A program made the translations under genes and the position numbers. This document shows positions 1 through 64,000 of a stretch of 64,000 bases of DNA, piece after piece. Each line of letters starts with the position of its first letter. Position 1 is the first letter of the stretch. The notes beneath the pieces were generated by a model, which ran no database searches, had not been told where the DNA came from, and worked only from the letters and a program-made list of their open reading frames with translations. This stretch comes from Loxodes magnus (taxonomy: Eukaryota > Ciliophora > Karyorelictea > Loxodida > Loxodidae): the NCBI GenBank assembly GCA_946699065.1, contig CAMPDV010001179.1, positions 1-64,000 on the forward strand. Reading direction: 5' to 3'.

Positions 1-3000
1 GTATAGCCTGGAAATTTATGTTAAAATGTTCATAAATTATCTTATTCACTACATTGATTAAAGTAAACTTCTGTAACATTATTTGATGAGTTCTAAGCAA
101 TTCTATATTCATATTAGCGAACTTATACTATAATTTATTTTCAATTATACTCATTTTTTTCTAAAATATTAAAAAGAACTTTAGGATCATTTTATCCCAG
201 AAAATAAGGAGATATAATATTTTAATTTGATTAGTCTAAAGAAATTCAATATTATATTTAGTGATTGTCTATAAAAAATAGATATCTTATATTATTATTG
301 GTATCTCTTAACTTTTGTTCTACTATAGAGAAAAATTCTTCCATTTGGTTATTTTATAGCAATTATATGTATTATTAGTTTTGATCTTTTACGTTTTGAA
401 AGTAATTTATAATGCTTATTATTTATGAAAATTCTTCAAGTTCTTAAAAGGAAATTAGGTAAACTAGATGAACTAAATCAAAATTATTAAGTTTATCCAC
501 AAATTCTTATTTCTAATTTTCATTTTCTAAATAGTCTCTACATAGTTCTATAATTTCTTTATTAGGTATTTTTCTAAAATTTAGTCAATTATTATTGTAT
601 TCAACTCTTTAAAAAAGCAAAATATTCGAATATTCTTTAGAACTGAAGACATGTGAGGTTGTAAAAAACATTATTAAGTTTTCTTTCTTATTTTTTTCCT
701 ATCAATTTATTTCTAGTAAATCTAGTTTAGATATTTACTCAACTCTACGTCTTTAAATTATTTAATTAACGAATTGTTATATTTCATATATTTACTTTGT
801 TTACTTTCTATCATATTTTTATCAGATCTTTTTATAAATTTAAGTAATTAAAGCATATATTATTAAATCTTCTTATGAAAATCTAAAATTTTAATTCAAT
901 TATTCATTTTCTGATTATTCTCAATCTATCTTTTATCGAATCATTTTATAAATAACTTCAAACCAATCTTCTTCCCTATCATTTGATTAATTTATAAGAC
1001 TTTTTTCAACTAACTATTTTATTTCTTATTTCATGAATTGTATTATCTATTAGATTTATTTGAAATATTTATTTTAATTTATAATTCAATCTTCTTGATT
1101 GTCATTTTTGTAATTTCATTTTCTTTCGATATAATTACATATAATTAAGCTTTATTTTTGTAAAGTTTCGTTTTTTAGTTCTTGAAGTAAATATTTTTTT
1201 CTTTCAATCAGTTTTGCTTCTCAAAACTCTTGATATTCTATTTCATTAATTTATTTTCAATCACTTAGTTTTTAATATTTTATTAGCCTTTCTTAGTCAT
1301 ATAAATTTAGTTAACTAATATCATTTTTTATTTCTATATTTTCTATCTTTCTTATATCTAAATTATCTTCTAATTACTCTAAATTATTCATAAGGGTAAA
1401 CCTTTAAGTTATTTAACTATCATATCTATAAAACTAAGTCATAAAGAATCCTCAAAATTATATTCTATACTTTATTTGTTTCCTATCAAATACATAGATA
1501 TGCATTAATATTTCATCATCTTATATCTGAATTTAATCATCCAAATAAAGCTTCAACTAGTTAAACTTATTTTCTTATATCATTCTAATAATTAGTTAGT
1601 TATCTTGTGCACTTTGATTAACTTTAGGAAACTAATTTAAAATTTAATCAAGAGATTCTTATAGTTAATCCTATAGAACATATGCATACAAAACTTAAAG
1701 GAGAGAGTAATTTCGTTCTATAAATTAAATTAAAAGCTAAGATAGATTCGAAGATTTTAAAATTTAAACTAGTTTATCAGATAAAAGTTAAATATTTATT
1801 TTAATGTATTCAGTTTAATCTTCATGCTATTTTTATTCTATGAAAATTGATATATTTTAAGTATCTTTTTTATCATCAAACATTTATTTGCTTTCTTTTA
1901 TGTTCTCTTCTATTTTTTATAAATCTTCATATAGATAATATTATCAGTCATAGCAATCATACAATTTTTTTAGGATTTCATAAATTGAAAGCTATTTTTA
2001 TTCTTTATCTATCTAAATTTCTTTTTTGCTTTGTAAATAAAATGCATTTAACTTTCCATTGAAACTCATTAATTCTGTCTTTACTATTATCAAATTTCCT
2101 TATCAAATATTTAAACTTTCAGGTTTTAGAAGCTTAAAACTCAAATTTTTTAGATCTTTTTTATTTCCTAACTTTAAATACTTTTTCTCCTATTTATAAA
2201 AATCATAAAACTCTGAATATGATTTAGTTAGTTAAATAAAATAGAGTTAATTCTAATTTCCAAAGACAAAAATATTTTTTCTCTTTTCTTTTCTTTTTAT
2301 TCATTTAAATATTTATTCTTAGATTTCTTTTAGTTATTTAATTTAGTCTTATTATATACTTGAAATTACTTCTTAAGAATTAATTGGATCATTATATGAA
2401 AACTATCATAAATTTAAAATTTTTGCTACTTTTTATTATAAAATGTCTTTAAGTATCAAAGCATATAAAACTTTTATGAATCCATAATTTTATTCCAAGT
2501 ATTTAAGCAATTTAAATTATAAATCAGAGTTTTAAATTTATTTTCACTTTTCTATTAATTTTTATTCTTATAACATCACGAAATTTTATTTAGACTCACT
2601 TAGTAAATTAAGTTCTTCCGTTTAATAAAATATGTAAAAATTTTCTTTTAAGATAACTTAGTAATTTTGAAAGCCAATAACTACTTTTTTCTTCTACTAA
2701 ATTTCTTTTTCGCTTTGGCCCCCTTTTATCTTGGATATCTGGGAATCTTCTATCTAAATCGTATTTACCAGATTTCGACTCACTTCTTCTTTTGATCCTA
2801 TATCTTGATTCTTTTTTATTTGCTTATTATTGATATTTTTAATGTTCTGGCTAGTGTCTTTTACTTGCTTTGATAGTTATTTCTGCAATTAATTTATGAG
2901 AATAGTTTCCTTTATAAAGCCTGGACTAAAATATTGATTTCTAAGAAGAAAATTAAAGGTTGATATGGTCTTTTGTTGGTAATGATTGGCGCTTTAATTT

Positions 3001-3074
3001 TGTTATATGATTTCAGATGAAAGATTTGAAGGATTGGATAATAATGTCATAATTAGATGATTTGCTTAGGACAT
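1..3074 (-). CDS. Giant protein kinase-MORN protein, paralogue A (N-terminal part, runs off left edge)
   Basis: Read with TAA/TAG=Gln and TGA=Trp, this strand gives one frame of about 1,024 codons from ATG at 3074 to the window edge. It matches the N-terminus of the gene at 44639 closely: both start with MSQ, share HLIMTLLSNP and FSPGF, and both have a Gln/Lys-rich stretch with KQVKDT. At the left edge it matches the stretch just before the kinase domain (TEVYFNQ, then PGY); the copies differ there by only about four codons of length. The start was chosen because both paralogues have ATG at the same place after A-rich DNA. The kinase and MORN regions must lie to the left of the window. The first ~1,000 residues resemble no domain I recognise. 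Family and frame are well supported; whether the gene is intact beyond position 1 cannot be seen. Confidence 0.85.
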
Positions 3075-4159
3075 TTGATTAATTTTCTTAAATATGAGTT
3101 AGATTTAAAAGCAAGGTTGATTGGTTAAATAATAAATTTAAATGAAATAAACTAAAATTTATATTAAAAGCTTATATATAAATCCTATTTTATTCTTTAT
3201 TTAATTTATATCTTTTAATCACTATAATTACTCTTATTTTATTTACTTTATTAAAATGATATCCATTTCTATCTCGATTAAATGTTTAAAAAATAGTTAA
3301 AGTCTATAATTATCTCATAGTTTAAAAAGATAGGAATTTAAAAAAGCGATTTATAAAATGTATAAAATAAATTTAAATATATAAGTAATTTTTGGTAAAA
3401 GGTTTGAATTGATTTAATTAGATTTAGTTATTTATTTTTATAAATATTTCTTTTTAATTTTTTATTAATCATATAATAATAGCTTTAATATATAACTTTT
3501 AAAATTATTAGTTGTTTTATATGATTAAACTTATGAAAAATTAAATAGACATATGAGAGAATAATAAATTACTATGAATTCAAATTAGAAATAAGCTAAA
3601 ATTAAAAATTAACTTCACTCTTAAATCAATTATATTAAACCATTTTTATAAATTGAGATATTCAAAGAAATCTTAGATAAAAATTAAAAAATTAAAGAGA
3701 TTAAATTGCTTAAAAAAGCATAAATAAATTATTAAATAAAAATAATAAAATAAAGATATTTATTATTGGGTCTATAAATTAATAATTGATAATCTTTCAC
3801 ATCTAACAATAATTATAAACAATATTATAAATAAAATATTATTAATCACTTTTAGATCTTAATTCAATTATTTTATTTCAATTTAAGTTTTTATCAAATT
3901 AAATAAATGTTAAATATTTATTTTAGATTCTAACTAAATCTTTATTAAACAATTCTAAAATTAAATTAACAAAACAAAAACATACTTTCATAATAATATA
4001 ACTTATTTCAAATTATTTACCTTTTAGATCAATAAATGTCTGTGATGCTCTTAAAAGAGTAAATTAAAATATTTCATATTCAATTTATTTTTAACTTTTA
4101 TTTTATATCATACAGAGTACAAGTACAATAAATTTTATTATTATTTATATTCATTTTTA
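3075..4159. other. AT-rich intergenic DNA
   Basis: Almost pure A/T with short poly-A and poly-T runs. It contains the presumed promoter of the minus-strand kinase gene, but I see no distinct motif, repeat or coding-like base composition. Confidence 0.6.
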
Positions 4160-4680
4160 AAATGCATTCTGGTTTCTAGTCGAACGAGTAGGTAATCCAG
4201 TGCAGTCATGTCTGCAAATACTCTTGCAATAGATGCCGCCACAAACAAGTAAGGACGGTACCATTGTGTGATAAGCCTTAATTGCTTGAGGGTTCTCTCT
4301 ATCGGTATGAGAAAGTGACTAGAGGGAACTGAAATCCAGATTTCAGAATTATCCTGATTCTACATATCGCTATTTTGACAGGAAATAGAAAACAACCAAG
4401 ACATGACTGAGATTAAAAATAATTATTACTTAGAAGAATTAACCTAATTGAGTCATTTGACACTAATATTGGAATTTTCTCTAACCCCTTCTAACTACAG
4501 CCTTTGAAAGAATTACAAGAATTTGAAGGGTGAAGGTAATCAATTTTGATTATAAAAACGGAGAGAAAAAGACAAGAAGTAAAGAGACCAGATAAAGCTA
4601 GAAAGATTTCTATCCCATTATTAATAACTAAATTTGGTTCCTTTATTTTTTCGTGGTGAATCAAAAACAGTGGCACCACG
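4160..4680 (+). mobile_element. MULE-type DNA transposase remnant, copy 1
   Basis: A G+C-richer island that aligns with 23110-23690 on the other strand. The shared parts are an ATAGATG-centred block (reading TLAIDAATNKQG here, TQTIDGTMYKYG in the other copy), a block around GAAATCCAG, and a later PFQLQ block. In the better-kept copy the order is I-D-G-T, then a Glu-Trp region, then IITD, which is the layout of Mutator-like DDE transposases. The reading frame changes at least once relative to the other copy, near 4530-4550, so this copy is dead. No terminal inverted repeats or target-site duplications could be recognised. Only the central catalytic region is visible. It lies directly upstream of a short hairpin-ended repeat at 4721, but whether the two belong to one element is unknown. 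Confidence 0.55.
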
Positions 4681-4720
4681 CTAATTTAATTAATTAATTA
4701 ATTTATATTATTACTGATTT

Positions 4721-5032
4721 AAATAGGGAGGAGCAAAATTCCAACTGAGATCAATTTAAGCTCTGTTGTTAAAAAGTATCATATATATGAAGAATAAAAA
4801 GAATTTTGGCTGAAGCACATAAAGAATTCAGAAACTGAGGCATCAAGTAAAAATATATTAAAGGATAATAAGAATTAAAGGTCGCGCTTGGTATAATTCC
4901 GATCACGGCCCTACAAAAGACATAATTCACAAGGAAATATTAGCAATGAGAAAGACTTCAAAAAAGAAAATATTTGATTTAAAAAAATGTTATTAAAACA
5001 TTTGCACGCTATTGAGACGCTACGCGCTCTGT
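4721..5032 (+). repeat. Short hairpin-ended repeat, type A, copy 1
   Basis: Starts AAATAGGGAGGAGC after a long A/T run, holds a body of ~270 bp that can be read as protein (GRSK, then PTEI), and ends with a G/C-rich hairpin at 5003-5032 (GCACGC...GCTACGCGCTCTG). The same beginning and end recur at 6911, 8528, 17954 and 21487, always on this strand. Of the three type-A copies this is the most diverged. Confidence 0.6.
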
Positions 5033-6285
5033 AATCTTAGATTTTTATATATAAATGACAAATATAATTATTAACCACCTACCATTCATCAATTTTTTTT
5101 ACTATTAAAAGCATAATTTTATTGATTAAATTATTTTAATTGAGAAATATTTAAAATATTTAACTATTTAATATAATAATAAATAGCCAAAGCCTAGGAA
5201 TTACATTAAATGTTTATAAATTTAATCTTAAATAAGGTTAAAAATTTTAATTATCTTTTCGATTATAATGTAAATAATTTATCTGAGATTAATCATTAAA
5301 CAAGAAAGAAAACAGATTAAAAAAATTGGAAGCTAATTAAAAACAATTTTCTTATAAAAAATGATTACTATTTAAAATGTTTAAAATGTAAAAATTATTT
5401 TACATTCGCATATAAAAAATGTTGATTAAGTTAATTTTTTAGAATATTCTTAACGATTTATAAAAATATAGATTAATTGAACATAATATTTAAACTTTAT
5501 AAGTAATTTGTTTTATAAACTAGATAGATTTAATAATAATAATATCTCACATAAATGTTTATTTTTTTAATTTAATAGAAATTTTAAATAATTACATCTA
5601 TAATAAAAATTAATTTTAAATTATATATATTAATATCAAATTTAAGAAATTAAAATAGTTATTTTTTATTATCTAAATGCTTAAATATTAAGAATGTAAA
5701 TAATTATCAACTATTTTCTCTTTATTTATTCAATTATTTATTTTCCAAATTTATTTTTATCTTATTTTTAGTCGTCAAACTAAACTTAATCAATAAAAGC
5801 AATTTAAAAATTAAGCTAAATTGCCAAAAAATTTAATAAATCTTAGTTGAATAAAAAAGAATAAAAAATAAATGAAATTAAGAATAATTAGTTTAAATAA
5901 GAATAATTGATAAAAATTAAATAAATATATTAAAAATATTTTTATTATTTTTAAATTATTTTAATTAAACAATTCCTAAACCTCTTAAAGATGCTATAAA
6001 ATGTATTTAATTATGAAAAAACCTAAATTTAAATAATATTTAATATTCTCATAAATCTTAGAAAATTTATGTTTAGAAATTTTTATTTACTTCATTATTT
6101 TTAGTCTGAGTTAAAGATTATAGAGTCTTAGTTTTAATATGTACCTTTTTATTTTTTTCCCTGTAAAATATTAAATTATTATATTAGTAATCAAGTTTAC
6201 AATGGAAATCGAATCTGAATATCTATAATAAGATATTTATAAGATAAATTTATATCTTAGAAAATTATGTTGCTACATATTTTAG
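5033..6285. other. AT-rich DNA without visible genes
   Basis: No coding-like composition, repeat or structure could be recognised on either strand. Confidence 0.6.
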
Positions 6286-6289
6286 AAGA

Positions 6290-6890
6290 ATATGTGATAA
6301 AGCAAACGAAGAAAGAAAACAGAAATAATAAGAAATAATAAGAAATAAATCTCAGAAGAATTTTACTGCTTTTGACCAAAAAGGAAAGAACAAATATTCA
6401 GAAAGAAATTCCATAATTCAAGAATCAGCGAATAGAATAAAAATTGGAGAAAAAACAAGAAGGACAGTGGATTTTGAGGGGAAAACAAGTATGACGGATT
6501 TACAAAGTTCTACGACATCCTTTTAGTTAGAAGAGAGCAGGAAAAATAGATATTAACTGTCAAGCTCTTCTCTAAAACTATAAAAATAATTTTATCCTTT
6601 TTATTTATTTTATATATAGTTGGATAAATTCATAATTGTAAGACAAGATTAGTAGAAACTACTCAATAAGATCTTATTAGATTTTGAAACCCAAGTTTGA
6701 AAATGCATAAAATATTGTTCAATCACCTTAGAATATGCGAATTTATAGGTTATAATCAAGTAAAATTTATATAAGTGAGTTAAAAACCTATCACTTGGAA
6801 ACAAGAGTTGTATGCCTAATACTAATTGGATCGATAAGATGGAGTTGGATAATATGTATTATTTATGAGCTTAAATGACTAGAGATATTG
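6290..6890 (+). mobile_element. Decayed coding islands of a mobile element (type uncertain)
   Basis: Two A-rich, moderately G+C-rich islands (about 6290-6570 and 6620-6890) that read as Lys/Gln/Glu-rich protein. The first contains a short Phe/Lys/Gly stretch vaguely like the zinc knuckle of the elements at 22030 and 59206, but without the cysteines. The second has W-K-Q-E-L followed by an Asp/Gly-rich stretch. They lie immediately upstream of the type-A repeat at 6911. No family could be assigned. It could also be a dead host gene. Confidence 0.35.
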
Positions 6891-6910
6891 AATTGCTTAT
6901 AATTTAATGT

Positions 6911-7200
6911 AAATAGGGAGGAGAATTCTTTACACTGAAACAATAAAATCTCTTTGAAATTAAGACTATCGTATGAAGACCAATTCGAGAATCCAGCAGG
7001 AGTCAAAAAATGAAACAGTATTGGTCTAACGAATTTAAAAGGATGCTTAGACATTTAGGTCTCCTTGAATGGCATTCCGATTCATTCAATAGAAGACAAG
7101 AACGATTAAGGGATGCTAATGCATAGGAATTTCCAGAAAAATTTGTATAAACTAAAAATTTAAATAAAAACTAAATAATATTGAGGTTCTTCGCGCTCAA
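6911..7200 (+). repeat. Short hairpin-ended repeat, type A, copy 2
   Basis: Begins AAATAGGGAGGAG and ends at a TTGAG...CTCAA hairpin (7181-7200) with GGTT and GCGC in its loop. The body aligns with the copy at 8528 around the peptide LGLL-x-x-HSD. In that block three codon differences are synonymous (TTG/CTT, TCT/TCC, GAC/GAT), which argues that the repeat once coded for protein. Confidence 0.6.
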
Positions 7201-8229
7201 AATTTAAGTTTTTTAAAGTGAAAAAAATTTAATTTCTACCTTTGCTAATATAATTTTTTTATATCTAAAAATTTCTCGAAATTTTATTAAGTTATTAATT
7301 TTATTATATATGAAAATTTGTTCTTTCTTCAGCAACTTTTAAATTTGTTTATTTTTCAGTAAAATCTCAAAGAAATTTTTTTATTTAATTTTATTAATAT
7401 TTTCCTTATTCTAAGATCAATTATTAATATAAAATTGAAATATTTTTTTAAGATAGCTCGAAAAAAATTATTTTATTATTTAAAAATTAAAAAATTTAAG
7501 TAAATAAGGTAGGGTTCTTATCTAATATTTATATCATTTAATAATTAATTTTGTATTAATTAATCTTTTAAGCCTAATTTTTATTTAGAATTACATTTAT
7601 TTAATTTAAATGTAAATGCCTCTATAACTTGATTTTGATATATAATTTATTAAAAATTATCTTTATAGATATTTTATTTATTTGTTAAACTTATTCGTTT
7701 TATTTATATTGCAACTATTTTAATATATTTTCAATTTAATTTTCTAAATTATTAAGAGAAAAAAAATCCAAAACTAACTATAAATTTATTTTATTTAACT
7801 AATAAATAAAAATTGTATTTACAACTAGATTTAATAAAACCTTAATTCTCAACACATAATAAATCAGCATTTTACTAATAAATTTTACACAAAAATTTAA
7901 TAAATAATATTAAAAGTTTTATAGAATAGGAAAGTAGTTTAAAGTATTTATTTTCAGATTTAAAACTTTCTATCTAAAATAAAAATAGTTTAAGTTTTTT
8001 TCAAAAATTAGATTGTTTATTAAATATTTTAAATATTAATGAAAATTTATATTTTACTATTTTTTAAGTCTAAAATTTTATTTTTACACTAATTTACTTA
8101 TTTAAATTACTACTTATTTATCTATTATTGATACTTCATTATTTTATTTTATCAAATTTTATAAGCAAATTTTTAATCAAATGCAATATAAAGTTTTAAG
8201 TAAATGAAAAATGTTATGCTAATAAATTT
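7201..8229. other. AT-rich DNA without visible genes
   Basis: Only A/T runs. Nothing recognisable on either strand. Confidence 0.6.
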
Positions 8230-8520
8230 CCTCTCCAAAGTAGGAATTCACTAGTTTAAAACCAGTTCAATTATAGGGTAATACTACTTTCAATGATTCA
8301 GCTTCTTCTTCCATATTTTACCACCGCGTGTCGGCTAAAAAGAGGTTATATCTTTTCAAATTTGCTTGCAAATTTTCTAATTTTAATAGCTATTCCTTCA
8401 GAAGTAACATGCGTTCTACAGATATAACATTTCTTTCTAAAAATGCTTTTTTTGGCTTACATTCTCTCTATTTCTTCTGGATTGATTGATTTATCTCTTG
8501 TGGTTGTTGTTATATATATT
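8230..8520 (-). mobile_element. Coding-like island, likely element fossil
   Basis: The strand opposite to the neighbouring repeat reads as a Leu/Lys/Glu-rich, coiled-coil-like peptide (for example ERMLLLKEQLLKLENLQ). A second frame gives a C-Y-I-C-x-x-H motif, so the true frame is undecided. Family unknown. It abuts the type-A repeat at 8528. Confidence 0.3.
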
Positions 8521-8527
8521 ATATTTT

Positions 8528-8838
8528 AAATAGGGAGGAGCAATCCTCTAACTGAGATTAGCTTAAATTAAAGTCCAAGGAATTACTTCAGGAGCGACAA
8601 CTGGGCAAGAATCTCGGCAGGAGTCGAGCAGGAAAGAACTGAAGGCATTGAGTAACGGTTGATGAAAAGAGCCAGACGATTAGGTCTCTTGGGGGATCAT
8701 TCTGACAATGCCCTATTAGAAGAAAGAATTTCCAAAAGAGGTAAGCTCTGGAGGAAATTTTCAATGAGAAATTTTTATTTTATTTAAATTAAATTAATTT
8801 AAAGAGCTGCACATCATCAATAGTGTGTCGCGCTCTTT
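8528..8838 (+). repeat. Short hairpin-ended repeat, type A, copy 3 (best preserved)
   Basis: Begins AAATAGGGAGGAGC. One frame runs through the body as GRSNPLTEISL, an Arg-rich stretch, then LGLLGDHSDNALLEE. It ends in a nested hairpin at 8801-8838: outer stem AAAGAGC/GCTCTTT, inner stem GCACA/TGTGT. The protein-like reading and the hairpin are both seen in other copies. The function of either is unknown, and I recognise no protein family. Confidence 0.65.
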
Positions 8839-8979
8839 AATCCAATTTGTTTATTCTATTTAGTTTAAGTCTACTTATGTTTTATTAATTTTTTTCTTTA
8901 TTATAATTAATTTTTTCTTTTTTTCTAAAATCTTTTTAAATTTTTTGTTGCATTATTCACAAGTATTTATTTAGTTATT

Positions 8980-9420
8980 CTTTATTCTTCTCATATTGCT
9001 CCTTTTATTTTTTACAAGGTGTATGCAAATCTATTTTCGTGACTTGAATATCGATTTTATATTGTATCTATTTCAATTATTTTTGCAGTTCCATTAAAGT
9101 TCTAATTAGTTTGAAAATCATTTTTGAGTTTAATTTTAGTCCATTCCTATAAATTGTATTTCGTTAGGTAGCCCTAACTGATATTTGTCGTGAGATTTCT
9201 AACGCTAATCCCTTCTTCTGCCATTTTTTGATTTTTTTGAGATATTTACAATTGTTTAGTTGATAGGTGCTAGTACTTGCCTTCTTGCTTTGGTGAGGTG
9301 GATTTTTTAATACTTTCTGACAAATGTTTCTAATCTTTTTCTTCTCTAAATACAGCGTGAATCCTCAGGTAAATCTCCATATTTTTTATAAACAAAAATG
9401 TTAAATAAATAAACGAATTT
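8980..9420 (-). mobile_element. Coding-like island, likely element fossil
   Basis: The minus strand reads as a basic, Lys/Gln-rich protein, including LEKKKIRNICQKVLKNPPHQ and a later Gln/Lys-rich tail. Base composition differs clearly from the surrounding A/T sea. No domain recognised and no clear start or stop. It may be a fragment of the coiled-coil/zinc-knuckle elements or of a dead gene. Confidence 0.35.
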
Positions 9421-10440
9421 AAAAGGGTAATTTGAATTAAATATTTTAAAGGGTTATCAATAATATTTAAATAGGAAATATTATTATATTGAAGATTATT
9501 AATAGCAATTTTAAAATTAAGATGTCTCTAAATATTTATTTCTAGAATTATTAAAATATTTTAAGATTTATATAAGTAATTATTAATATAATCATATTTT
9601 AGAAAAAGGAAAGTTTAATTTTGAATAGACAAAGAATAATAATTTATACAATCTATTAGTTATAATTTAAAAATTCTACATACTTATAAACTAACTTAAA
9701 GATATATCTTTAATTTTATCAAATTTTATTAAAAAAATAAATTCCATAAATTACAAAAAATTAAAGTTAAATAGATAAATAATAAAAATATATATTACTG
9801 CTATATAGAAATTCGAAATTAAGAAATACAATAATTTAAATTTATAAAACTAAAAAATTTAGTTTTTTCTATAAAAATAAATTTGAAATATTTTTATTTT
9901 TAAGTAAGAAAAAAATTATGCAATGTTATTTAAATATTTTTTCTTAAAAATTAGCCTTAAATTTAATTTATTGTTTATTTTTTTTAATAAATTTCTTTTT
10001 TACTGAATAAATTTATTTATTTAAATATTTATTAGCTTTTAAGATTTTATTGTTATTGGTTTTTAAATTTTAAACTAAGATTTTAAATAAATAAATTTTA
10101 TAAATAAAAATAAAGCAAAGGATTTTTTATTTCAGTTATAAATAATTCAAGTTTTAAATTATATTTCATACTATTTTTATGACCTAGAATGAAAAAAGAA
10201 ATCTACAAACCTTAAACTTTTATTTTAATGCAAATTTTTTAATATAGTTTTTTATTTAACTTGATTTAGGACATTTTTATTTCAAGATAATTAAAAGATT
10301 ATGTGAGTTTACTAGGAATAATAAGTTGCTTTTTATTATAAATAATAGAATGCTTATATTTTGGGTTTACTTAATAGTTCTTAATTTAGTATTTTCTTTA
10401 TACCATTTAATAATAATATATCCTCAAAATAGGTAACAAA
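9421..10440. other. AT-rich DNA without visible genes
   Basis: Nothing recognisable on either strand. Confidence 0.6.
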
Positions 10441-10599
10441 ACTTTCCCTATTCATCTAAGTAATTCATACTTTATGCTTCAATTAGCAAGAAAAAATGTT
10501 TTAAGAGTTTATAACTTTAAACGTAGTTGAAGAGAAGTAGAAGAAGAAATCGCTTTAATAAAATGTTAATGAAATGAACTTAATGATATGAATTAGTTA

Positions 10600-10990
10600 C
10601 TTCGTTTAATTATGTTCATAAAGTTCAAACTTCGTTGTTTTCATCTTCCAACTCTTCCCCGTTGCTTCTTGTACTTTCTTTTTGTTCTTCTTTAGGCCCC
10701 AATTATTTATTTGTATTTTGTCCTACAATTTCAATTCTTTTTTTTTGTAATTTCCTAAGGAAAATTTTATTTGTATGTTTGCATAAATTTATTTTTGAGA
10801 AGTGAACTGATAGTTTATGTAGAGTGTATCATAAGTCATTAGTTTTTCAAAGTTTTTCCAGAAATTTACCAGAAAGATTCATAAATGAATCCAAATAGTA
10901 GAAAAATTGGGGATATGCTTAAATTTATCTTTTCTTCCACATGGACAGAGCACGTTTTCTTCAAGATAATGACGCGTAAATAAATAGTAT
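10600..10990 (-). mobile_element. Coding-like island with a Cys-Pro-Cys-Gly motif
   Basis: The minus strand reads YLEENVLCPCGRKDKFKH followed by an aromatic-rich stretch and then a Lys/Gln-rich segment. The C-P-C-G...K-H arrangement resembles a small zinc-binding motif, and the order (motif plus basic coiled coil) recalls the zinc-knuckle elements elsewhere in the window. Frames cannot be fixed by stop codons in this genetic code, so this stays tentative. Confidence 0.3.
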
Positions 10991-11319
10991 TGAAAATTTT
11001 AAGTCTAAGTGCGCAACTTAAAAATTGAAATTATTAATTTCCTGCATTTCTTGTTAAATTTACTATAATTTATAGCAGGAATTTCTGAAGTCCTTCAAGT
11101 TGATCTCTGAATATCTATACAGAAGACATGTCTCTATAGCGTTGTTAACTATACAAGCCTATCATAAAATAATTTATTTAAACGATATATTTATATGAAA
11201 TATTGCCAAACTATATAGAGTTACTATCACTAGTTCATGAAACTTAAATAAAAACTTAAAATCGCACCTTAAAAAATTTAAATGGGAAAACTTATTCAAA
11301 TTAAAAAAGATAACAGATA

Positions 11320-11340
11320 TTTAAGGTTGCGGCGCTAAAA
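11320..11340. repeat. Short hairpin, GGTT...GCGC loop type
   Basis: TTTA/TAAA stem around a loop with GGTT and GCGC. The same layout occurs at 7181-7200, where it closes a type-A repeat, and at 13280-13301. It may mark the 3' end of an element whose body has decayed. Confidence 0.35.
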
Positions 11341-13279
11341 TAAATTAATTTTATTTTATTTCTATACAAAATTGTCTACCCACTTTATTATACTATTTCT
11401 TCTAACTTTTTTATCTATCATACTAAAATCAAAATTTTATAATGTATTTAACTAATAAACTAGCAGGCAGTAACTAATAAGCTTTGTATAAATAAAAATA
11501 ATGCAAATAAGCTTATAAGGTAAATAATTTTATGCTATACTAGCTAGTTAGAAATAATTAAGTATCATAATTATATTAAGCTTTATATAACTTAAATAGT
11601 AAATAAATCAAATTAGAGTAAAATTGTCCAGGAAAATAGTAATAAAAGCAAAAAGCAAAAGATTACTATTAACTGATCTTTATTTTTAATATGCATCTTA
11701 ATTGTAATTAAAGATGTTTATATAAGTTTCGAAAAAATTAAAAAAAATAGTAAATAATAAAGTTTAATATTACAGTGTAAATTTTATTGATGAGATAAAA
11801 AAGAATCTAAAGTTAAATCTTTTTTGCTTAGATGAATTTAATAAACCTCTTAAATGATTTTTAAATATAAATCTTTATCTATCATTTCATTTAAATAATT
11901 TTTTTTAATTCTTTAAGTTATAGAATTAATATTCATGTCTCATATAAAACCCTAAAAATTTTATAAATTTGGTTTACTAAAATTGGGAAAGTTTAGCAAT
12001 TAATAAATTATTTATTTATATAGTTTAGTTTACTATTTTTATTTATTAAGATGCTAATTAATGATAGAGCTTATATAACTATCTAAAACTTTTTTCTAGT
12101 ATTGTTTCATTAGCTTAGATTTATCTTAAAAGAGAAAAATATTTCATAATAATAGTCAATTTTATTAATTATTTTTAATTAAGAACATAATTATTACAAA
12201 TTATTTTTATTATTCTAAATTTAAAATTCTTATCTAAAAGTACCTTAGTAAAGGGTAGTTAAATTTTTATAGATAAAAAAAATTTTGAATTTAATAAAAT
12301 CTGAAAATTTTTAAATCTAGTTTAATAATAAAATTTCTTAATATTTTATTTGCACATTTATGCTCTATTTAATAATAATAAATTAATATTTTAAATGCTT
12401 CTTAATTATTTGGTATGATTCTTTTTATAATAAACTTAACTATGAATAAACTTATTTAAAATGCATATATTTTATTATTTTGAATTAAAATAATAAAATA
12501 TAAGATTATTCTGCTTTTACAAATATTTATTTTAATTTTATTGTAAATTATTATTTTATATAATTACTATAATTTTTAATTTTATAATTATTTTCATAAA
12601 ATAATTATTTTTAATTATAAACATATATATTATAAGCAAAAATTTATTTTATAATCTTAAATAATGTAATTTTTAAATTACATTTCTTTTTATTTTTCTA
12701 TTTATTTTTATTTATTTAATAAAATCTAATTTATATGATTTTGTGGAATTTTTAATATAAATAAAAAAAATAGTTATCTTTATCATCGAATAATTACTTA
12801 TATTTATATAAAATATTTATTTATAAAATTAAACTTTTAAAACTTGCAATCTTAAATCTATTAAATAATTTAAAAATGTTGCCATAAAGTATCCAATAAT
12901 TATTTAGAATTCATATTGTTAATTTAAAAGAAAATTAATAATTTTTAATTTATTCTTATTAAATTTATAATTCTTTCTATAAACTTGCTTTATTTCTATG
13001 ATATTGAAATATTAAATTTATAAAAAAGTTATTTTCTGAACATATTTCAGAATATTTTAAAATTTTTATTATAATTCGCTTTGATAAAGTTTAGTAAGAA
13101 AAAATAATTAAATTATTTATAAATAAAAATTTTGCTAAAAAATAACACATAATTAAGAAAATCTAAATATATATCCAATCAAATAAACTTTAAAAATTAT
13201 TAGGGTTATAAACTATTTTTCCATTAAAATGTTATATTTATATTAAAAATTTAATTATCTCTAAATTTATTTAAATAAT
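11341..13279. other. AT-rich DNA without visible genes
   Basis: Among the most A/T-pure parts of the window. No feature recognised on either strand. Confidence 0.6.
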
Positions 13280-13301
13280 TTTAAAGGTTCAAGCGCTAAA
13301 T
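13280..13301. repeat. Short hairpin, GGTT...GCGC loop type
   Basis: TTTA and TAAA arms flank AAGGTTCAAGCGC. Compare 7181-7200 and 11320-11340. The surrounding DNA shows no other trace of an element. Confidence 0.35.
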
Positions 13302-13639
13302 TAATTTTATTAAATTAATAAATATAGCAATAATAATTTATTTTTTACATTAAAATTGCTTATTTATAGTTTCAGTTAAATCTTTAAATGAGCTTAATTA
13401 ATAGTTACTCGAAGATTATATATTTATGAAGAAATTAAATTTAAATTTATATTTTTATTTTATTTCTAATTTTATATTAATTGTTTTATTTGAACCAATA
13501 TAGATAGTAAAAAAATTTGGCTAATAACTTTAGTTTAGCATCTAATATTGTAAAATTAAATTAAATTAAATTAAGAGGTCTTTTAGGAAAATTAATTTTT
13601 TATACAAATTTTCAGTCTTAAAATTGAGTATGTCCCCAA

Positions 13640-14790
13640 ATCCCTAATAATTCACTTATAGGATTCAGCATTTTCTATGTTGAACTTATTTCTTCATATT
13701 TTTTCATCATAAGTTGGATAAATGATAGTAAATTTTTTAATCTTTTTGCGGATTATCTAGTTTTTTCTGAATATTCTAGAGGTGCTTATATTACTTTAGA
13801 TGTATGTGTTCTTCTTGAATATTCGAATCTTAGTTACATTTTTTTAATTTCTGATGGGTCATTTATTATATTTAAATTGGGTTGTTCACGGTGTCTACAG
13901 ATCACTTCTGAAAAAATTTTAAAGTCTGAATTTGACTTTTTACGAGCTCTTGCAATCATGTGTTTCGTCTTATTAACCTTCCATCTTGTATTTTCTAGTT
14001 CTTCTAATTCCAAATCTATTTTCCTATAAACAACTCCATTATCTATGCATTAGATCTAATTTTTCTTCTCCTTATTTTTTTATTAAATTTGTTTCTGTCA
14101 TAATTATTCCTTGACTTTTCATAGTTAATCCAAAAATGATTTTTACTTTTACAATAATAGAATATTTTCTAAATCTTAATCTTTTTTTTCTTTGATTCTT
14201 GAGGAGTTTCTCAAACTCCATCTTTTCATTCTGTTTTAGCAAGGTCTGTCTCTTCTAACTCAGCAAATATTTTTAATCTAAAAATTTAAGCTTGGATCTT
14301 CACCACTTGGGAGTTTTTCTAACTGAATTACTATTGTTAGTTATTCCAAATAAAATCAATCTTTCACTTTATGTTGGCCATTCTGAGGTGTCTTGAAGTC
14401 AGCACTAGATCTTTTCTGTCAACTTCTCATTCTCCTATCTAAGCTTCCTGACCTCTTTCTAGAGGCTTAGTATCACTTTGATGAGCTGTTCCATATTCAT
14501 CTGATCAAAAGAATCGGATTCTTGACCTCTTGATCCAAAGCCGTCTCTTGTTTACTAGGTTTTTCCTTTTATGTTGGCGTTAGTGCATGCGCGACTTTCT
14601 GGAGCTGTTTCTGCTCTGCTTATTGTAGCTACGTACCAGGCTACTACTTTTTAGGAGCTAAATAAAATCCCTTTTTATAACCCATCATATTTTTTTGGAT
14701 CGCTTAGTTGAGTTGTTAAAGTTATTGCTACGCCAGTTATAACTAAATTGACTTCCTTTTCTTTACCCTTATTTCTTATTATTTTGCTTA
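13640..14790 (-). mobile_element. Coiled-coil/zinc-knuckle element, broken
   Basis: Minus-strand island of about 1.15 kb. In order it shows a Gln/Lys-rich N-terminal part (MMGYKKGFYLAPKK), a clear coiled coil (MEQLIKVILSLQKEV, then KLRQENEKL), a degenerate CCHC knuckle (YYCKSKNH; the insertion at 59206 has YYCKSKWH), and a charged C-terminal part (ELENTRWKV, IARARKK). The arrangement is that of a LINE ORF1 or gag-type nucleic-acid-binding protein. The copy is broken in at least one place. No reverse transcriptase, terminal repeats or target-site duplication seen. Confidence 0.55.
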
Positions 14791-15102
14791 ATCAGCATCT
14801 AGTAATGTAAAAAGAATTGAGTATGCAGACTTGATATAAAAAAGGCTCAGTGGGTTTTAAAAAAAATTTTGACTTGGATATTTTAATATTTAACATATTA
14901 TTATATGTAAAAAAATAGCACTTAGAATTTAATATTATTATATTTAAATATAATAATCATCAATTTTTACACATTATTTACTTAAATGATTTCAAGGATT
15001 TATATTTACAATTTTTAATTTATTTATTTCAAAATTAATTTAAGATAAATATTAAAAAATTAATTATTTCTTTTTTATATAAAGAATTAGTAAAGTGAAA
15101 GG

Positions 15103-17775
15103 TCAATTATTGCTGTGAAAGTTTATATTTCCTATACTAAAATCTTCCATACTATGAGTTTCTATAGAAAATGGTCCATTCAAAATTTTTATTTATTTGA
15201 ACTTTTATTTTATCATCTTTAAATAGTTTTCGCTGACTGTATTCTCACATTTAAACTTCAAAGTTTTAAGATTTTTTAATATAGGATATGCAATTCCATT
15301 TTCATCATAAATTGGAAAAGTTTCTTCATCAGCGTTTACAACTCCAACTAAATCTAATATTCTTAAGTGTTAGCTACTTTTTAATATCTAAATAATTTGT
15401 AATTTGTTTAATATCATTTCTTTAAGATATAAGCCCATTAGTTAATTTATTTTCACTATTTCTTAGATCCAGTTATAGTCTTCGTTTACCTAAACTTATT
15501 CTAAATAAAGAGTTTGTAAAAATTAGCAGTTTTATCTTATAGTGCTAAAAATTTCACCTTTTATATTTTTAATATTGGCTAATGAAATTGACCTAAGCTT
15601 CCTACATTTTTAAAATATTTCTATTAAAGTATCTTCAGATATTTAATCCATGTCAGATAAGCCAATTAAAAGATATTGCTATCCATAATTTCCTATTTAT
15701 TATAGGGTTTAATTTTTAATTTATTTTAACCCTTTAAGTTTTAGATGTTTTAAGTTAGGCGTTTTTTATAGTAAAGTTACTAAACATTCATCATTAAATT
15801 ATTAACAGTTTGAAATATAAATTTCACTAAGATTCTGATATGATGTCTTAAAAAATTCTAAGAATAGTCTATTAGAGAATTCTTAACTTAGCTCTATTTC
15901 ATGTAAATCTCTATTTCTAAAAACTTGCAAAAGTAAATCAGAATTTGCATGCCAATGAGAGTCTATTATTTTTAAATTAGGACATAGATTAATATTTTAC
16001 TCTATTATTTCTTTCTTAAACCCTTAGATTATTTATAACTAATGTCCTTTTTTTTCTAAATAATTCTTTATAAAATCTTTATTCAGAATTTCACTTTCTA
16101 AACACAGAGACTTCAAGTTAATGTTTAAGCAATAGTTGTTTAAAAATTCTCCAGTAATTCCACGTTAGTTTTCTAAAAAATTAAAACTAAATATTTCTAA
16201 TTATTCTAAATTGTTTAACCTTTATATGAAAAATAAATCTTTATCTTCTATATCACCATGCAGCACTATTTTCTTTAAACTTGAAGGAAATAAAAAGCTT
16301 GTTAAAGTAAAGCTACAAAATAAATTATAGATATAAATTTCTTGTAATAAAAATGTTTATTGCATTTTTAAATTTTCTCATTATTTGTTTAAAAGACACT
16401 GAATTAAAGAAAAGTGAACTTAATCAGCCATTTATTAAGAAAATGGGATAGAATTTATAGATAATCTTTATATATTAGAATTAGCTATTTGTTTTAAAAT
16501 TCACTCTGTTTTATTCTTTTATATCTTAGCATTTCCTTAGTAATTCTTAATACTCAGAAAATTATATTAGTATTTGAAGTTATAAAAGAACTTATTTACT
16601 CTTTGTAAGTTGCAAATGCTTTTTAAGTTTAAAAATTTGAAAATTTCACTTAAAATATTTTTTCTTTACCAAAAATTTATTTTCATTTTGTCTGTTTTGA
16701 ATACATTTTTCCAATATTCGTTATAGTCATTATTTTGTTTTATTTAGGCTGATTAATTTTATTATAGATTGTTTTTGATGTTATTTTTTAAGCTTTTCTC
16801 ACATCAAAAGTTAGAGCCATCAAATATTCCACCATCTTTAAAAAAAAATATTCCGTTACTTTGTATCTAATTATCTTTTCATTATCCTTTGAATATATCT
16901 CCATTTTTAAATATAAATTCCCCATTTCCATTTGTATAATCGTCTAATAGCTCTCCTTAATATATTCTTCCATCTGCATATTAATAAATCCCTTTGCCTT
17001 GCCTTCTTCCTTAAAAAAATTATCCTTCATATTTTGACCCACTTTTATAAAGATCAATTCCAAAGCCATGGTTTTTATCATCAAGTCAATCTCCATCATA
17101 TATCAAGCCATCTGAATAATAACATACTCCTCTTCCTTATTTTTTTCCTTCTACCCATTATGCTTGATATTTGTTTCCATTTTTAATCTAAAGAATTCCA
17201 AATCCATGAAATTTATCATTAAAAAAATCTCCTTCAAAAATACTTCCATCAATCATTCAATAAATTCCCTTGCCTTGCATTTTACCAAAGTTTCATTATC
17301 CTTCATATTTATCTCCATTTAAATCCTTGAAAATTCCATATCCATGCCTTTTATCTAAGAGCCACTCTCCTTCATAAAATAGTCCATTTTTAAATTATAA
17401 TTTTCCTTTACCTGAACGTTTTCCATCTAATCATTATCCTTCAAAAATAAAAACATTTAGTTATTAATAAATTCCATATCCATGAAATTTATCATTAAAA
17501 AAATCTCCTTCATACACTCTTCCGTCCTTTCAGTAAAAATTTCCTTTTCCTTATTTTTTATCTTCTATTCATTATCCTTCATATCTATTTCCATCACTGT
17601 AAGTAATAATTCCTCTTCCGTGCTTTTTACCATTATGCTGTTCTCCTATATATTCGTTTCCATCTTCGAAATTTTTTGCCTCTTAGACATGTTATTTGGT
17701 CATAATCTATGATTCTAAATAAGTCTATTAATTTTGTAGTTTCTAACGATGAGAAAATATTTTTAAGCAACCCAT
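15103..17775 (-). CDS. MORN-F-box-LRR protein, 890 residues, acylation-type N-terminus
   Basis: ATG at 17775 and TGA at 15105-15103 are exactly 890 codons apart in one uninterrupted frame. It begins MGCLKIFSH, a strong N-myristoylation (Gly2) and palmitoylation (Cys3) signature. Twelve full MORN repeats and one partial fill about residues 35-345 (YEGQW...KKQGKG, YEGEWLLDKRHGYG). An F-box-like segment follows near residues 370-405 (ILSEIFKFLNLKSICNL). Leucine-rich repeats of the F-box type run to the end (CPNLKIID, TPNLKHLKLKGL, CRKLRSISL). MORN tryptophans are spelled TGA in repeats 2, 4, 6, 9 and 12 and TGG in 5 and 8. F-box proteins usually bring substrates to SCF ubiquitin ligases via Skp1; MORN repeats bind membranes or partners. 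Inferred role: a membrane-tethered substrate receptor. A decayed relative of the LRR part lies at 31860. Confidence 0.88.
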
Positions 17776-17953
17776 TTTATAATAATTATAAGGTAATAAA
17801 TGTTTATATTATATAATAAATATTATAATTAGATTTCTATATTTTATGTTGTAAAGTTTATTATTTATCTTTACTTATAAATCTTTAATCTTTAATCTTT
17901 ATAAATTACCCTAACTACCAAAACTTTATTTATTATTATATATATACATTTTT

Positions 17954-18303
17954 AAATAGGGTAGAAAGCCCTTTCCTTCGGATACTTCTTGGAGGCCCAG
18001 CAAGGCAACAAAAAAATTAGCACGGACGGCGGATAAATCGAAGGAAGAGAAACCAATAACAAGAGAAGGAAGATTCAACAAGCTGGAGAACTCTGAATTC
18101 CAAGAGGAAACTTTCTTCATCATAAGTCGGGGAAAGATGGGCCCGTAATCGCATATTGCATCCTATGCTTTGGAAGGAAAAATTATAGGGATGTACTGCA
18201 GGAAGAGAAAACAAGGATAGAGAAACCCATAAAATTTTATTTTTCGACATTAAATATAATAAATTTAAAGAGCTGCTCGCCAACGAGAGTGCTACGCGCT
18301 CTA
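17954..18303 (+). repeat. Short hairpin-ended repeat, type B, copy 1
   Basis: Begins AAATAGGG, ends in a nested hairpin at 18267-18303 (outer AGAGC/GCTCT, inner CTCG/CGAG). One frame of the body reads as protein (GELWIPRGNFLHH, then GPVIAYCILCFGRKNY). It shares TCTTCATCAT, GTAATCGC and TCCTATGCTTTGGA with the copy at 21487. Its beginning and end match the type-A repeats but the body does not. It sits 180 bp upstream of the F-box gene start, pointing away. Confidence 0.6.
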
Positions 18304-20125
18304 TAATCCAATTAATTTATTATATAATTTCTTTGCTTTTATCTCTTTTGACTAAAGTTAAATATGCATTATCCTTCATACTAATAATAATTTTTGATAT
18401 TATGACTTATTGGTAAAATAAAAGAGAATCTAAGAAGTAATATACTTATAAGTAAATATTGATAGGTTATTATATTTAACTAGTATTAATGATTAAAATT
18501 AAATATTGATTTACATTTGATTTGGTTTCTTAAGAATATTAATTTATTTAAGTTGCATTCTTTATTTTATACTTAATAATAATTAAACATTTATCTTTTA
18601 TGTTTAATATAAAAATATTGTAAATTAAATATGAAATATGAGAAACATATTAGTGACTAGTCTATTAATAATTAATTTAAATTATTAAAATACATACATT
18701 TGATATATTACATTAAAGCCTTTACTTATTAACTTATTTATTTCTCTTTATTATCTTTATTTTCTTATTATTTGTAAATTGATAATAAGATTGTTATGAT
18801 ATGTTTCTAGCTTTATGGTAATAAATATTTATATATATCTATTTTATTTAAAGCATTTTATTATAATTTTTTAATGTTTATTAATTAACATCTATCACTA
18901 TATTATAAAAATAATTTAGCTAAAATATTAATCATTTCACTGCTATTTATAATTAACTAAAAGTAATTAGTTTAAGCATTTTTTTATTAAATTTTATTTA
19001 AAAATAGCTATAAATAAATATATGCATATAAATAAAATATGATAAATACATATTAGGTAATAATATTTATACTTTTTAATTCAATTATTAAATATCTCAT
19101 TACATTATCAAATTTCTCTATCTATATTTTTATTTAATGCTATTTCTTAAATATTAGTTATGCATTATGTAAACTATCTATTTAAAAATAATATTTCAAA
19201 TAATATCAAACTATTATTAATAATTACTACTAGTATTCAAATCATCTTATTAAGTATAGTTTACTTTAGATTATCTATTAGTAAATATTTCTTTTACTCT
19301 CTAAATTTTCTTAGTTTCACTAAAGATTAAATTAGTTTCTTTTAATTAAATTTTAATTATATTATTTATTAAGTTACTATAAATAAGATCCAACCATAAA
19401 AACATAGCAAAGCATTTAGATATTTATAATATCCTTATTTATAATTATTACACCTTATTTATTTTATCATATTAAACTATTTACTATTTTTTAATTAGAT
19501 TAGCAATTACAAGCTTACAATTTATAATTTTTTTCTAAACTAAATTAATTAATTTATACTAGATTTAGATATCTACTATTAAAAACTATGAAAGTAACTA
19601 TAACAAATAGACTATATTATAATATTAGATATTATTAATAAAGAATATGCTAAGTTATGAATATAAGTTTATAATTAATTAAAGCTATTATAATTTAAAT
19701 AAGCCTTATATCTAATAATTGTAAATAAAACTAGTAAGTTTATTTTATTTAATAATTATATAATTAATTTAAATTACCTATATTTAAATTATTCAAATAT
19801 AGCTTATTTATTCCTAACTTAAAATATTAAGGTTAAGTACTTACAATTTCCAAGCTATTTACATCTCATATAAATTAATTTTAATACTTTTTAGCATAAT
19901 TTTTCGATGTGCAAGCAAAACTAACGTATAGTCTAAAAAGTGCTACTATGAAAGGTAATTATGACAGAATACATAGTAGATATAAATTAACCTAAATTTT
20001 AATTTGAGAAATTAATTTTCAATCAGCAGAATAGTGTAAAATTCTATTACCTAATTATTTATTAAGTTAAAATAAAGTTTGCATTTTATTAGAAGTGTAA
20101 AAAGTTTTTAAAATTTGTAATGTCT
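18304..20125. other. AT-rich DNA without visible genes
   Basis: No coding-like island, repeat or structure recognised, apart from a slightly G+C-richer spot near 19900-19960 that I cannot interpret. Confidence 0.6.
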
Positions 20126-20129
20126 CCTT

Positions 20130-20960
20130 CTTCTTATAATTTATTTCTCTCCGACAGTAGTTCTTGTTTCCTGCGTCAGATCTTCCCATCTTCCGATGAA
20201 TAAAAAGCTCTTGCCTTTTGTAGATTGAACTCTAGAATGCTCTTCTTATTTTCTTTTGTTGAGGGCATTTCCGTCATAGATTCCATATACTTTTGCAGAT
20301 GATTATTTTTTGATTGCTTTTGTTTTTTTCTGTTTTTATTATTTACTTTTCTCTATTTCCATTAGAATATAACCATTTCCATTTGAAAATTGTCTAAATT
20401 ATTCTAGTTTTATTTCAATCTCTGTATTAAATTAGTCTTGCCTCGCCCAGTTTTTTCGTCTTGCTCTTGAAAATTCCAATATCTTTTTGCATTATCTGAT
20501 TTTTTCTCTTCCCATTTATTATTCTGATATGTTTCTTCTAAATTTTTCGTCGAAATGAAGATCTTCATTTTCAGTCGGATTCCATATTTTTTCTTTTTGT
20601 TGCATTTGGTCTTCTTCCGAAGTTCAAAATCTTATTATCGGTTTTCATATTAGATCTAGAATCTGAATTTAATTAAAGCTTTTATTGTTCTTTCATCTCA
20701 GAAAGTCCAATTTGTTCCAGCTTAAAATCAGCTTATTCCGAGTTATTAATCTTATTAGTTTCTTTTAAAATTCTTTGGCAAAGTTACAGTATCTCTCACC
20801 TAGAGCTCTTTTCTCTTTTCAGGTGTTAAATTAGAAGAATCCACGTCTATGCAGGTTTTATAGCCTGGTCCTCTTTATTTTGGGCATAAACTTTTCCGCG
20901 TTTCTCATTCTACAAAAGAAATCTACCTTTAAGAATTTCCATTTAAATTCTATTTACTAT
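20130..20960 (-). mobile_element. Coiled-coil element fossil, probably same class as 13640-14790
   Basis: The minus strand reads as a long Lys/Glu/Gln-rich protein (for example IEIKLEQFRQF, REKIRQCKKILEF, KGKSFLFIGRWEDL). A degenerate zinc-knuckle-like stretch (KRGKVYAQNK) lies near its upstream end at about 20900. Composition and charge pattern match the other zinc-knuckle elements, but the cysteines are not clear, so family membership is tentative. Broken. No flanking repeats recognised. Confidence 0.4.
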
Positions 20961-21179
20961 CTAAACTTTATTTATTAACGATATTACATAAAAATAGATC
21001 TGTATTATATAAGTAAAATAATTATTATTTTATGCAATAACATCCAAAATATACGGGATCAATTATAAATAAAATTTCAAGCACGAAAAATAGAAAAATT
21101 TGTATTTTGTAATTTACATTTAAATTAATTTTAAATTTACTTATTATAATTAAAAAGATGGTGAGATTGACCTTCTGAA

Positions 21180-21430
21180 TCATACTTTCTGGTTTTATGG
21201 CTAGGAACAAGTTCCTTTCCTGTCGCTGAGAAAATCCCTGGTCAAAGCAACCTTTGCAAGGGAACGCCTTCCTTTTGATTATCCACTCCTGGTAGGGGCT
21301 TGAAGCCTGGCTGCCCATAGCGATGGAGCTCCCTGGCAGCTGCTTTTCGAAAGCAACATGATATCCCCGTTATCCCATGAAGGGAGTGTTAGGGTCGTTA
21401 AACTGCAAGAAGTTGCAGTCCAAAACTCTT
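21180..21430. other. G+C-rich cluster of perfect short hairpins; candidate structured RNA locus
   Basis: About half of these bases are G or C, more than twice the window average. Perfect stems occur one after another: GGAAC/GTTCC (21204-21215), CAAAG/CTTTG (21243-21256), GGCT/AGCC (21297-21307), GCTGCC/GGCAGC enclosing smaller stems (21310-21340), TGCTTT/AAAGCA (21341-21355) and ACTGCAA/TTGCAGT with a GAAG loop (21402-21419). Both strands can also be read as protein, since nothing is a stop in this code. The minus strand gives a C-x-x-C pair (AFPCKGCFDQG). It does not resemble rRNA, tRNA, SRP RNA, RNase P or snRNAs as far as I can judge by eye. It lies just upstream of a type-B repeat. Confidence 0.4.
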
Positions 21431-21486
21431 TAAGTTGAAATTAATTAATTAAATTTACTTATTAAAGTTATTACATAATTTAATTT

Positions 21487-21763
21487 AAATAGCATGGACC
21501 TTGTCTCTAAATGGTACGAGAAGAATTCCCTAAAGATGAACTGACTCAGAAGCAAACCTTCTAAGTGTGAGAATAGACTAATATCTTCATCATGGGTTGG
21601 AAATTTACCTGTAATCGCCTGTTGGCGTCCTATGCTTTGGAGAATTGAAACCACAACCTTGCTCACAATAAGAAGAGAAGATACAAAGGGAATATTGGGA
21701 ATTTAAAGACTTTAAAATTGACTTCTTATAGTGCTGCACACCAAAAAAGTGCTACGCACACTT
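21487..21763 (+). repeat. Short hairpin-ended repeat, type B, copy 2
   Basis: Begins AAATAGCATGG and ends at a hairpin (21730-21763: AGTGC...GCAC with inner GCAC/GTGC). Shares three blocks with 17954-18303, but small length differences shift the frame between blocks, so this copy looks dead as protein. Confidence 0.55.
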
Positions 21764-22029
21764 TAATCAAAGTTTTTTTTTATAATAATGAAATATAAAA
21801 GTCAAATTAAAGATGAAACTCTACAATCTGCAAAATACTATTTATTATTTTCTAAATATTTATTCATTTTCTTTTAGTTATATGACTCATATTATTTATT
21901 AAGAAATTATGCGTTTAATAGTTAAGCAATTTTAAGATAATAAATATTATAATTTTTTAAGGAAAAATGATATTATTTTCTTAGATCTTAAAGATCTTTC
22001 TGCTTTTTTATTTTATTCTTATTAAGAAT

Positions 22030-22910
22030 TAGCTAGTAATAAAAAAAATGAAAGACAGCTTCAGAAAAAAAGTTTTTAGCTGTCTCCTCAGAGAAGAAAT
22101 AAAATAGTAAGCGTTAAATATCCACTATATATCCTCTTCAAATTAACTATCTTCTTAATAAATTATTCACAACAACCTATAAAAATTGGAAAAAGACTAA
22201 AATAAGTAATCGAAACTATAACTTCAAAAGAGAAACCAAGGAAAAAAGGAAATTATAATAACCCAAGTAGTATGTGAATTTTTACTTTAGACAAGAACAA
22301 GTGAACATTGCTCAATTAGCGTTGATGATCGTCAACCTCCGGGAAGAGATAAAAGTTCCAAGACCTGAATTAGAAACTTATTGAATAACTGGAACAAAAG
22401 GAAGAGCAAATAGATTCAAGACTAATAGCCTAAGAAAGAGATAAAAACACCTTCTGAAACATATCACAAGATAAAAGCAATCAATCTTAAAATTAGCAAT
22501 AGAAGTAGATAGATATGGAAAATAAAATAGAAAAAATAGAAGAAAATTAACAAAATTTGCTACTTTAAATGGAGATTAGATAATAAAAAAGTGACCAATT
22601 ATAATTTAAGAAGAAAATATCAGAAAGATTAATTGAAATTAGAAATAGATAAAGATTAGAAAAAAATTTCTGCTGTGGAAGCTTATGGCACCTTCCTCGG
22701 AAATGTTAGAAATTATAACAAAAGTACAGGAACTATTTGAGTCAAGAGCAAAATAAAATAAAGCAAGAAGAAGCCAAACCTAACCGAGTGTATTGCAACC
22801 TAGGAGGAGATATATTCAAAATAAAAAAAGATGCAATAAGATCAAGACAGAAAAGGGGAGGAAGGAAAACATGAAAAAGCAAGGGTTTCTAATCTCGCTA
22901 AAATTGGTTA
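22030..22910 (+). mobile_element. Coiled-coil/zinc-knuckle element, broken
   Basis: A plus-strand island reading, in order, as a Gln/Glu-rich coiled coil (NQKLIEQLEQKEEQIDSRL, ENKIEKIEENQQ), a degenerate CCHC knuckle at about 22670-22710 (FCCGSLWHLPRKC; compare CYYCKSKWHLLQNC at 59206), and a basic C-terminal tail. Same architecture as 13640-14790 and 59206-60030. At least one break. No terminal repeats recognised. Confidence 0.5.
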
Positions 22911-23109
22911 TCATAAAAATTTTTATTAAGTAGCAGAGAACATAAACTGCTGTCTTCCAGAAGGAATTTAAATACATCATAATAGAAAAATTTAATTTAA
23001 TAGTGTAGTATTATTATTAAATGTTTAAATGCCTAATTTTTCAATTACAAAACATAATATTAATGTGGTGTCACCTTTATTTGGCTTACCTTAAATCAAA
23101 GAGTTTTAA

Positions 23110-23690
23110 TACTTAAGAGAAAATTTCGGAAATATGCATTCTTGTTACTTTTTCTTCCAGCTTCTTTGCTTCATCAGCTTATTTTCACTATTTACGCTCT
23201 TGTAACTCTTGCTCCACATTGTCTTTATTTATTTTGCCTTCATTGGATCATATTTTCTTCTTTTCTCCGTTTTTAAGATCAAAATTAATTACTTTTATCT
23301 GAATTTCTTGAAATTCTTACGAAAGCCGCAGTTAGAAGGGATTAAAGGAAATTCCTATTCTCGTGGTAAATAACACCATCTGTTAATTTCTTCTAAATAA
23401 AAATTATAATTTTGATTGAATTTAGTCGCAGTCTTGTTTTACGGTATTTTCAAATTTCAAACCTAGATCAGTGATGATTGAAATCAGGAGAATTCTGAGA
23501 CCTGGATTTCTGTGTCAATTATTTTAAAATCTGCCACAAAATCAATAATAGGCTTCTTCCACCGCTAGAAAGGTCCTCGGGTAAGTTAGGATTATCCCAC
23601 AAAGAGGATATCCATATTTATACATGGTGCCATCTATAGTTTGAGTAGTTGTAAGGCAATTTACAAGTACCAAATTTCTACTCTTCATCC
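23110..23690 (-). mobile_element. MULE-type DNA transposase remnant, copy 2
   Basis: The minus strand reads in one frame TQTIDGTMYKYGYPLCG, then RTFLAVEEAYYWF, then LRILLISIITDLGLKFENTV, then KVINFDLKNGEKKK and a Glu/Lys-rich tail. The succession I-D-x-T, a Glu shortly before a Trp, and I-T-D is the pattern of Mutator-like (MULE) DDE transposases: first Asp, the conserved E...W segment, second Asp. In the KVINFD block three differences from copy 1 are synonymous (ATC/ATT, GAG/GAA, AAA/AAG), confirming that frame. The N-terminal DNA-binding part, the last catalytic residue and terminal inverted repeats are not visible, so this is a fragment. Confidence 0.6.
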
Positions 23691-23699
23691 ATTATTCTA

Positions 23700-26600
23700 T
23701 GTATTTTCTATTATAATATAAAACGAAATAAACATCAGGTTAATAAAAATATCCTTTTAATCTAGGAAAATAATTATTCCTAATTTTCTTGAAAGAAATA
23801 TTCGATTTGTAAATTTTTTGTACTTATAAATTTATCTCCAAAATTATTTTATCAAATAATGCTAAATAAATTATAAAATGTGCTTTAAGATTTTATATTG
23901 TTAAAATTTCCTAATTTTATAACTATTTAAATAAAGAAAAAAATATCTTAATTATATGGAGAATTAATAAATTTTCTAATGTAAAATTTAATTTTTTTAA
24001 ATCAAATAAAAAAATTGATTAGAAAATTCTCAATCTAAAAATATAAAGCTGTATTAAAAGCATGCATACAAATCTTAATTAACTTATCTCCTAAAAATAA
24101 TATAAATGATTTGAATAAAATTTTATTTATGTCCTAATTTTAATTCATAGAATTTAAATGTAAACAGCTTAAAAATTTTAAATTTATTAATAAAAAAAAA
24201 CAATTTTACTCAATTTCGTTATTATTTTATAGAACTAAAAACTCTCAGAAAATTAAAAGTGATGAATACTTACAAAAATCATTTTAAATAAAATTAGATT
24301 AGATTTAAAGACAATTTTAAGATTTAAGCTGAATAAATATTATAAAAACTTTAATAAATTTATTTTATTTCTTTATTATTTAACTTTAAAAATTTAAAGC
24401 TAATTATTTATATTCTTTCTTATATTTCTTTATTATCTTGCTAGAAATTAAAAATTTTATTTTTTAGAATTTTTCCAATTTTTGTTTGCTTGAATAATCA
24501 TATAAAAAACTAAAAATTCTTCAATTAAATATAAAATAAACTTAAAAGTTTAAGTGAATGCATATATCATTAATATTTAATTGCGTAAAAATTGTTTCCA
24601 GATGGTGAAAAATAGAATAAATAATCCAAAATTAAAATAAATGTAAGTTATTATATTTAAGTATATATAAAAGTTCTTTAACACATATTTAATTTTAAAA
24701 TTTATGCTTTTATTTATCTTTCCCTGAAAATTTAAAAAGAAACAGTTCTTACTTTTAAGTTAAATATCTTTATTTTAAACTATCTGAAATATCGCAATAT
24801 ATATTAATTAAATTTCGCTATATTTATATTAATCCTAGAGATCATTATAACTTTTTCTTTATATTCAAACTACCAACTTGAAATTAGAATATAAAATTAC
24901 AATTAAATTTATAATTATGAATTACTGAACTAGTTGTGCTCTTATTATTTAGTTTAGGATAAGCAATAACTAACACTATCTTATTAAACTTCTTTTCATT
25001 TTAATTAATTTTCTATCTAATTACAATAAAAATAGAATTCTATTCTTAAATATTTGAAGTTTTAATTATATCTTTTAAAATGCTGCAACTTAGACTTCTT
25101 TTTAATAATCTCTTATAAAATAAAATAATTATATTTATAGCTTTTCATAATCAAATAAGCAATAATTAACTTTTATATCATTTTAAAATTAATTAATAAG
25201 CTATTCTTAACTAAAAATGTAAAGCCATGCTATAAATATTACATTTAGATTTATAGTTTTCACTTTTGCTAATTACCTTTATATCAATTTAACTAGAAAT
25301 TATTAAATAGACATCTAATATCCATATTTATCTATTATTGGATATACACTTTATTTTACAAATTAACTCTATATCTCAAACATATACAGATTTAAAATTT
25401 AAGCTTAGAAATTAATTAAAAACCAATGATGAATAAATGTATTATTCTATTTTTAAATTTAGCTAGAAAGTCTCAGATTAAATATCTAATATTATTAATT
25501 TCAATCTTCTATTTTTCATTTTTTAATCTTAGACTTTCTTTATACCTTTTAATATAAATTTCCTTAAAATAGATATATTAAATGCTTGATAAATTTATTA
25601 AAAGAATAGGCATTTATTAATCAGCTGTTGAATAATAGAAATAGGTATATTGCTTGTAAATATTAAAGAATGTAATTTTAAGTTAATTTTATTATTTTTG
25701 CTCAATTTGCTTATCTTCATATTCTTTATTTTATTTATTGGGTATCATTAAACTAATAAGCTTTTGCTTAAGTTCTAAGATATTATCTCAATCCTTTTAT
25801 TGCTTAATTAACTTTAAAATACCAGAGAAAGTATTAATAATTAATAATTAATTAAAATTTTTAAATTTAGAAAGGTATTATTTAGTTAGGAGTTATTTAC
25901 TTTCAAGCCAAATAATTTATTACTCATTATTATTAAATTTTATTTCTTAGTTACAATTTTAAATCTTCTAAATATTAAAAATCATATAATTATTTTCTAA
26001 ATTTTATATTAAGTTCCTAGTATCTCTAATCCAAGAAACAATTAAGAATGTAACTTAAAAGGTATAAAAATATATATCTCATATAAGTTTAATTTTAACC
26101 TAAACTACTTGATTCTAAAAGAATATTATCATCATTACCTTAAGATTTTATTTAGTATGAGTAGTATATCTTAGCTCTATAGTAATTTTATTATTGATAA
26201 CAAAAATAATTATTATAAGAGAATTATTCCTAGCCTGAAAAAGATAGAAAATAATAGTAAAGTTTTCTGCTAGCATAAAAAATAAATGAAAATTATATTA
26301 AAAAAGGATTTTAAAGTTATGTTGATCGCATAAAAACCTATAAATGTAATTATTGCTTATAAATATAATTAATAAGCTAAATGAGTATATAAGTCAAATA
26401 ATTGCATAATTATACCAATTAATTTCTACTATACTTTTTAAGAAAATTTAGAGAAGATTAATAAAAGAAATTTAAGAGAAAATAAAAAGAATCAATTATA
26501 TAATATTTAGAATATATTAAGACTCTATATATTTTTATTTCTTAGGGAAAATTTGCATTAACAAGTTTAAACAATTAGTCTTTTAAAAAATACCCTAAAG

Positions 26601-28099
26601 CCAAAGAATTGAAATAAAATAATTTAGTTACAATTTTAATATTTTATCTTATATTAAAATAGCAGTTTATAATTGACTCTATAAATTTGTTTATTAGAAT
26701 CATATCTACTAAGAACTTTAGGATTTATTGTAGTTTCAAGGAAAAAATTAACTAACTTTTTTTAAAGTTTTTATTTTTAAATGGTATATTTCATAATAAT
26801 ATATCAAGTTATCTCAAATGCTTAATAAAGATTTTAGATTTTATGTTTTTAAAGATTTAAATGATAATATATTATCTTAGAATTAATTTTTGTAACAAGG
26901 AGAAAATTAAATAGAAACTAACTTTCTCTTGATTAGATATTTCTATAAAATCTAAATTTCTATAAATTAATAAATTTTAAATGGATACACTAAGAAAATT
27001 AAGATTATGGTATACAAAAGTCTAAATTTATCATAATTATTAATTTAATTTATATGCAAAACAATTTTAAAAAAGATATAAGCAAATATTTTCTAAAATT
27101 TAGAATCAAGTATAACCTTATTAATATTATTTTGCTTACTAGATTTTTTAGATAATTTTAAATATCATTGAGCAAAATGTTTTAAGTTTTGAAATTTCTA
27201 TTTATGAATTTAATAAAAATAAATGTATAAATGAAAATTTTATAATTTTTATAGAAAATATGCATAGTACGATTAGACTATGATGCATGCTAAAACTCTG
27301 CATTTTAATAAACAAACTAAACTAATATGATTAGATTAAAGTTGCGGATATAACAAGCAAAAATTTAATGTTATTAATTTAGAAATAAATGTTTCAACCT
27401 ATTATAAGCAATATAATTACCATTTTAAATAATTTCATGTAAATTGAGTAAATATTATGAAACTAAGGAATTCATTTTCTTAGATTGCAATCTCCGATGC
27501 TCTTATAATTTATTACTAAGATGTGAATGTAATTATACTTCTCAATAGAACTTACATAAATTAATTTTCTTAATATATTAAAATTTTAGTAAAATGTCTA
27601 AGATAGAAGATTTCAAAATTTAAAACATTTTAAAATATCTTTACTTTAAATGATTTTTTATTATTTTCATCTATTTTATTTTACATAGATAAATGTTTAT
27701 ATCCTTAAATAAAACTAATATCACTATTATTTTATAATCACTACTGCTATTAGTTTAAGTATTATTTTTCTATAATCAGATAGCTATTAAAATTTACTAA
27801 GAACTATAGCTCTTTAATATTTTTCTCCAGCTATTATTTTATATTAATTGAATGATGGATATTTTCTTTTTAAAATTCTTAGATTATTATTCTGGTTAAT
27901 GATTCAACTTTAAATGATGCTTACCTTTTATTTCCTTTAATTATCAAAACTTCGATACAAGAAAGAAAAATTTTAATCTTTGTCTTTAAATAAAAAATGA
28001 TATCACTTTTATGCTGATAGCTATTAATTATTCCTTATAAAATGTAAAGACTTTTATTAATTAGCTAACCTTTAGATTATACAGCTTGCTAAGCATATG
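23700..28099. other. Long AT-rich stretch without visible genes
   Basis: About 4.4 kb of extreme A/T composition on both strands. No coding-like islands, no alignable repeats and no notable hairpins were found. Confidence 0.55.
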
Positions 28100-31000
28100 C
28101 TAAATAAAGTTTTTATAAATTAAAGCATTTTTAAATTAAATATCCTGAGATATAATTTAGCTTTCATTTTATTTTATAAAATAAATGAGGAAGCAAGATT
28201 CTTGCGAGTAACTAAAACGCCTAACTGTCGGAAAAAGTTAAGTGAATTTGGGAATAGAGAACACGAAAAAGAAGCTTTCCTTTTGTAAATAAGGTTAAGC
28301 CTGATACTTAAGTACGAGATATGAGGAAAAAGACTACTGGCAAAAGCCTAAAAGCAAGGAAGAATAAAAGAATTTTTAGCTTGTTAAAACTTAAGGCTTT
28401 TTACATTAAAAAACGCGAGAAACCTGCGATAATTAGTAGTATACAGACAGCAAAACACTAAATGAAAAGCAAAAAGTTTCTGATCAACTTTTTAAAGAAA
28501 ATATAAAAAATCTTAATAAAAGCACTAAAAATTATCAATAAATCAAGAACATAATCTTGGATTCTAACTCTATCTCCAACAAAAGGAACAGTATAGATAA
28601 GGTAAATAAGATTATTTTTCAAAAAGATAATTAAAAAATGCTAAATAACAAAGGTTAAGAACCTTAAAAGTAAAAATTAAACAACCTTTAAGTAAAGCCT
28701 TGCAATAATAGCTCTATTTCAAAATTTTTATAAGAAGCATAAAATTAATGAGCAATTTCTGCTTTATAATAATCACTCCCTTGCAGCAAAACAGTAAAGA
28801 CACAAATAAAATAAGCATAAACTGATTAGAGAAGTATGACAAATAAAAAAATCTAGGTTGAAGACACTTAGGCTCCTCATGAATAAGTAAATAAAAGTAA
28901 TAAATAAATAAGTAAATTTTCGCCTTTATATTACTAAACCTCGTTTTCAAGTTTAGGCACTATCAGCGAAGAAAGCTTTTAAAGTTCAAAGTCAAGTTTG
29001 CAATTGATTTCTAATGAAGAAACTTCCTCTAATTAATCGCTTCAACTTAATGAAGAAGAAATAGAGTAAGAAACTTTAGAAAAAGAAAACAAAAAAGGAT
29101 CAGAATAAATAGTTCTCTTATTTTCTTGCATGGCGGGTTTACTTATAGTCTATTTGTACTTGGTAATTAGACATGAAATAATTAGGCAATGAACTTTTAT
29201 ATTAATGTTTTACTTATTAATCCTATTAACTCCTTACCATTATTTCATATTTCCATTTTAGACTCTCACTTTCTCACTTTCTTTTATTTCTTAAGTCTTC
29301 TTTAAATTTTTATAATTATTTAATAACTAAAAGCTTAAATATAGTTCCTTAGAATGCTGGTATAATAAAGCATATTTTTACTAGGATTCAATTAAAAAAG
29401 TAAAGAAAGGAAAAAATAAAAGAAAAAGAAAAGCTTCAAACACTCTATAAAATAATCCTCAAATTTTAAATTTTAAATGTTCAGTTAAGCTAAATATTTA
29501 AAAAAGATCAATTTAATTAAAGGTATAATTAAAAATCTTCATCTAAAATATAAATACATTTGTCAAATTTATTTGAAAAAAACTAAACTCTATAATGCTA
29601 ACTTAGTTCTAATGCTGAAGTATATTAAAATGTTACTTTTTACTAAGTAATTATAAGATAATTAGTTATAGGATGCTTATAACTAGTCTCTATTTTATTA
29701 TTATTTATATTTTTATTAAAATTTGGTTATTTGAGTGAAAATTTATCTTAAGGTATTTTTCATAATATTTATTTAATATAAAGTTACCATTCAGTTTATA
29801 TACATCTAAAGAACAAAAATTAGCAATTCTTTTTTTATTTTATGAATACTCTTTATTTGCTAAAGATAGAGTACTAATGTAAAATTAATATTTCATCTAA
29901 ACTTAAGGCAAAAGCTTAATTTCTTATTTTTATATAAATTAACTTAAATAAATTGTTGATAAATCATTAATCATTGCAATAATATGCTATATCTTCTAAT
30001 TATTCAGTTTAACTATCTAACCAATAATACAGATAATCCCATTTAAATTTTAAGTTAATATTATTTATTGCTAGCTGATCTGAAAATTGATAATTTGAAA
30101 GTTCAAGAACGAAAATCTGTCTAAGTTTGCTAAGTTGATTTTAACTAATATATTAATAAAATGCTTATTTCTATTTCAATGCTAAAATAGATTTAAATAT
30201 CCCTTAGTTTGATATAGTGTTTACCCCATATAGTAAATATGAAATATAAATAACAATTATATACTTTCTACTAAAATAGTTGAAAATTCTAAGTTCTAGA
30301 TATATTTTTATATTTTAACTTTTATTTAAAAAATTATAATGAAATTAATTAAATAGCTTTAAACCTTTACTATATAAATAATTTTTTTCACATTTATTAT
30401 TATTTTATTAATTAGTGTGTAATAAGTTATTTTTCCTAGAGGCTTTAAAATTAAATAGTTTAAATTTTAATATATATTTGATTTCCTTTTTATAAAATGC
30501 TAGCTTTATTGTTGCTATTTAAATTTTTATTATGCTTTAATATGCTTCATTTCATTAGCATTTTTATTAAAGTTATTTCTTCTTCTTATGCTTTTATATG
30601 ATTCTCACTGTTTTTAGGCTAGTAAAAAATTATAAAATTTTTTTAAATTTGAGTCTTACTATCAAATATTATTATCTTTTAATCTAATCTTTTTTATATT
30701 GATAATTTTAGAGTTTAATTCTCTTCATTAATATCTTTTGCTTTCTCATTAATATAATTTCATATCTTAACTAGGATAACAAAGAAATGACTAGTAGATT
30801 CTTCTATCATTTTCTAATGCTTATTCTCGTTTAATATTTATCTTAAATAGATTATTAATTTATTAATATTTTTATTAAATAGTCAGACATAAATTATAAT
30901 AAAAGTTTTGATTTTCTTAATTTAATTCTATAAAATTTATTAGAATAGATTAAAATATCATAACTATTTTATTATTAAACTAAAATTCTTTAGCCTCAAT

Positions 31001-31300
31001 TTAATTTTATTATTCTATGTTCTCACCTTAGTTTACTCATAATATTTTAATTATTGTATTTCTCAATCTTATTTGGTACTTAATTCTCTTACTTTTTCTT
31101 TTAGTTTCTTAGTTTCCTTTAACTACTTTTATAGTTATAATTCTCAATTTGTTTCTTAGTTGCATAATAAAAATTTGAAGCTAAAATTATTTTATAATAT
31201 CATAGTTTTTGCTTTAGATATTAATTAAAAATATTAAATCTCTTAAATAAGCCAAATACATTCTAATTTTTGAATTATCAGCTTAAAACTATTAAAATAT
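28100..31300. repeat. Segmental duplication, copy A
   Basis: Aligns in the same orientation with about 56470-60430 (copy B) through the tail-anchored gene and roughly 2 kb of A/T-rich DNA downstream. The gene's 3' half is far more similar between copies than the flanks. Copy A has no counterpart of the 825-bp insertion found in copy B and so preserves the empty site, near 30900-30945. Confidence 0.8.
28185..29192 (+). CDS. Tail-anchored membrane protein A, 335 residues, family unknown
   Basis: ATG at 28185 to TGA at 29190-29192, one frame of 335 codons. Most of the protein is polar and Lys/Asn/Gln-rich. A Ser/Glu-rich acidic stretch (SLGTISEESFQSS, LNEEEIEQETLEKEN) precedes a single strong transmembrane helix at residues 309-329 (IVLLFSCMAGLLIVYLYLVI), and only about ten residues follow. 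That is a tail-anchored topology with the bulk of the protein in the cytosol. There is no signal peptide. Internal TGA codons (for example at 28749) read as Trp, while the terminal TGA closes the frame just after the helix; no TGA occurs in the 146 codons between. Compared with the copy at 56509, differences such as GGC/GGT, TCA/TCT and TCC/TCG are synonymous in this frame. A SNARE-like role is conceivable but no SNARE motif is visible. Confidence 0.85.
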
Positions 31301-31859
31301 TTGGTAAATGGATAAATGTATATTAAGCTAGCAATTCTATTTATATAGGATACTTAGTAAGAAACGCTTAGTAGAAAACCCTTAGTAATTAAATTTTATA
31401 GATAAGTACTTATTATAATTATTAGCTTTGTATCGCTTTGATAGATTACATTCTATATATGTTTTCAAAAGAATTATTAATTAAATATACGAACGTGATA
31501 TAATTATAAAGATATTTATCTATATTATTAAAAAGATATAATAGCTTTAAATAAATAAATAAATAAATAATTAATAAATTATATAGCTTACTAAGAATAA
31601 AGTAGCTAGTATTTATAACTTATAATAATATTAACTAATTTCTTAGTTAGATAATTATGTATTTGTTTAATAAATATTATTTATATTTTTATATTATTAT
31701 GTTTAAACATAATCAGTCATCAATTATTTACACTTATTAAATAAAGATTATAAAAAGTCTACATAAATAGCTTTTATTTGATATACTTCAGAATGAATTA
31801 GAGAATAGTATGAAAATATTAATTTATTTCTTTTTATTTAGTAATTTATTCAAACTAAA
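29193..31859. other. AT-rich DNA downstream of the tail-anchored gene
   Basis: Up to about 31300 this belongs to the segmental duplication; the rest is A/T-rich with a short (AAAT)n tract near 31550-31570. No gene seen. Confidence 0.6.
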
Positions 31860-32460
31860 AGTAAAATATTGTGATGAAAGTTTATACCTTCTAAGCTATA
31901 CCATTCCATACTCAGATTCTCTTTAGAAAATAGTGTATTAAAAATATTTGTTTAGCTAAGCATTTACTTTATCATCTTTAAATGGTTTTCACTTTCTATA
32001 TTCTCGCAATCAGACTTCAAAGTTTTAAAACCTTTGTAAATAGAATTAGTAATTCTATTTTCATCCCTAATTGAAAAGTTTCTTATTAGCATTAGAAGTT
32101 CCAATTAAATTAAAAAAATTAGAGAATCTCTTTAATATCTAAATAAATTTGATTGAAAGAAGCATTTTTACAATTAAATATGTGCATAAACTCTTAAATT
32201 TAAAATTACCTTATTTGATTGATAGTTTAACTTTATTAATGGATGCTACTTTTATTTCAATTATTTCAAATTATATTAATGTTAAAATAATAGAATCAAC
32301 TTTAATACCCCTTTATCTAAATTTCATATAAAAGCGAAATTCAATTAAGTTTTGTATTTTTAATTAGATCACTTTAGATGTTCTCTTAGGCATCCATTAT
32401 TCCTATTATTCTGCATTTGTTATCTAAAATTTATTGATTTTTGGTTCTATTAATAATACT
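31860..32460 (-). pseudogene. Decayed copy of the LRR part of the MORN-F-box-LRR gene
   Basis: The minus strand aligns with the 3' end of the gene at 15103-17775. Shared stretches include the terminal AAC-TTT-CA block, ACTTTGAAGT, GAAACTTTTC and, further upstream, the CTAA...ACATCTAAA block that encodes a leucine-rich repeat. Length differences break the frame repeatedly (for instance in the segment equivalent to DEETFPIYDENG), and identity fades above about 32460. No F-box or MORN part could be recognised above it, so only the C-terminal half is detectable. It lies about 2.7 kb from tail-anchored gene A. Confidence 0.6.
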
Positions 32461-33849
32461 TAAATTTATTTAAAATCATTCCTAATTAATTAGTTTGTAT
32501 GGAAGAGATTAAGATTTATTAAACATTGTAAATTTATTAATTTTAGCTTTTTAAATAAGTAAATTCTTTTTGGCTATAGATATTTTTAATTAAAAGCGTT
32601 GAATATAAAAGATTTATTTCAGATGTTTTGAAGTTTTTTATTATTTAGTGTATTTAATATATAGTAGATATTTAATAATTTCTTGATTATAAATATTAGT
32701 TAAAGATAAAGCCTTTAAATTTTAGATTTAATTAAATAGTTTTCTAAATGTTTAATTAATAGTTTAACTTATTAATAACTCTTATTTAAATTTTGCTTAC
32801 TTTGTCTATAAGCACTAACAATTCAACAGATTTTATGTATAATTTAACATTTATTTACTATTTATCCTTAATTTGGTAGTGCTTATCTATTTTACTAAAA
32901 TATTGTAATTCTAAATATTTAAATAGAAAAGTTCTTAAATCTATTTTTAAATAAGCAGTTCTACTTTTATTATTTTATTAAAGCTAAATTTAATTTATTG
33001 GCTATATAAATATTAAACTTAAGCTTTTATCCTTAGTAATATATTTTATATATTTTATATATTTTATTTATCTTAAATTATTATTCTTATTTGAAGTATC
33101 AACGTTAAATATAAGAGATTGTCAATTCTCTAAAGTTATGTATTAATTATCATAAGAATTTTGTGATATGAGGATAATATAGTTAACTTCTTATCCTTAT
33201 TTTATTAATTTAATAAACAAGCTTATTATCTCCTTTGTTAATTATGATGATTGATATAACTTTTATATTTTTATTTATAAATAGCTACATTAAAAATAAC
33301 TAGCTAAGCTCTATATTATTTATTTAAATTATTTTATTTTCAAATTGTTTATTTTAGAAGTTATAAAATAAAATAATTACTAATTTAATAGTTATCGCAT
33401 ATCTATTATATTATTAGCTATTTTTATTTAATTTAAAATAGATATCTATTTTTTAATTATGCTAGTTAATAAATAAATTTTATTTTAAATTAATAAAGTT
33501 TATTTAAATTATAAACTACTTATTAGCTAATTATCTTATTTAATAATAGTTATTTTATTTTTTAATTATTGCAAATAGTTAATTTTATGTATTTTATTAT
33601 TGTTTATATCATTCTATTGAAATTTTAAGATTTTTATTATTATATAAAGTTTTTCCTTTTAAATTGCATAGAACAATTGTATGTATTTATGTATTAAAGA
33701 TTTGTTTATTGTATATTTAATCTGTTTATATTTTCTATTTTAAGTGACTAATATTTCTCTTAGAAATACATTTATGCTGATTTAATTTATTTTTATAAAG
33801 TGTTTATTTAGTATTTTTACATGTTTTCTCATATTTTTGCAACATTATA
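32461..33849. other. AT-rich DNA, possibly including unrecognisable pseudogene remains
   Basis: Lies where the MORN/F-box part of the decayed LRR gene would be, but nothing can be aligned by eye. Confidence 0.5.
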
Positions 33850-34806
33850 ATGCTGAAAGAAAATCTTAAGAACCTTTTCGTTTTGATAATTTTCCATCCT
33901 AAAAAATCAATTATATTGATAAATGGATGCAAGCTTCTTTCACTTCCAGCTGGAGCCAACACCATATGGACTTAAAATAAAAACTAAATGTGGAATATTA
34001 AATCAGGTATAAAATTTGATTCTTTAAGGAGATATATTTGCTTTATTTTTTGTTATTCAAATAATCTCTTCATCAGTCCAATCATGAAATACTTATTTCA
34101 TCATATAATTATTCAAGCTATTAATTTTCAGGACAAATTTCTGTTCTATAAGCAAATTCTGTCTGATAAGTTTTAAACTTATAATAATTAACTACTTTAG
34201 ACCTTATATTTCAAGATCGAAGATAGTTTCTTTTAAATAAGGATTTATTTTTTAAATATAGCTTAAAATAATTCCTTTAGATTATCTATCTTCTTCTTGG
34301 ATATTTTATTAATAATTAAATTTTAAAGTTCCCATTTCTATTGTGACACAATAGTTTTAGTGTCGTTAATTATATAACTTGAGAATAATTCTGCTTTTTA
34401 TTTATTCTATTTTTAATAATTAATATAACTTTATCCAAGCACTATAGAAGATCAAAGCTAGCTATTTTAAACGGTTTACTTGGAATTCATTCAAGCATTT
34501 CAAAGAAAGCACTTGTACTGAATAAACCGCTCTAAGTATTTTCTTCTTCTTAATCATTCCTTTATTAGTTTCATAATATTTTGAAAGTGACTACAATAAA
34601 CTTAGCTATATTATGTATTTCAGCAGCCTTAGATTTTTAACTACTCCATGCTACAAAAGATGTGAATTTTACTAATTTCTTTGGCATAAAAAGTAGCGCT
34701 TCTGAGTGATAACTAGCTTTAATTAACTAAATGTTCCAATTATCATGGCATTAGAAATTCTTAAAGTAATCCTCTTCAGTAATTAAACAACAGACAGCAC
34801 TTTTAT
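33850..34806 (-). pseudogene. Decayed O-methyltransferase (Methyltransf_2 family)
   Basis: The minus strand aligns with the methyltransferase gene at 63344 along its length: the block encoding VGTFAQLKLAD (here IIGTFSQLKL), the Cys-x-x-Glu helix region, LRAVY, and the NP...IFDLE segment. It continues into C-terminal parts that lie beyond the window edge for the intact gene, including HDWTDEEII, the hallmark of caffeate/hydroxyindole-type O-methyltransferases. Several length changes put these blocks in different frames, and the glycine-rich SAM-binding loop is not recognisable. It is a dead paralogue rather than a gene with introns, because the changes fall inside conserved motifs. Confidence 0.75.
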
Positions 34807-37547
34807 TATTCTAATAATTAATTAAAGTTATGCTTATAAGTTATACCTTAAATTAATAAATTTAAATTATAAAGTTAAAGTTTGGAACTAAGATTAAATT
34901 GAATAAAAGAAGATAAATTTAAAATAGAAATTTAAGTTTACTATTTATTATTTTAAGCTATATCTATTTTCAAGCAGTGATATAGCTTTAATAATTTTAA
35001 AACTTTAAATTATTTATACAAATATATTAATTTTCCTAAAAGCTTATAAATAAATTTTACCTATAAAAACGAAAAAAATCTAAAATAATTTAATTTGGCG
35101 AAAAAGTATATAAAAATTTTAGGTTGAATCTTAGTTTTCAGAAAAGATTCAAGTAAAATTTAGATTTGTTTTAGTTAAATTTCGTTATAATAGACTTAGA
35201 TCATAAAAAATAAAAAATATCCAAAAAAGTATTTTAAGCTAATAAATTAAATTAAATTAAATTAAAAAAAATATTTGTTTTTTAGTTATTATAACTATAT
35301 ATAAAAAACAAAGATTTAATTTTATTTATCTAACCAATAGAAATTTATTCTACTAAAAATTAAATTTAAAGTATCTTTAGTTTTTATTTTTTACTTTAAG
35401 TAACTAACATTAAAATTAATAATGCAAATTAATAGCTATAATGTAGATAGATATAATATATTAGAAAGTTAGTGATTAAATAGTTAAATTTTATAATTAT
35501 TAATTAATAAATAATTTTCACTAAAATTACTAGTTAAGCTATTATATAAATATTTATATTTGTATATGCTTAATAATATCTATTAATATTATTTTATTAT
35601 TTTAACTTTAAATTTTTTAATAGACTCTGCTTATAAAATTTTATAATCATAAAAATTATAAAGGTTCTGTAATCATCTTATTAGCTGATTGAATAGGTAA
35701 TAAAATATCTTAGTTTTTGATAAAACTTATTAATTTATAGGAATAAAAATAGTAAAATTCTTAACTTTAATATGATTAAGATAATTTAGGTATAAAAATT
35801 ATGAATAAGATAATAATCTCCTTTTATAAATTATAATTAAATTAAAGATATTAATTATTTAATAAAGTTTATAAAAGGAAATATATCTAGCCTTTTATAT
35901 TTAATTTATACGAGAAGCTAAATAATATTAGCATAATTTTGATAAATTAGGAATAATTAAATATCTTTATCAATGATACAGTTTAATTAAATTATTAAAC
36001 AGTGTCTAGATAGAAATTTAAATTATTTGTATTATTTATAAATTTAAAATAAGAAATATACATTCCTTTAATCCTATTATTTAGTTTTAAGAATGTTTTA
36101 AAATTTCATTTTAATAATTATAAAATTACTTCTTGCATAGTTAAGATTAGAAGTTTTATATCTAATAGTTATACACAATAATTAAAGAAGCTAATAAAAT
36201 AAACTAAAGTGCTAAAAGTTAATTTTAGCTAGTTTTTCTCAATTACATAATAATCATATTTACTAAAAATTAAATTTCAAATAAATTAAAAAAATTTAGA
36301 TTGTAAATCCAAAGCATTATTTTATAAAAATAAATACTTTTATTACTAAATTATAGCATATTCTTGATAAATAAAAATAGATTTATTAAAATAACTTTAT
36401 TTTTATTAGTATTTATTTCTAAAAATAAAAGAAGTTATATAAGAGACTTTAAATAATCTATATATTCAATTTTTTATTTATTATTTAATTTACAATTTAA
36501 GAAACTTTATGAAAAATTTAATAAAAAAGAGATAAAAGTTTTAAAAAGTATATAAAATAAAAAATAAATATCTAAGATATAAATCTAATTAATTATAAAA
36601 TAATTATTATAAATCATTTTTATAACTTTTTATTATTTTATTTATTATTATTATTTATTGCTTTTTTCATTTATCTGAAAGGAAATAATTATATAAACAT
36701 TTATCTTTGCTCTTTATAAGTTTTAATATATTTCATAGACATAAAAGTTAAATTTAGCTTATTTATTTAAAAAAAGAATAATAAAATAAAACTTTTGATG
36801 CTTTCTTTATTATTTGAAGATTATTTAATCTTTTTAAATCTTAATAAAATAAAAAATATTTGATTATTAATATCTACTGTTTAAGTAGCAAGTTAATTTA
36901 AATTATTTCTACATAAATAATAATTTAATTGGTGATTTAAATAAATCTTCATGCATTACTAATATTAAATCTAAATCTAAAATATCTAATAATACATTTA
37001 AGTTATTAAAGCTTTAAAATAAATAAGCACTTTGATTTATAGATTTATTTAATTTTTATTATTTAAGGAATTATTATTTAAATATATTTTTAATTAATTT
37101 AAAAGCTATTAAACTAATTTTATTTTTTCATAGTTAAATTAGCAGCCAAATTTAAAGTTTTTAAAGCAGGATTGAGATATTTATTAATAACTAGATATTT
37201 GAATATAAGCTAAATAAATAAATATGTTAAACTCTAGTTACTTGTATCTTTTTAGTTAATTCTTCTTTTATTTATTGTATTTCTATAAATTTAAAGAATA
37301 TTATCTAGATAAATATAAAATCAAAATACTTTATTCAATTGTTTAAGACTTTATATAATTCGTATATTAGTAGAGTATTACTGCTTAACTTAGTTAAATA
37401 GTTAAAAATTAATTTATTACTTTATTGTGAAGAATGTAATGTGATTATTTAACAACGTAAATTAAATAACCATAGATAGATATAAATAAGAGAAAATTTA
37501 AAATAATAGAGATATTAAAATATAAAGAAAGCTTTCTTATCTCATTG
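34807..37547. other. AT-rich DNA without visible genes
   Basis: Nothing recognisable on either strand. Contains a short ATTAA tandem tract near 35245-35265. Confidence 0.55.
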
Positions 37548-38366
37548 ATGTATACAACATATATATCAGCTAAATCTTAACGTTAAAAGTCACAGTTAAC
37601 TAGAATCATATGGATATAAGAGCAATAAGCTATTAAAAATGTTCAAATTTTAGAACATTTTCCAAGAGGTGTTTAAAGAATAGCCTTGTGAATGAATATG
37701 TAGCATATTGAAGATAAAATGATGAACTAAACTTAAAATAGCACTATTACTGTGATATCCACTTCTTGAATATTGCGATAGCTATTTTGCTTTTACCTGT
37801 ATAAAGAGCAAGCTTTATTTTCTTGTTACAATCTACTTGGCAAAGAAAAATCTTTCAGCAATAATTTTTAGAAGTACACAAAGAAATTTAATTTGTATGC
37901 TGAATTAGTTTCTTCTAAAGTAATTTATCCAGGATAGTGAAGTGCAATTAAGGATCCAGCTGCTTAGAGTAACTCCTAAATTTCAAATAGAAAATTTATT
38001 TAATTCTGCAATAAAAGCACAAAAGCAACAAAATTTAATATTCTTGTCCACAAGATATTTCAAGGAAAAAATAAGATTTTGGCATTTGCTGCTGAGAAAA
38101 ATGTTCTGCTAAATAATAAATGTTAAAAAATAAGCGAAGAAGAGAATTAGAAGAGCAAACTTTCAAGAAGTTTGCTGAAAAAGAAAGCACTACTAATATA
38201 TGAAAACAATTAGATTTTTAATTTTATATAAATTCTTCTAACTATTATTCCGTTTATTCTTACATAATTAAATATCTATCATTTCTTATTCTTCTTGGTT
38301 GTAATGTAAATTTAAATACCAATTTTCAATGGGTTTATCTATCTTTTTCATATGAGTTACCATTGA
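37548..38366 (+). CDS. Hypothetical protein, about 272 residues
   Basis: ATG at 37548 to TGA at 38364-38366, 273 codons in one frame. The first ~220 residues have protein-like composition (ILEHFPRGVQRIALW, VIYPGQWSAIKDPAAQ, KISEEENQKSKLSRSLL) with Trp coded by TGA. The last ~50 are hydrophobic and encoded by T-rich DNA, so they are either a C-terminal membrane anchor or non-coding sequence read through. In the second case the real end would lie near 38210 at a codon I cannot identify. No family recognised. It is flanked by a dead methyltransferase and the DUF4246-like gene. The frame choice rests on composition only, because no codon is a fixed stop. Confidence 0.4.
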
Positions 38367-38809
38367 TAAAATTAAAGATAAATCATAAGTGTTTGAGAAT
38401 AATCCTTTAATAAGGTTTTTATATTCAAAGAGTATTTTTCTTCCTATTATTATAAGGCAAAGATTTTATGCTGAATGAAAGCAAAGAAAATCTATATGGC
38501 CTTAAGATTTACTAGATGCTTAATATTTCAAAAAATAAGTAAATATGCTACTCTTAAAGTGTATAATTAGAAATTAAATCAAACTTCTTAGAGATAAAAT
38601 AGAACCCTGTAAGATTAAAAATAATGAGGTTAAATCTAAACATTAAGAGTTATTATAATTTAAATTAATGATAATTATTTAATTACTAAAAGATTTTCTT
38701 TATCTTTATTCTAGATATAGGATTTTTTCCACATTCATTATGAACAATAATTTAATCTGAATTTGCACAACCATCAATAAGTTAAGTATCTTCATTTTCC
38801 ATAATGAAT

Positions 38810-39932
38810 ATCCTAAAAATCAACTTCTATCATTCATCACACAATCTCTCGATAGTTTTCTTCTCCTTTTAACTTCTGCTGGTGATAAGTTAGAAGCATT
38901 ATATGATAAAATTATTTTTACTATATTTCTGCTTAATTTTTTAATAAGAATCTTTTTTCACATCCGCGCAAATATAAATACTCTCTAATTGTTTTTTGGG
39001 ATTCTACGAACAAATTTACAAGTAGTCTTGAGGAGGGAAGTGGCTAATTAGTTTAGTTCTCTAGTTTTAGGAATTTATGTAGTAATTAATTAGAAAACAC
39101 GATCGCAGATTCTTCAAAAATATCCACTTTTTTATGCGATTCATCTTTAATCTAGGGTTCATAATTTTTATCTGATCCTTATTTAGGACAAAATACTACT
39201 TAATCAACAGGAATTGAATTTATTTTTATATAATAAACTCTAGCAGCTACTATATTTTCTATTTTTCCATCTACATATCATTTTCCCGAATATGATGTAC
39301 TTGGTGATATCACATATTTCTATGCTTTTACTATTTATATCTTATTCTTCACTTATTTTTTATTGTTTTTAACTACTGGAAAGCAAGAATCATATCTTTG
39401 GAAAGAGTAAAAATATGATTATAGAGTCGCCCATTATTTTATCATCTAAAATTCAAAATCCTCTCTTATCTTAATATTCTAATTCTCGTCTATGCAAACA
39501 TTTAATGGAAATAAATCGTAATTTGATTGTTGTATTTAAGTTAAGTGTATTCTCATAAAGGATATTGTTCTTTCCATTAAGAATTATTCATATATTTTTT
39601 GGGAAGAACAAAAATAATTAAGGATCTATGATATCTAAGACAGGTTAATCTTCATGCCTATCATTATGCTTTTTATCCCACTTACTTTAGCTTTTATTCT
39701 AACATTTATTTATCTTTCTATGATGCAGGGAGTTTTTGAATATTAGAGAGGATATTTCAAATCTTTTTTTCTTACTCCATTAATACGAATTTATTTTTTC
39801 CAATTTTGGTAAATTTTGCATATATTTATTTTATTCTTTTTCTAACTCTTCTAATTCCTCTTCTGATTATTTTTTTAATCTTTTCAAAATAAATAAAAAA
39901 GCTTTTCCTACTTCTATACTTTGGTTTATCAT
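38810..39932 (-). pseudogene. DUF4246-type (2-oxoglutarate/Fe(II) oxygenase-like) gene with frame changes
   Basis: Starting at ATG 39932 the minus strand reads a charged N-terminal helix (SEEELEELEKEQNKYMQ) and then VLDIIDPQLFLFF, resembling the 'VvDiIDPSLyplv' segment of DUF4246. In a second frame follow DENQNIKI and GKWYVDGKIENIVAARVYY, matching the 'WHvEGmlNEhIvATalYYy' signature of the family. Back in the first frame comes LSPAEVKRRRKLS, like the family's C-terminal Arg-rich helix. The frame therefore changes at least twice, between about 39600 and 39500 and again near 39000-38950. Either this is a pseudogene or it carries small introns that I could not define. DUF4246 proteins are predicted oxygenases of unknown substrate. 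The His/Asp iron-site residues could not all be located. Confidence 0.55.
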
Positions 39933-40343
39933 ACTTTAAAATATTTAGCTAGAATATCTTTTAATTTTAATTTGAAGATAAAAATATAAAATTTAACTTT
40001 GACTATTTAAATTGTGGGTGTGATGTTTAGTTACATTTTTGGAAAATCTCTAATTTAATGTTAAAGATATATAAATTGCTTTATATATCGATGAAGTGAA
40101 AGTGCATAAAGAAAATGATATCATATTATATCTCATAATCTAAGGCACTTGCTATCTCATAATAATTGATCTTTGTATTATATATTTCTAAATTGTTCTT
40201 GCTGTTTTTAACCTTATATAATTGTTATTGATAAAATGCTTATAGCACTCTAAGTACTTTCTTTCTCTTTAATTATATGGTAGTTAAGACAGTTAAAAAA
40301 TTTGAGTTGAGATTTAAGTCATAAATATAAGTTTTAACTTTAA

Positions 40344-42020
40344 ATGGTTTGATGGAGAGAATTTAAGTTCTTTTTTATATGAATTTAGAAAAAAAGTTTA
40401 AAGAAAATATAGGACAACAAATACAAATGAGTTTTAGCACTCTAATGCAAGATAAAATAAGAATAACTTCGCTAATTTCATTCAACTATAGACTTAATTC
40501 CCTTGAAATTAGCTAATAGTATCATATTATAGTGCGTTAATTATCTTAATTCGCTTCTTTAATTTCTTCATTCTTATAATGAATATACAGATAAGACAAG
40601 TTTGAAATTTTCTCTTTATAAGATTCTTAAAAAAGCAGATTTAAGTTAACAGGCATATGAGCGATAGGGTTAGTATCAGATTAATTTTTAAAAGAATAAA
40701 GCTATTAAATTATTATCTAATCTTGCATGAAGAGTACTTTGCTATAAAAGAAGTGAAATTAGTTTGACTGAATAATCGGAGCAACAGATACTAAGGAATG
40801 AAAGCTAGATGTGGTATAAAGTTAATGGAGTTAAATATACATATTTTACTGTTGTTAGGATTACTAAAGAAAGCAGGACATATTAATTAAAATTATTTAG
40901 TGGAAGCTTGAAACATTCATACCATAATCAGCCATCTTGAGATCAGAAAGTAAAAGCATACAATTAAAAATAGCATAATAAAGAAGACTGCTATAAGTCT
41001 ATTTAATTCTAGCAATAAGAGGATTATAATGTTAGAAGTTAATCTTGTTGGAAAGTTATAAAAATTATGAAAGATTTGGAATTATCATTTTATACTAAAA
41101 TTAAAATTTCTAGAATTTAAAAGTAAAAGCAAAGAGACTAAAAGCTACTTTCTTAAGAGAATGCCTTACATAATTACGAAGAAAATTACAATATTAAATC
41201 TCCCTATACTTAATAAAAATTGAAAAAGCCATTTAAAAAGAGGCAAATAATTAATTTCGCTCTTAATTAGAATATTTAAATTATTGATAGAGATAACTTA
41301 ATTGAATAAAGGAAAGCAAAGATAAATAAATATGGTTTATAAGTTAAAAAAAATTTCATAATAGAGTAACATGCCCAGCAAAAATATAAGGTTAACAATT
41401 TAATTGAATGAAAAAAACAATGGATAAAGAAACATTCGGATTTCTTCTTCAAGATTGAAGAAGAATCGTTAAAATTAAATTAAGCCTTAAGTTAAAAAAT
41501 AACCCTTTGCATATTCATTTGCATAAATGAATTTGATAAGCTACGAAGAATTTAAAAAGATAATTGCGACGTCATATCATCCAAAAATCTTTAAATTTAA
41601 AGTTTAAAAATAAAGGGAACGGTTTTAGTTAATTAAGGAAAAGTTGAAAGTATTTAAGAATTTAATAGCAGATGCTTTCAAAGATGTTTTTGAAGTTTTA
41701 GGAAAGAATTTTTACTTTATCTTGAGTTCTAGAAAAATTAACTGATAAAAAAATCGAATAGCTGCTAAAAGTTAAGAACAAATTTGTGTTATTTTCCTGC
41801 CAATGAAAGATTGCTTTAGTTTAGTCTAATATATCTAAGTTTTTAAAATAACTGGATATAACTTCAAGCTATCAATTCAGAAAATATTAAACTATCATGC
41901 TAAGTGAGGATAAATATCAATTACCTTAGAGAGCTCAGTTCTGAAGTTTAAAAAGCATATTGATATAACTATTTAAGAAAAAACCTGACTCTTAATCTAA
42001 ATAATCTATTTTAAAAGTGA
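40344..42020 (+). CDS. Hypothetical protein, about 558 residues
   Basis: ATG at 40344 to TGA at 42018-42020 is one frame of 559 codons. From about residue 80 it is convincingly protein-like: SLKFSLYKILKKADLSQ, MWYKVNGVKYTYFTVVRITK, KPFKKRQIINFALNQ, and a long Lys/Gln/Glu-rich C-terminal half. An earlier in-frame TGA at 41961-41963 could be the real stop, which would make the protein 19 residues shorter. The first ~75 residues are less certain: a second frame also looks plausible there (FKWFDGENLSSFLYEF). No domain recognised. Codon use and the high Gln (TAA/TAG) content match the kinase genes. Confidence 0.5.
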
Positions 42021-44638
42021 TTTTGGCGTTTACTTTATAAAGTATAAATAAAATCTCAAATTTTCCTTTAAAAGTGAAGCCTTTTAATATTTATAATTAT
42101 TAAGTTTAATAAAAAGTACAATATAATTATAACCAAATTCAAAATAATTGTTTAAAAGCCTTGGCTAAATCTAAAAATCATAAAGAAAATAGAAATTAAA
42201 GCCAAAACTTATTTAAAATTAAAGCTTAAAATTAAGATAAATTAATTTTAGTGCTCTTCATAATTAGTTATATTTAAATTTAAATTTTAAAATAAAGTAT
42301 ATAGCTTTATTCCTTTTATTAATTTTTATTTTATTTAACAATTTTAGCTTCTATTAGTAATCATTAACCTCATTGTTTTAAGAATTTTTTAATTACTTTT
42401 ATTTCTATTAATTTCCTCTTTCCTTCTTTATATAATCCTAGGAAAATATTTTGTATTTCAAACTAAGAGATAAACAAACTTTAACCCTGTTTAAGCTTTA
42501 TTATTTTTAAAATTATGAAAAAACTATGTTTGATATTTTTAAGTTATCTTAATTATAAAAGCTAGGAAATTGTAGAATGCTTATAAATTAAAATAAATGC
42601 TTAATTATATTTATACTGTCAAAGTTAAACATCCTTGAAGATTAATAAATAGCTAATAGTTAAGTTTAAAGTTTATATAAGACAAATAAAGCTTTAAACT
42701 TTTAGAATTTATATAAGAATCTTTATAACTTTTTTATTAACTTTATTATAAGTATAATTCAAACTGATTTGGCTTTTAAGCAATATTATATTAAATTAAT
42801 TTAAAAATCTTAATAAATCAAACTGAAAAATGCTTCTATTAATTCTTAGTTCTTTTAATCTTCCTTTTTCTTTAATTTCTAGTTTATCAAACTTTTTTTA
42901 TTATTATGATATTAAAGTTATTGATAAATATCTCAGCTATTTAGCAATTTTAATTTATTAATAAGCCTAGTTTGACATGAATAAAAATATATTTAAGATA
43001 TAAAAACAATTTATTTATTTTAATAGTTCTTATATATTTTCCTTTATTAAATTAATAGAATTATACACTATTAAATCATAGAGATATCAATAATTATCTT
43101 TTATATATTTGTTTATTTTTCTTTTTAAATGGAATAGCTTAGTTATATCTTTTTAACATTTAATTATTCTCTTTTATTATTATATTTTACCTGGGATTTT
43201 TTAGACTTTAGATAGTAAATTAGTTACTACTGAAAGCTTATTTATAAATAAAGAATTAATGCATTATTGCTTGTTTTTTATATAGCAATAAGATTATTCT
43301 TTCGATTATCTTTTCTATTCCTTTGTTTCTTAATTAATTTTGATGATATATGTATATTTTATTAATTAAATATAAAAATTTAGAAAATTTAATATTTTTA
43401 GCATGATTTAGTGTAAATTATCATAATTATAAAATACAGAGAGCTATCACTTTAATTTTGCATGTTAAACTACAAAATATAAAAAATGCTTAAGAAATAG
43501 GAAAACAAATTAAAGGAGTTTGCTAAGATTATTTGTATATATCAAATTTATTTATTAGTTGCTAATATATTTTATCAAATAATTTTTTCTAGTTATGAGC
43601 TTTAACATTTTAACTAGCTTTAATATAAATAGTTAGAGAACCTCTATATATTTTTAAAAGTTTTTTCTTTATAAAGCTCTGATTTAAATTGATATTATTT
43701 ATCTTTAGGCTATTATAGTTATTTAATTTTAAAAGTCCCTTTATTTATTTAGATGAGAAAATATTAAAAGCATTTCAATTCTATCTTAATTTCAATTTTA
43801 CCATTAGATTGATAAAGTCTAAGCTTTTTTTATTAGTAAAGATACCAGCTTTTTATCAAAATTTTTAATCCTTTAGGGCTATGAGATTCATTTTTATGTA
43901 TATTTCCTTGGAAAAATAATTGAATTAAAAATTTATTAATAGGATTTATTTATTTCATAGTAGGCTAATACTCGCAAATCTTCTGATTTTTAAGCATGTA
44001 CTTAGCCAAAATTTTCATAATAATTTATTTTAAAATAGCATTTTTGAAAATAACTTAGACTTAAAGCCAATATAATTTATTTAAACTAGCAATCCAAAAT
44101 AATTAAGTTTCTTAATTATTTAACTTTAGAAATTTAATCTTATCACAATATTTATTTTTATAATTTTCTAGCATCAAATAATTAACCTTCCTCTAAAAAA
44201 GCTCCTAGTAAAAATAGAGATTTCATTAACATTAAATTAAAACTAAATCCTGTTTAACTATTTTTAAATTTAGGATGTAAATTAATAGTTCAATAAATAA
44301 AAATGCTTATTAATAACCCTAATGCAACTATAACTTTCATTTTTTATATACTCATTTATTTTTTTTATTATTCTATCACCCAAGTCCTACAATAGCTCAA
44401 CTTAATAAACGAAGCTCCTAGCATTTTATAAAAAACAGAGCTAAAAATATTAATTAAAAGATAAATAATAAGAGCATGAGGCTATATTGATAAAAAGGTA
44501 TATGAATATTCATATCTAAGTTAGATTGATAAACAAGGTTTAATTTAAAGTCTTGCTGATTTAATTTAATTATAGTTCTAGAATTAAACAAGTAGATTGC
44601 TTTATTTAAATCTAACGAACTTTAAGAAAATAAATAAA
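42021..44638. other. AT-rich intergenic DNA
   Basis: No coding-like stretches. The last few hundred bases must contain the promoter of the kinase-MORN gene but show no distinctive motif. Confidence 0.6.
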
Positions 44639-47600
44639 ATGTCGTAAGGAGATCATCTAATTATGACATTATTATCCAATCCTTAAAATCTTTCCTCTGA
44701 AATACTCTAAGAAAATTAAAGCGCCAGTCCTTGATAATAAAAGGCCTTATCAACTTTTAATTTTCTTGCCAGCAAATCATATTTTAGTCCAGGCTTTATT
44801 AGTGAAGCTATTATCATAAACTAATTACAGTAGCGACACTCAAAACAAGTAAAAGACACCAATCAAAACATTTAAAATATCAATACTATTCAAACTGAAG
44901 AGGGTAAAGATAGATAATCAAAAGAAGAAATAAAACAAAATGTGGAATATTTGGATTAGATAAAAGAATCTTACTAGTCTTATAGCAAGGGGGGAAAAAT
45001 CGAAATGGTAAAAAAATAAAAGGAATAAATAATAATTGGATCTAAAAGTCAATCATTTACTTTAAAAGAAAAGTTTTAAGTATTTTATTAGGTTTAAAAT
45101 TAGAATTTATTTGAGAATTCTAAGCAAAATTTAGTGCTAGTACAAGAATCGAAATTAATAGAAAAGTGAAATTAAATTTAAAACTCAGAATTATAATTTA
45201 AATTACTTAAATACTTGGATAAGAAAATTTATGGATTCATCAAAATTTTATACGGCTTGATACTTAAAGACATTTTAAAAATAAAAGTTTCTAAAATTTT
45301 AGATTAATTATAATTTTTATACGATGATCCAATAAATTCTAAGGAAGTAATTCTTTCTATCTAATAAGATTAAATAAAGTAGTTAAAAGGAATTTAAGAA
45401 TAAATTAATAAATGAATCTAAAAAAAAGAAAAAAGAAAAAATATTATAGTATTTGGAAATTAATATTAGCTTTATCTTATTTCATTAACTAAATAGTTTT
45501 CAGAGTTTTATCGTTTCGACAAATAAGAGAAGAAAATCATAAAGTTAAGAAATAAGAAAGATTTAGAAAATTATAATTTTAAGTTTTTAGATCCTGAATG
45601 CATAAGTATTTGAGAAGGAAATACGGTGATAGTAAAGATAGAATTAAAAGACTAAAATGGAAAAGTGAATGCTTTTTATTTAGAAAATAAAAATAAAGCT
45701 TAATAAGATAAAGAATAAGCCTATCTTTCAACCTATTAAATCTTAAAAAAACTACATGATTGTTATGATTGACAATATTATCTATATGAAGAAGTTTTAA
45801 AAATTGAATAAAACAGTAATAATGGTGAATATCCTGATATTTATGACTTAAGTGATGATTAAAATATTTAAGTTTTTATAGAGAACAGCTAAAATTAAAA
45901 CTAAACTGAATATATTAAAATAACCACTTAACAATTATCTGATAAGTTACTTCAAATTTTAGAAAATTAAAATCTATCTTAGCAATTAATTACATTTCTA
46001 AGCGATAATTTCTCACTCCATTTAATTTTATATGCATTTACTCTATAGGATTAATCATAAGAAACAGTTTACCAAATTTTAAATTAATTTTCCAAAATTA
46101 GTAAATGAAATATATAATAAAAATAAAATGTTATTAAAATGATATAAGAAAATAGAAATAATTAGTTGAAGTAATATTTTAATGACTAAGAATAGATTTA
46201 TGAAGATTAAATGCCAAGAAATATCTTCATATTTGATAGAAAATAAATAAAATATAGAATGCAATTTTGAGAATTGTTTATGACTTAATTTTATAGTTAT
46301 GATCTTTAAAATAATTAAAGATTTACCATTACAAATAATTTAGAGCTATTAGAAGATAATTTAGATATAAGAAAGATAGAAAAAATAGAAGTGAAAAATG
46401 ATGTTAGTTAAATAATTTTATTTGATTAGGAAAGATAAATAAGATATTAAAATATAAATAATTGAAGTTAAATTAATGAAATATACTATTAAACATTTTT
46501 AGAAACTAAACTACTTGAAAGATAAAAATATTTACATCAAGAACTGAAAAACGAAAGCTTGCAATAAGATAGCAAAATGATATGCAATTTTATTGAAAAC
46601 AAATAAATTAGCAAAAATGACTATTAAGAAGATTGAATCTTAAATCAAAAATAGTAATTCAAATAAAAATAAATGATAATAAAATAAATAAACTAAGATA
46701 TAAAATAGTTAGTTGAAAAAAACGTTAGTAATTGATAAAGTAATTTTAAAAAAAATTGGTTTTAAGAAATGCATTAAATGATTTAAAAAATGGTAGACGA
46801 AACATTAACTGAAGATGTATGAGAAAAGTAAAATTTTAGTTTTGCATAAGAAGATTTAATCTTATACTAATAAATTGCTTAAATCTATAAAAAAAAATAA
46901 TAGAAATATGATAGATAGTAAACATAGGAGATAAATGAAATGTATAAATTTGTTAATTAATTTATTCAAAAAGATATAGTTGAGTAGTAATCTAAGTTAG
47001 ATTTATTAGAAATGAATTTATTTGACGAATAAAATAAGAAAAAATTAATAGCATATTTTACAATTTCACACTTATTTTAGTCTTAAGAATGCTCTAACAT
47101 TTTGATATTTGAAAGTGTTTAATACAATAATAATTGATAAATATTTAGGAAAATACCAAACAAAAAAATTATAAAACTCTGTAGAGATTATTTAGAAAAA
47201 GAAAATTAGAAATAAGAATTTATAGATAAACTTAATAATTTTGATTTAATACATCTAGTTTATCTAATTTACTTTTAAGAAATTGAAGAATTTTCTTAAA
47301 TTATAAACGTTATAAATTACTTCTAAAGTATAAAATATCAAAATTAATAATATATAAGCTTGCTATAAAATAACCAAATGGAAGATCTTTTCTCAAATAT
47401 AGAACAAAAATTAAAAGATACCTATAACAACATAAGATATCTCTTTTTTATAGACAGTTAGCAGATATAGTACTGAATATCTTTAGATTAGTAAAAATAA
47501 AATATTAAATCTCCTTACTTTCTGGGATAAAATAACCCTAAAATTATATTTGATATTTTAGAATAAAATAAATATAATTGAAAATAAATTCTAGTATAAT

Positions 47601-50600
47601 TTCATTAATATGAATATAGAATTTCTTAAAAAATTTCATCAAATAATATTACAGAAGTTTATTTTAATCAACATAGCGATCAAGACATTTTCAGAGCATA
47701 TCAACATAAATTACCAGGCTATGTATTAATGGAAAATTTATATGAAACAAATAATGTAAATATTTTAAAAGCATTAAACCAATAAAAGGAAGTTAGAATT
47801 ATAAAATTTATGAAAACAGCTATAAATCATTAAAGAATTGAATAAATTATATAAAAGCTATGAAATTCTAATGAACCATATATTTAATATTGTGTTCAAA
47901 TTTATAACTATGATATTTCACAAAAGAATTCATATTGGATAGAAATGTAATATTGTGAAAAATATTCCTTAGATAAACTCATTAAAAATAGAAACGGATA
48001 AAATTTTGAGTACGACTGAATTCTTAAAAACATATTATTTCTTATAGAAGCATTTGCCTTTCTTTAGCATTTAGAAATTTCACATCAAGATATCAAGCCT
48101 CCTAACATTTTTGTAGATAGTTAAGAAAATTTAAAAGTAGGAGATTTTGATTACTCAGATCCTTAAAGCTTATTTTAAAATTAAAATTACACTGCCTATA
48201 CTGAAGGTTATTAATCTCCATAAATATTAAATCAAAATAGAAATCTATATAAATCAGATGTATTTTCCTTAGGAATTACTTTACTTGAAGTTATTACTCT
48301 TAAAAACCTAAATTATCTTAAATTAAATTAATAAGAAAAAGATAACTAAGAATTATATGATTTGTTAGGACAGTTAATAGATGAATATTATCCTAACTAA
48401 AATAAAGAACTCTTATAATGAATTCTATTTCTAATGCTTTAATGAGATGAAGAATAGAGATGTGATTTTAAATAATTATAACATATTTATAGAAATCAAA
48501 TCATCGATTATTAAAAATTTAAGATAAATTTATACCATAACCCAAATGTTTTAATTTATGATGATTTTGAGAGTAAAAATAAAATAAAAACTCAAAGTAT
48601 ATAATAAGAATCTTAAGAATCTAATTTTAAATAATTATTATTCTCTGATATGACTCAGTATGCTAATAAAAAATAGTCTTCTCAATCGTCTGATCTTTGA
48701 AGATTATAAAATGCCTATTAAGAATCTTCTAAACTCTCATAATCAGTATAGTTATCTCATAAACATAAAAATGCATTGCAAACTTTGGATAAAATTGAGA
48801 AAATTCCTTATCTTAAACTAGATGATATAGAATCTAATTATTCTTAATATTTCTACTTGATATATCTATAGTAATAAAAGCTTTATACATAACAATATAC
48901 TAAATACTTTATCTCTAGTTAAGTTGCTTATCAGTAAAAAATTTACATTGGATAACTTAATTAATAATTATTATCCGAAGGCATAGGAAGACTTTTGTAT
49001 GATGAAATATATTATGAAGGAGAATTTATAAATGGATTAAAAAATGGAAATGGAATTCTCATAAACTTATAAAATAAAACAATAGAAAGAGTTTATTATG
49101 AATATGATAAAATAATATACTCCTAATAAATATTAAATCTAAATTAGAGTTTAGATATCTAAATTTTAAATTAAAACATATAGTTTCCTTAACTATTAAT
49201 AAATGACAACATGATTAAGAAACTAATAGACAGATTCACTGAAATTATGAAGACGAAGATTATTATAGAAAGCAACTAAATTTACTTAATTAATATAAAT
49301 GAATAAGAAATATTTGAGGGAGAATTAAACTTACATTAAAAACCACATGGTTATGGAAGAATATTTAATAAGTAAGAAAAAACATTATTTCAAGGATTCT
49401 TTATAAACGGCTAAAAGCATGGAAAAGGCATTTAAATAGATTTGAATGATTAATAAGCGTTCAAAGTAAGCTACAACTTTAATAAACTTTTAAATTAAAA
49501 AACAATAACTGATCAATAAGACTTATAAATTATAAGAAAATGAGATAAAAAGCTAGTATAATGGTCGTTTGAATATAAAAAATTTAAGAATATACTAGAT
49601 ATAAATTATAAGTTAAGTTAATAAGATCTAGAAAATATTTGGCTTTTGATGAAGAATGAATTATATTAGTGAATATTTTATATAATAAAAGACATATTTC
49701 CAGTAGTTGAAAAAGAATATATAGAAATTAATTTATGGTAATTTTATATTACAAAATAACATAAGCAAAAAATAAATAATAGAAATATAAATGAATTTTA
49801 TTTAAAAAAAATAATGCAAGTTATATAAAAATTATAAATAGAAATTGATGATAAATAACATTAAAATATGCTTTTAGATTTATAACTATTAAAATAAGTT
49901 AAAAAAATTATAAAATTAAATAAAATTAATATATAAAAATAAATAACTTAAAAAATAAAACAACTAAAACGAAATCTTGAATATAAAAAACCTAATTAGA
50001 TTTTGAATCAAATAAATAAAATTTATTATCAAAATAAAATTGTCGAAAGGAATGAAACAAAGAATTAGCAAATATAATAATAAGATGACTTTTATGAGCA
50101 TTATAAGGAAGAAAAAAATAAAAATTTCATTTTAAAAACTGGTGTTTATATCGAAAAAAACGAAAATAAAATAATAATACAAGTAAAAATAATAGAAAAT
50201 ATTCATAAAGTAATTGAATATAAACAAAATGGCGAAATCTATGAAGGAGACTGATTCTAAAAATTAAAACATGGATAAGGAAAATATTAATCAAAAAATG
50301 GAGATATATACGAAGGTTAGTGATATGAAGGATAAAGATAAGGAAATGGAAAAGAACAGTATATAAATGGAGACATTTACGAAGGTGGATGATAAAAAAA
50401 TAGATGACATGGATAAGGAAAATATTAATTTAAAAAAGGAGATATATACGAAGGTTAGTGATATGAAGGATAAAGATAAGGAAATGGAAAAGAATAGTAT
50501 ATAAATGGAGAAATTTACGAAGGTGGATGATAAAAAAATAGATGACATGGATAAGGAAAATATTAATTTAAAAAAGGAGATATATACGAAGGTTAGTGAT

Positions 50601-53019
50601 ATGAAGGATAAAGATAAGGAAATGGAAAAGAATAGTATATAAATGGAGAAATTTACGAAGGTGGATGATAAAAAAATAGATGACATGGATAAGGAAAATT
50701 CTATCTTAAAAGTGGAGATATATACGAAGGTTAATGATATGAAGGATAAAGATAAGGAAATGGAAAAGAACAGTATATAAATGGAGGCATTTATGAAGGT
50801 GATTGGTTCTAAAATTTAAAACATGGATAAGGAAAATTCTATTTTAAAAGTGGAGATATATATGAAGGTTAATGATATGAAGGATAAAGATAAGGAAAAG
50901 GTATTTAAATTTATATAAATGGAGAAATTTATGAAGGTGATTGGTTCTAAAATTTAAAGCACGGATTAGGAAAATATTAATATAAAAAAGGAGATATATA
51001 TGAAGGTTAATGATATGAAGGATAAAGATAAGGAAAAGGTATTTAAATTTATATAAATGGAGAAATTTATGAAGGCGATTGGTTCTAAAATTTAAAGCAC
51101 GGATTAGGAAAATATTAATTTAAAAGTGGAGCCATATACGAAGGCTAATGATATGAAGGATAAAGATAAAGAAATGGAAAAGAACAGTATATAAACGGAG
51201 ACTTTTATGAAGGTGATTGGTTCTAAAATTTAAAACATGGATAAGGAAAATATTAATCAAAAAATGGAGATATATACGAAGGTTAGTGATTTGAAGGATA
51301 AAGATAAAGAAATGGAAAAGAACAGTATATAAACCGAGACTTTTATGAAGGTGATTGGTTCTAAAATTTAAAACATGGATAAGGAAAATTCTATTTTAAA
51401 AGCGGAGCCATATACGAAGGTTAATGATATGAAGGATAAAGATAAGGAAATGGAAAAGAACAGTAGTATATAAATGGAGACATTTATGAAGGTGGATGAT
51501 AAAAAAATAAATGACATGGATAAGGAAAATATTAATTTAAAAAAGGAGATATATACGAAGGTTAGTGATATGAAGGATAAAGATAAGGAAATGGAAAAGA
51601 ATAGTATATAAATGGAGAAATTTACGAAGGTGGATGATAAAAAAATAGATGACATGGATAAGGAAAATATTAATTTAAAAAAGGAGATATATACGAAGGT
51701 TAGTGATATGAAGGATAAAGATAAGGAAATGGAAAAGAATAGTATATAAATGGAGAAATTTACGAAGGTGGATGATAAAAAAATAGATGACATGGATAAG
51801 GAAAATTCTATTTTAAAAGCGGAGCCATATACGAAGGTTAATGATATGAAGGATAAAGATAAGGAAATGGAAAAGAACAGTATATAAATGGAGACATTTA
51901 TGAAGGTGATTGGTTCTAAAATTTAAAACATGGATAAGGAAAATTCTAATTTAAAAGTGGAGATATATATGAAGGTTAATGATATGAAGGATAAAGATAA
52001 GGAAAAGGTATTTAAATTTATATAAATGGAGAAATTTATGAAGGCGATTGGTTCTAAAATTTAAAGCACGGATTAGGAAAATATTAATATAAAAAAGGAG
52101 ATATATACGAAGATTAGTGATATTAAGGATAAAGATAAGGAAAAGGTATTTAAATTTATATAAACGGAGAAATTTATGAAGGCGATTGGTTCTAAAATTT
52201 AAAACATGGATAAGGAAAATATTAATTTAAAAGTGGAGCCATATACGAAGGCTAATGATATGAAGGATAAAGATAAGGAAAAGGTAATTAAATTTATATA
52301 AACGGAAACTTTTATGATGGTGATTGAATCTAAAATTTAAAATAAGGATTAGGAAAATTCTAATTTAAAAGTGGAGATATATACGAAGGTTAATGATTTG
52401 AAGGATAAAGATAAGGAAATGGTATTTAAATTTTTATAAATGGAGACTTTTATGATGGTGATTGATAATCAAATTAAAAGCACGGATAAGGAAAATATTA
52501 ATATAAAAATGGAGATATATACGAAGGTTAGTGATATGAAGGATAAAGATAAGGAAAAGGTATTTAAATTTTTATAAATGGAGACTTTTATGATGGTGAT
52601 TGATAATCAAATTAAAAGCACGGATTAGGAAAATATTAATTTAAAAGTGGAGCCCTATACGAAGGTTAGTGATATTAAGGATAAAGATAAGGAAATGGAA
52701 AAGAATAGTATATAGGAGACATTTATGAAGGTGGATGATAAAAAAATAGATGACATGGATAAGGAAAATTCTATTTTAAAAGCGGAGCCATATACGAAGG
52801 TTAATGATATGAAGGATAAAGATAAGGAAATGGAAAATAACAGTATATAAATGGAGAATTTATGAAGGTGATTGATTCTAAAATTAAAAAAATGGATAAG
52901 GAAAATATAAATCTAAAAGTAGATATATATACGAAGGATTCTTGCATAATGAAATAAAATAAACAAGGAAAAGAAGGATCAGTGTCTTAAAATTTTTAGA
53001 CTTAAAGAATAAATTTTAA
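44639..53019 (+). CDS. Giant protein kinase-MORN protein, paralogue B (about 2,790 codons)
   Basis: One frame runs from ATG at 44639 for over 8 kb without interruption. Residues 1 to ~1,000 are Gln/Lys-rich with no domain I recognise. A Ser/Thr-type kinase domain spans about 1,010-1,280: VRIIK lysine near 1056, WIEMQYCEKYSLDKLI hinge, HQDIKPPN catalytic loop near 1149, GDFD (DFG altered to DFD) near 1169, a degenerate activation-segment end (SPQ for APE), then SDVFSLGITLLEV. The catalytic Lys, Asp and Asn remain, so activity is possible, but there is no Gly-rich loop. Isolated MORN repeats appear from about residue 1440, and a long MORN array from about 1867 to the end. In the last unit, near 52857, one base is missing relative to sister units, and no convincing TGA stop follows, so the true 3' end is unclear; the end given is approximate. 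N-terminal paralogue: 1-3074 minus. Confidence 0.85.
50230..52930 (+). repeat. Homogenised MORN-coding tandem array, ~138-bp units
   Basis: About 20 units, each coding two MORN motifs: GDIYEGQWYEGQRQGNG followed by a second motif with either TGG or TGA at the Trp codon. Runs of neighbouring units are nearly identical (for example 50290-50690 and 51490-51800), while others are mosaics, as expected from unequal crossing-over or gene conversion. Most size changes are multiples of three (extra TAG at ~51465, missing codon at ~52715). The exception is the single-base loss near 52857. Confidence 0.9.
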
Positions 53020-53626
53020 AGTTACTTAAACCATATTCATTAAAATAATTAAATAAAAATTAAAGCAATTTTTCTATTAATTTTTGTTTTTTTTTACATG
53101 CGTATTCCTTTTAATTTTTTTTAATAATTCTTAATTTTCTAAAATTTTTTCTGTCTTGAAATTATTTTAAAAAGTATGTATTTATCAATTTTTATCTTAA
53201 TTTAACTAGCTTTATTTAATTAAACTAAATTTAAATTTTATTTTTTATTTTTAAATCATCAATTTAATAAAATCTTTGTTATTTAATATTCTTTTAAAAG
53301 TTCCTAAATCAAATAATTCGATTTAATTTAAGATTTCGAAGTTTTTAAGCTTTTTCTTTACTTGATGCTTTGCTTTTCTTGTAACATATTGTTCATAAAA
53401 TTTTTTCTTTTCAAATTTAAAATATTAGTCGTTGCAAAACCGCTTATTAATCTTCAGATTCTGATATATAAGCATTGGATAATTTATATTGATTAAAAAG
53501 AAAGAAAATAACACATTTTTATAAAAGGTAACCCTGGAATGTAAATTTCAAATTCTTATTTTTAGGCTATTCGTAGTCGACGGATGAGAAGTAGAAACCT
53601 AGATTTCAAAAAAGACAGATTCATTC

Positions 53627-54271
53627 ATGCTAGAAATTGTGCATATAAGGATAACAAGCAAAATTAAAGCTCGAGAAATCTATGATCAATAAATTGAATA
53701 ATTATATTCCTTATTTGAGCAATTAAATAGAAATGTAGATATTCAAAGTGGAAAACCAAAATCTTAGATTGCTTCTAGATAGTCAAAGAAAGGAAGATCA
53801 AAATTTAGAAAATTTAATCTAAAATTAATTATAAGCCTTAATGTCCAAATTTATATTAATGGAAAAAAATGTGCAGCAAATTAAGCAATAATTCAAGAAT
53901 AAATTTAATTTAATGCTTATATTCCTTTAAGATAATATTACCAAATTTAAAGGGAATAAAAAATCTAGGGAAAATAAGAAAACTTTCGATAATATTACAT
54001 TAAAATAAATAAATGAAATATTAAATAATTTTGGACATACATGATTGAATTTCTGAAGATTTAAATAAATAAATAAACAATAAAAATTAGAATAAAATTT
54101 TTTAATAATTTGGAAAGCTCTATGTAACCTAAGATGGTGAAATCTATAGAAAGAAATAAATTAAAAAGCTATGGAGAGACGATGTTCAAAAGAGTAAGAA
54201 AACTTGAAGATTAATAATGGTAACATAAAAGAGAAAGAGATTTTTTTGTAAGCATAAAATGCATAAGTTGA
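53627..54271 (+). CDS. Hypothetical basic protein, 214 residues or longer at the N-terminus
   Basis: ATG at 53627 to TGA at 54269-54271, 214 sense codons. Reads MLEIVHIRITSKIKAREIYDQ, a Gln/Arg-rich middle (IASRQSKKGRSKFRKF) and a helical C-terminus (SYGETMFKRVRKLEDQQW). One internal TGA reads as Trp (NKWNIK). The same frame stays protein-like upstream to about 53520 (VTLECKFQILIFRLFVVDGWEVE) but with no ATG, so an upstream exon or a non-ATG start is possible. No family recognised. It lies about 0.6 kb downstream of the kinase-MORN gene on the same strand and in the same frame, so an extended or spliced 3' part of that gene cannot be excluded. Confidence 0.5.
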
Positions 54272-54691
54272 TCAAAGTCCAAAATTTTTTAAGTTTATTT
54301 TTTATAAATACAGATACAAAATTAATTGTTGGGTTTATTCACACTTCTTAATAAAGTTATTTATCTTTTTAAATAATTTTAATTTTTCTTTTAGTAATCA
54401 ATTTTTGAATTTGTTCCAATTTCTTAAAAAAAAATTAAAAAAATTAAATCTGCAGAAGAGAATTAGATCAAATAAAGAACCAAGTGATATGCTTTAAAGT
54501 GATGATACACATAAAAATTATTTATTTATCCCTGTTTACAGAGGACTTAATGATAATTGAATTAAACGAATAAATATGTTTTAACTCTCAATCGTAACAA
54601 GAGGGTTATAAATTATTATTTTAAAATAATTTATCCCATTTTTAATTTTCCTAAGACTGAACAAGGAGGAGATATTGTATCTTGAATAGTA

Positions 54692-55753
54692 ATGAAAGGA
54701 ATATATAGCATGAAGAAGAATAATACAAGAGTAAGTTTAAATTGATAAAAGAGTTTGTTTTTGATGAATTTTGTTGCATAAAATTCGGTTGGCTTCATTT
54801 GGACATATGAAAAAACATTTTCAGTTTCTACATTAAATAAAGAAAGATACTATTATCACGAATCTGATATAGGAATTCTATTTGCTTAGAATTGAACTAA
54901 AAGTGTTCATCTTTTTATTAAAATAAATTATTTAATAAAATAAATAAGAAACAATCAACTCAGTTTTTCAATTTAATCTAATATTGAGAGCTTTATTAAA
55001 GAAAAAATTAGAACAAAATTTTTTTAAGAAAAGATTTCACTTTATAAAGACATAGACAGTATACAAATATCCAAATAAATCTTAATGGCTTTTGAATAGT
55101 ATAGAAGTAGCTACACTAAAATTAACAAAGAATATAAGAAAAAATATCATCCTTAAGTGCATATTCATAATTATAATTTTCAATATGCTTTACATTTATA
55201 TCATTATTATAGCTAGTATTAAATAAATAGTGGTAAAGAAACGTTTCGAATTATTTTCGAATACATGAAATATTTTGAATTAACTTAAAAATTTCCAGAT
55301 CAATTTCAGGAAAAGCTAGTGTAGATTACTAATTTATGACAAAATCTATTTAAATTCACAATTACTTCTAATCAAGAAACAGAAATAGTTCTTACAATCA
55401 AAAATTTTCACTAAACATTATTAAGAAAATGAACTTAAATTTTTTATAAAATACTTATAAAAATAGGAAGAAAAAGAAACTTGAGATTTAAAGATGAAGA
55501 GTAAAAAGAAGAAATATTAAGATGATAAAAGAAAGAAGTAGTTTATAAACTAAATAAAATGAAGAATTTGATATAATTAGGAAGCTTATAACAATAAAAA
55601 TTATTAAACTAATATATTTATATTTAATTATTAGTTACCAATAAATAATCTACCTTAGCTTTAATTAAAAAAATCTAACAACACAAATAAAAGTTATTTT
55701 GGTAAATTTTTAAATGCTAAAATCAATTTATTGAGGATTGGTGCATGAAATGA
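54692..55753 (+). CDS. Hypothetical protein, at least 353 residues
   Basis: ATG at 54692 to TGA at 55751-55753, 353 sense codons. The frame extends upstream without ATG to at least 54600 (INYYFKIIYPIFNFPKTEQGG), so the start is uncertain. Six or so internal TGA codons read as Trp at plausible places (LNWQK, FAQNWTKS, LRWQKKEV). The sequence is rich in Lys, Gln and aromatic residues (NSVGFIWTYEKTFSV, RYYYHESDIGILF, FEYMKYFELTQKFPDQFQ) with mixed helix/strand pattern and no transmembrane helix. No domain recognised. The DNA after the stop turns T-rich and loses coding character, which supports the chosen end. Confidence 0.55.
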
Positions 55754-56469
55754 ACCTTGTAAACTCACTTTTGTTAATAAATTTTTTAATTAAATCCCTT
55801 GAGCTTTTTCCATATAAATGAAAACTTCACATCTATGAACAAAAAAAGCACTTAGATAGTTTATTATAGCATAAGATTATTAATTCCTATATACATGATA
55901 AATTACAACTATTAATTGATAATTAAGAATATTTTTAAACATCTATTAGATAATCTTTTAAGATACTTAAATACCATTATAGATTTATTATATAATAAAA
56001 TAATATAAATTTTCATTTAATTATCTATTTAAAATACAAACTAAGTGATAAATCAAAATTTGCTTACAATTTTATTTCTATATTGAAGAAATAAAAATAA
56101 TTATGTAAATAATTAAAATAAAAGAGCAAATATTGTTGTAATATAAATAATCTAAATTTAATAGCTAAAAATGCAATAATTCTGTTTTATAATTTTTAAG
56201 CTTAAACTTAATGAAGTTAAATTTTGATTCTAAATGAAATTTCTTTTACAAAGCATATCATAAATAAGTATAAATTTAAATTATATATAAAGATCTAATA
56301 TAATTTTTTCTTTATACTTAAAAATTGGTTAAAAGCAAAGAAAAATTTAGTAATAACTTTAATAATTAAAAAAATATAATTAAAATTAAAGCATAGAAAA
56401 TCTAAAAGCGAGAATAAAATATAAACTTTAAATAAACTTTTTATAAAGTAAAGTATTTTTAAATGTAAC
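55754..56469. other. AT-rich intergenic DNA
   Basis: Nothing recognisable on either strand. Confidence 0.55.
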
Positions 56470-56508
56470 TGAGGTATAAATTAACTTTCATTTTATTTTA
56501 TAAAATAA

Positions 56509-57504
56509 ATGTGGAATCAAGATCCTAACCAATATCTAAAACGTATATCTGTCGAAAAAATTAAAGTGAATTTGAAAATAAAGAATACAAAATAAAAGCT
56601 TTCCTTTGGAAAATAAGGTAAAACATGATGCTTATGTATGAGTTATGAGGAAAAAGACTACTAGCAAAAGCTTAAAAGCAAGGAAGAATAAAAGAATTTT
56701 GAGCTTGCTCATACTTAAAGCTTTAAGCATTTAAAAAGGGGAGAAATTTATTATACTTAACAGTATATAGACAGCAAAACTTTAAATGAAAAGCTTAAAA
56801 TTTCTGATCAATCTTTTAAGGATATCATAAAGAATCTTAATAAAAGCACTAAAATTTATAACTAAATCAAGAATATAATCTTAAAGTATTCTAATTCTGT
56901 TTCCAGCAAAAGGAACGGTATAGATAAGGCAAGTAAGATCAGTTTTCAAAAAGATAATTAAAAAATGCTAAATAACAAAGGTTAAGAACCTTAAAAGTAA
57001 AATTTAAACAACCTTTAAGTAAAGCCTTGCAATAATAGCTCTATTTCAAAATTTTTATAAGAAGCATAAAATTAATGAGCAATTTCTGCTTTATAATAAT
57101 CACTCCCTTGCAGCCAAACAGTAAAGACACAAATAAAACCAAAATCAGATGATTTGAGAAGTATGACAAATAAATAAATCTAGGCTGAAGACACTTAGGC
57201 TCCTCATGAATAAGTAAATAAAAGTAATAAATAAATAAGTAGAGTTTCGCCTTTATATTACTAAACCTCGTTTTCAAGTTTAGGTACTATCAGCGAAGAA
57301 AGCTTTTAAAGTTCTAAGTCAAGTTTGCAATTGATTTCTAATGAAGAAACTTCGTATAATTAATCGCTTCAACTTAATGAAGAAGAAATAGAGTAAGAAA
57401 CTTTAGAAAAAGAAAACAAAAAAGGATTAAAATAAATAGTTCTCTTATTTTCTTGCATGGCGGGTTTATTTATAGTCTATTTGTACTTGGTAATATAGAC
57501 ATGA
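56509..57504 (+). CDS. Tail-anchored membrane protein B, 331 residues, family unknown
   Basis: ATG at 56509 to TGA at 57502-57504, 331 sense codons, parallel to the gene at 28185. The N-terminal third is diverged (MWNQDPNQYLKRISVEKI against MRKQDSCEQLKRL), while the middle and C-terminal half, the Ser/Glu-rich region and the transmembrane helix (IVLLFSCMAGLFIVYLYLVI) are nearly identical. The tail after the helix is only a few residues and differs from copy A, because a two-base difference shifts the frame just before its own TGA. Both copies nevertheless stop within about ten codons of the membrane span, a good sign that a very short luminal tail is what matters. Internal TGA codons read as Trp (GKTWC, QNQWAIS). 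Confidence 0.85.
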
Positions 57505-59186
57505 ATCAATCTTAGAACTTTTATAAAAATGTTTAATATATTATTATATAAACTTCTCATCATTATTTCATGTTTCTTAAGTGTTCTTAAAACTCTTATA
57601 ATTATTTAATAGCTAAAAGCTGAAATATTAGTTCCTTAGATTTCTGATATAATAAAACATATTTTTTACTAGGTTTCAATTAAAAAAGCTAGAAAGAAAA
57701 CATATATGAAAAGAGAAAATTTCAAACACTGCATAAAAATCCTTAAATACTAAATGTTTGAAAATGTTCAGCTAAATTAAATGTTTAAAAAAGATCTATT
57801 TAATAGAAGATTTTAATTAAAAATCTTCATCTAATAAATATAAAGATACATATCTAATTTATTGTAAACAAATTAAACTCTTCTATTATAATTTATTTCT
57901 AATACTAGAGTATATTAAAATGTTGTGTTTAACTAAATAATTATGAGATAAAGTTATATGATGTTTATAGTTAGTCTCTATTTAATTATTATTTGTATAT
58001 TTATTATAATTTAATTTAAAGAGAGAAAACTTATCTTAAGGTATTTATCATAATATTATTTGACTTGAAGTTATCCTTAATTTTTATATAAATCTAAAAG
58101 AAAAAGAATTAGAGTTTCTTTTTTATTTTAAGAATACCCTTTATTATTTAATCTTTCTAAAATTAATATTTAGTTATAATTTTATTACTAATGATTCATC
58201 TAAACTTAAGATAAAAGCTTAGATCATTGTTATTATATAGATAAATTTAGATAAATTGCTGAGAAATCATAAATAATAGCAATAATATGCTATACTTAAT
58301 CTAATTTTATAGTATGAATTATCTAATTAATAATATAGATAATTTCATTTATATTTTAAGCTTATATTTCTTTATGATGCTTTATCTTAAGATTATTTAT
58401 TTTAAATTATTAGAATAAAAATAATCCAAATTATTAAGTATATTTTAGATTATTTTCTTCTAAAACTTTATACTAATAAAGATACAAATATCCCTTAATT
58501 TTATATAGAGTTTATTGGTTATACACTTAAATAAAGATATTTAAATTTTCTATTAAGATTCATCTTATTATTTAAAAGCAATACAGATTAATACTAAATG
58601 TAGCCATTATGCAAGGTAAATAGCTATTATATAGTTTCTACTAAATAATTTAAAATTCTAACTTCTAGATATATTTTAATATTTTAACTTTTATTTAAAA
58701 TTATGATTAACTTAACTAAGTAGCTTTAAACCTCTAATATTTTAAATAATTTTCTTCACTTTTATTATTTTATTAATTTAGAGTGTTGAACTATTTTTTT
58801 TCTAGAGACTTTAAAATTAAAAAATAATAAATTTGAATCTATATTTAGTTACCTTTTCTAAATTGCTAGCTTTACTAATGCTATATATATCTTTGTTATT
58901 CTGCTTGTTTAATATAATTTTCTCTTTTTTAAGTTAAAAAAATCTTAAGAATATTTAAATTTGAGTGTTCCTATAAAATATTACTGTAATTTAATCTGCT
59001 CTTTGTTGATATTGATGATTTTAGAGTTTGATAATCTTCATTAATATCTTATATTTTCTGATTTAATATAACTTAATATCTTAACTATGATAAGAAAGAA
59101 TAAACTAGTAGATAATTTAGTTATTTTCTAGTGGTTATTCTCATTTTATATCTATCTTAAATAGTATCTTAATGATAAAAGCTATA
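57505..59186. other. AT-rich DNA downstream of tail-anchored gene B
   Basis: Part of the segmental duplication. No gene seen. Confidence 0.6.
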
Positions 59187-59205
59187 ATATCTGAATTTCC
59201 TAAAA
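59187..59205. repeat. Target-site duplication, left copy
   Basis: ATATCTGAATTTCCTAAAA, repeated exactly at 60031-60049. The paralogous segment in copy A of the duplication (near 30910-30925) has a single related sequence, i.e. the empty site. Confidence 0.85.
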
Positions 59206-60030
59206 ATGGAATAATCTATTCGCCTTTCCAAAAACCAAATTAAGAACGCAAAAAGGAAAGCTGCGAAACTAATGCAGAAACAATAACAAGAAGAAGATAA
59301 ATCAAGTTCCTCATCTGAAGGAAAAGTTATAATTGGAACAATAGAGACGAATCCAGTAAAAGTACAAAAATAATCAGAAATCTAAATATAAATTGACTAA
59401 ATGAAAACAATAATACAAAATTATTAGGAAACAATTTACAATCAAGGGGAAAAAATAAGAGAACTAATGAATACTATCGAAGATTAAAACAAAGAGCTAC
59501 TAATAATAAGACGACAATTGATTTAAAATAATTTAGTCACGGAATAGTAACTATATGAATAATCTCAATCGAATTTTAAGCAAGAACAAAATATGATTAT
59601 TGAAAAAGTTTCTACATAAACAAACATCCAAGAAAAATAGAATGACGAAAAGATTAATATAGAATTACTCCAAAGAATCGATTAACTTGAAAAAAAAGTA
59701 TTTCTGAAGAGATTCAAGAAAAGACCAATCAAAAATTGTTATTATTGCAAATCAAAGTGACACCTATTACAAAATTGCGATCAGTGAAGATAAATTTAGA
59801 TGAAAGAACAACAAAGAACGTTAAGAATGCTAAGCAGACTCTGAATCACCGAAACAGGAATTTACAAGAAGAAGATATTCGTATAAAAGACAGAAGATTC
59901 TCAGTGGTTCCATCCACAAAAAAAATGGCGTGGTATCCATCCACACTAAAAAAATGGTAACAAAAACCTGGTTGAAAATCCAGGGAATGCTAAACTTTAA
60001 TTACTTTTAGTTTACTATATATATATATAT
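59206..60030 (+). mobile_element. ORF1-only zinc-knuckle retroposon-like insertion
   Basis: An 825-bp insertion flanked by a 15-19-bp target-site duplication and ending in a (TA)n tail (about 60015-60034). It begins exactly at an ATG and carries one frame of about 265 codons: a basic N-terminus (SIRLSKNQIKNAKRKAAKL), a Gln/Glu-rich coiled coil (KIRELMNTIEDQNKELLIIR, RIDQLEKKVFLKRF) and a perfect CCHC zinc knuckle CYYCKSKWHLLQNC at about 59738-59780, with TGA coding the Trp. A basic tail follows. This is LINE ORF1-like or gag-like, with no reverse transcriptase. The long, variable-length duplication and simple-sequence tail suggest target-primed reverse transcription by another element's enzyme. 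No TGA stop lies inside the element. It looks largely whole and is the youngest mobile insertion in the window. Confidence 0.75.
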
Positions 60031-60049
60031 ATATCTGAATTTCCTAAAA
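60031..60049. repeat. Target-site duplication, right copy
   Basis: Exact repeat of 59187-59205. Its first four bases merge with the (TA)n tail, so the certain length is 15 bp. Confidence 0.85.
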
Positions 60050-60430
60050 GTTAAATTCTATACAACTTTCTATAATAGATTCAATTATCTTAGCTATTTT
60101 ATCTTATTAAACTAATTTCTTAAGCTACTATTTAATTTTAATATTCTACGCCCTCACCTTTAGTTAGTTCATAATATTTAATTTATTGGCTTTCTAAATC
60201 TTATTTGGTACTTAATCCTTTTATTTATTCTTCTAGTGTCTTAGTTTCCTTTAGCTACTTTTATAGTAATAATTCTCAATTTGTATCTTAAATTAATAAT
60301 AAAATGCTTAAATTATTTTATAGTTTTTGCTTAGATATTAATTAAAAATATTAAATCTCTTAAATAAGTAAAATGTATTCTAATTTATGAATTATAAGCT
60401 TTAAAGCTATTAAGTTTAACTGGAGAGATC

Positions 60431-63343
60431 TGCTATTTCTTAGGTACCATTTTATTACATCTATGATAATTATTTTGCTTAAATCTTAAAAATAAAATTA
60501 TTCTAGATACTAAGTTTGAAAATGTTAAAGTTGCTCATTACCTAATTTAATTTCCACTATAAAATATTATAAAAATGTTTTAATAATTGTGAAGAAGAAA
60601 AGAAATACAAACTTTTACTTTTAGTTTCTGGAGTAATTTAGATCTGGTAGTAAAGAGGCTTAAAACTTTAAGAAGGTCAAATATTTAATTTTATCTTCCT
60701 TAAAACTAAAAATACTAAATGCTTAATATCTGATTCATTAAAAATTGAAAATTTTAAGGTTGAATAAACCTTATATGAAATTTAAAATTTAATCAAATCT
60801 AAGCTATAATAAACATACTATATTAGTATAAAAGTCTCTATCATTATATCCTATTTTAAAAAATCAAATCATTTTATCATTTAGTAAAATTTAAATCTTA
60901 CATTTGCTTTTATCAGATAATATTTTACATTCTGCTAGTAAATTTTGGGTAATTATCTATCTCAAAACTATTATCCCTTTGTCTCAAATATTTATCAATT
61001 TTTTATAGAATTCAAATTTTATAAGTAATAAAGAAGTGTATTAAAGTAAAAAAGAATATGCTAGGATTAGAAATATTAGTTAAAAGATTAAGAAAAAAAA
61101 TTAGGTTTAACATACTCGATAATATAAAAATGACTAATAATTGAATTGCATACACTACTAGAAGTGATGGGCTTTCTCCAATTAAATAAAGCATTTAGAT
61201 TAATTTAATATCTTTTCGTTTTGTATACTGTAGAATTAAGCAAAACGTATATATATTTCATAATTTTATGACTCTTCTCTCATTTTTATTCAGAATGAAA
61301 TTATTTTATTTGGGTTATTCATAAATTATTTATTTAAATTATATAAAGCATAGCTCAGTAGGAAACTTTCATGCTATACAATTTTTAATCCATTTTCTTT
61401 ATATAAAGCTGCATACATTTCTTAAATTAAACTTCAAACTTTTTATTAATTTCAAAATGCAGGATTAATTTATTAAATTTTCTGTAACATGAACTTAACT
61501 TCCAAAAGTAGATAAAATAGTCAAAGTCTTTCATAAATAATTATAGAAGAGAAGATTAGAGATGTTCAAGTTGAAAAATTAAAGATCAAAAAATTACTCA
61601 AATGGAAAAGATTAAATATAAGAAGAGCATAATCAGTAAGTTTGCAAGATGAAGTAGGTAGAAGCTTGATGAGGTTTAATGAAAATAAAGCCTTTTTTTA
61701 AGCATAATTTTCATATTACATTCAATGTAGCTATACAATTATGTTCCAATACTCAAAATTCTGAAACTTTTATATCTATTATTATTATTAAATTTTTACC
61801 ATTTTTTAAAACTTAAAATCCTTATTACATAATTAATAATTATAAATAAAGCTTGCTACTTTTAATTAAATTTAAATTATTTTTGCTAGCTTTCAACTAT
61901 ATTTATTATAAATTAAACTTTTTATTCTCAATTATATTAAAGCTTATTTTATAAAAAATATATTGGCTAAGCTAATATCTAGTAATCTTGATTAGCTTTA
62001 TCTCTTTAAAGCGATTATTTATGTATAAATTTTAGTCTAAAACTAGATAGATTTGCTTGTAAAATTAAATGGTCTTTGAATAATAATTTTCTCTTCTTTA
62101 GAAAGATTATTTTAGTTTATATTTTTGATATAACCACAATAAAAAGTTTCTTATAATATTCTTTACTCCTACAGTATAGGAATTTAATTTTTTGGATTTA
62201 AAAGCCTTATTGGTCTTCTTTTTATCATTTCATAGAATCATATAAATAAAGATTTCATCTAGGAAATTTAAAGCATGTTCGTTATATTTTGAATATTAAT
62301 TAAGATTTAGTTTCTTTTTATTTATCTAAATCATACTTATAATTATTCCTCTTTCTCTTCTCTTATCACATAACTATAAATTTTAAATCAAGTTCTGTCT
62401 GTTTTAATTAAATAATTTAGCTTATAGCTTCAAATCAAATAAACTCCTCTATATTTAAATTTAATCAAGAGAGTGATATAAATACCTTCATAATTTTTAA
62501 TCTATGAACGATAAAAAACAGAGACTTTAAGGTAAATTTTTAGTTTATAATCCTCAATCTAATAAATAAAGATAACTTCATAGGTTAAAAAATAGAAAAT
62601 AGAGTAGCTTATTACCAAATTTTAATTAAGATAAATAATAATAAAAACTACATAATGTTAATCAAATAAAATTGAAGGACTTAATATAGTTATCTTTGCT
62701 TCATTCTCTTCGAAGCTATTTTATAGTTGATATATATTTTATTAATTATTTGAAGCTGTAAAAGTTTATTATTAAAGCTATATTAAATTTAATTTTAGGA
62801 AATTAAAATTTCTTTAAGTTAGAAAAAGATAAAAAATTGGGATTTTTATATCTGCAAGTAGGCACTAACAAATTAAAGGCTTTTATACGAAAATGTATTA
62901 TTTGATTAGCGATTCCTTTTTTATATTGCTTATATTCTAGATTATGATATATTAAACAATTTTAGACTTAAACTAACTTAAAATTTATTTAATATTCGAA
63001 AAATTAAGATTTAGCCTAAATTTTTTGGATGTTACCTAATTTAAAATAATCTAGGTTTGTATTTCTTAGAGATTTCAGGCATAATTACTAGAAGCCTATT
63101 TAAGGAATATTCATTTATTCGTAAATTAAATTTAAAACTTTCAAAATTTACTCTTGCATTGTAATTTAAGAGTAGAAAGTAACAAATAAATATAAAAATT
63201 TAGAATAGACTTTTAAAGACCATCCACACTCTTTAATTAGATCTTAGATACAAAACTTAATTTTATAAATTTAGTTATCAACTAAGAGTAACTTTAGATT
63301 TAATTTTTAAGTTTGATCTTTAATTTATTTTTAAATAGTAAAA
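60431..63343. other. Mostly AT-rich intergenic DNA, one weak coding-like island
   Basis: Only 61500-61700 departs from the background. There the plus strand reads as a Lys/Arg-rich peptide (KIRDVQVEKLKIKKLLKW, DEVGRSLMRFNENK), which may be a gene fragment. The few hundred bases before 63344 must hold the methyltransferase promoter, but no motif stands out. Confidence 0.45.
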
Positions 63344-64000
63344 ATGTCATCAGCTGTAGAGTAGTTGCAGAGGATGATTATGGGAAACTGGAATACTCAT
63401 ATTGTTGGAACGTTTGCTTAATTGAAGCTAGCTGATGTCATTGGCAGTGATTCTTTAACTGTCGAAGAGATTAATAATAAGATGACACCTCCTTGTAGTT
63501 AGGAGTATTTAGAAAGATATCTAAGATCTGCTGAAATGCTTAATCTGGTTAAGTCTAATGAAGAAGCTCCTTAAAGATTCTAGGTAACGGATTTAGGAAT
63601 GCTTTTAAAGTAAGAAAATCCTTTATGGCTCAGAGCAGTATATTAAGTAAATGAATTTCCTTAGAAGTGTTGGATAAGTCTTACTTAAGTTGTTAAAGAG
63701 GGTTAATCTGGTTCTTCTTTAGTTTTCGGATAAAACTGGGTTTCTTATTGGAATGAAACTTAAGAAAAATCTGAATTCTTCTCTAGTTACATGACTAGCA
63801 ACACTAAGTTGATTATATCAGAAGCAAATTGGGAACCAAACAAAGATTTGTTTACAAATGTAAACACCCTTGTAGATCTTGGAGGATCTGAAGGAATTTT
63901 TTTATGTTCAATTTTGAAATTGAACCCTCATTTGAAAGGAGTCATCTTCGATCTTGAAAATTTATAACCTAAAGCAGTCAATTACATTTAAGATTAAAAC
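63344..64000 (+). CDS. SAM-dependent O-methyltransferase (Methyltransf_2 family), cut by window end
   Basis: ATG at 63344, open to the window edge: 219 codons. The N-terminal part (IVGTFAQLKLADVI, the EYLERYLRSAEML helix, FQVTDLG, then WLRAVYQVNEFP) is the winged-helix dimerisation domain of caffeate/hydroxyindole-type O-methyltransferases. The SAM-binding motif I follows (TLVDLGGSEG, usually V/L-D-V-G-G-G-x-G) and then the motif II strand ending in an acidic residue (GVIFDLE). TAA and TAG are frequent and read as Gln; no TGA occurs in frame. Members transfer methyl groups from SAM to hydroxyls of small molecules; the substrate here is unknown. The catalytic His, expected in the HDW motif, lies beyond the window but is visible in the dead paralogue at 33850-34806. 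The start is supported by the A-rich upstream context shared with other genes here. Confidence 0.88.

Follow-up and report, generated by a model that had tools for sequence, protein, structure and literature searches.

What kind of unit carries the same ends around unrelated bodies? The question is raised by five short elements in a 64,000-nt stretch of Loxodes magnus DNA (contig CAMPDV010001179.1, positions 1 to 64,000; hereafter the window), for which a sequence-only reading had offered three answers: a gene cassette with promoter and terminator, a non-autonomous element recognized by its ends, or short genes with a 3′ structural signal. All five elements are found where that reading placed them, and all lie on the plus strand, an arrangement with a chance of 1/16; genome-wide, the two strands are equally represented. 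They are best explained as old copies from several families of SINE-like, non-autonomous retroelements.

Five Elements from Dispersed Repeat Families

Each of the five elements is a member of dispersed repeat families in the 706-Mb genome, and e1, e2, and e3 are diverged members of one body type, A. Element e1 (4721..5048) is an old SINE-like copy with a decayed tail, identified by matches to a head profile (4704–4758, E 3.8e-6) and a tail profile (4978–5048, E 8.5e-6) and by its repeat copies: 13 more at 90–98%, mostly within duplicated segments, and remote copies at 69–80% among 40 matches scored. Element e2 (6911..7213), the most decayed, has a head profile match (6898–6939, E 1.8e-4), a weak tail match (E 1.8), 13 more copies at 91–98%, and 14 remote matches at 68–81%. 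The hairpin tail is intact in e3 (8528..8855), where it comprises the hairpin GAGC..GCTC plus TTTAATCCAATTTGTTTATT (8784..8855) and aligns with 27 other tails of type A, a large share of these from duplicated loci; the remote copies of e3, at 81–83% among 40 candidates scored, have unrelated flanks. Of type B, e4 (17954..18326, tail 18265–18326) has remote copies at 90–91% among 40 candidates scored, and e5 (21487..21781, tail 21726–21781, tail profile E 3.6e-7) represents a second subfamily, with copies, itself excluded, at 85–90% among 40 scored; the two match at 85% over a 34-nt part of the body. It should be noted that the head profile was derived from A3/B1 copies, with e3 and e4 in the training set.

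The AAATAG start ascribed to all five elements is present in each of them, and the longer AAATAGGG in four; e5 (at 21487) reads AAATAGCA instead. The closing hairpin, likewise ascribed to all, takes its canonical fold in e3 and e5 (z −2.81 and −2.74 for the stretches folded), whereas e1, e2, and e4 (z −0.19, −1.33, and −0.85) fold otherwise or weakly, as is expected of decayed copies.

Genome-Wide Distribution of Heads, Tails, and Bodies

In the genome searched, very probably a macronuclear assembly, AAATAGGG followed 273–333 bases on by GCTACGCGCTC gave 400 + 399 = 799 exact matches against 0 + 0 in the reversed control, showing that the two ends co-occur outside the window. An earlier genome-wide pattern had returned 122 matches, below its reversed control (342). 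A 20-base word from the tail has 5,431 matches (control 0), a count that must include LINE tails. The pairing of the hairpin stem is conserved: standard pairs make up 88.9% across 67 distinct tails, against 11–63% in slid versions of the stem, and double changes occur in 13 cells, where shuffling gives a mean of 5.2 (0 of 500 shuffles), although this number does not exceed every slid version (4–18). The sequence-only reading had named unconserved stems, or ends never found together elsewhere, as grounds for abandoning it, and the 799 matches and the stem count go against both. The genome also has tandem rDNA and in-frame TAA/TAG/TGA.

The two unrelated bodies reported from the window are real, but at least two further types, C and D, bear the tail outside it. 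A similar 3′ hairpin tail of ~60 nt, laid out as a bulged hairpin, then TATAATCNAA and a (TTTA)n run of variable length, thus closes four or more bodies (A, B, C, and D) that are for the most part unrelated; among 22 further tails read, 4 stand on body C and 8 on body D. Types A and B are 277–350 bp long by the coordinates first assigned to them, and D and C roughly 430–490. The TTTTAAATAGGG at the 5′ end is common to A and B, and the 5′ ends of C and D differ from it. Representatives of the four types compared with each other gave no BLAST match at E 1e-3 except in the tail region. By eye and motif scan, a module resembling CTTCATCA...CTTTGG is seen in B and C, which BLAST at this threshold does not join. 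The flanks of dispersed copies are unrelated in the aligned copies, and the elements are, like SINEs, short, dispersed, and high in copy number.

A 3′ Tail in Common with a LINE

We compared the tail with LINE 3′ regions downstream of RVT_1 matches (150 scored among 3,403 first-look candidates), using a tail profile built without the LINE tails. Three of the four 3′ regions read, those of an abundant LINE, carry the tail, 3–8 nt past the closing TGA: L090 (771–827, E 6.4e-18), L091 (E 5e-16), and L092 (E 3.7e-17), the latter two matching L090 at 97% and 87%. The fourth, L093, belongs to another LINE class; the tail is absent from its 341 bases, which stop short of its end. The tail of e4 has 90% identity to the LINE tail across 62 nt. 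The assignment of L090, L091, and L092 to a LINE rests on position, closing frame, and mutual similarity, since 560 to ~1,180 unread bases separate them from the reverse transcriptase match and the zf-RVT match in the L090 frame is sub-threshold (E 0.063), with nothing over the curated Pfam cut-off. The elements therefore have a 3′ region in common with a LINE and a simple-repeat tail, (TTTA)n, as SINEs do and, as in stringent LINE/SINE pairs, a 3′ stem-loop common to the LINE, by sequence and stem count.

Directly ahead of e1, another class of LINE has its 3′ end (4572..4700, +), with a hairpin CGTGGTG...CACCACG (z −2.77) and an AATT-rich tail. Its positions 4572–4633 match L093, found downstream of the RVT_1 match C76:839768-840541, at 83% in DNA. 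The three plus-strand frames of window positions 1–4700 contain no reverse transcriptase domain, a Pfam search giving nothing over the curated cut-off.

Coding Potential and Known RNA Signals

The copies show no coding constraint, as is usual for SINEs. Substitutions at the three codon positions number 119/118/102 (type B, 26 copies) and 185/153/157 (type A, 21 copies), and 20 of 24 indels in B and 34 of 39 in A are not multiples of three. Together with the 799 head–tail matches and the unrelated flanks, these even substitutions and frame-breaking indels leave the gene cassette unsupported, and likewise short genes with a 3′ signal. The slice of e4 is open throughout (120 aa) if TGA is the sole stop; the substitution and indel patterns, free of coding constraint, speak against a coding reading of it. 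The remaining proposal, a non-autonomous element recognized by its ends, has support at the 3′ end, where the hairpin is that of the LINE tail, the recognition itself being predicted.

In eight representatives, simple A/B-box patterns and ARAGORN revealed neither a Pol III promoter nor a tRNA-like head, degenerate or external promoters being outside the scope of these searches. Rfam gave nothing in the window at gathering scores. At relaxed E, 17 loci yielded two weak, unrelated matches (E 1.6 and 0.49) that fall far short of their gathering scores, and tRNA, 5S, 7SL, and other known RNAs were rejected as candidates. With no Pol III promoter, tRNA-like head, or credible Rfam match, the transcription step is unsupported.

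Insertion Sites and a Model for Mobilization

One B copy lies inside a D element (L057), and empty D copies show the target to be TTATTAA; the candidate duplication at this one resolved site is TTAA exactly, or 7–8 nt with one indel. The comparison of flanks that had been suggested as a check for target-site duplications revealed none specific to a copy beyond chance in 31 copies, the longest common word between own flanks averaging 7.97 against 7.99 when permuted (p 0.54). Of the 31 copies with independent flanks, 23 have TTATTA within 40 nt upstream (background 9.8%) and 27 have TATA within −36..−6 of AAATAG (background 31%), with p-values that are optimistic because both motifs were chosen after viewing the same flanks; at −60..−36 TATA is not enriched (7 of 31; background 24%). 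Four of the 31 copies start no more than 60 nt behind another tail of the shared type, and two more behind the motif of the other LINE tail.

We consider it highly probable that the elements are SINE-like retroelements mobilized in trans by a LINE, which recognizes the common hairpin and primes at TTATTA/TTTATT, in some cases behind other tails. The LINE protein would bind the hairpin of any RNA bearing one and nick AT-rich DNA, and reverse transcription would be primed by pairing of the target TTATTA/TTTATT with the (UUUA)n end of the RNA, that is, as target-primed reverse transcription. Such priming would account both for TTATTA before most copies and for the head-to-tail stacking of some elements behind other tails. 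Unrelated transcripts that gain the tail, as by template switching, may be the source of new bodies. More tentatively, and with the odds against it, the LINE hairpin tail could be a portable mobilization tag gained repeatedly, in a ciliate, by unrelated RNAs that are not Pol III products; the TTATTA/TTTATT target, in some cases the tail of an older insertion, would place every new copy downstream of an existing TATA-like stretch, so that the promoter would come from the target and not from the element.

Alternative Explanations

A tail that is the LINE's own could also mark internally deleted LINE derivatives keeping both ends, with the A/B AAATAGGG head as the LINE 5′ end. The 5′ TTTTAAATAGGG of A and B fits such an origin, as do a few more bases that type C has in common with the end of the LINE ORF (matches from L090:756). 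However, the other 5′ ends of C and D and the unmatched bodies of A–D indicate that not all are deletions of a single LINE, and we judge this origin improbable. The TATA stretch, confined to −36..−6, and the conserved 3′ hairpin would suit gene families that encode structured non-coding RNAs and have spread by duplication, the TATA serving as promoter and the hairpin as a 3′ signal for processing or termination. These are very improbable in view of the unrelated flanks, the insertion into another repeat, the tail being that of the LINE, and indels and substitutions without visible constraint. Nor is there the conserved body fold with compensatory changes of an RNA gene in type A, where the consensus fold of 15 copies has eight pairs, none with double changes, on an alignment that also missed the tail hairpin; as whole elements, e4 folds no better than shuffles (z 0.85) and e3 moderately better (z −2.11).

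Helitrons have a 3′ CTRR end behind a hairpin and insert between A and T. Different bodies between conserved ends, combined with a 3′ hairpin, recall non-autonomous DNA elements with hairpin ends (Helitron-like, MITE, or IS200/IS605-like), yet the elements end in a variable (TTTA)n and not in CTRR, the resolved site is TTATTAA, and the tail belongs to a LINE. The terminal inverted repeats of a MITE are likewise absent by eye, TTTTAAATAGGG and the tail not being complementary. One Loxodes repeat family is labelled Unknown/Helitron-2 in the available passages of its genome paper, where the authors judge the helitron annotations likely spurious (PMC11441545). DNA elements seem to us the least credible of these alternatives.

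Comparison with Known Systems

SINE-like retroelements moved by a LINE, if correctly identified, would give an identity to some of the many unclassified repeats of a ciliate that reportedly does without extensive DNA elimination, and would suggest parasitism of a LINE tail there via a defined hairpin. Several unrelated bodies on one tail, and a second LINE class with another hairpin, would allow the recognition of tails to be tested in a distant eukaryote, and the TATA-like stretch before most copies raises the question of how heads without a recognizable promoter are transcribed. Two L. magnus LINEs, rnd-1_family-27 and -19, are described in the passages available as 5–6 kbp long, with RVT_1 and Exo_endo_phos_2 and ~3,000 copies each (PMC11441545). 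By description, these are very probably either the autonomous partners of our elements or relatives of such partners. The same paper counts 504 repeats in overlap with indel polymorphisms (PMC11441545). SINE does not occur in the main text of that paper (PMC11441545), and the literature searched yielded no SINE described for Loxodes.

A 3′ tail common to a LINE and short elements is likewise found in stringent-type pairs, such as the eel UnaL2 with its SINE and the zebrafish ZfL2-1 and ZfL2-2. According to the passages available, a zebrafish LINE requires its own 3′ stem-loop, which is bound by its protein (PMC4176376). Unlike in these pairs, the heads here are not recognizable as tRNA, 5S, or 7SL, a single kind of tail serves at least four bodies, the LINE belongs to a ciliate, and recognition of the hairpin is predicted from sequence. 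Among protists, EhSINE and EhLINE of Entamoeba have their 3′ end in common. The likeness to our elements, drawn by description, is that of protist short elements dependent on a LINE (PMC2996970, in part). Paramecium tetraurelia is also a ciliate with LINEs, encoding endonuclease and reverse transcriptase, and with putative SINEs, so called because they are repeated and non-coding; the passages available mention no tail in common with a LINE (PMC5405496). A difference from P. tetraurelia is that the elements described here abound in an assembly that is very probably macronuclear.

Dispersed Copies of the Five Elements

The sequence-only reading placed five short elements of common orientation in the window (e1 to e5, starting at 4721, 6911, 8528, 17954 and 21487), and all five were confirmed in the window sequence. 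Similarity searches of the assembly (705,730,643 bases, 7,843 contigs; the window is C1179:1-64000) showed each to be a genomic repeat, with remote copies 68-91% identical among the scored candidates (40 of 679 first-look candidates for e1, 28/28 for e2, 40 of 2,193 for e3, 40 of 2,774 for e4 and 40 of 789 for e5). Outside groups of duplicated loci, the flanks read for A3-type (e3-like) and B1-type (e4-like) copies are unrelated. AAATAGGG with GCTACGCGCTC 273-333 bases downstream was matched 400 + 399 times in the genome and the tail word GTGCTACGCGCTCTATAATC 2,713 + 2,718 times, against 0 + 0 for either reversed control; the latter count must include copies of a LINE and of further body types, because their tails contain GTGCTACGCGCTCTATAATC. 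Substitutions relative to the majority lean to AT in the fetched A and B copies (in B1, G>A 135 and C>T 91 vs. A>G 50 and T>C 8).

The window itself is AT-rich (GC 15-29% per 2 kb), and the assembly contains an 18S/5.8S locus of apparently ciliate type; the Loxodes magnus genome paper describes a macronuclear assembly of 706 Mbp with chromosomal rDNA in tandem (PMC11441545). The five elements (window 4712-21775) are part of a large duplicated segment, other copies of which keep the order and a similar spacing: Among the matches listed, these lie about 105 kb further on in C1179 and in C407, where e1-e3 recur at least five times and e4 and e5 at least once, with partial copies in C262, C2467, C832, C4454, C3425 and C1744. 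Window 50000-53200 is a repeat-rich region with long repetitive open frames, in which strand skew is extreme (a GC skew of 0.66 between 50 and 52 kb).

Different Bodies on One Hairpin Tail

A B copy consists of unique flank, often TTATTA and an A/T stretch of varying length, TTTTAAATAGGG, the body, TTTAAAGAGCTGCGCACCAACGAGAGTGCTACGCGCTCTATAATCCAATTTATTTATTTA and again unique flank, and A copies are laid out in the same way. A search with head and tail profiles detected more tails in the flanks of the fetched loci; sorted by eye, and with some coming from duplicated loci, the bodies on 22 tails read with upstream sequence were A (9), B (1), C (4) and D (8). Types C (roughly 490 bp) and D (roughly 430 bp) are newly met and lack AAATAGGG at the head; type D (tails at L034 897-969, L060 2511-2581 and L048 1331-1398) served as the empty site for locus L057, discussed below. 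Compared as single representatives at E 1e-3, the types are alike around the tail only (B1-C 92%, B1-D 82%, C-D 79%, A3-C 78%, B2-C 78%, B2-B1 77% and A3-B1 76% identity), save for a body stretch common to B1 and B2 (e5-like), and no match was found for A3-D or B2-D. A stretch of about 60 nt from CTTCATCA to CTTTGG occurs once in each B subfamily (window 18115-18175 and 21585-21645) and twice in type C (L058:2062-2550), where the two copies, 87% identical over 62 nt, form an internal duplication; the B-C likeness is seen by motif only, and BLAST at E 1e-3 does not join the two.

Over 67 distinct tails, detected and aligned by a profile built on A and B copies, standard pairs make up 88.9% of the 10-pair stem, and 10.7-63.3% when the stem is slid. 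Double-change cells number 13, compared with a shuffle mean of 5.2 (0/500 shuffles reach 13), but slid versions also yield 4-18 such cells, and 29/500 shuffles have at least as many pairs showing a double change. Among the 23 tails less than 86% alike, the stem is 81.5% paired, with 8 double-change cells. Pairing, rather than double change, is the clearer signal.

A LINE with the Same Tail

Downstream of the RVT_1 match on C413 (locus L090), a frame is closed by TGA at 760-762; the tail occupies 771-827 (E 6.4e-18) and is succeeded by (TTTA)n and then other sequence. This tail folds as a single hairpin interrupted by two bulges, of 1 nt and 3 nt (z -3.02). The 3' ends on C614 (L091, 97% match to L090) and C504 (L092, 87%) carry the tail 8 nt (E 5e-16) and 3 nt (E 3.7e-17) past TGA. 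Position, the closing frame and mutual similarity tie these three to their upstream reverse-transcriptase matches, and LINE 3' regions were read for 4/150 scored copies. Within the 150 matches, TGA, TAG and TAA occur in frame; the genome paper reports about 2,700 RVT_1 copies and a stop/sense ambiguous code (PMC11441545). On C5131 and C20, RVT_1 matches stand head to tail with a period of 2,532 bp, seemingly part of a LINE turned tandem array.

A fourth region, on C76 (L093), belongs to another RT class and has no such tail in the 341 bases fetched, which end before the element's 3' end. The end of L093 aligns at 83-87% with window 4572-4633, L026 and L046, and shortly downstream all three carry a different hairpin, CGTGGTG...CCACG, then CTAATTTAA. 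Two LINE classes thus appear to have two hairpins, that of the second class being represented by the three remnants. In the window, this second-class 3' end with its own hairpin and AATT-rich tail (4572-4700) lies directly in front of e1, and in L026 the same tail directly precedes an A element.

Insertion Sites and Transcription Signals

In L057, a B element is inserted antisense within a D element. The corresponding empty site is GAATTAGTTATTAAGT in four D copies (L048, L034, L052 and L066) and GAATTATTTATTAAGT in a fifth (L050), all five aligned in register; a sixth copy, L060, was out of register and was left out of the comparison. The filled site reads GAATTAGTTATTAA-ATATTTTAAATAGGG ... 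CCAATTTATTTATTTAAGTC. The duplication is an exact TTAA, or 7-8 bases allowing one indel; TTATTAA belongs to the target and ATATTTT does not. Among 31 flank-independent copies (of 64 head-tail pairs), 23 have TTATTA in the 40 nt upstream (background 9.8%) and 27 have TATA at -36..-6 (background 31%; further up 7/31, background 24%), both motifs having been picked after inspection of the data. The TATA-like stretch differs in length between otherwise similar B copies. Four of the 31 start no more than 60 nt past another tail of the same type, and two follow a motif from the tail of the other LINE, in one case (L024) by short likeness only. Own flanks of the 31 were no more alike than swapped flanks, and therefore no long target-site duplication is shown. 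Neither A/B boxes (simple patterns) nor tRNAs (ARAGORN) were found in eight representatives; Rfam gave no match within the window at gathering scores, and just two weak, unrelated matches in 17 loci at relaxed E.

Mobilization and Precedent

The elements are best read as SINE-like retroelements; what the data establish are the common tail, the copy number, the absence of coding constraint and an empty site for one insertion. The most likely scheme, by analogy with stringent-type LINEs, is that the LINE protein would bind any RNA whose 3' end bears this hairpin and nick AT-rich DNA, and that the freed DNA end, complementary to (UUUA)n, would prime reverse transcription; we infer these steps, as well as transcription of the elements. 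In stringent-type LINEs, the protein binds its own stem-loop, and retrotransposition is lost when the stem-loop is deleted or swapped (PMC4176376; review PMC3747384). Our literature search found no paper linking Loxodes with SINEs, and the Loxodes genome paper does not use the word SINE in its main text (PMC11441545). A LINE-dependent short element is of a kind already known; what sets this case apart is that a single LINE tail, in a ciliate, is joined to several heads that are unrelated to one another and have no recognisable Pol III promoter.
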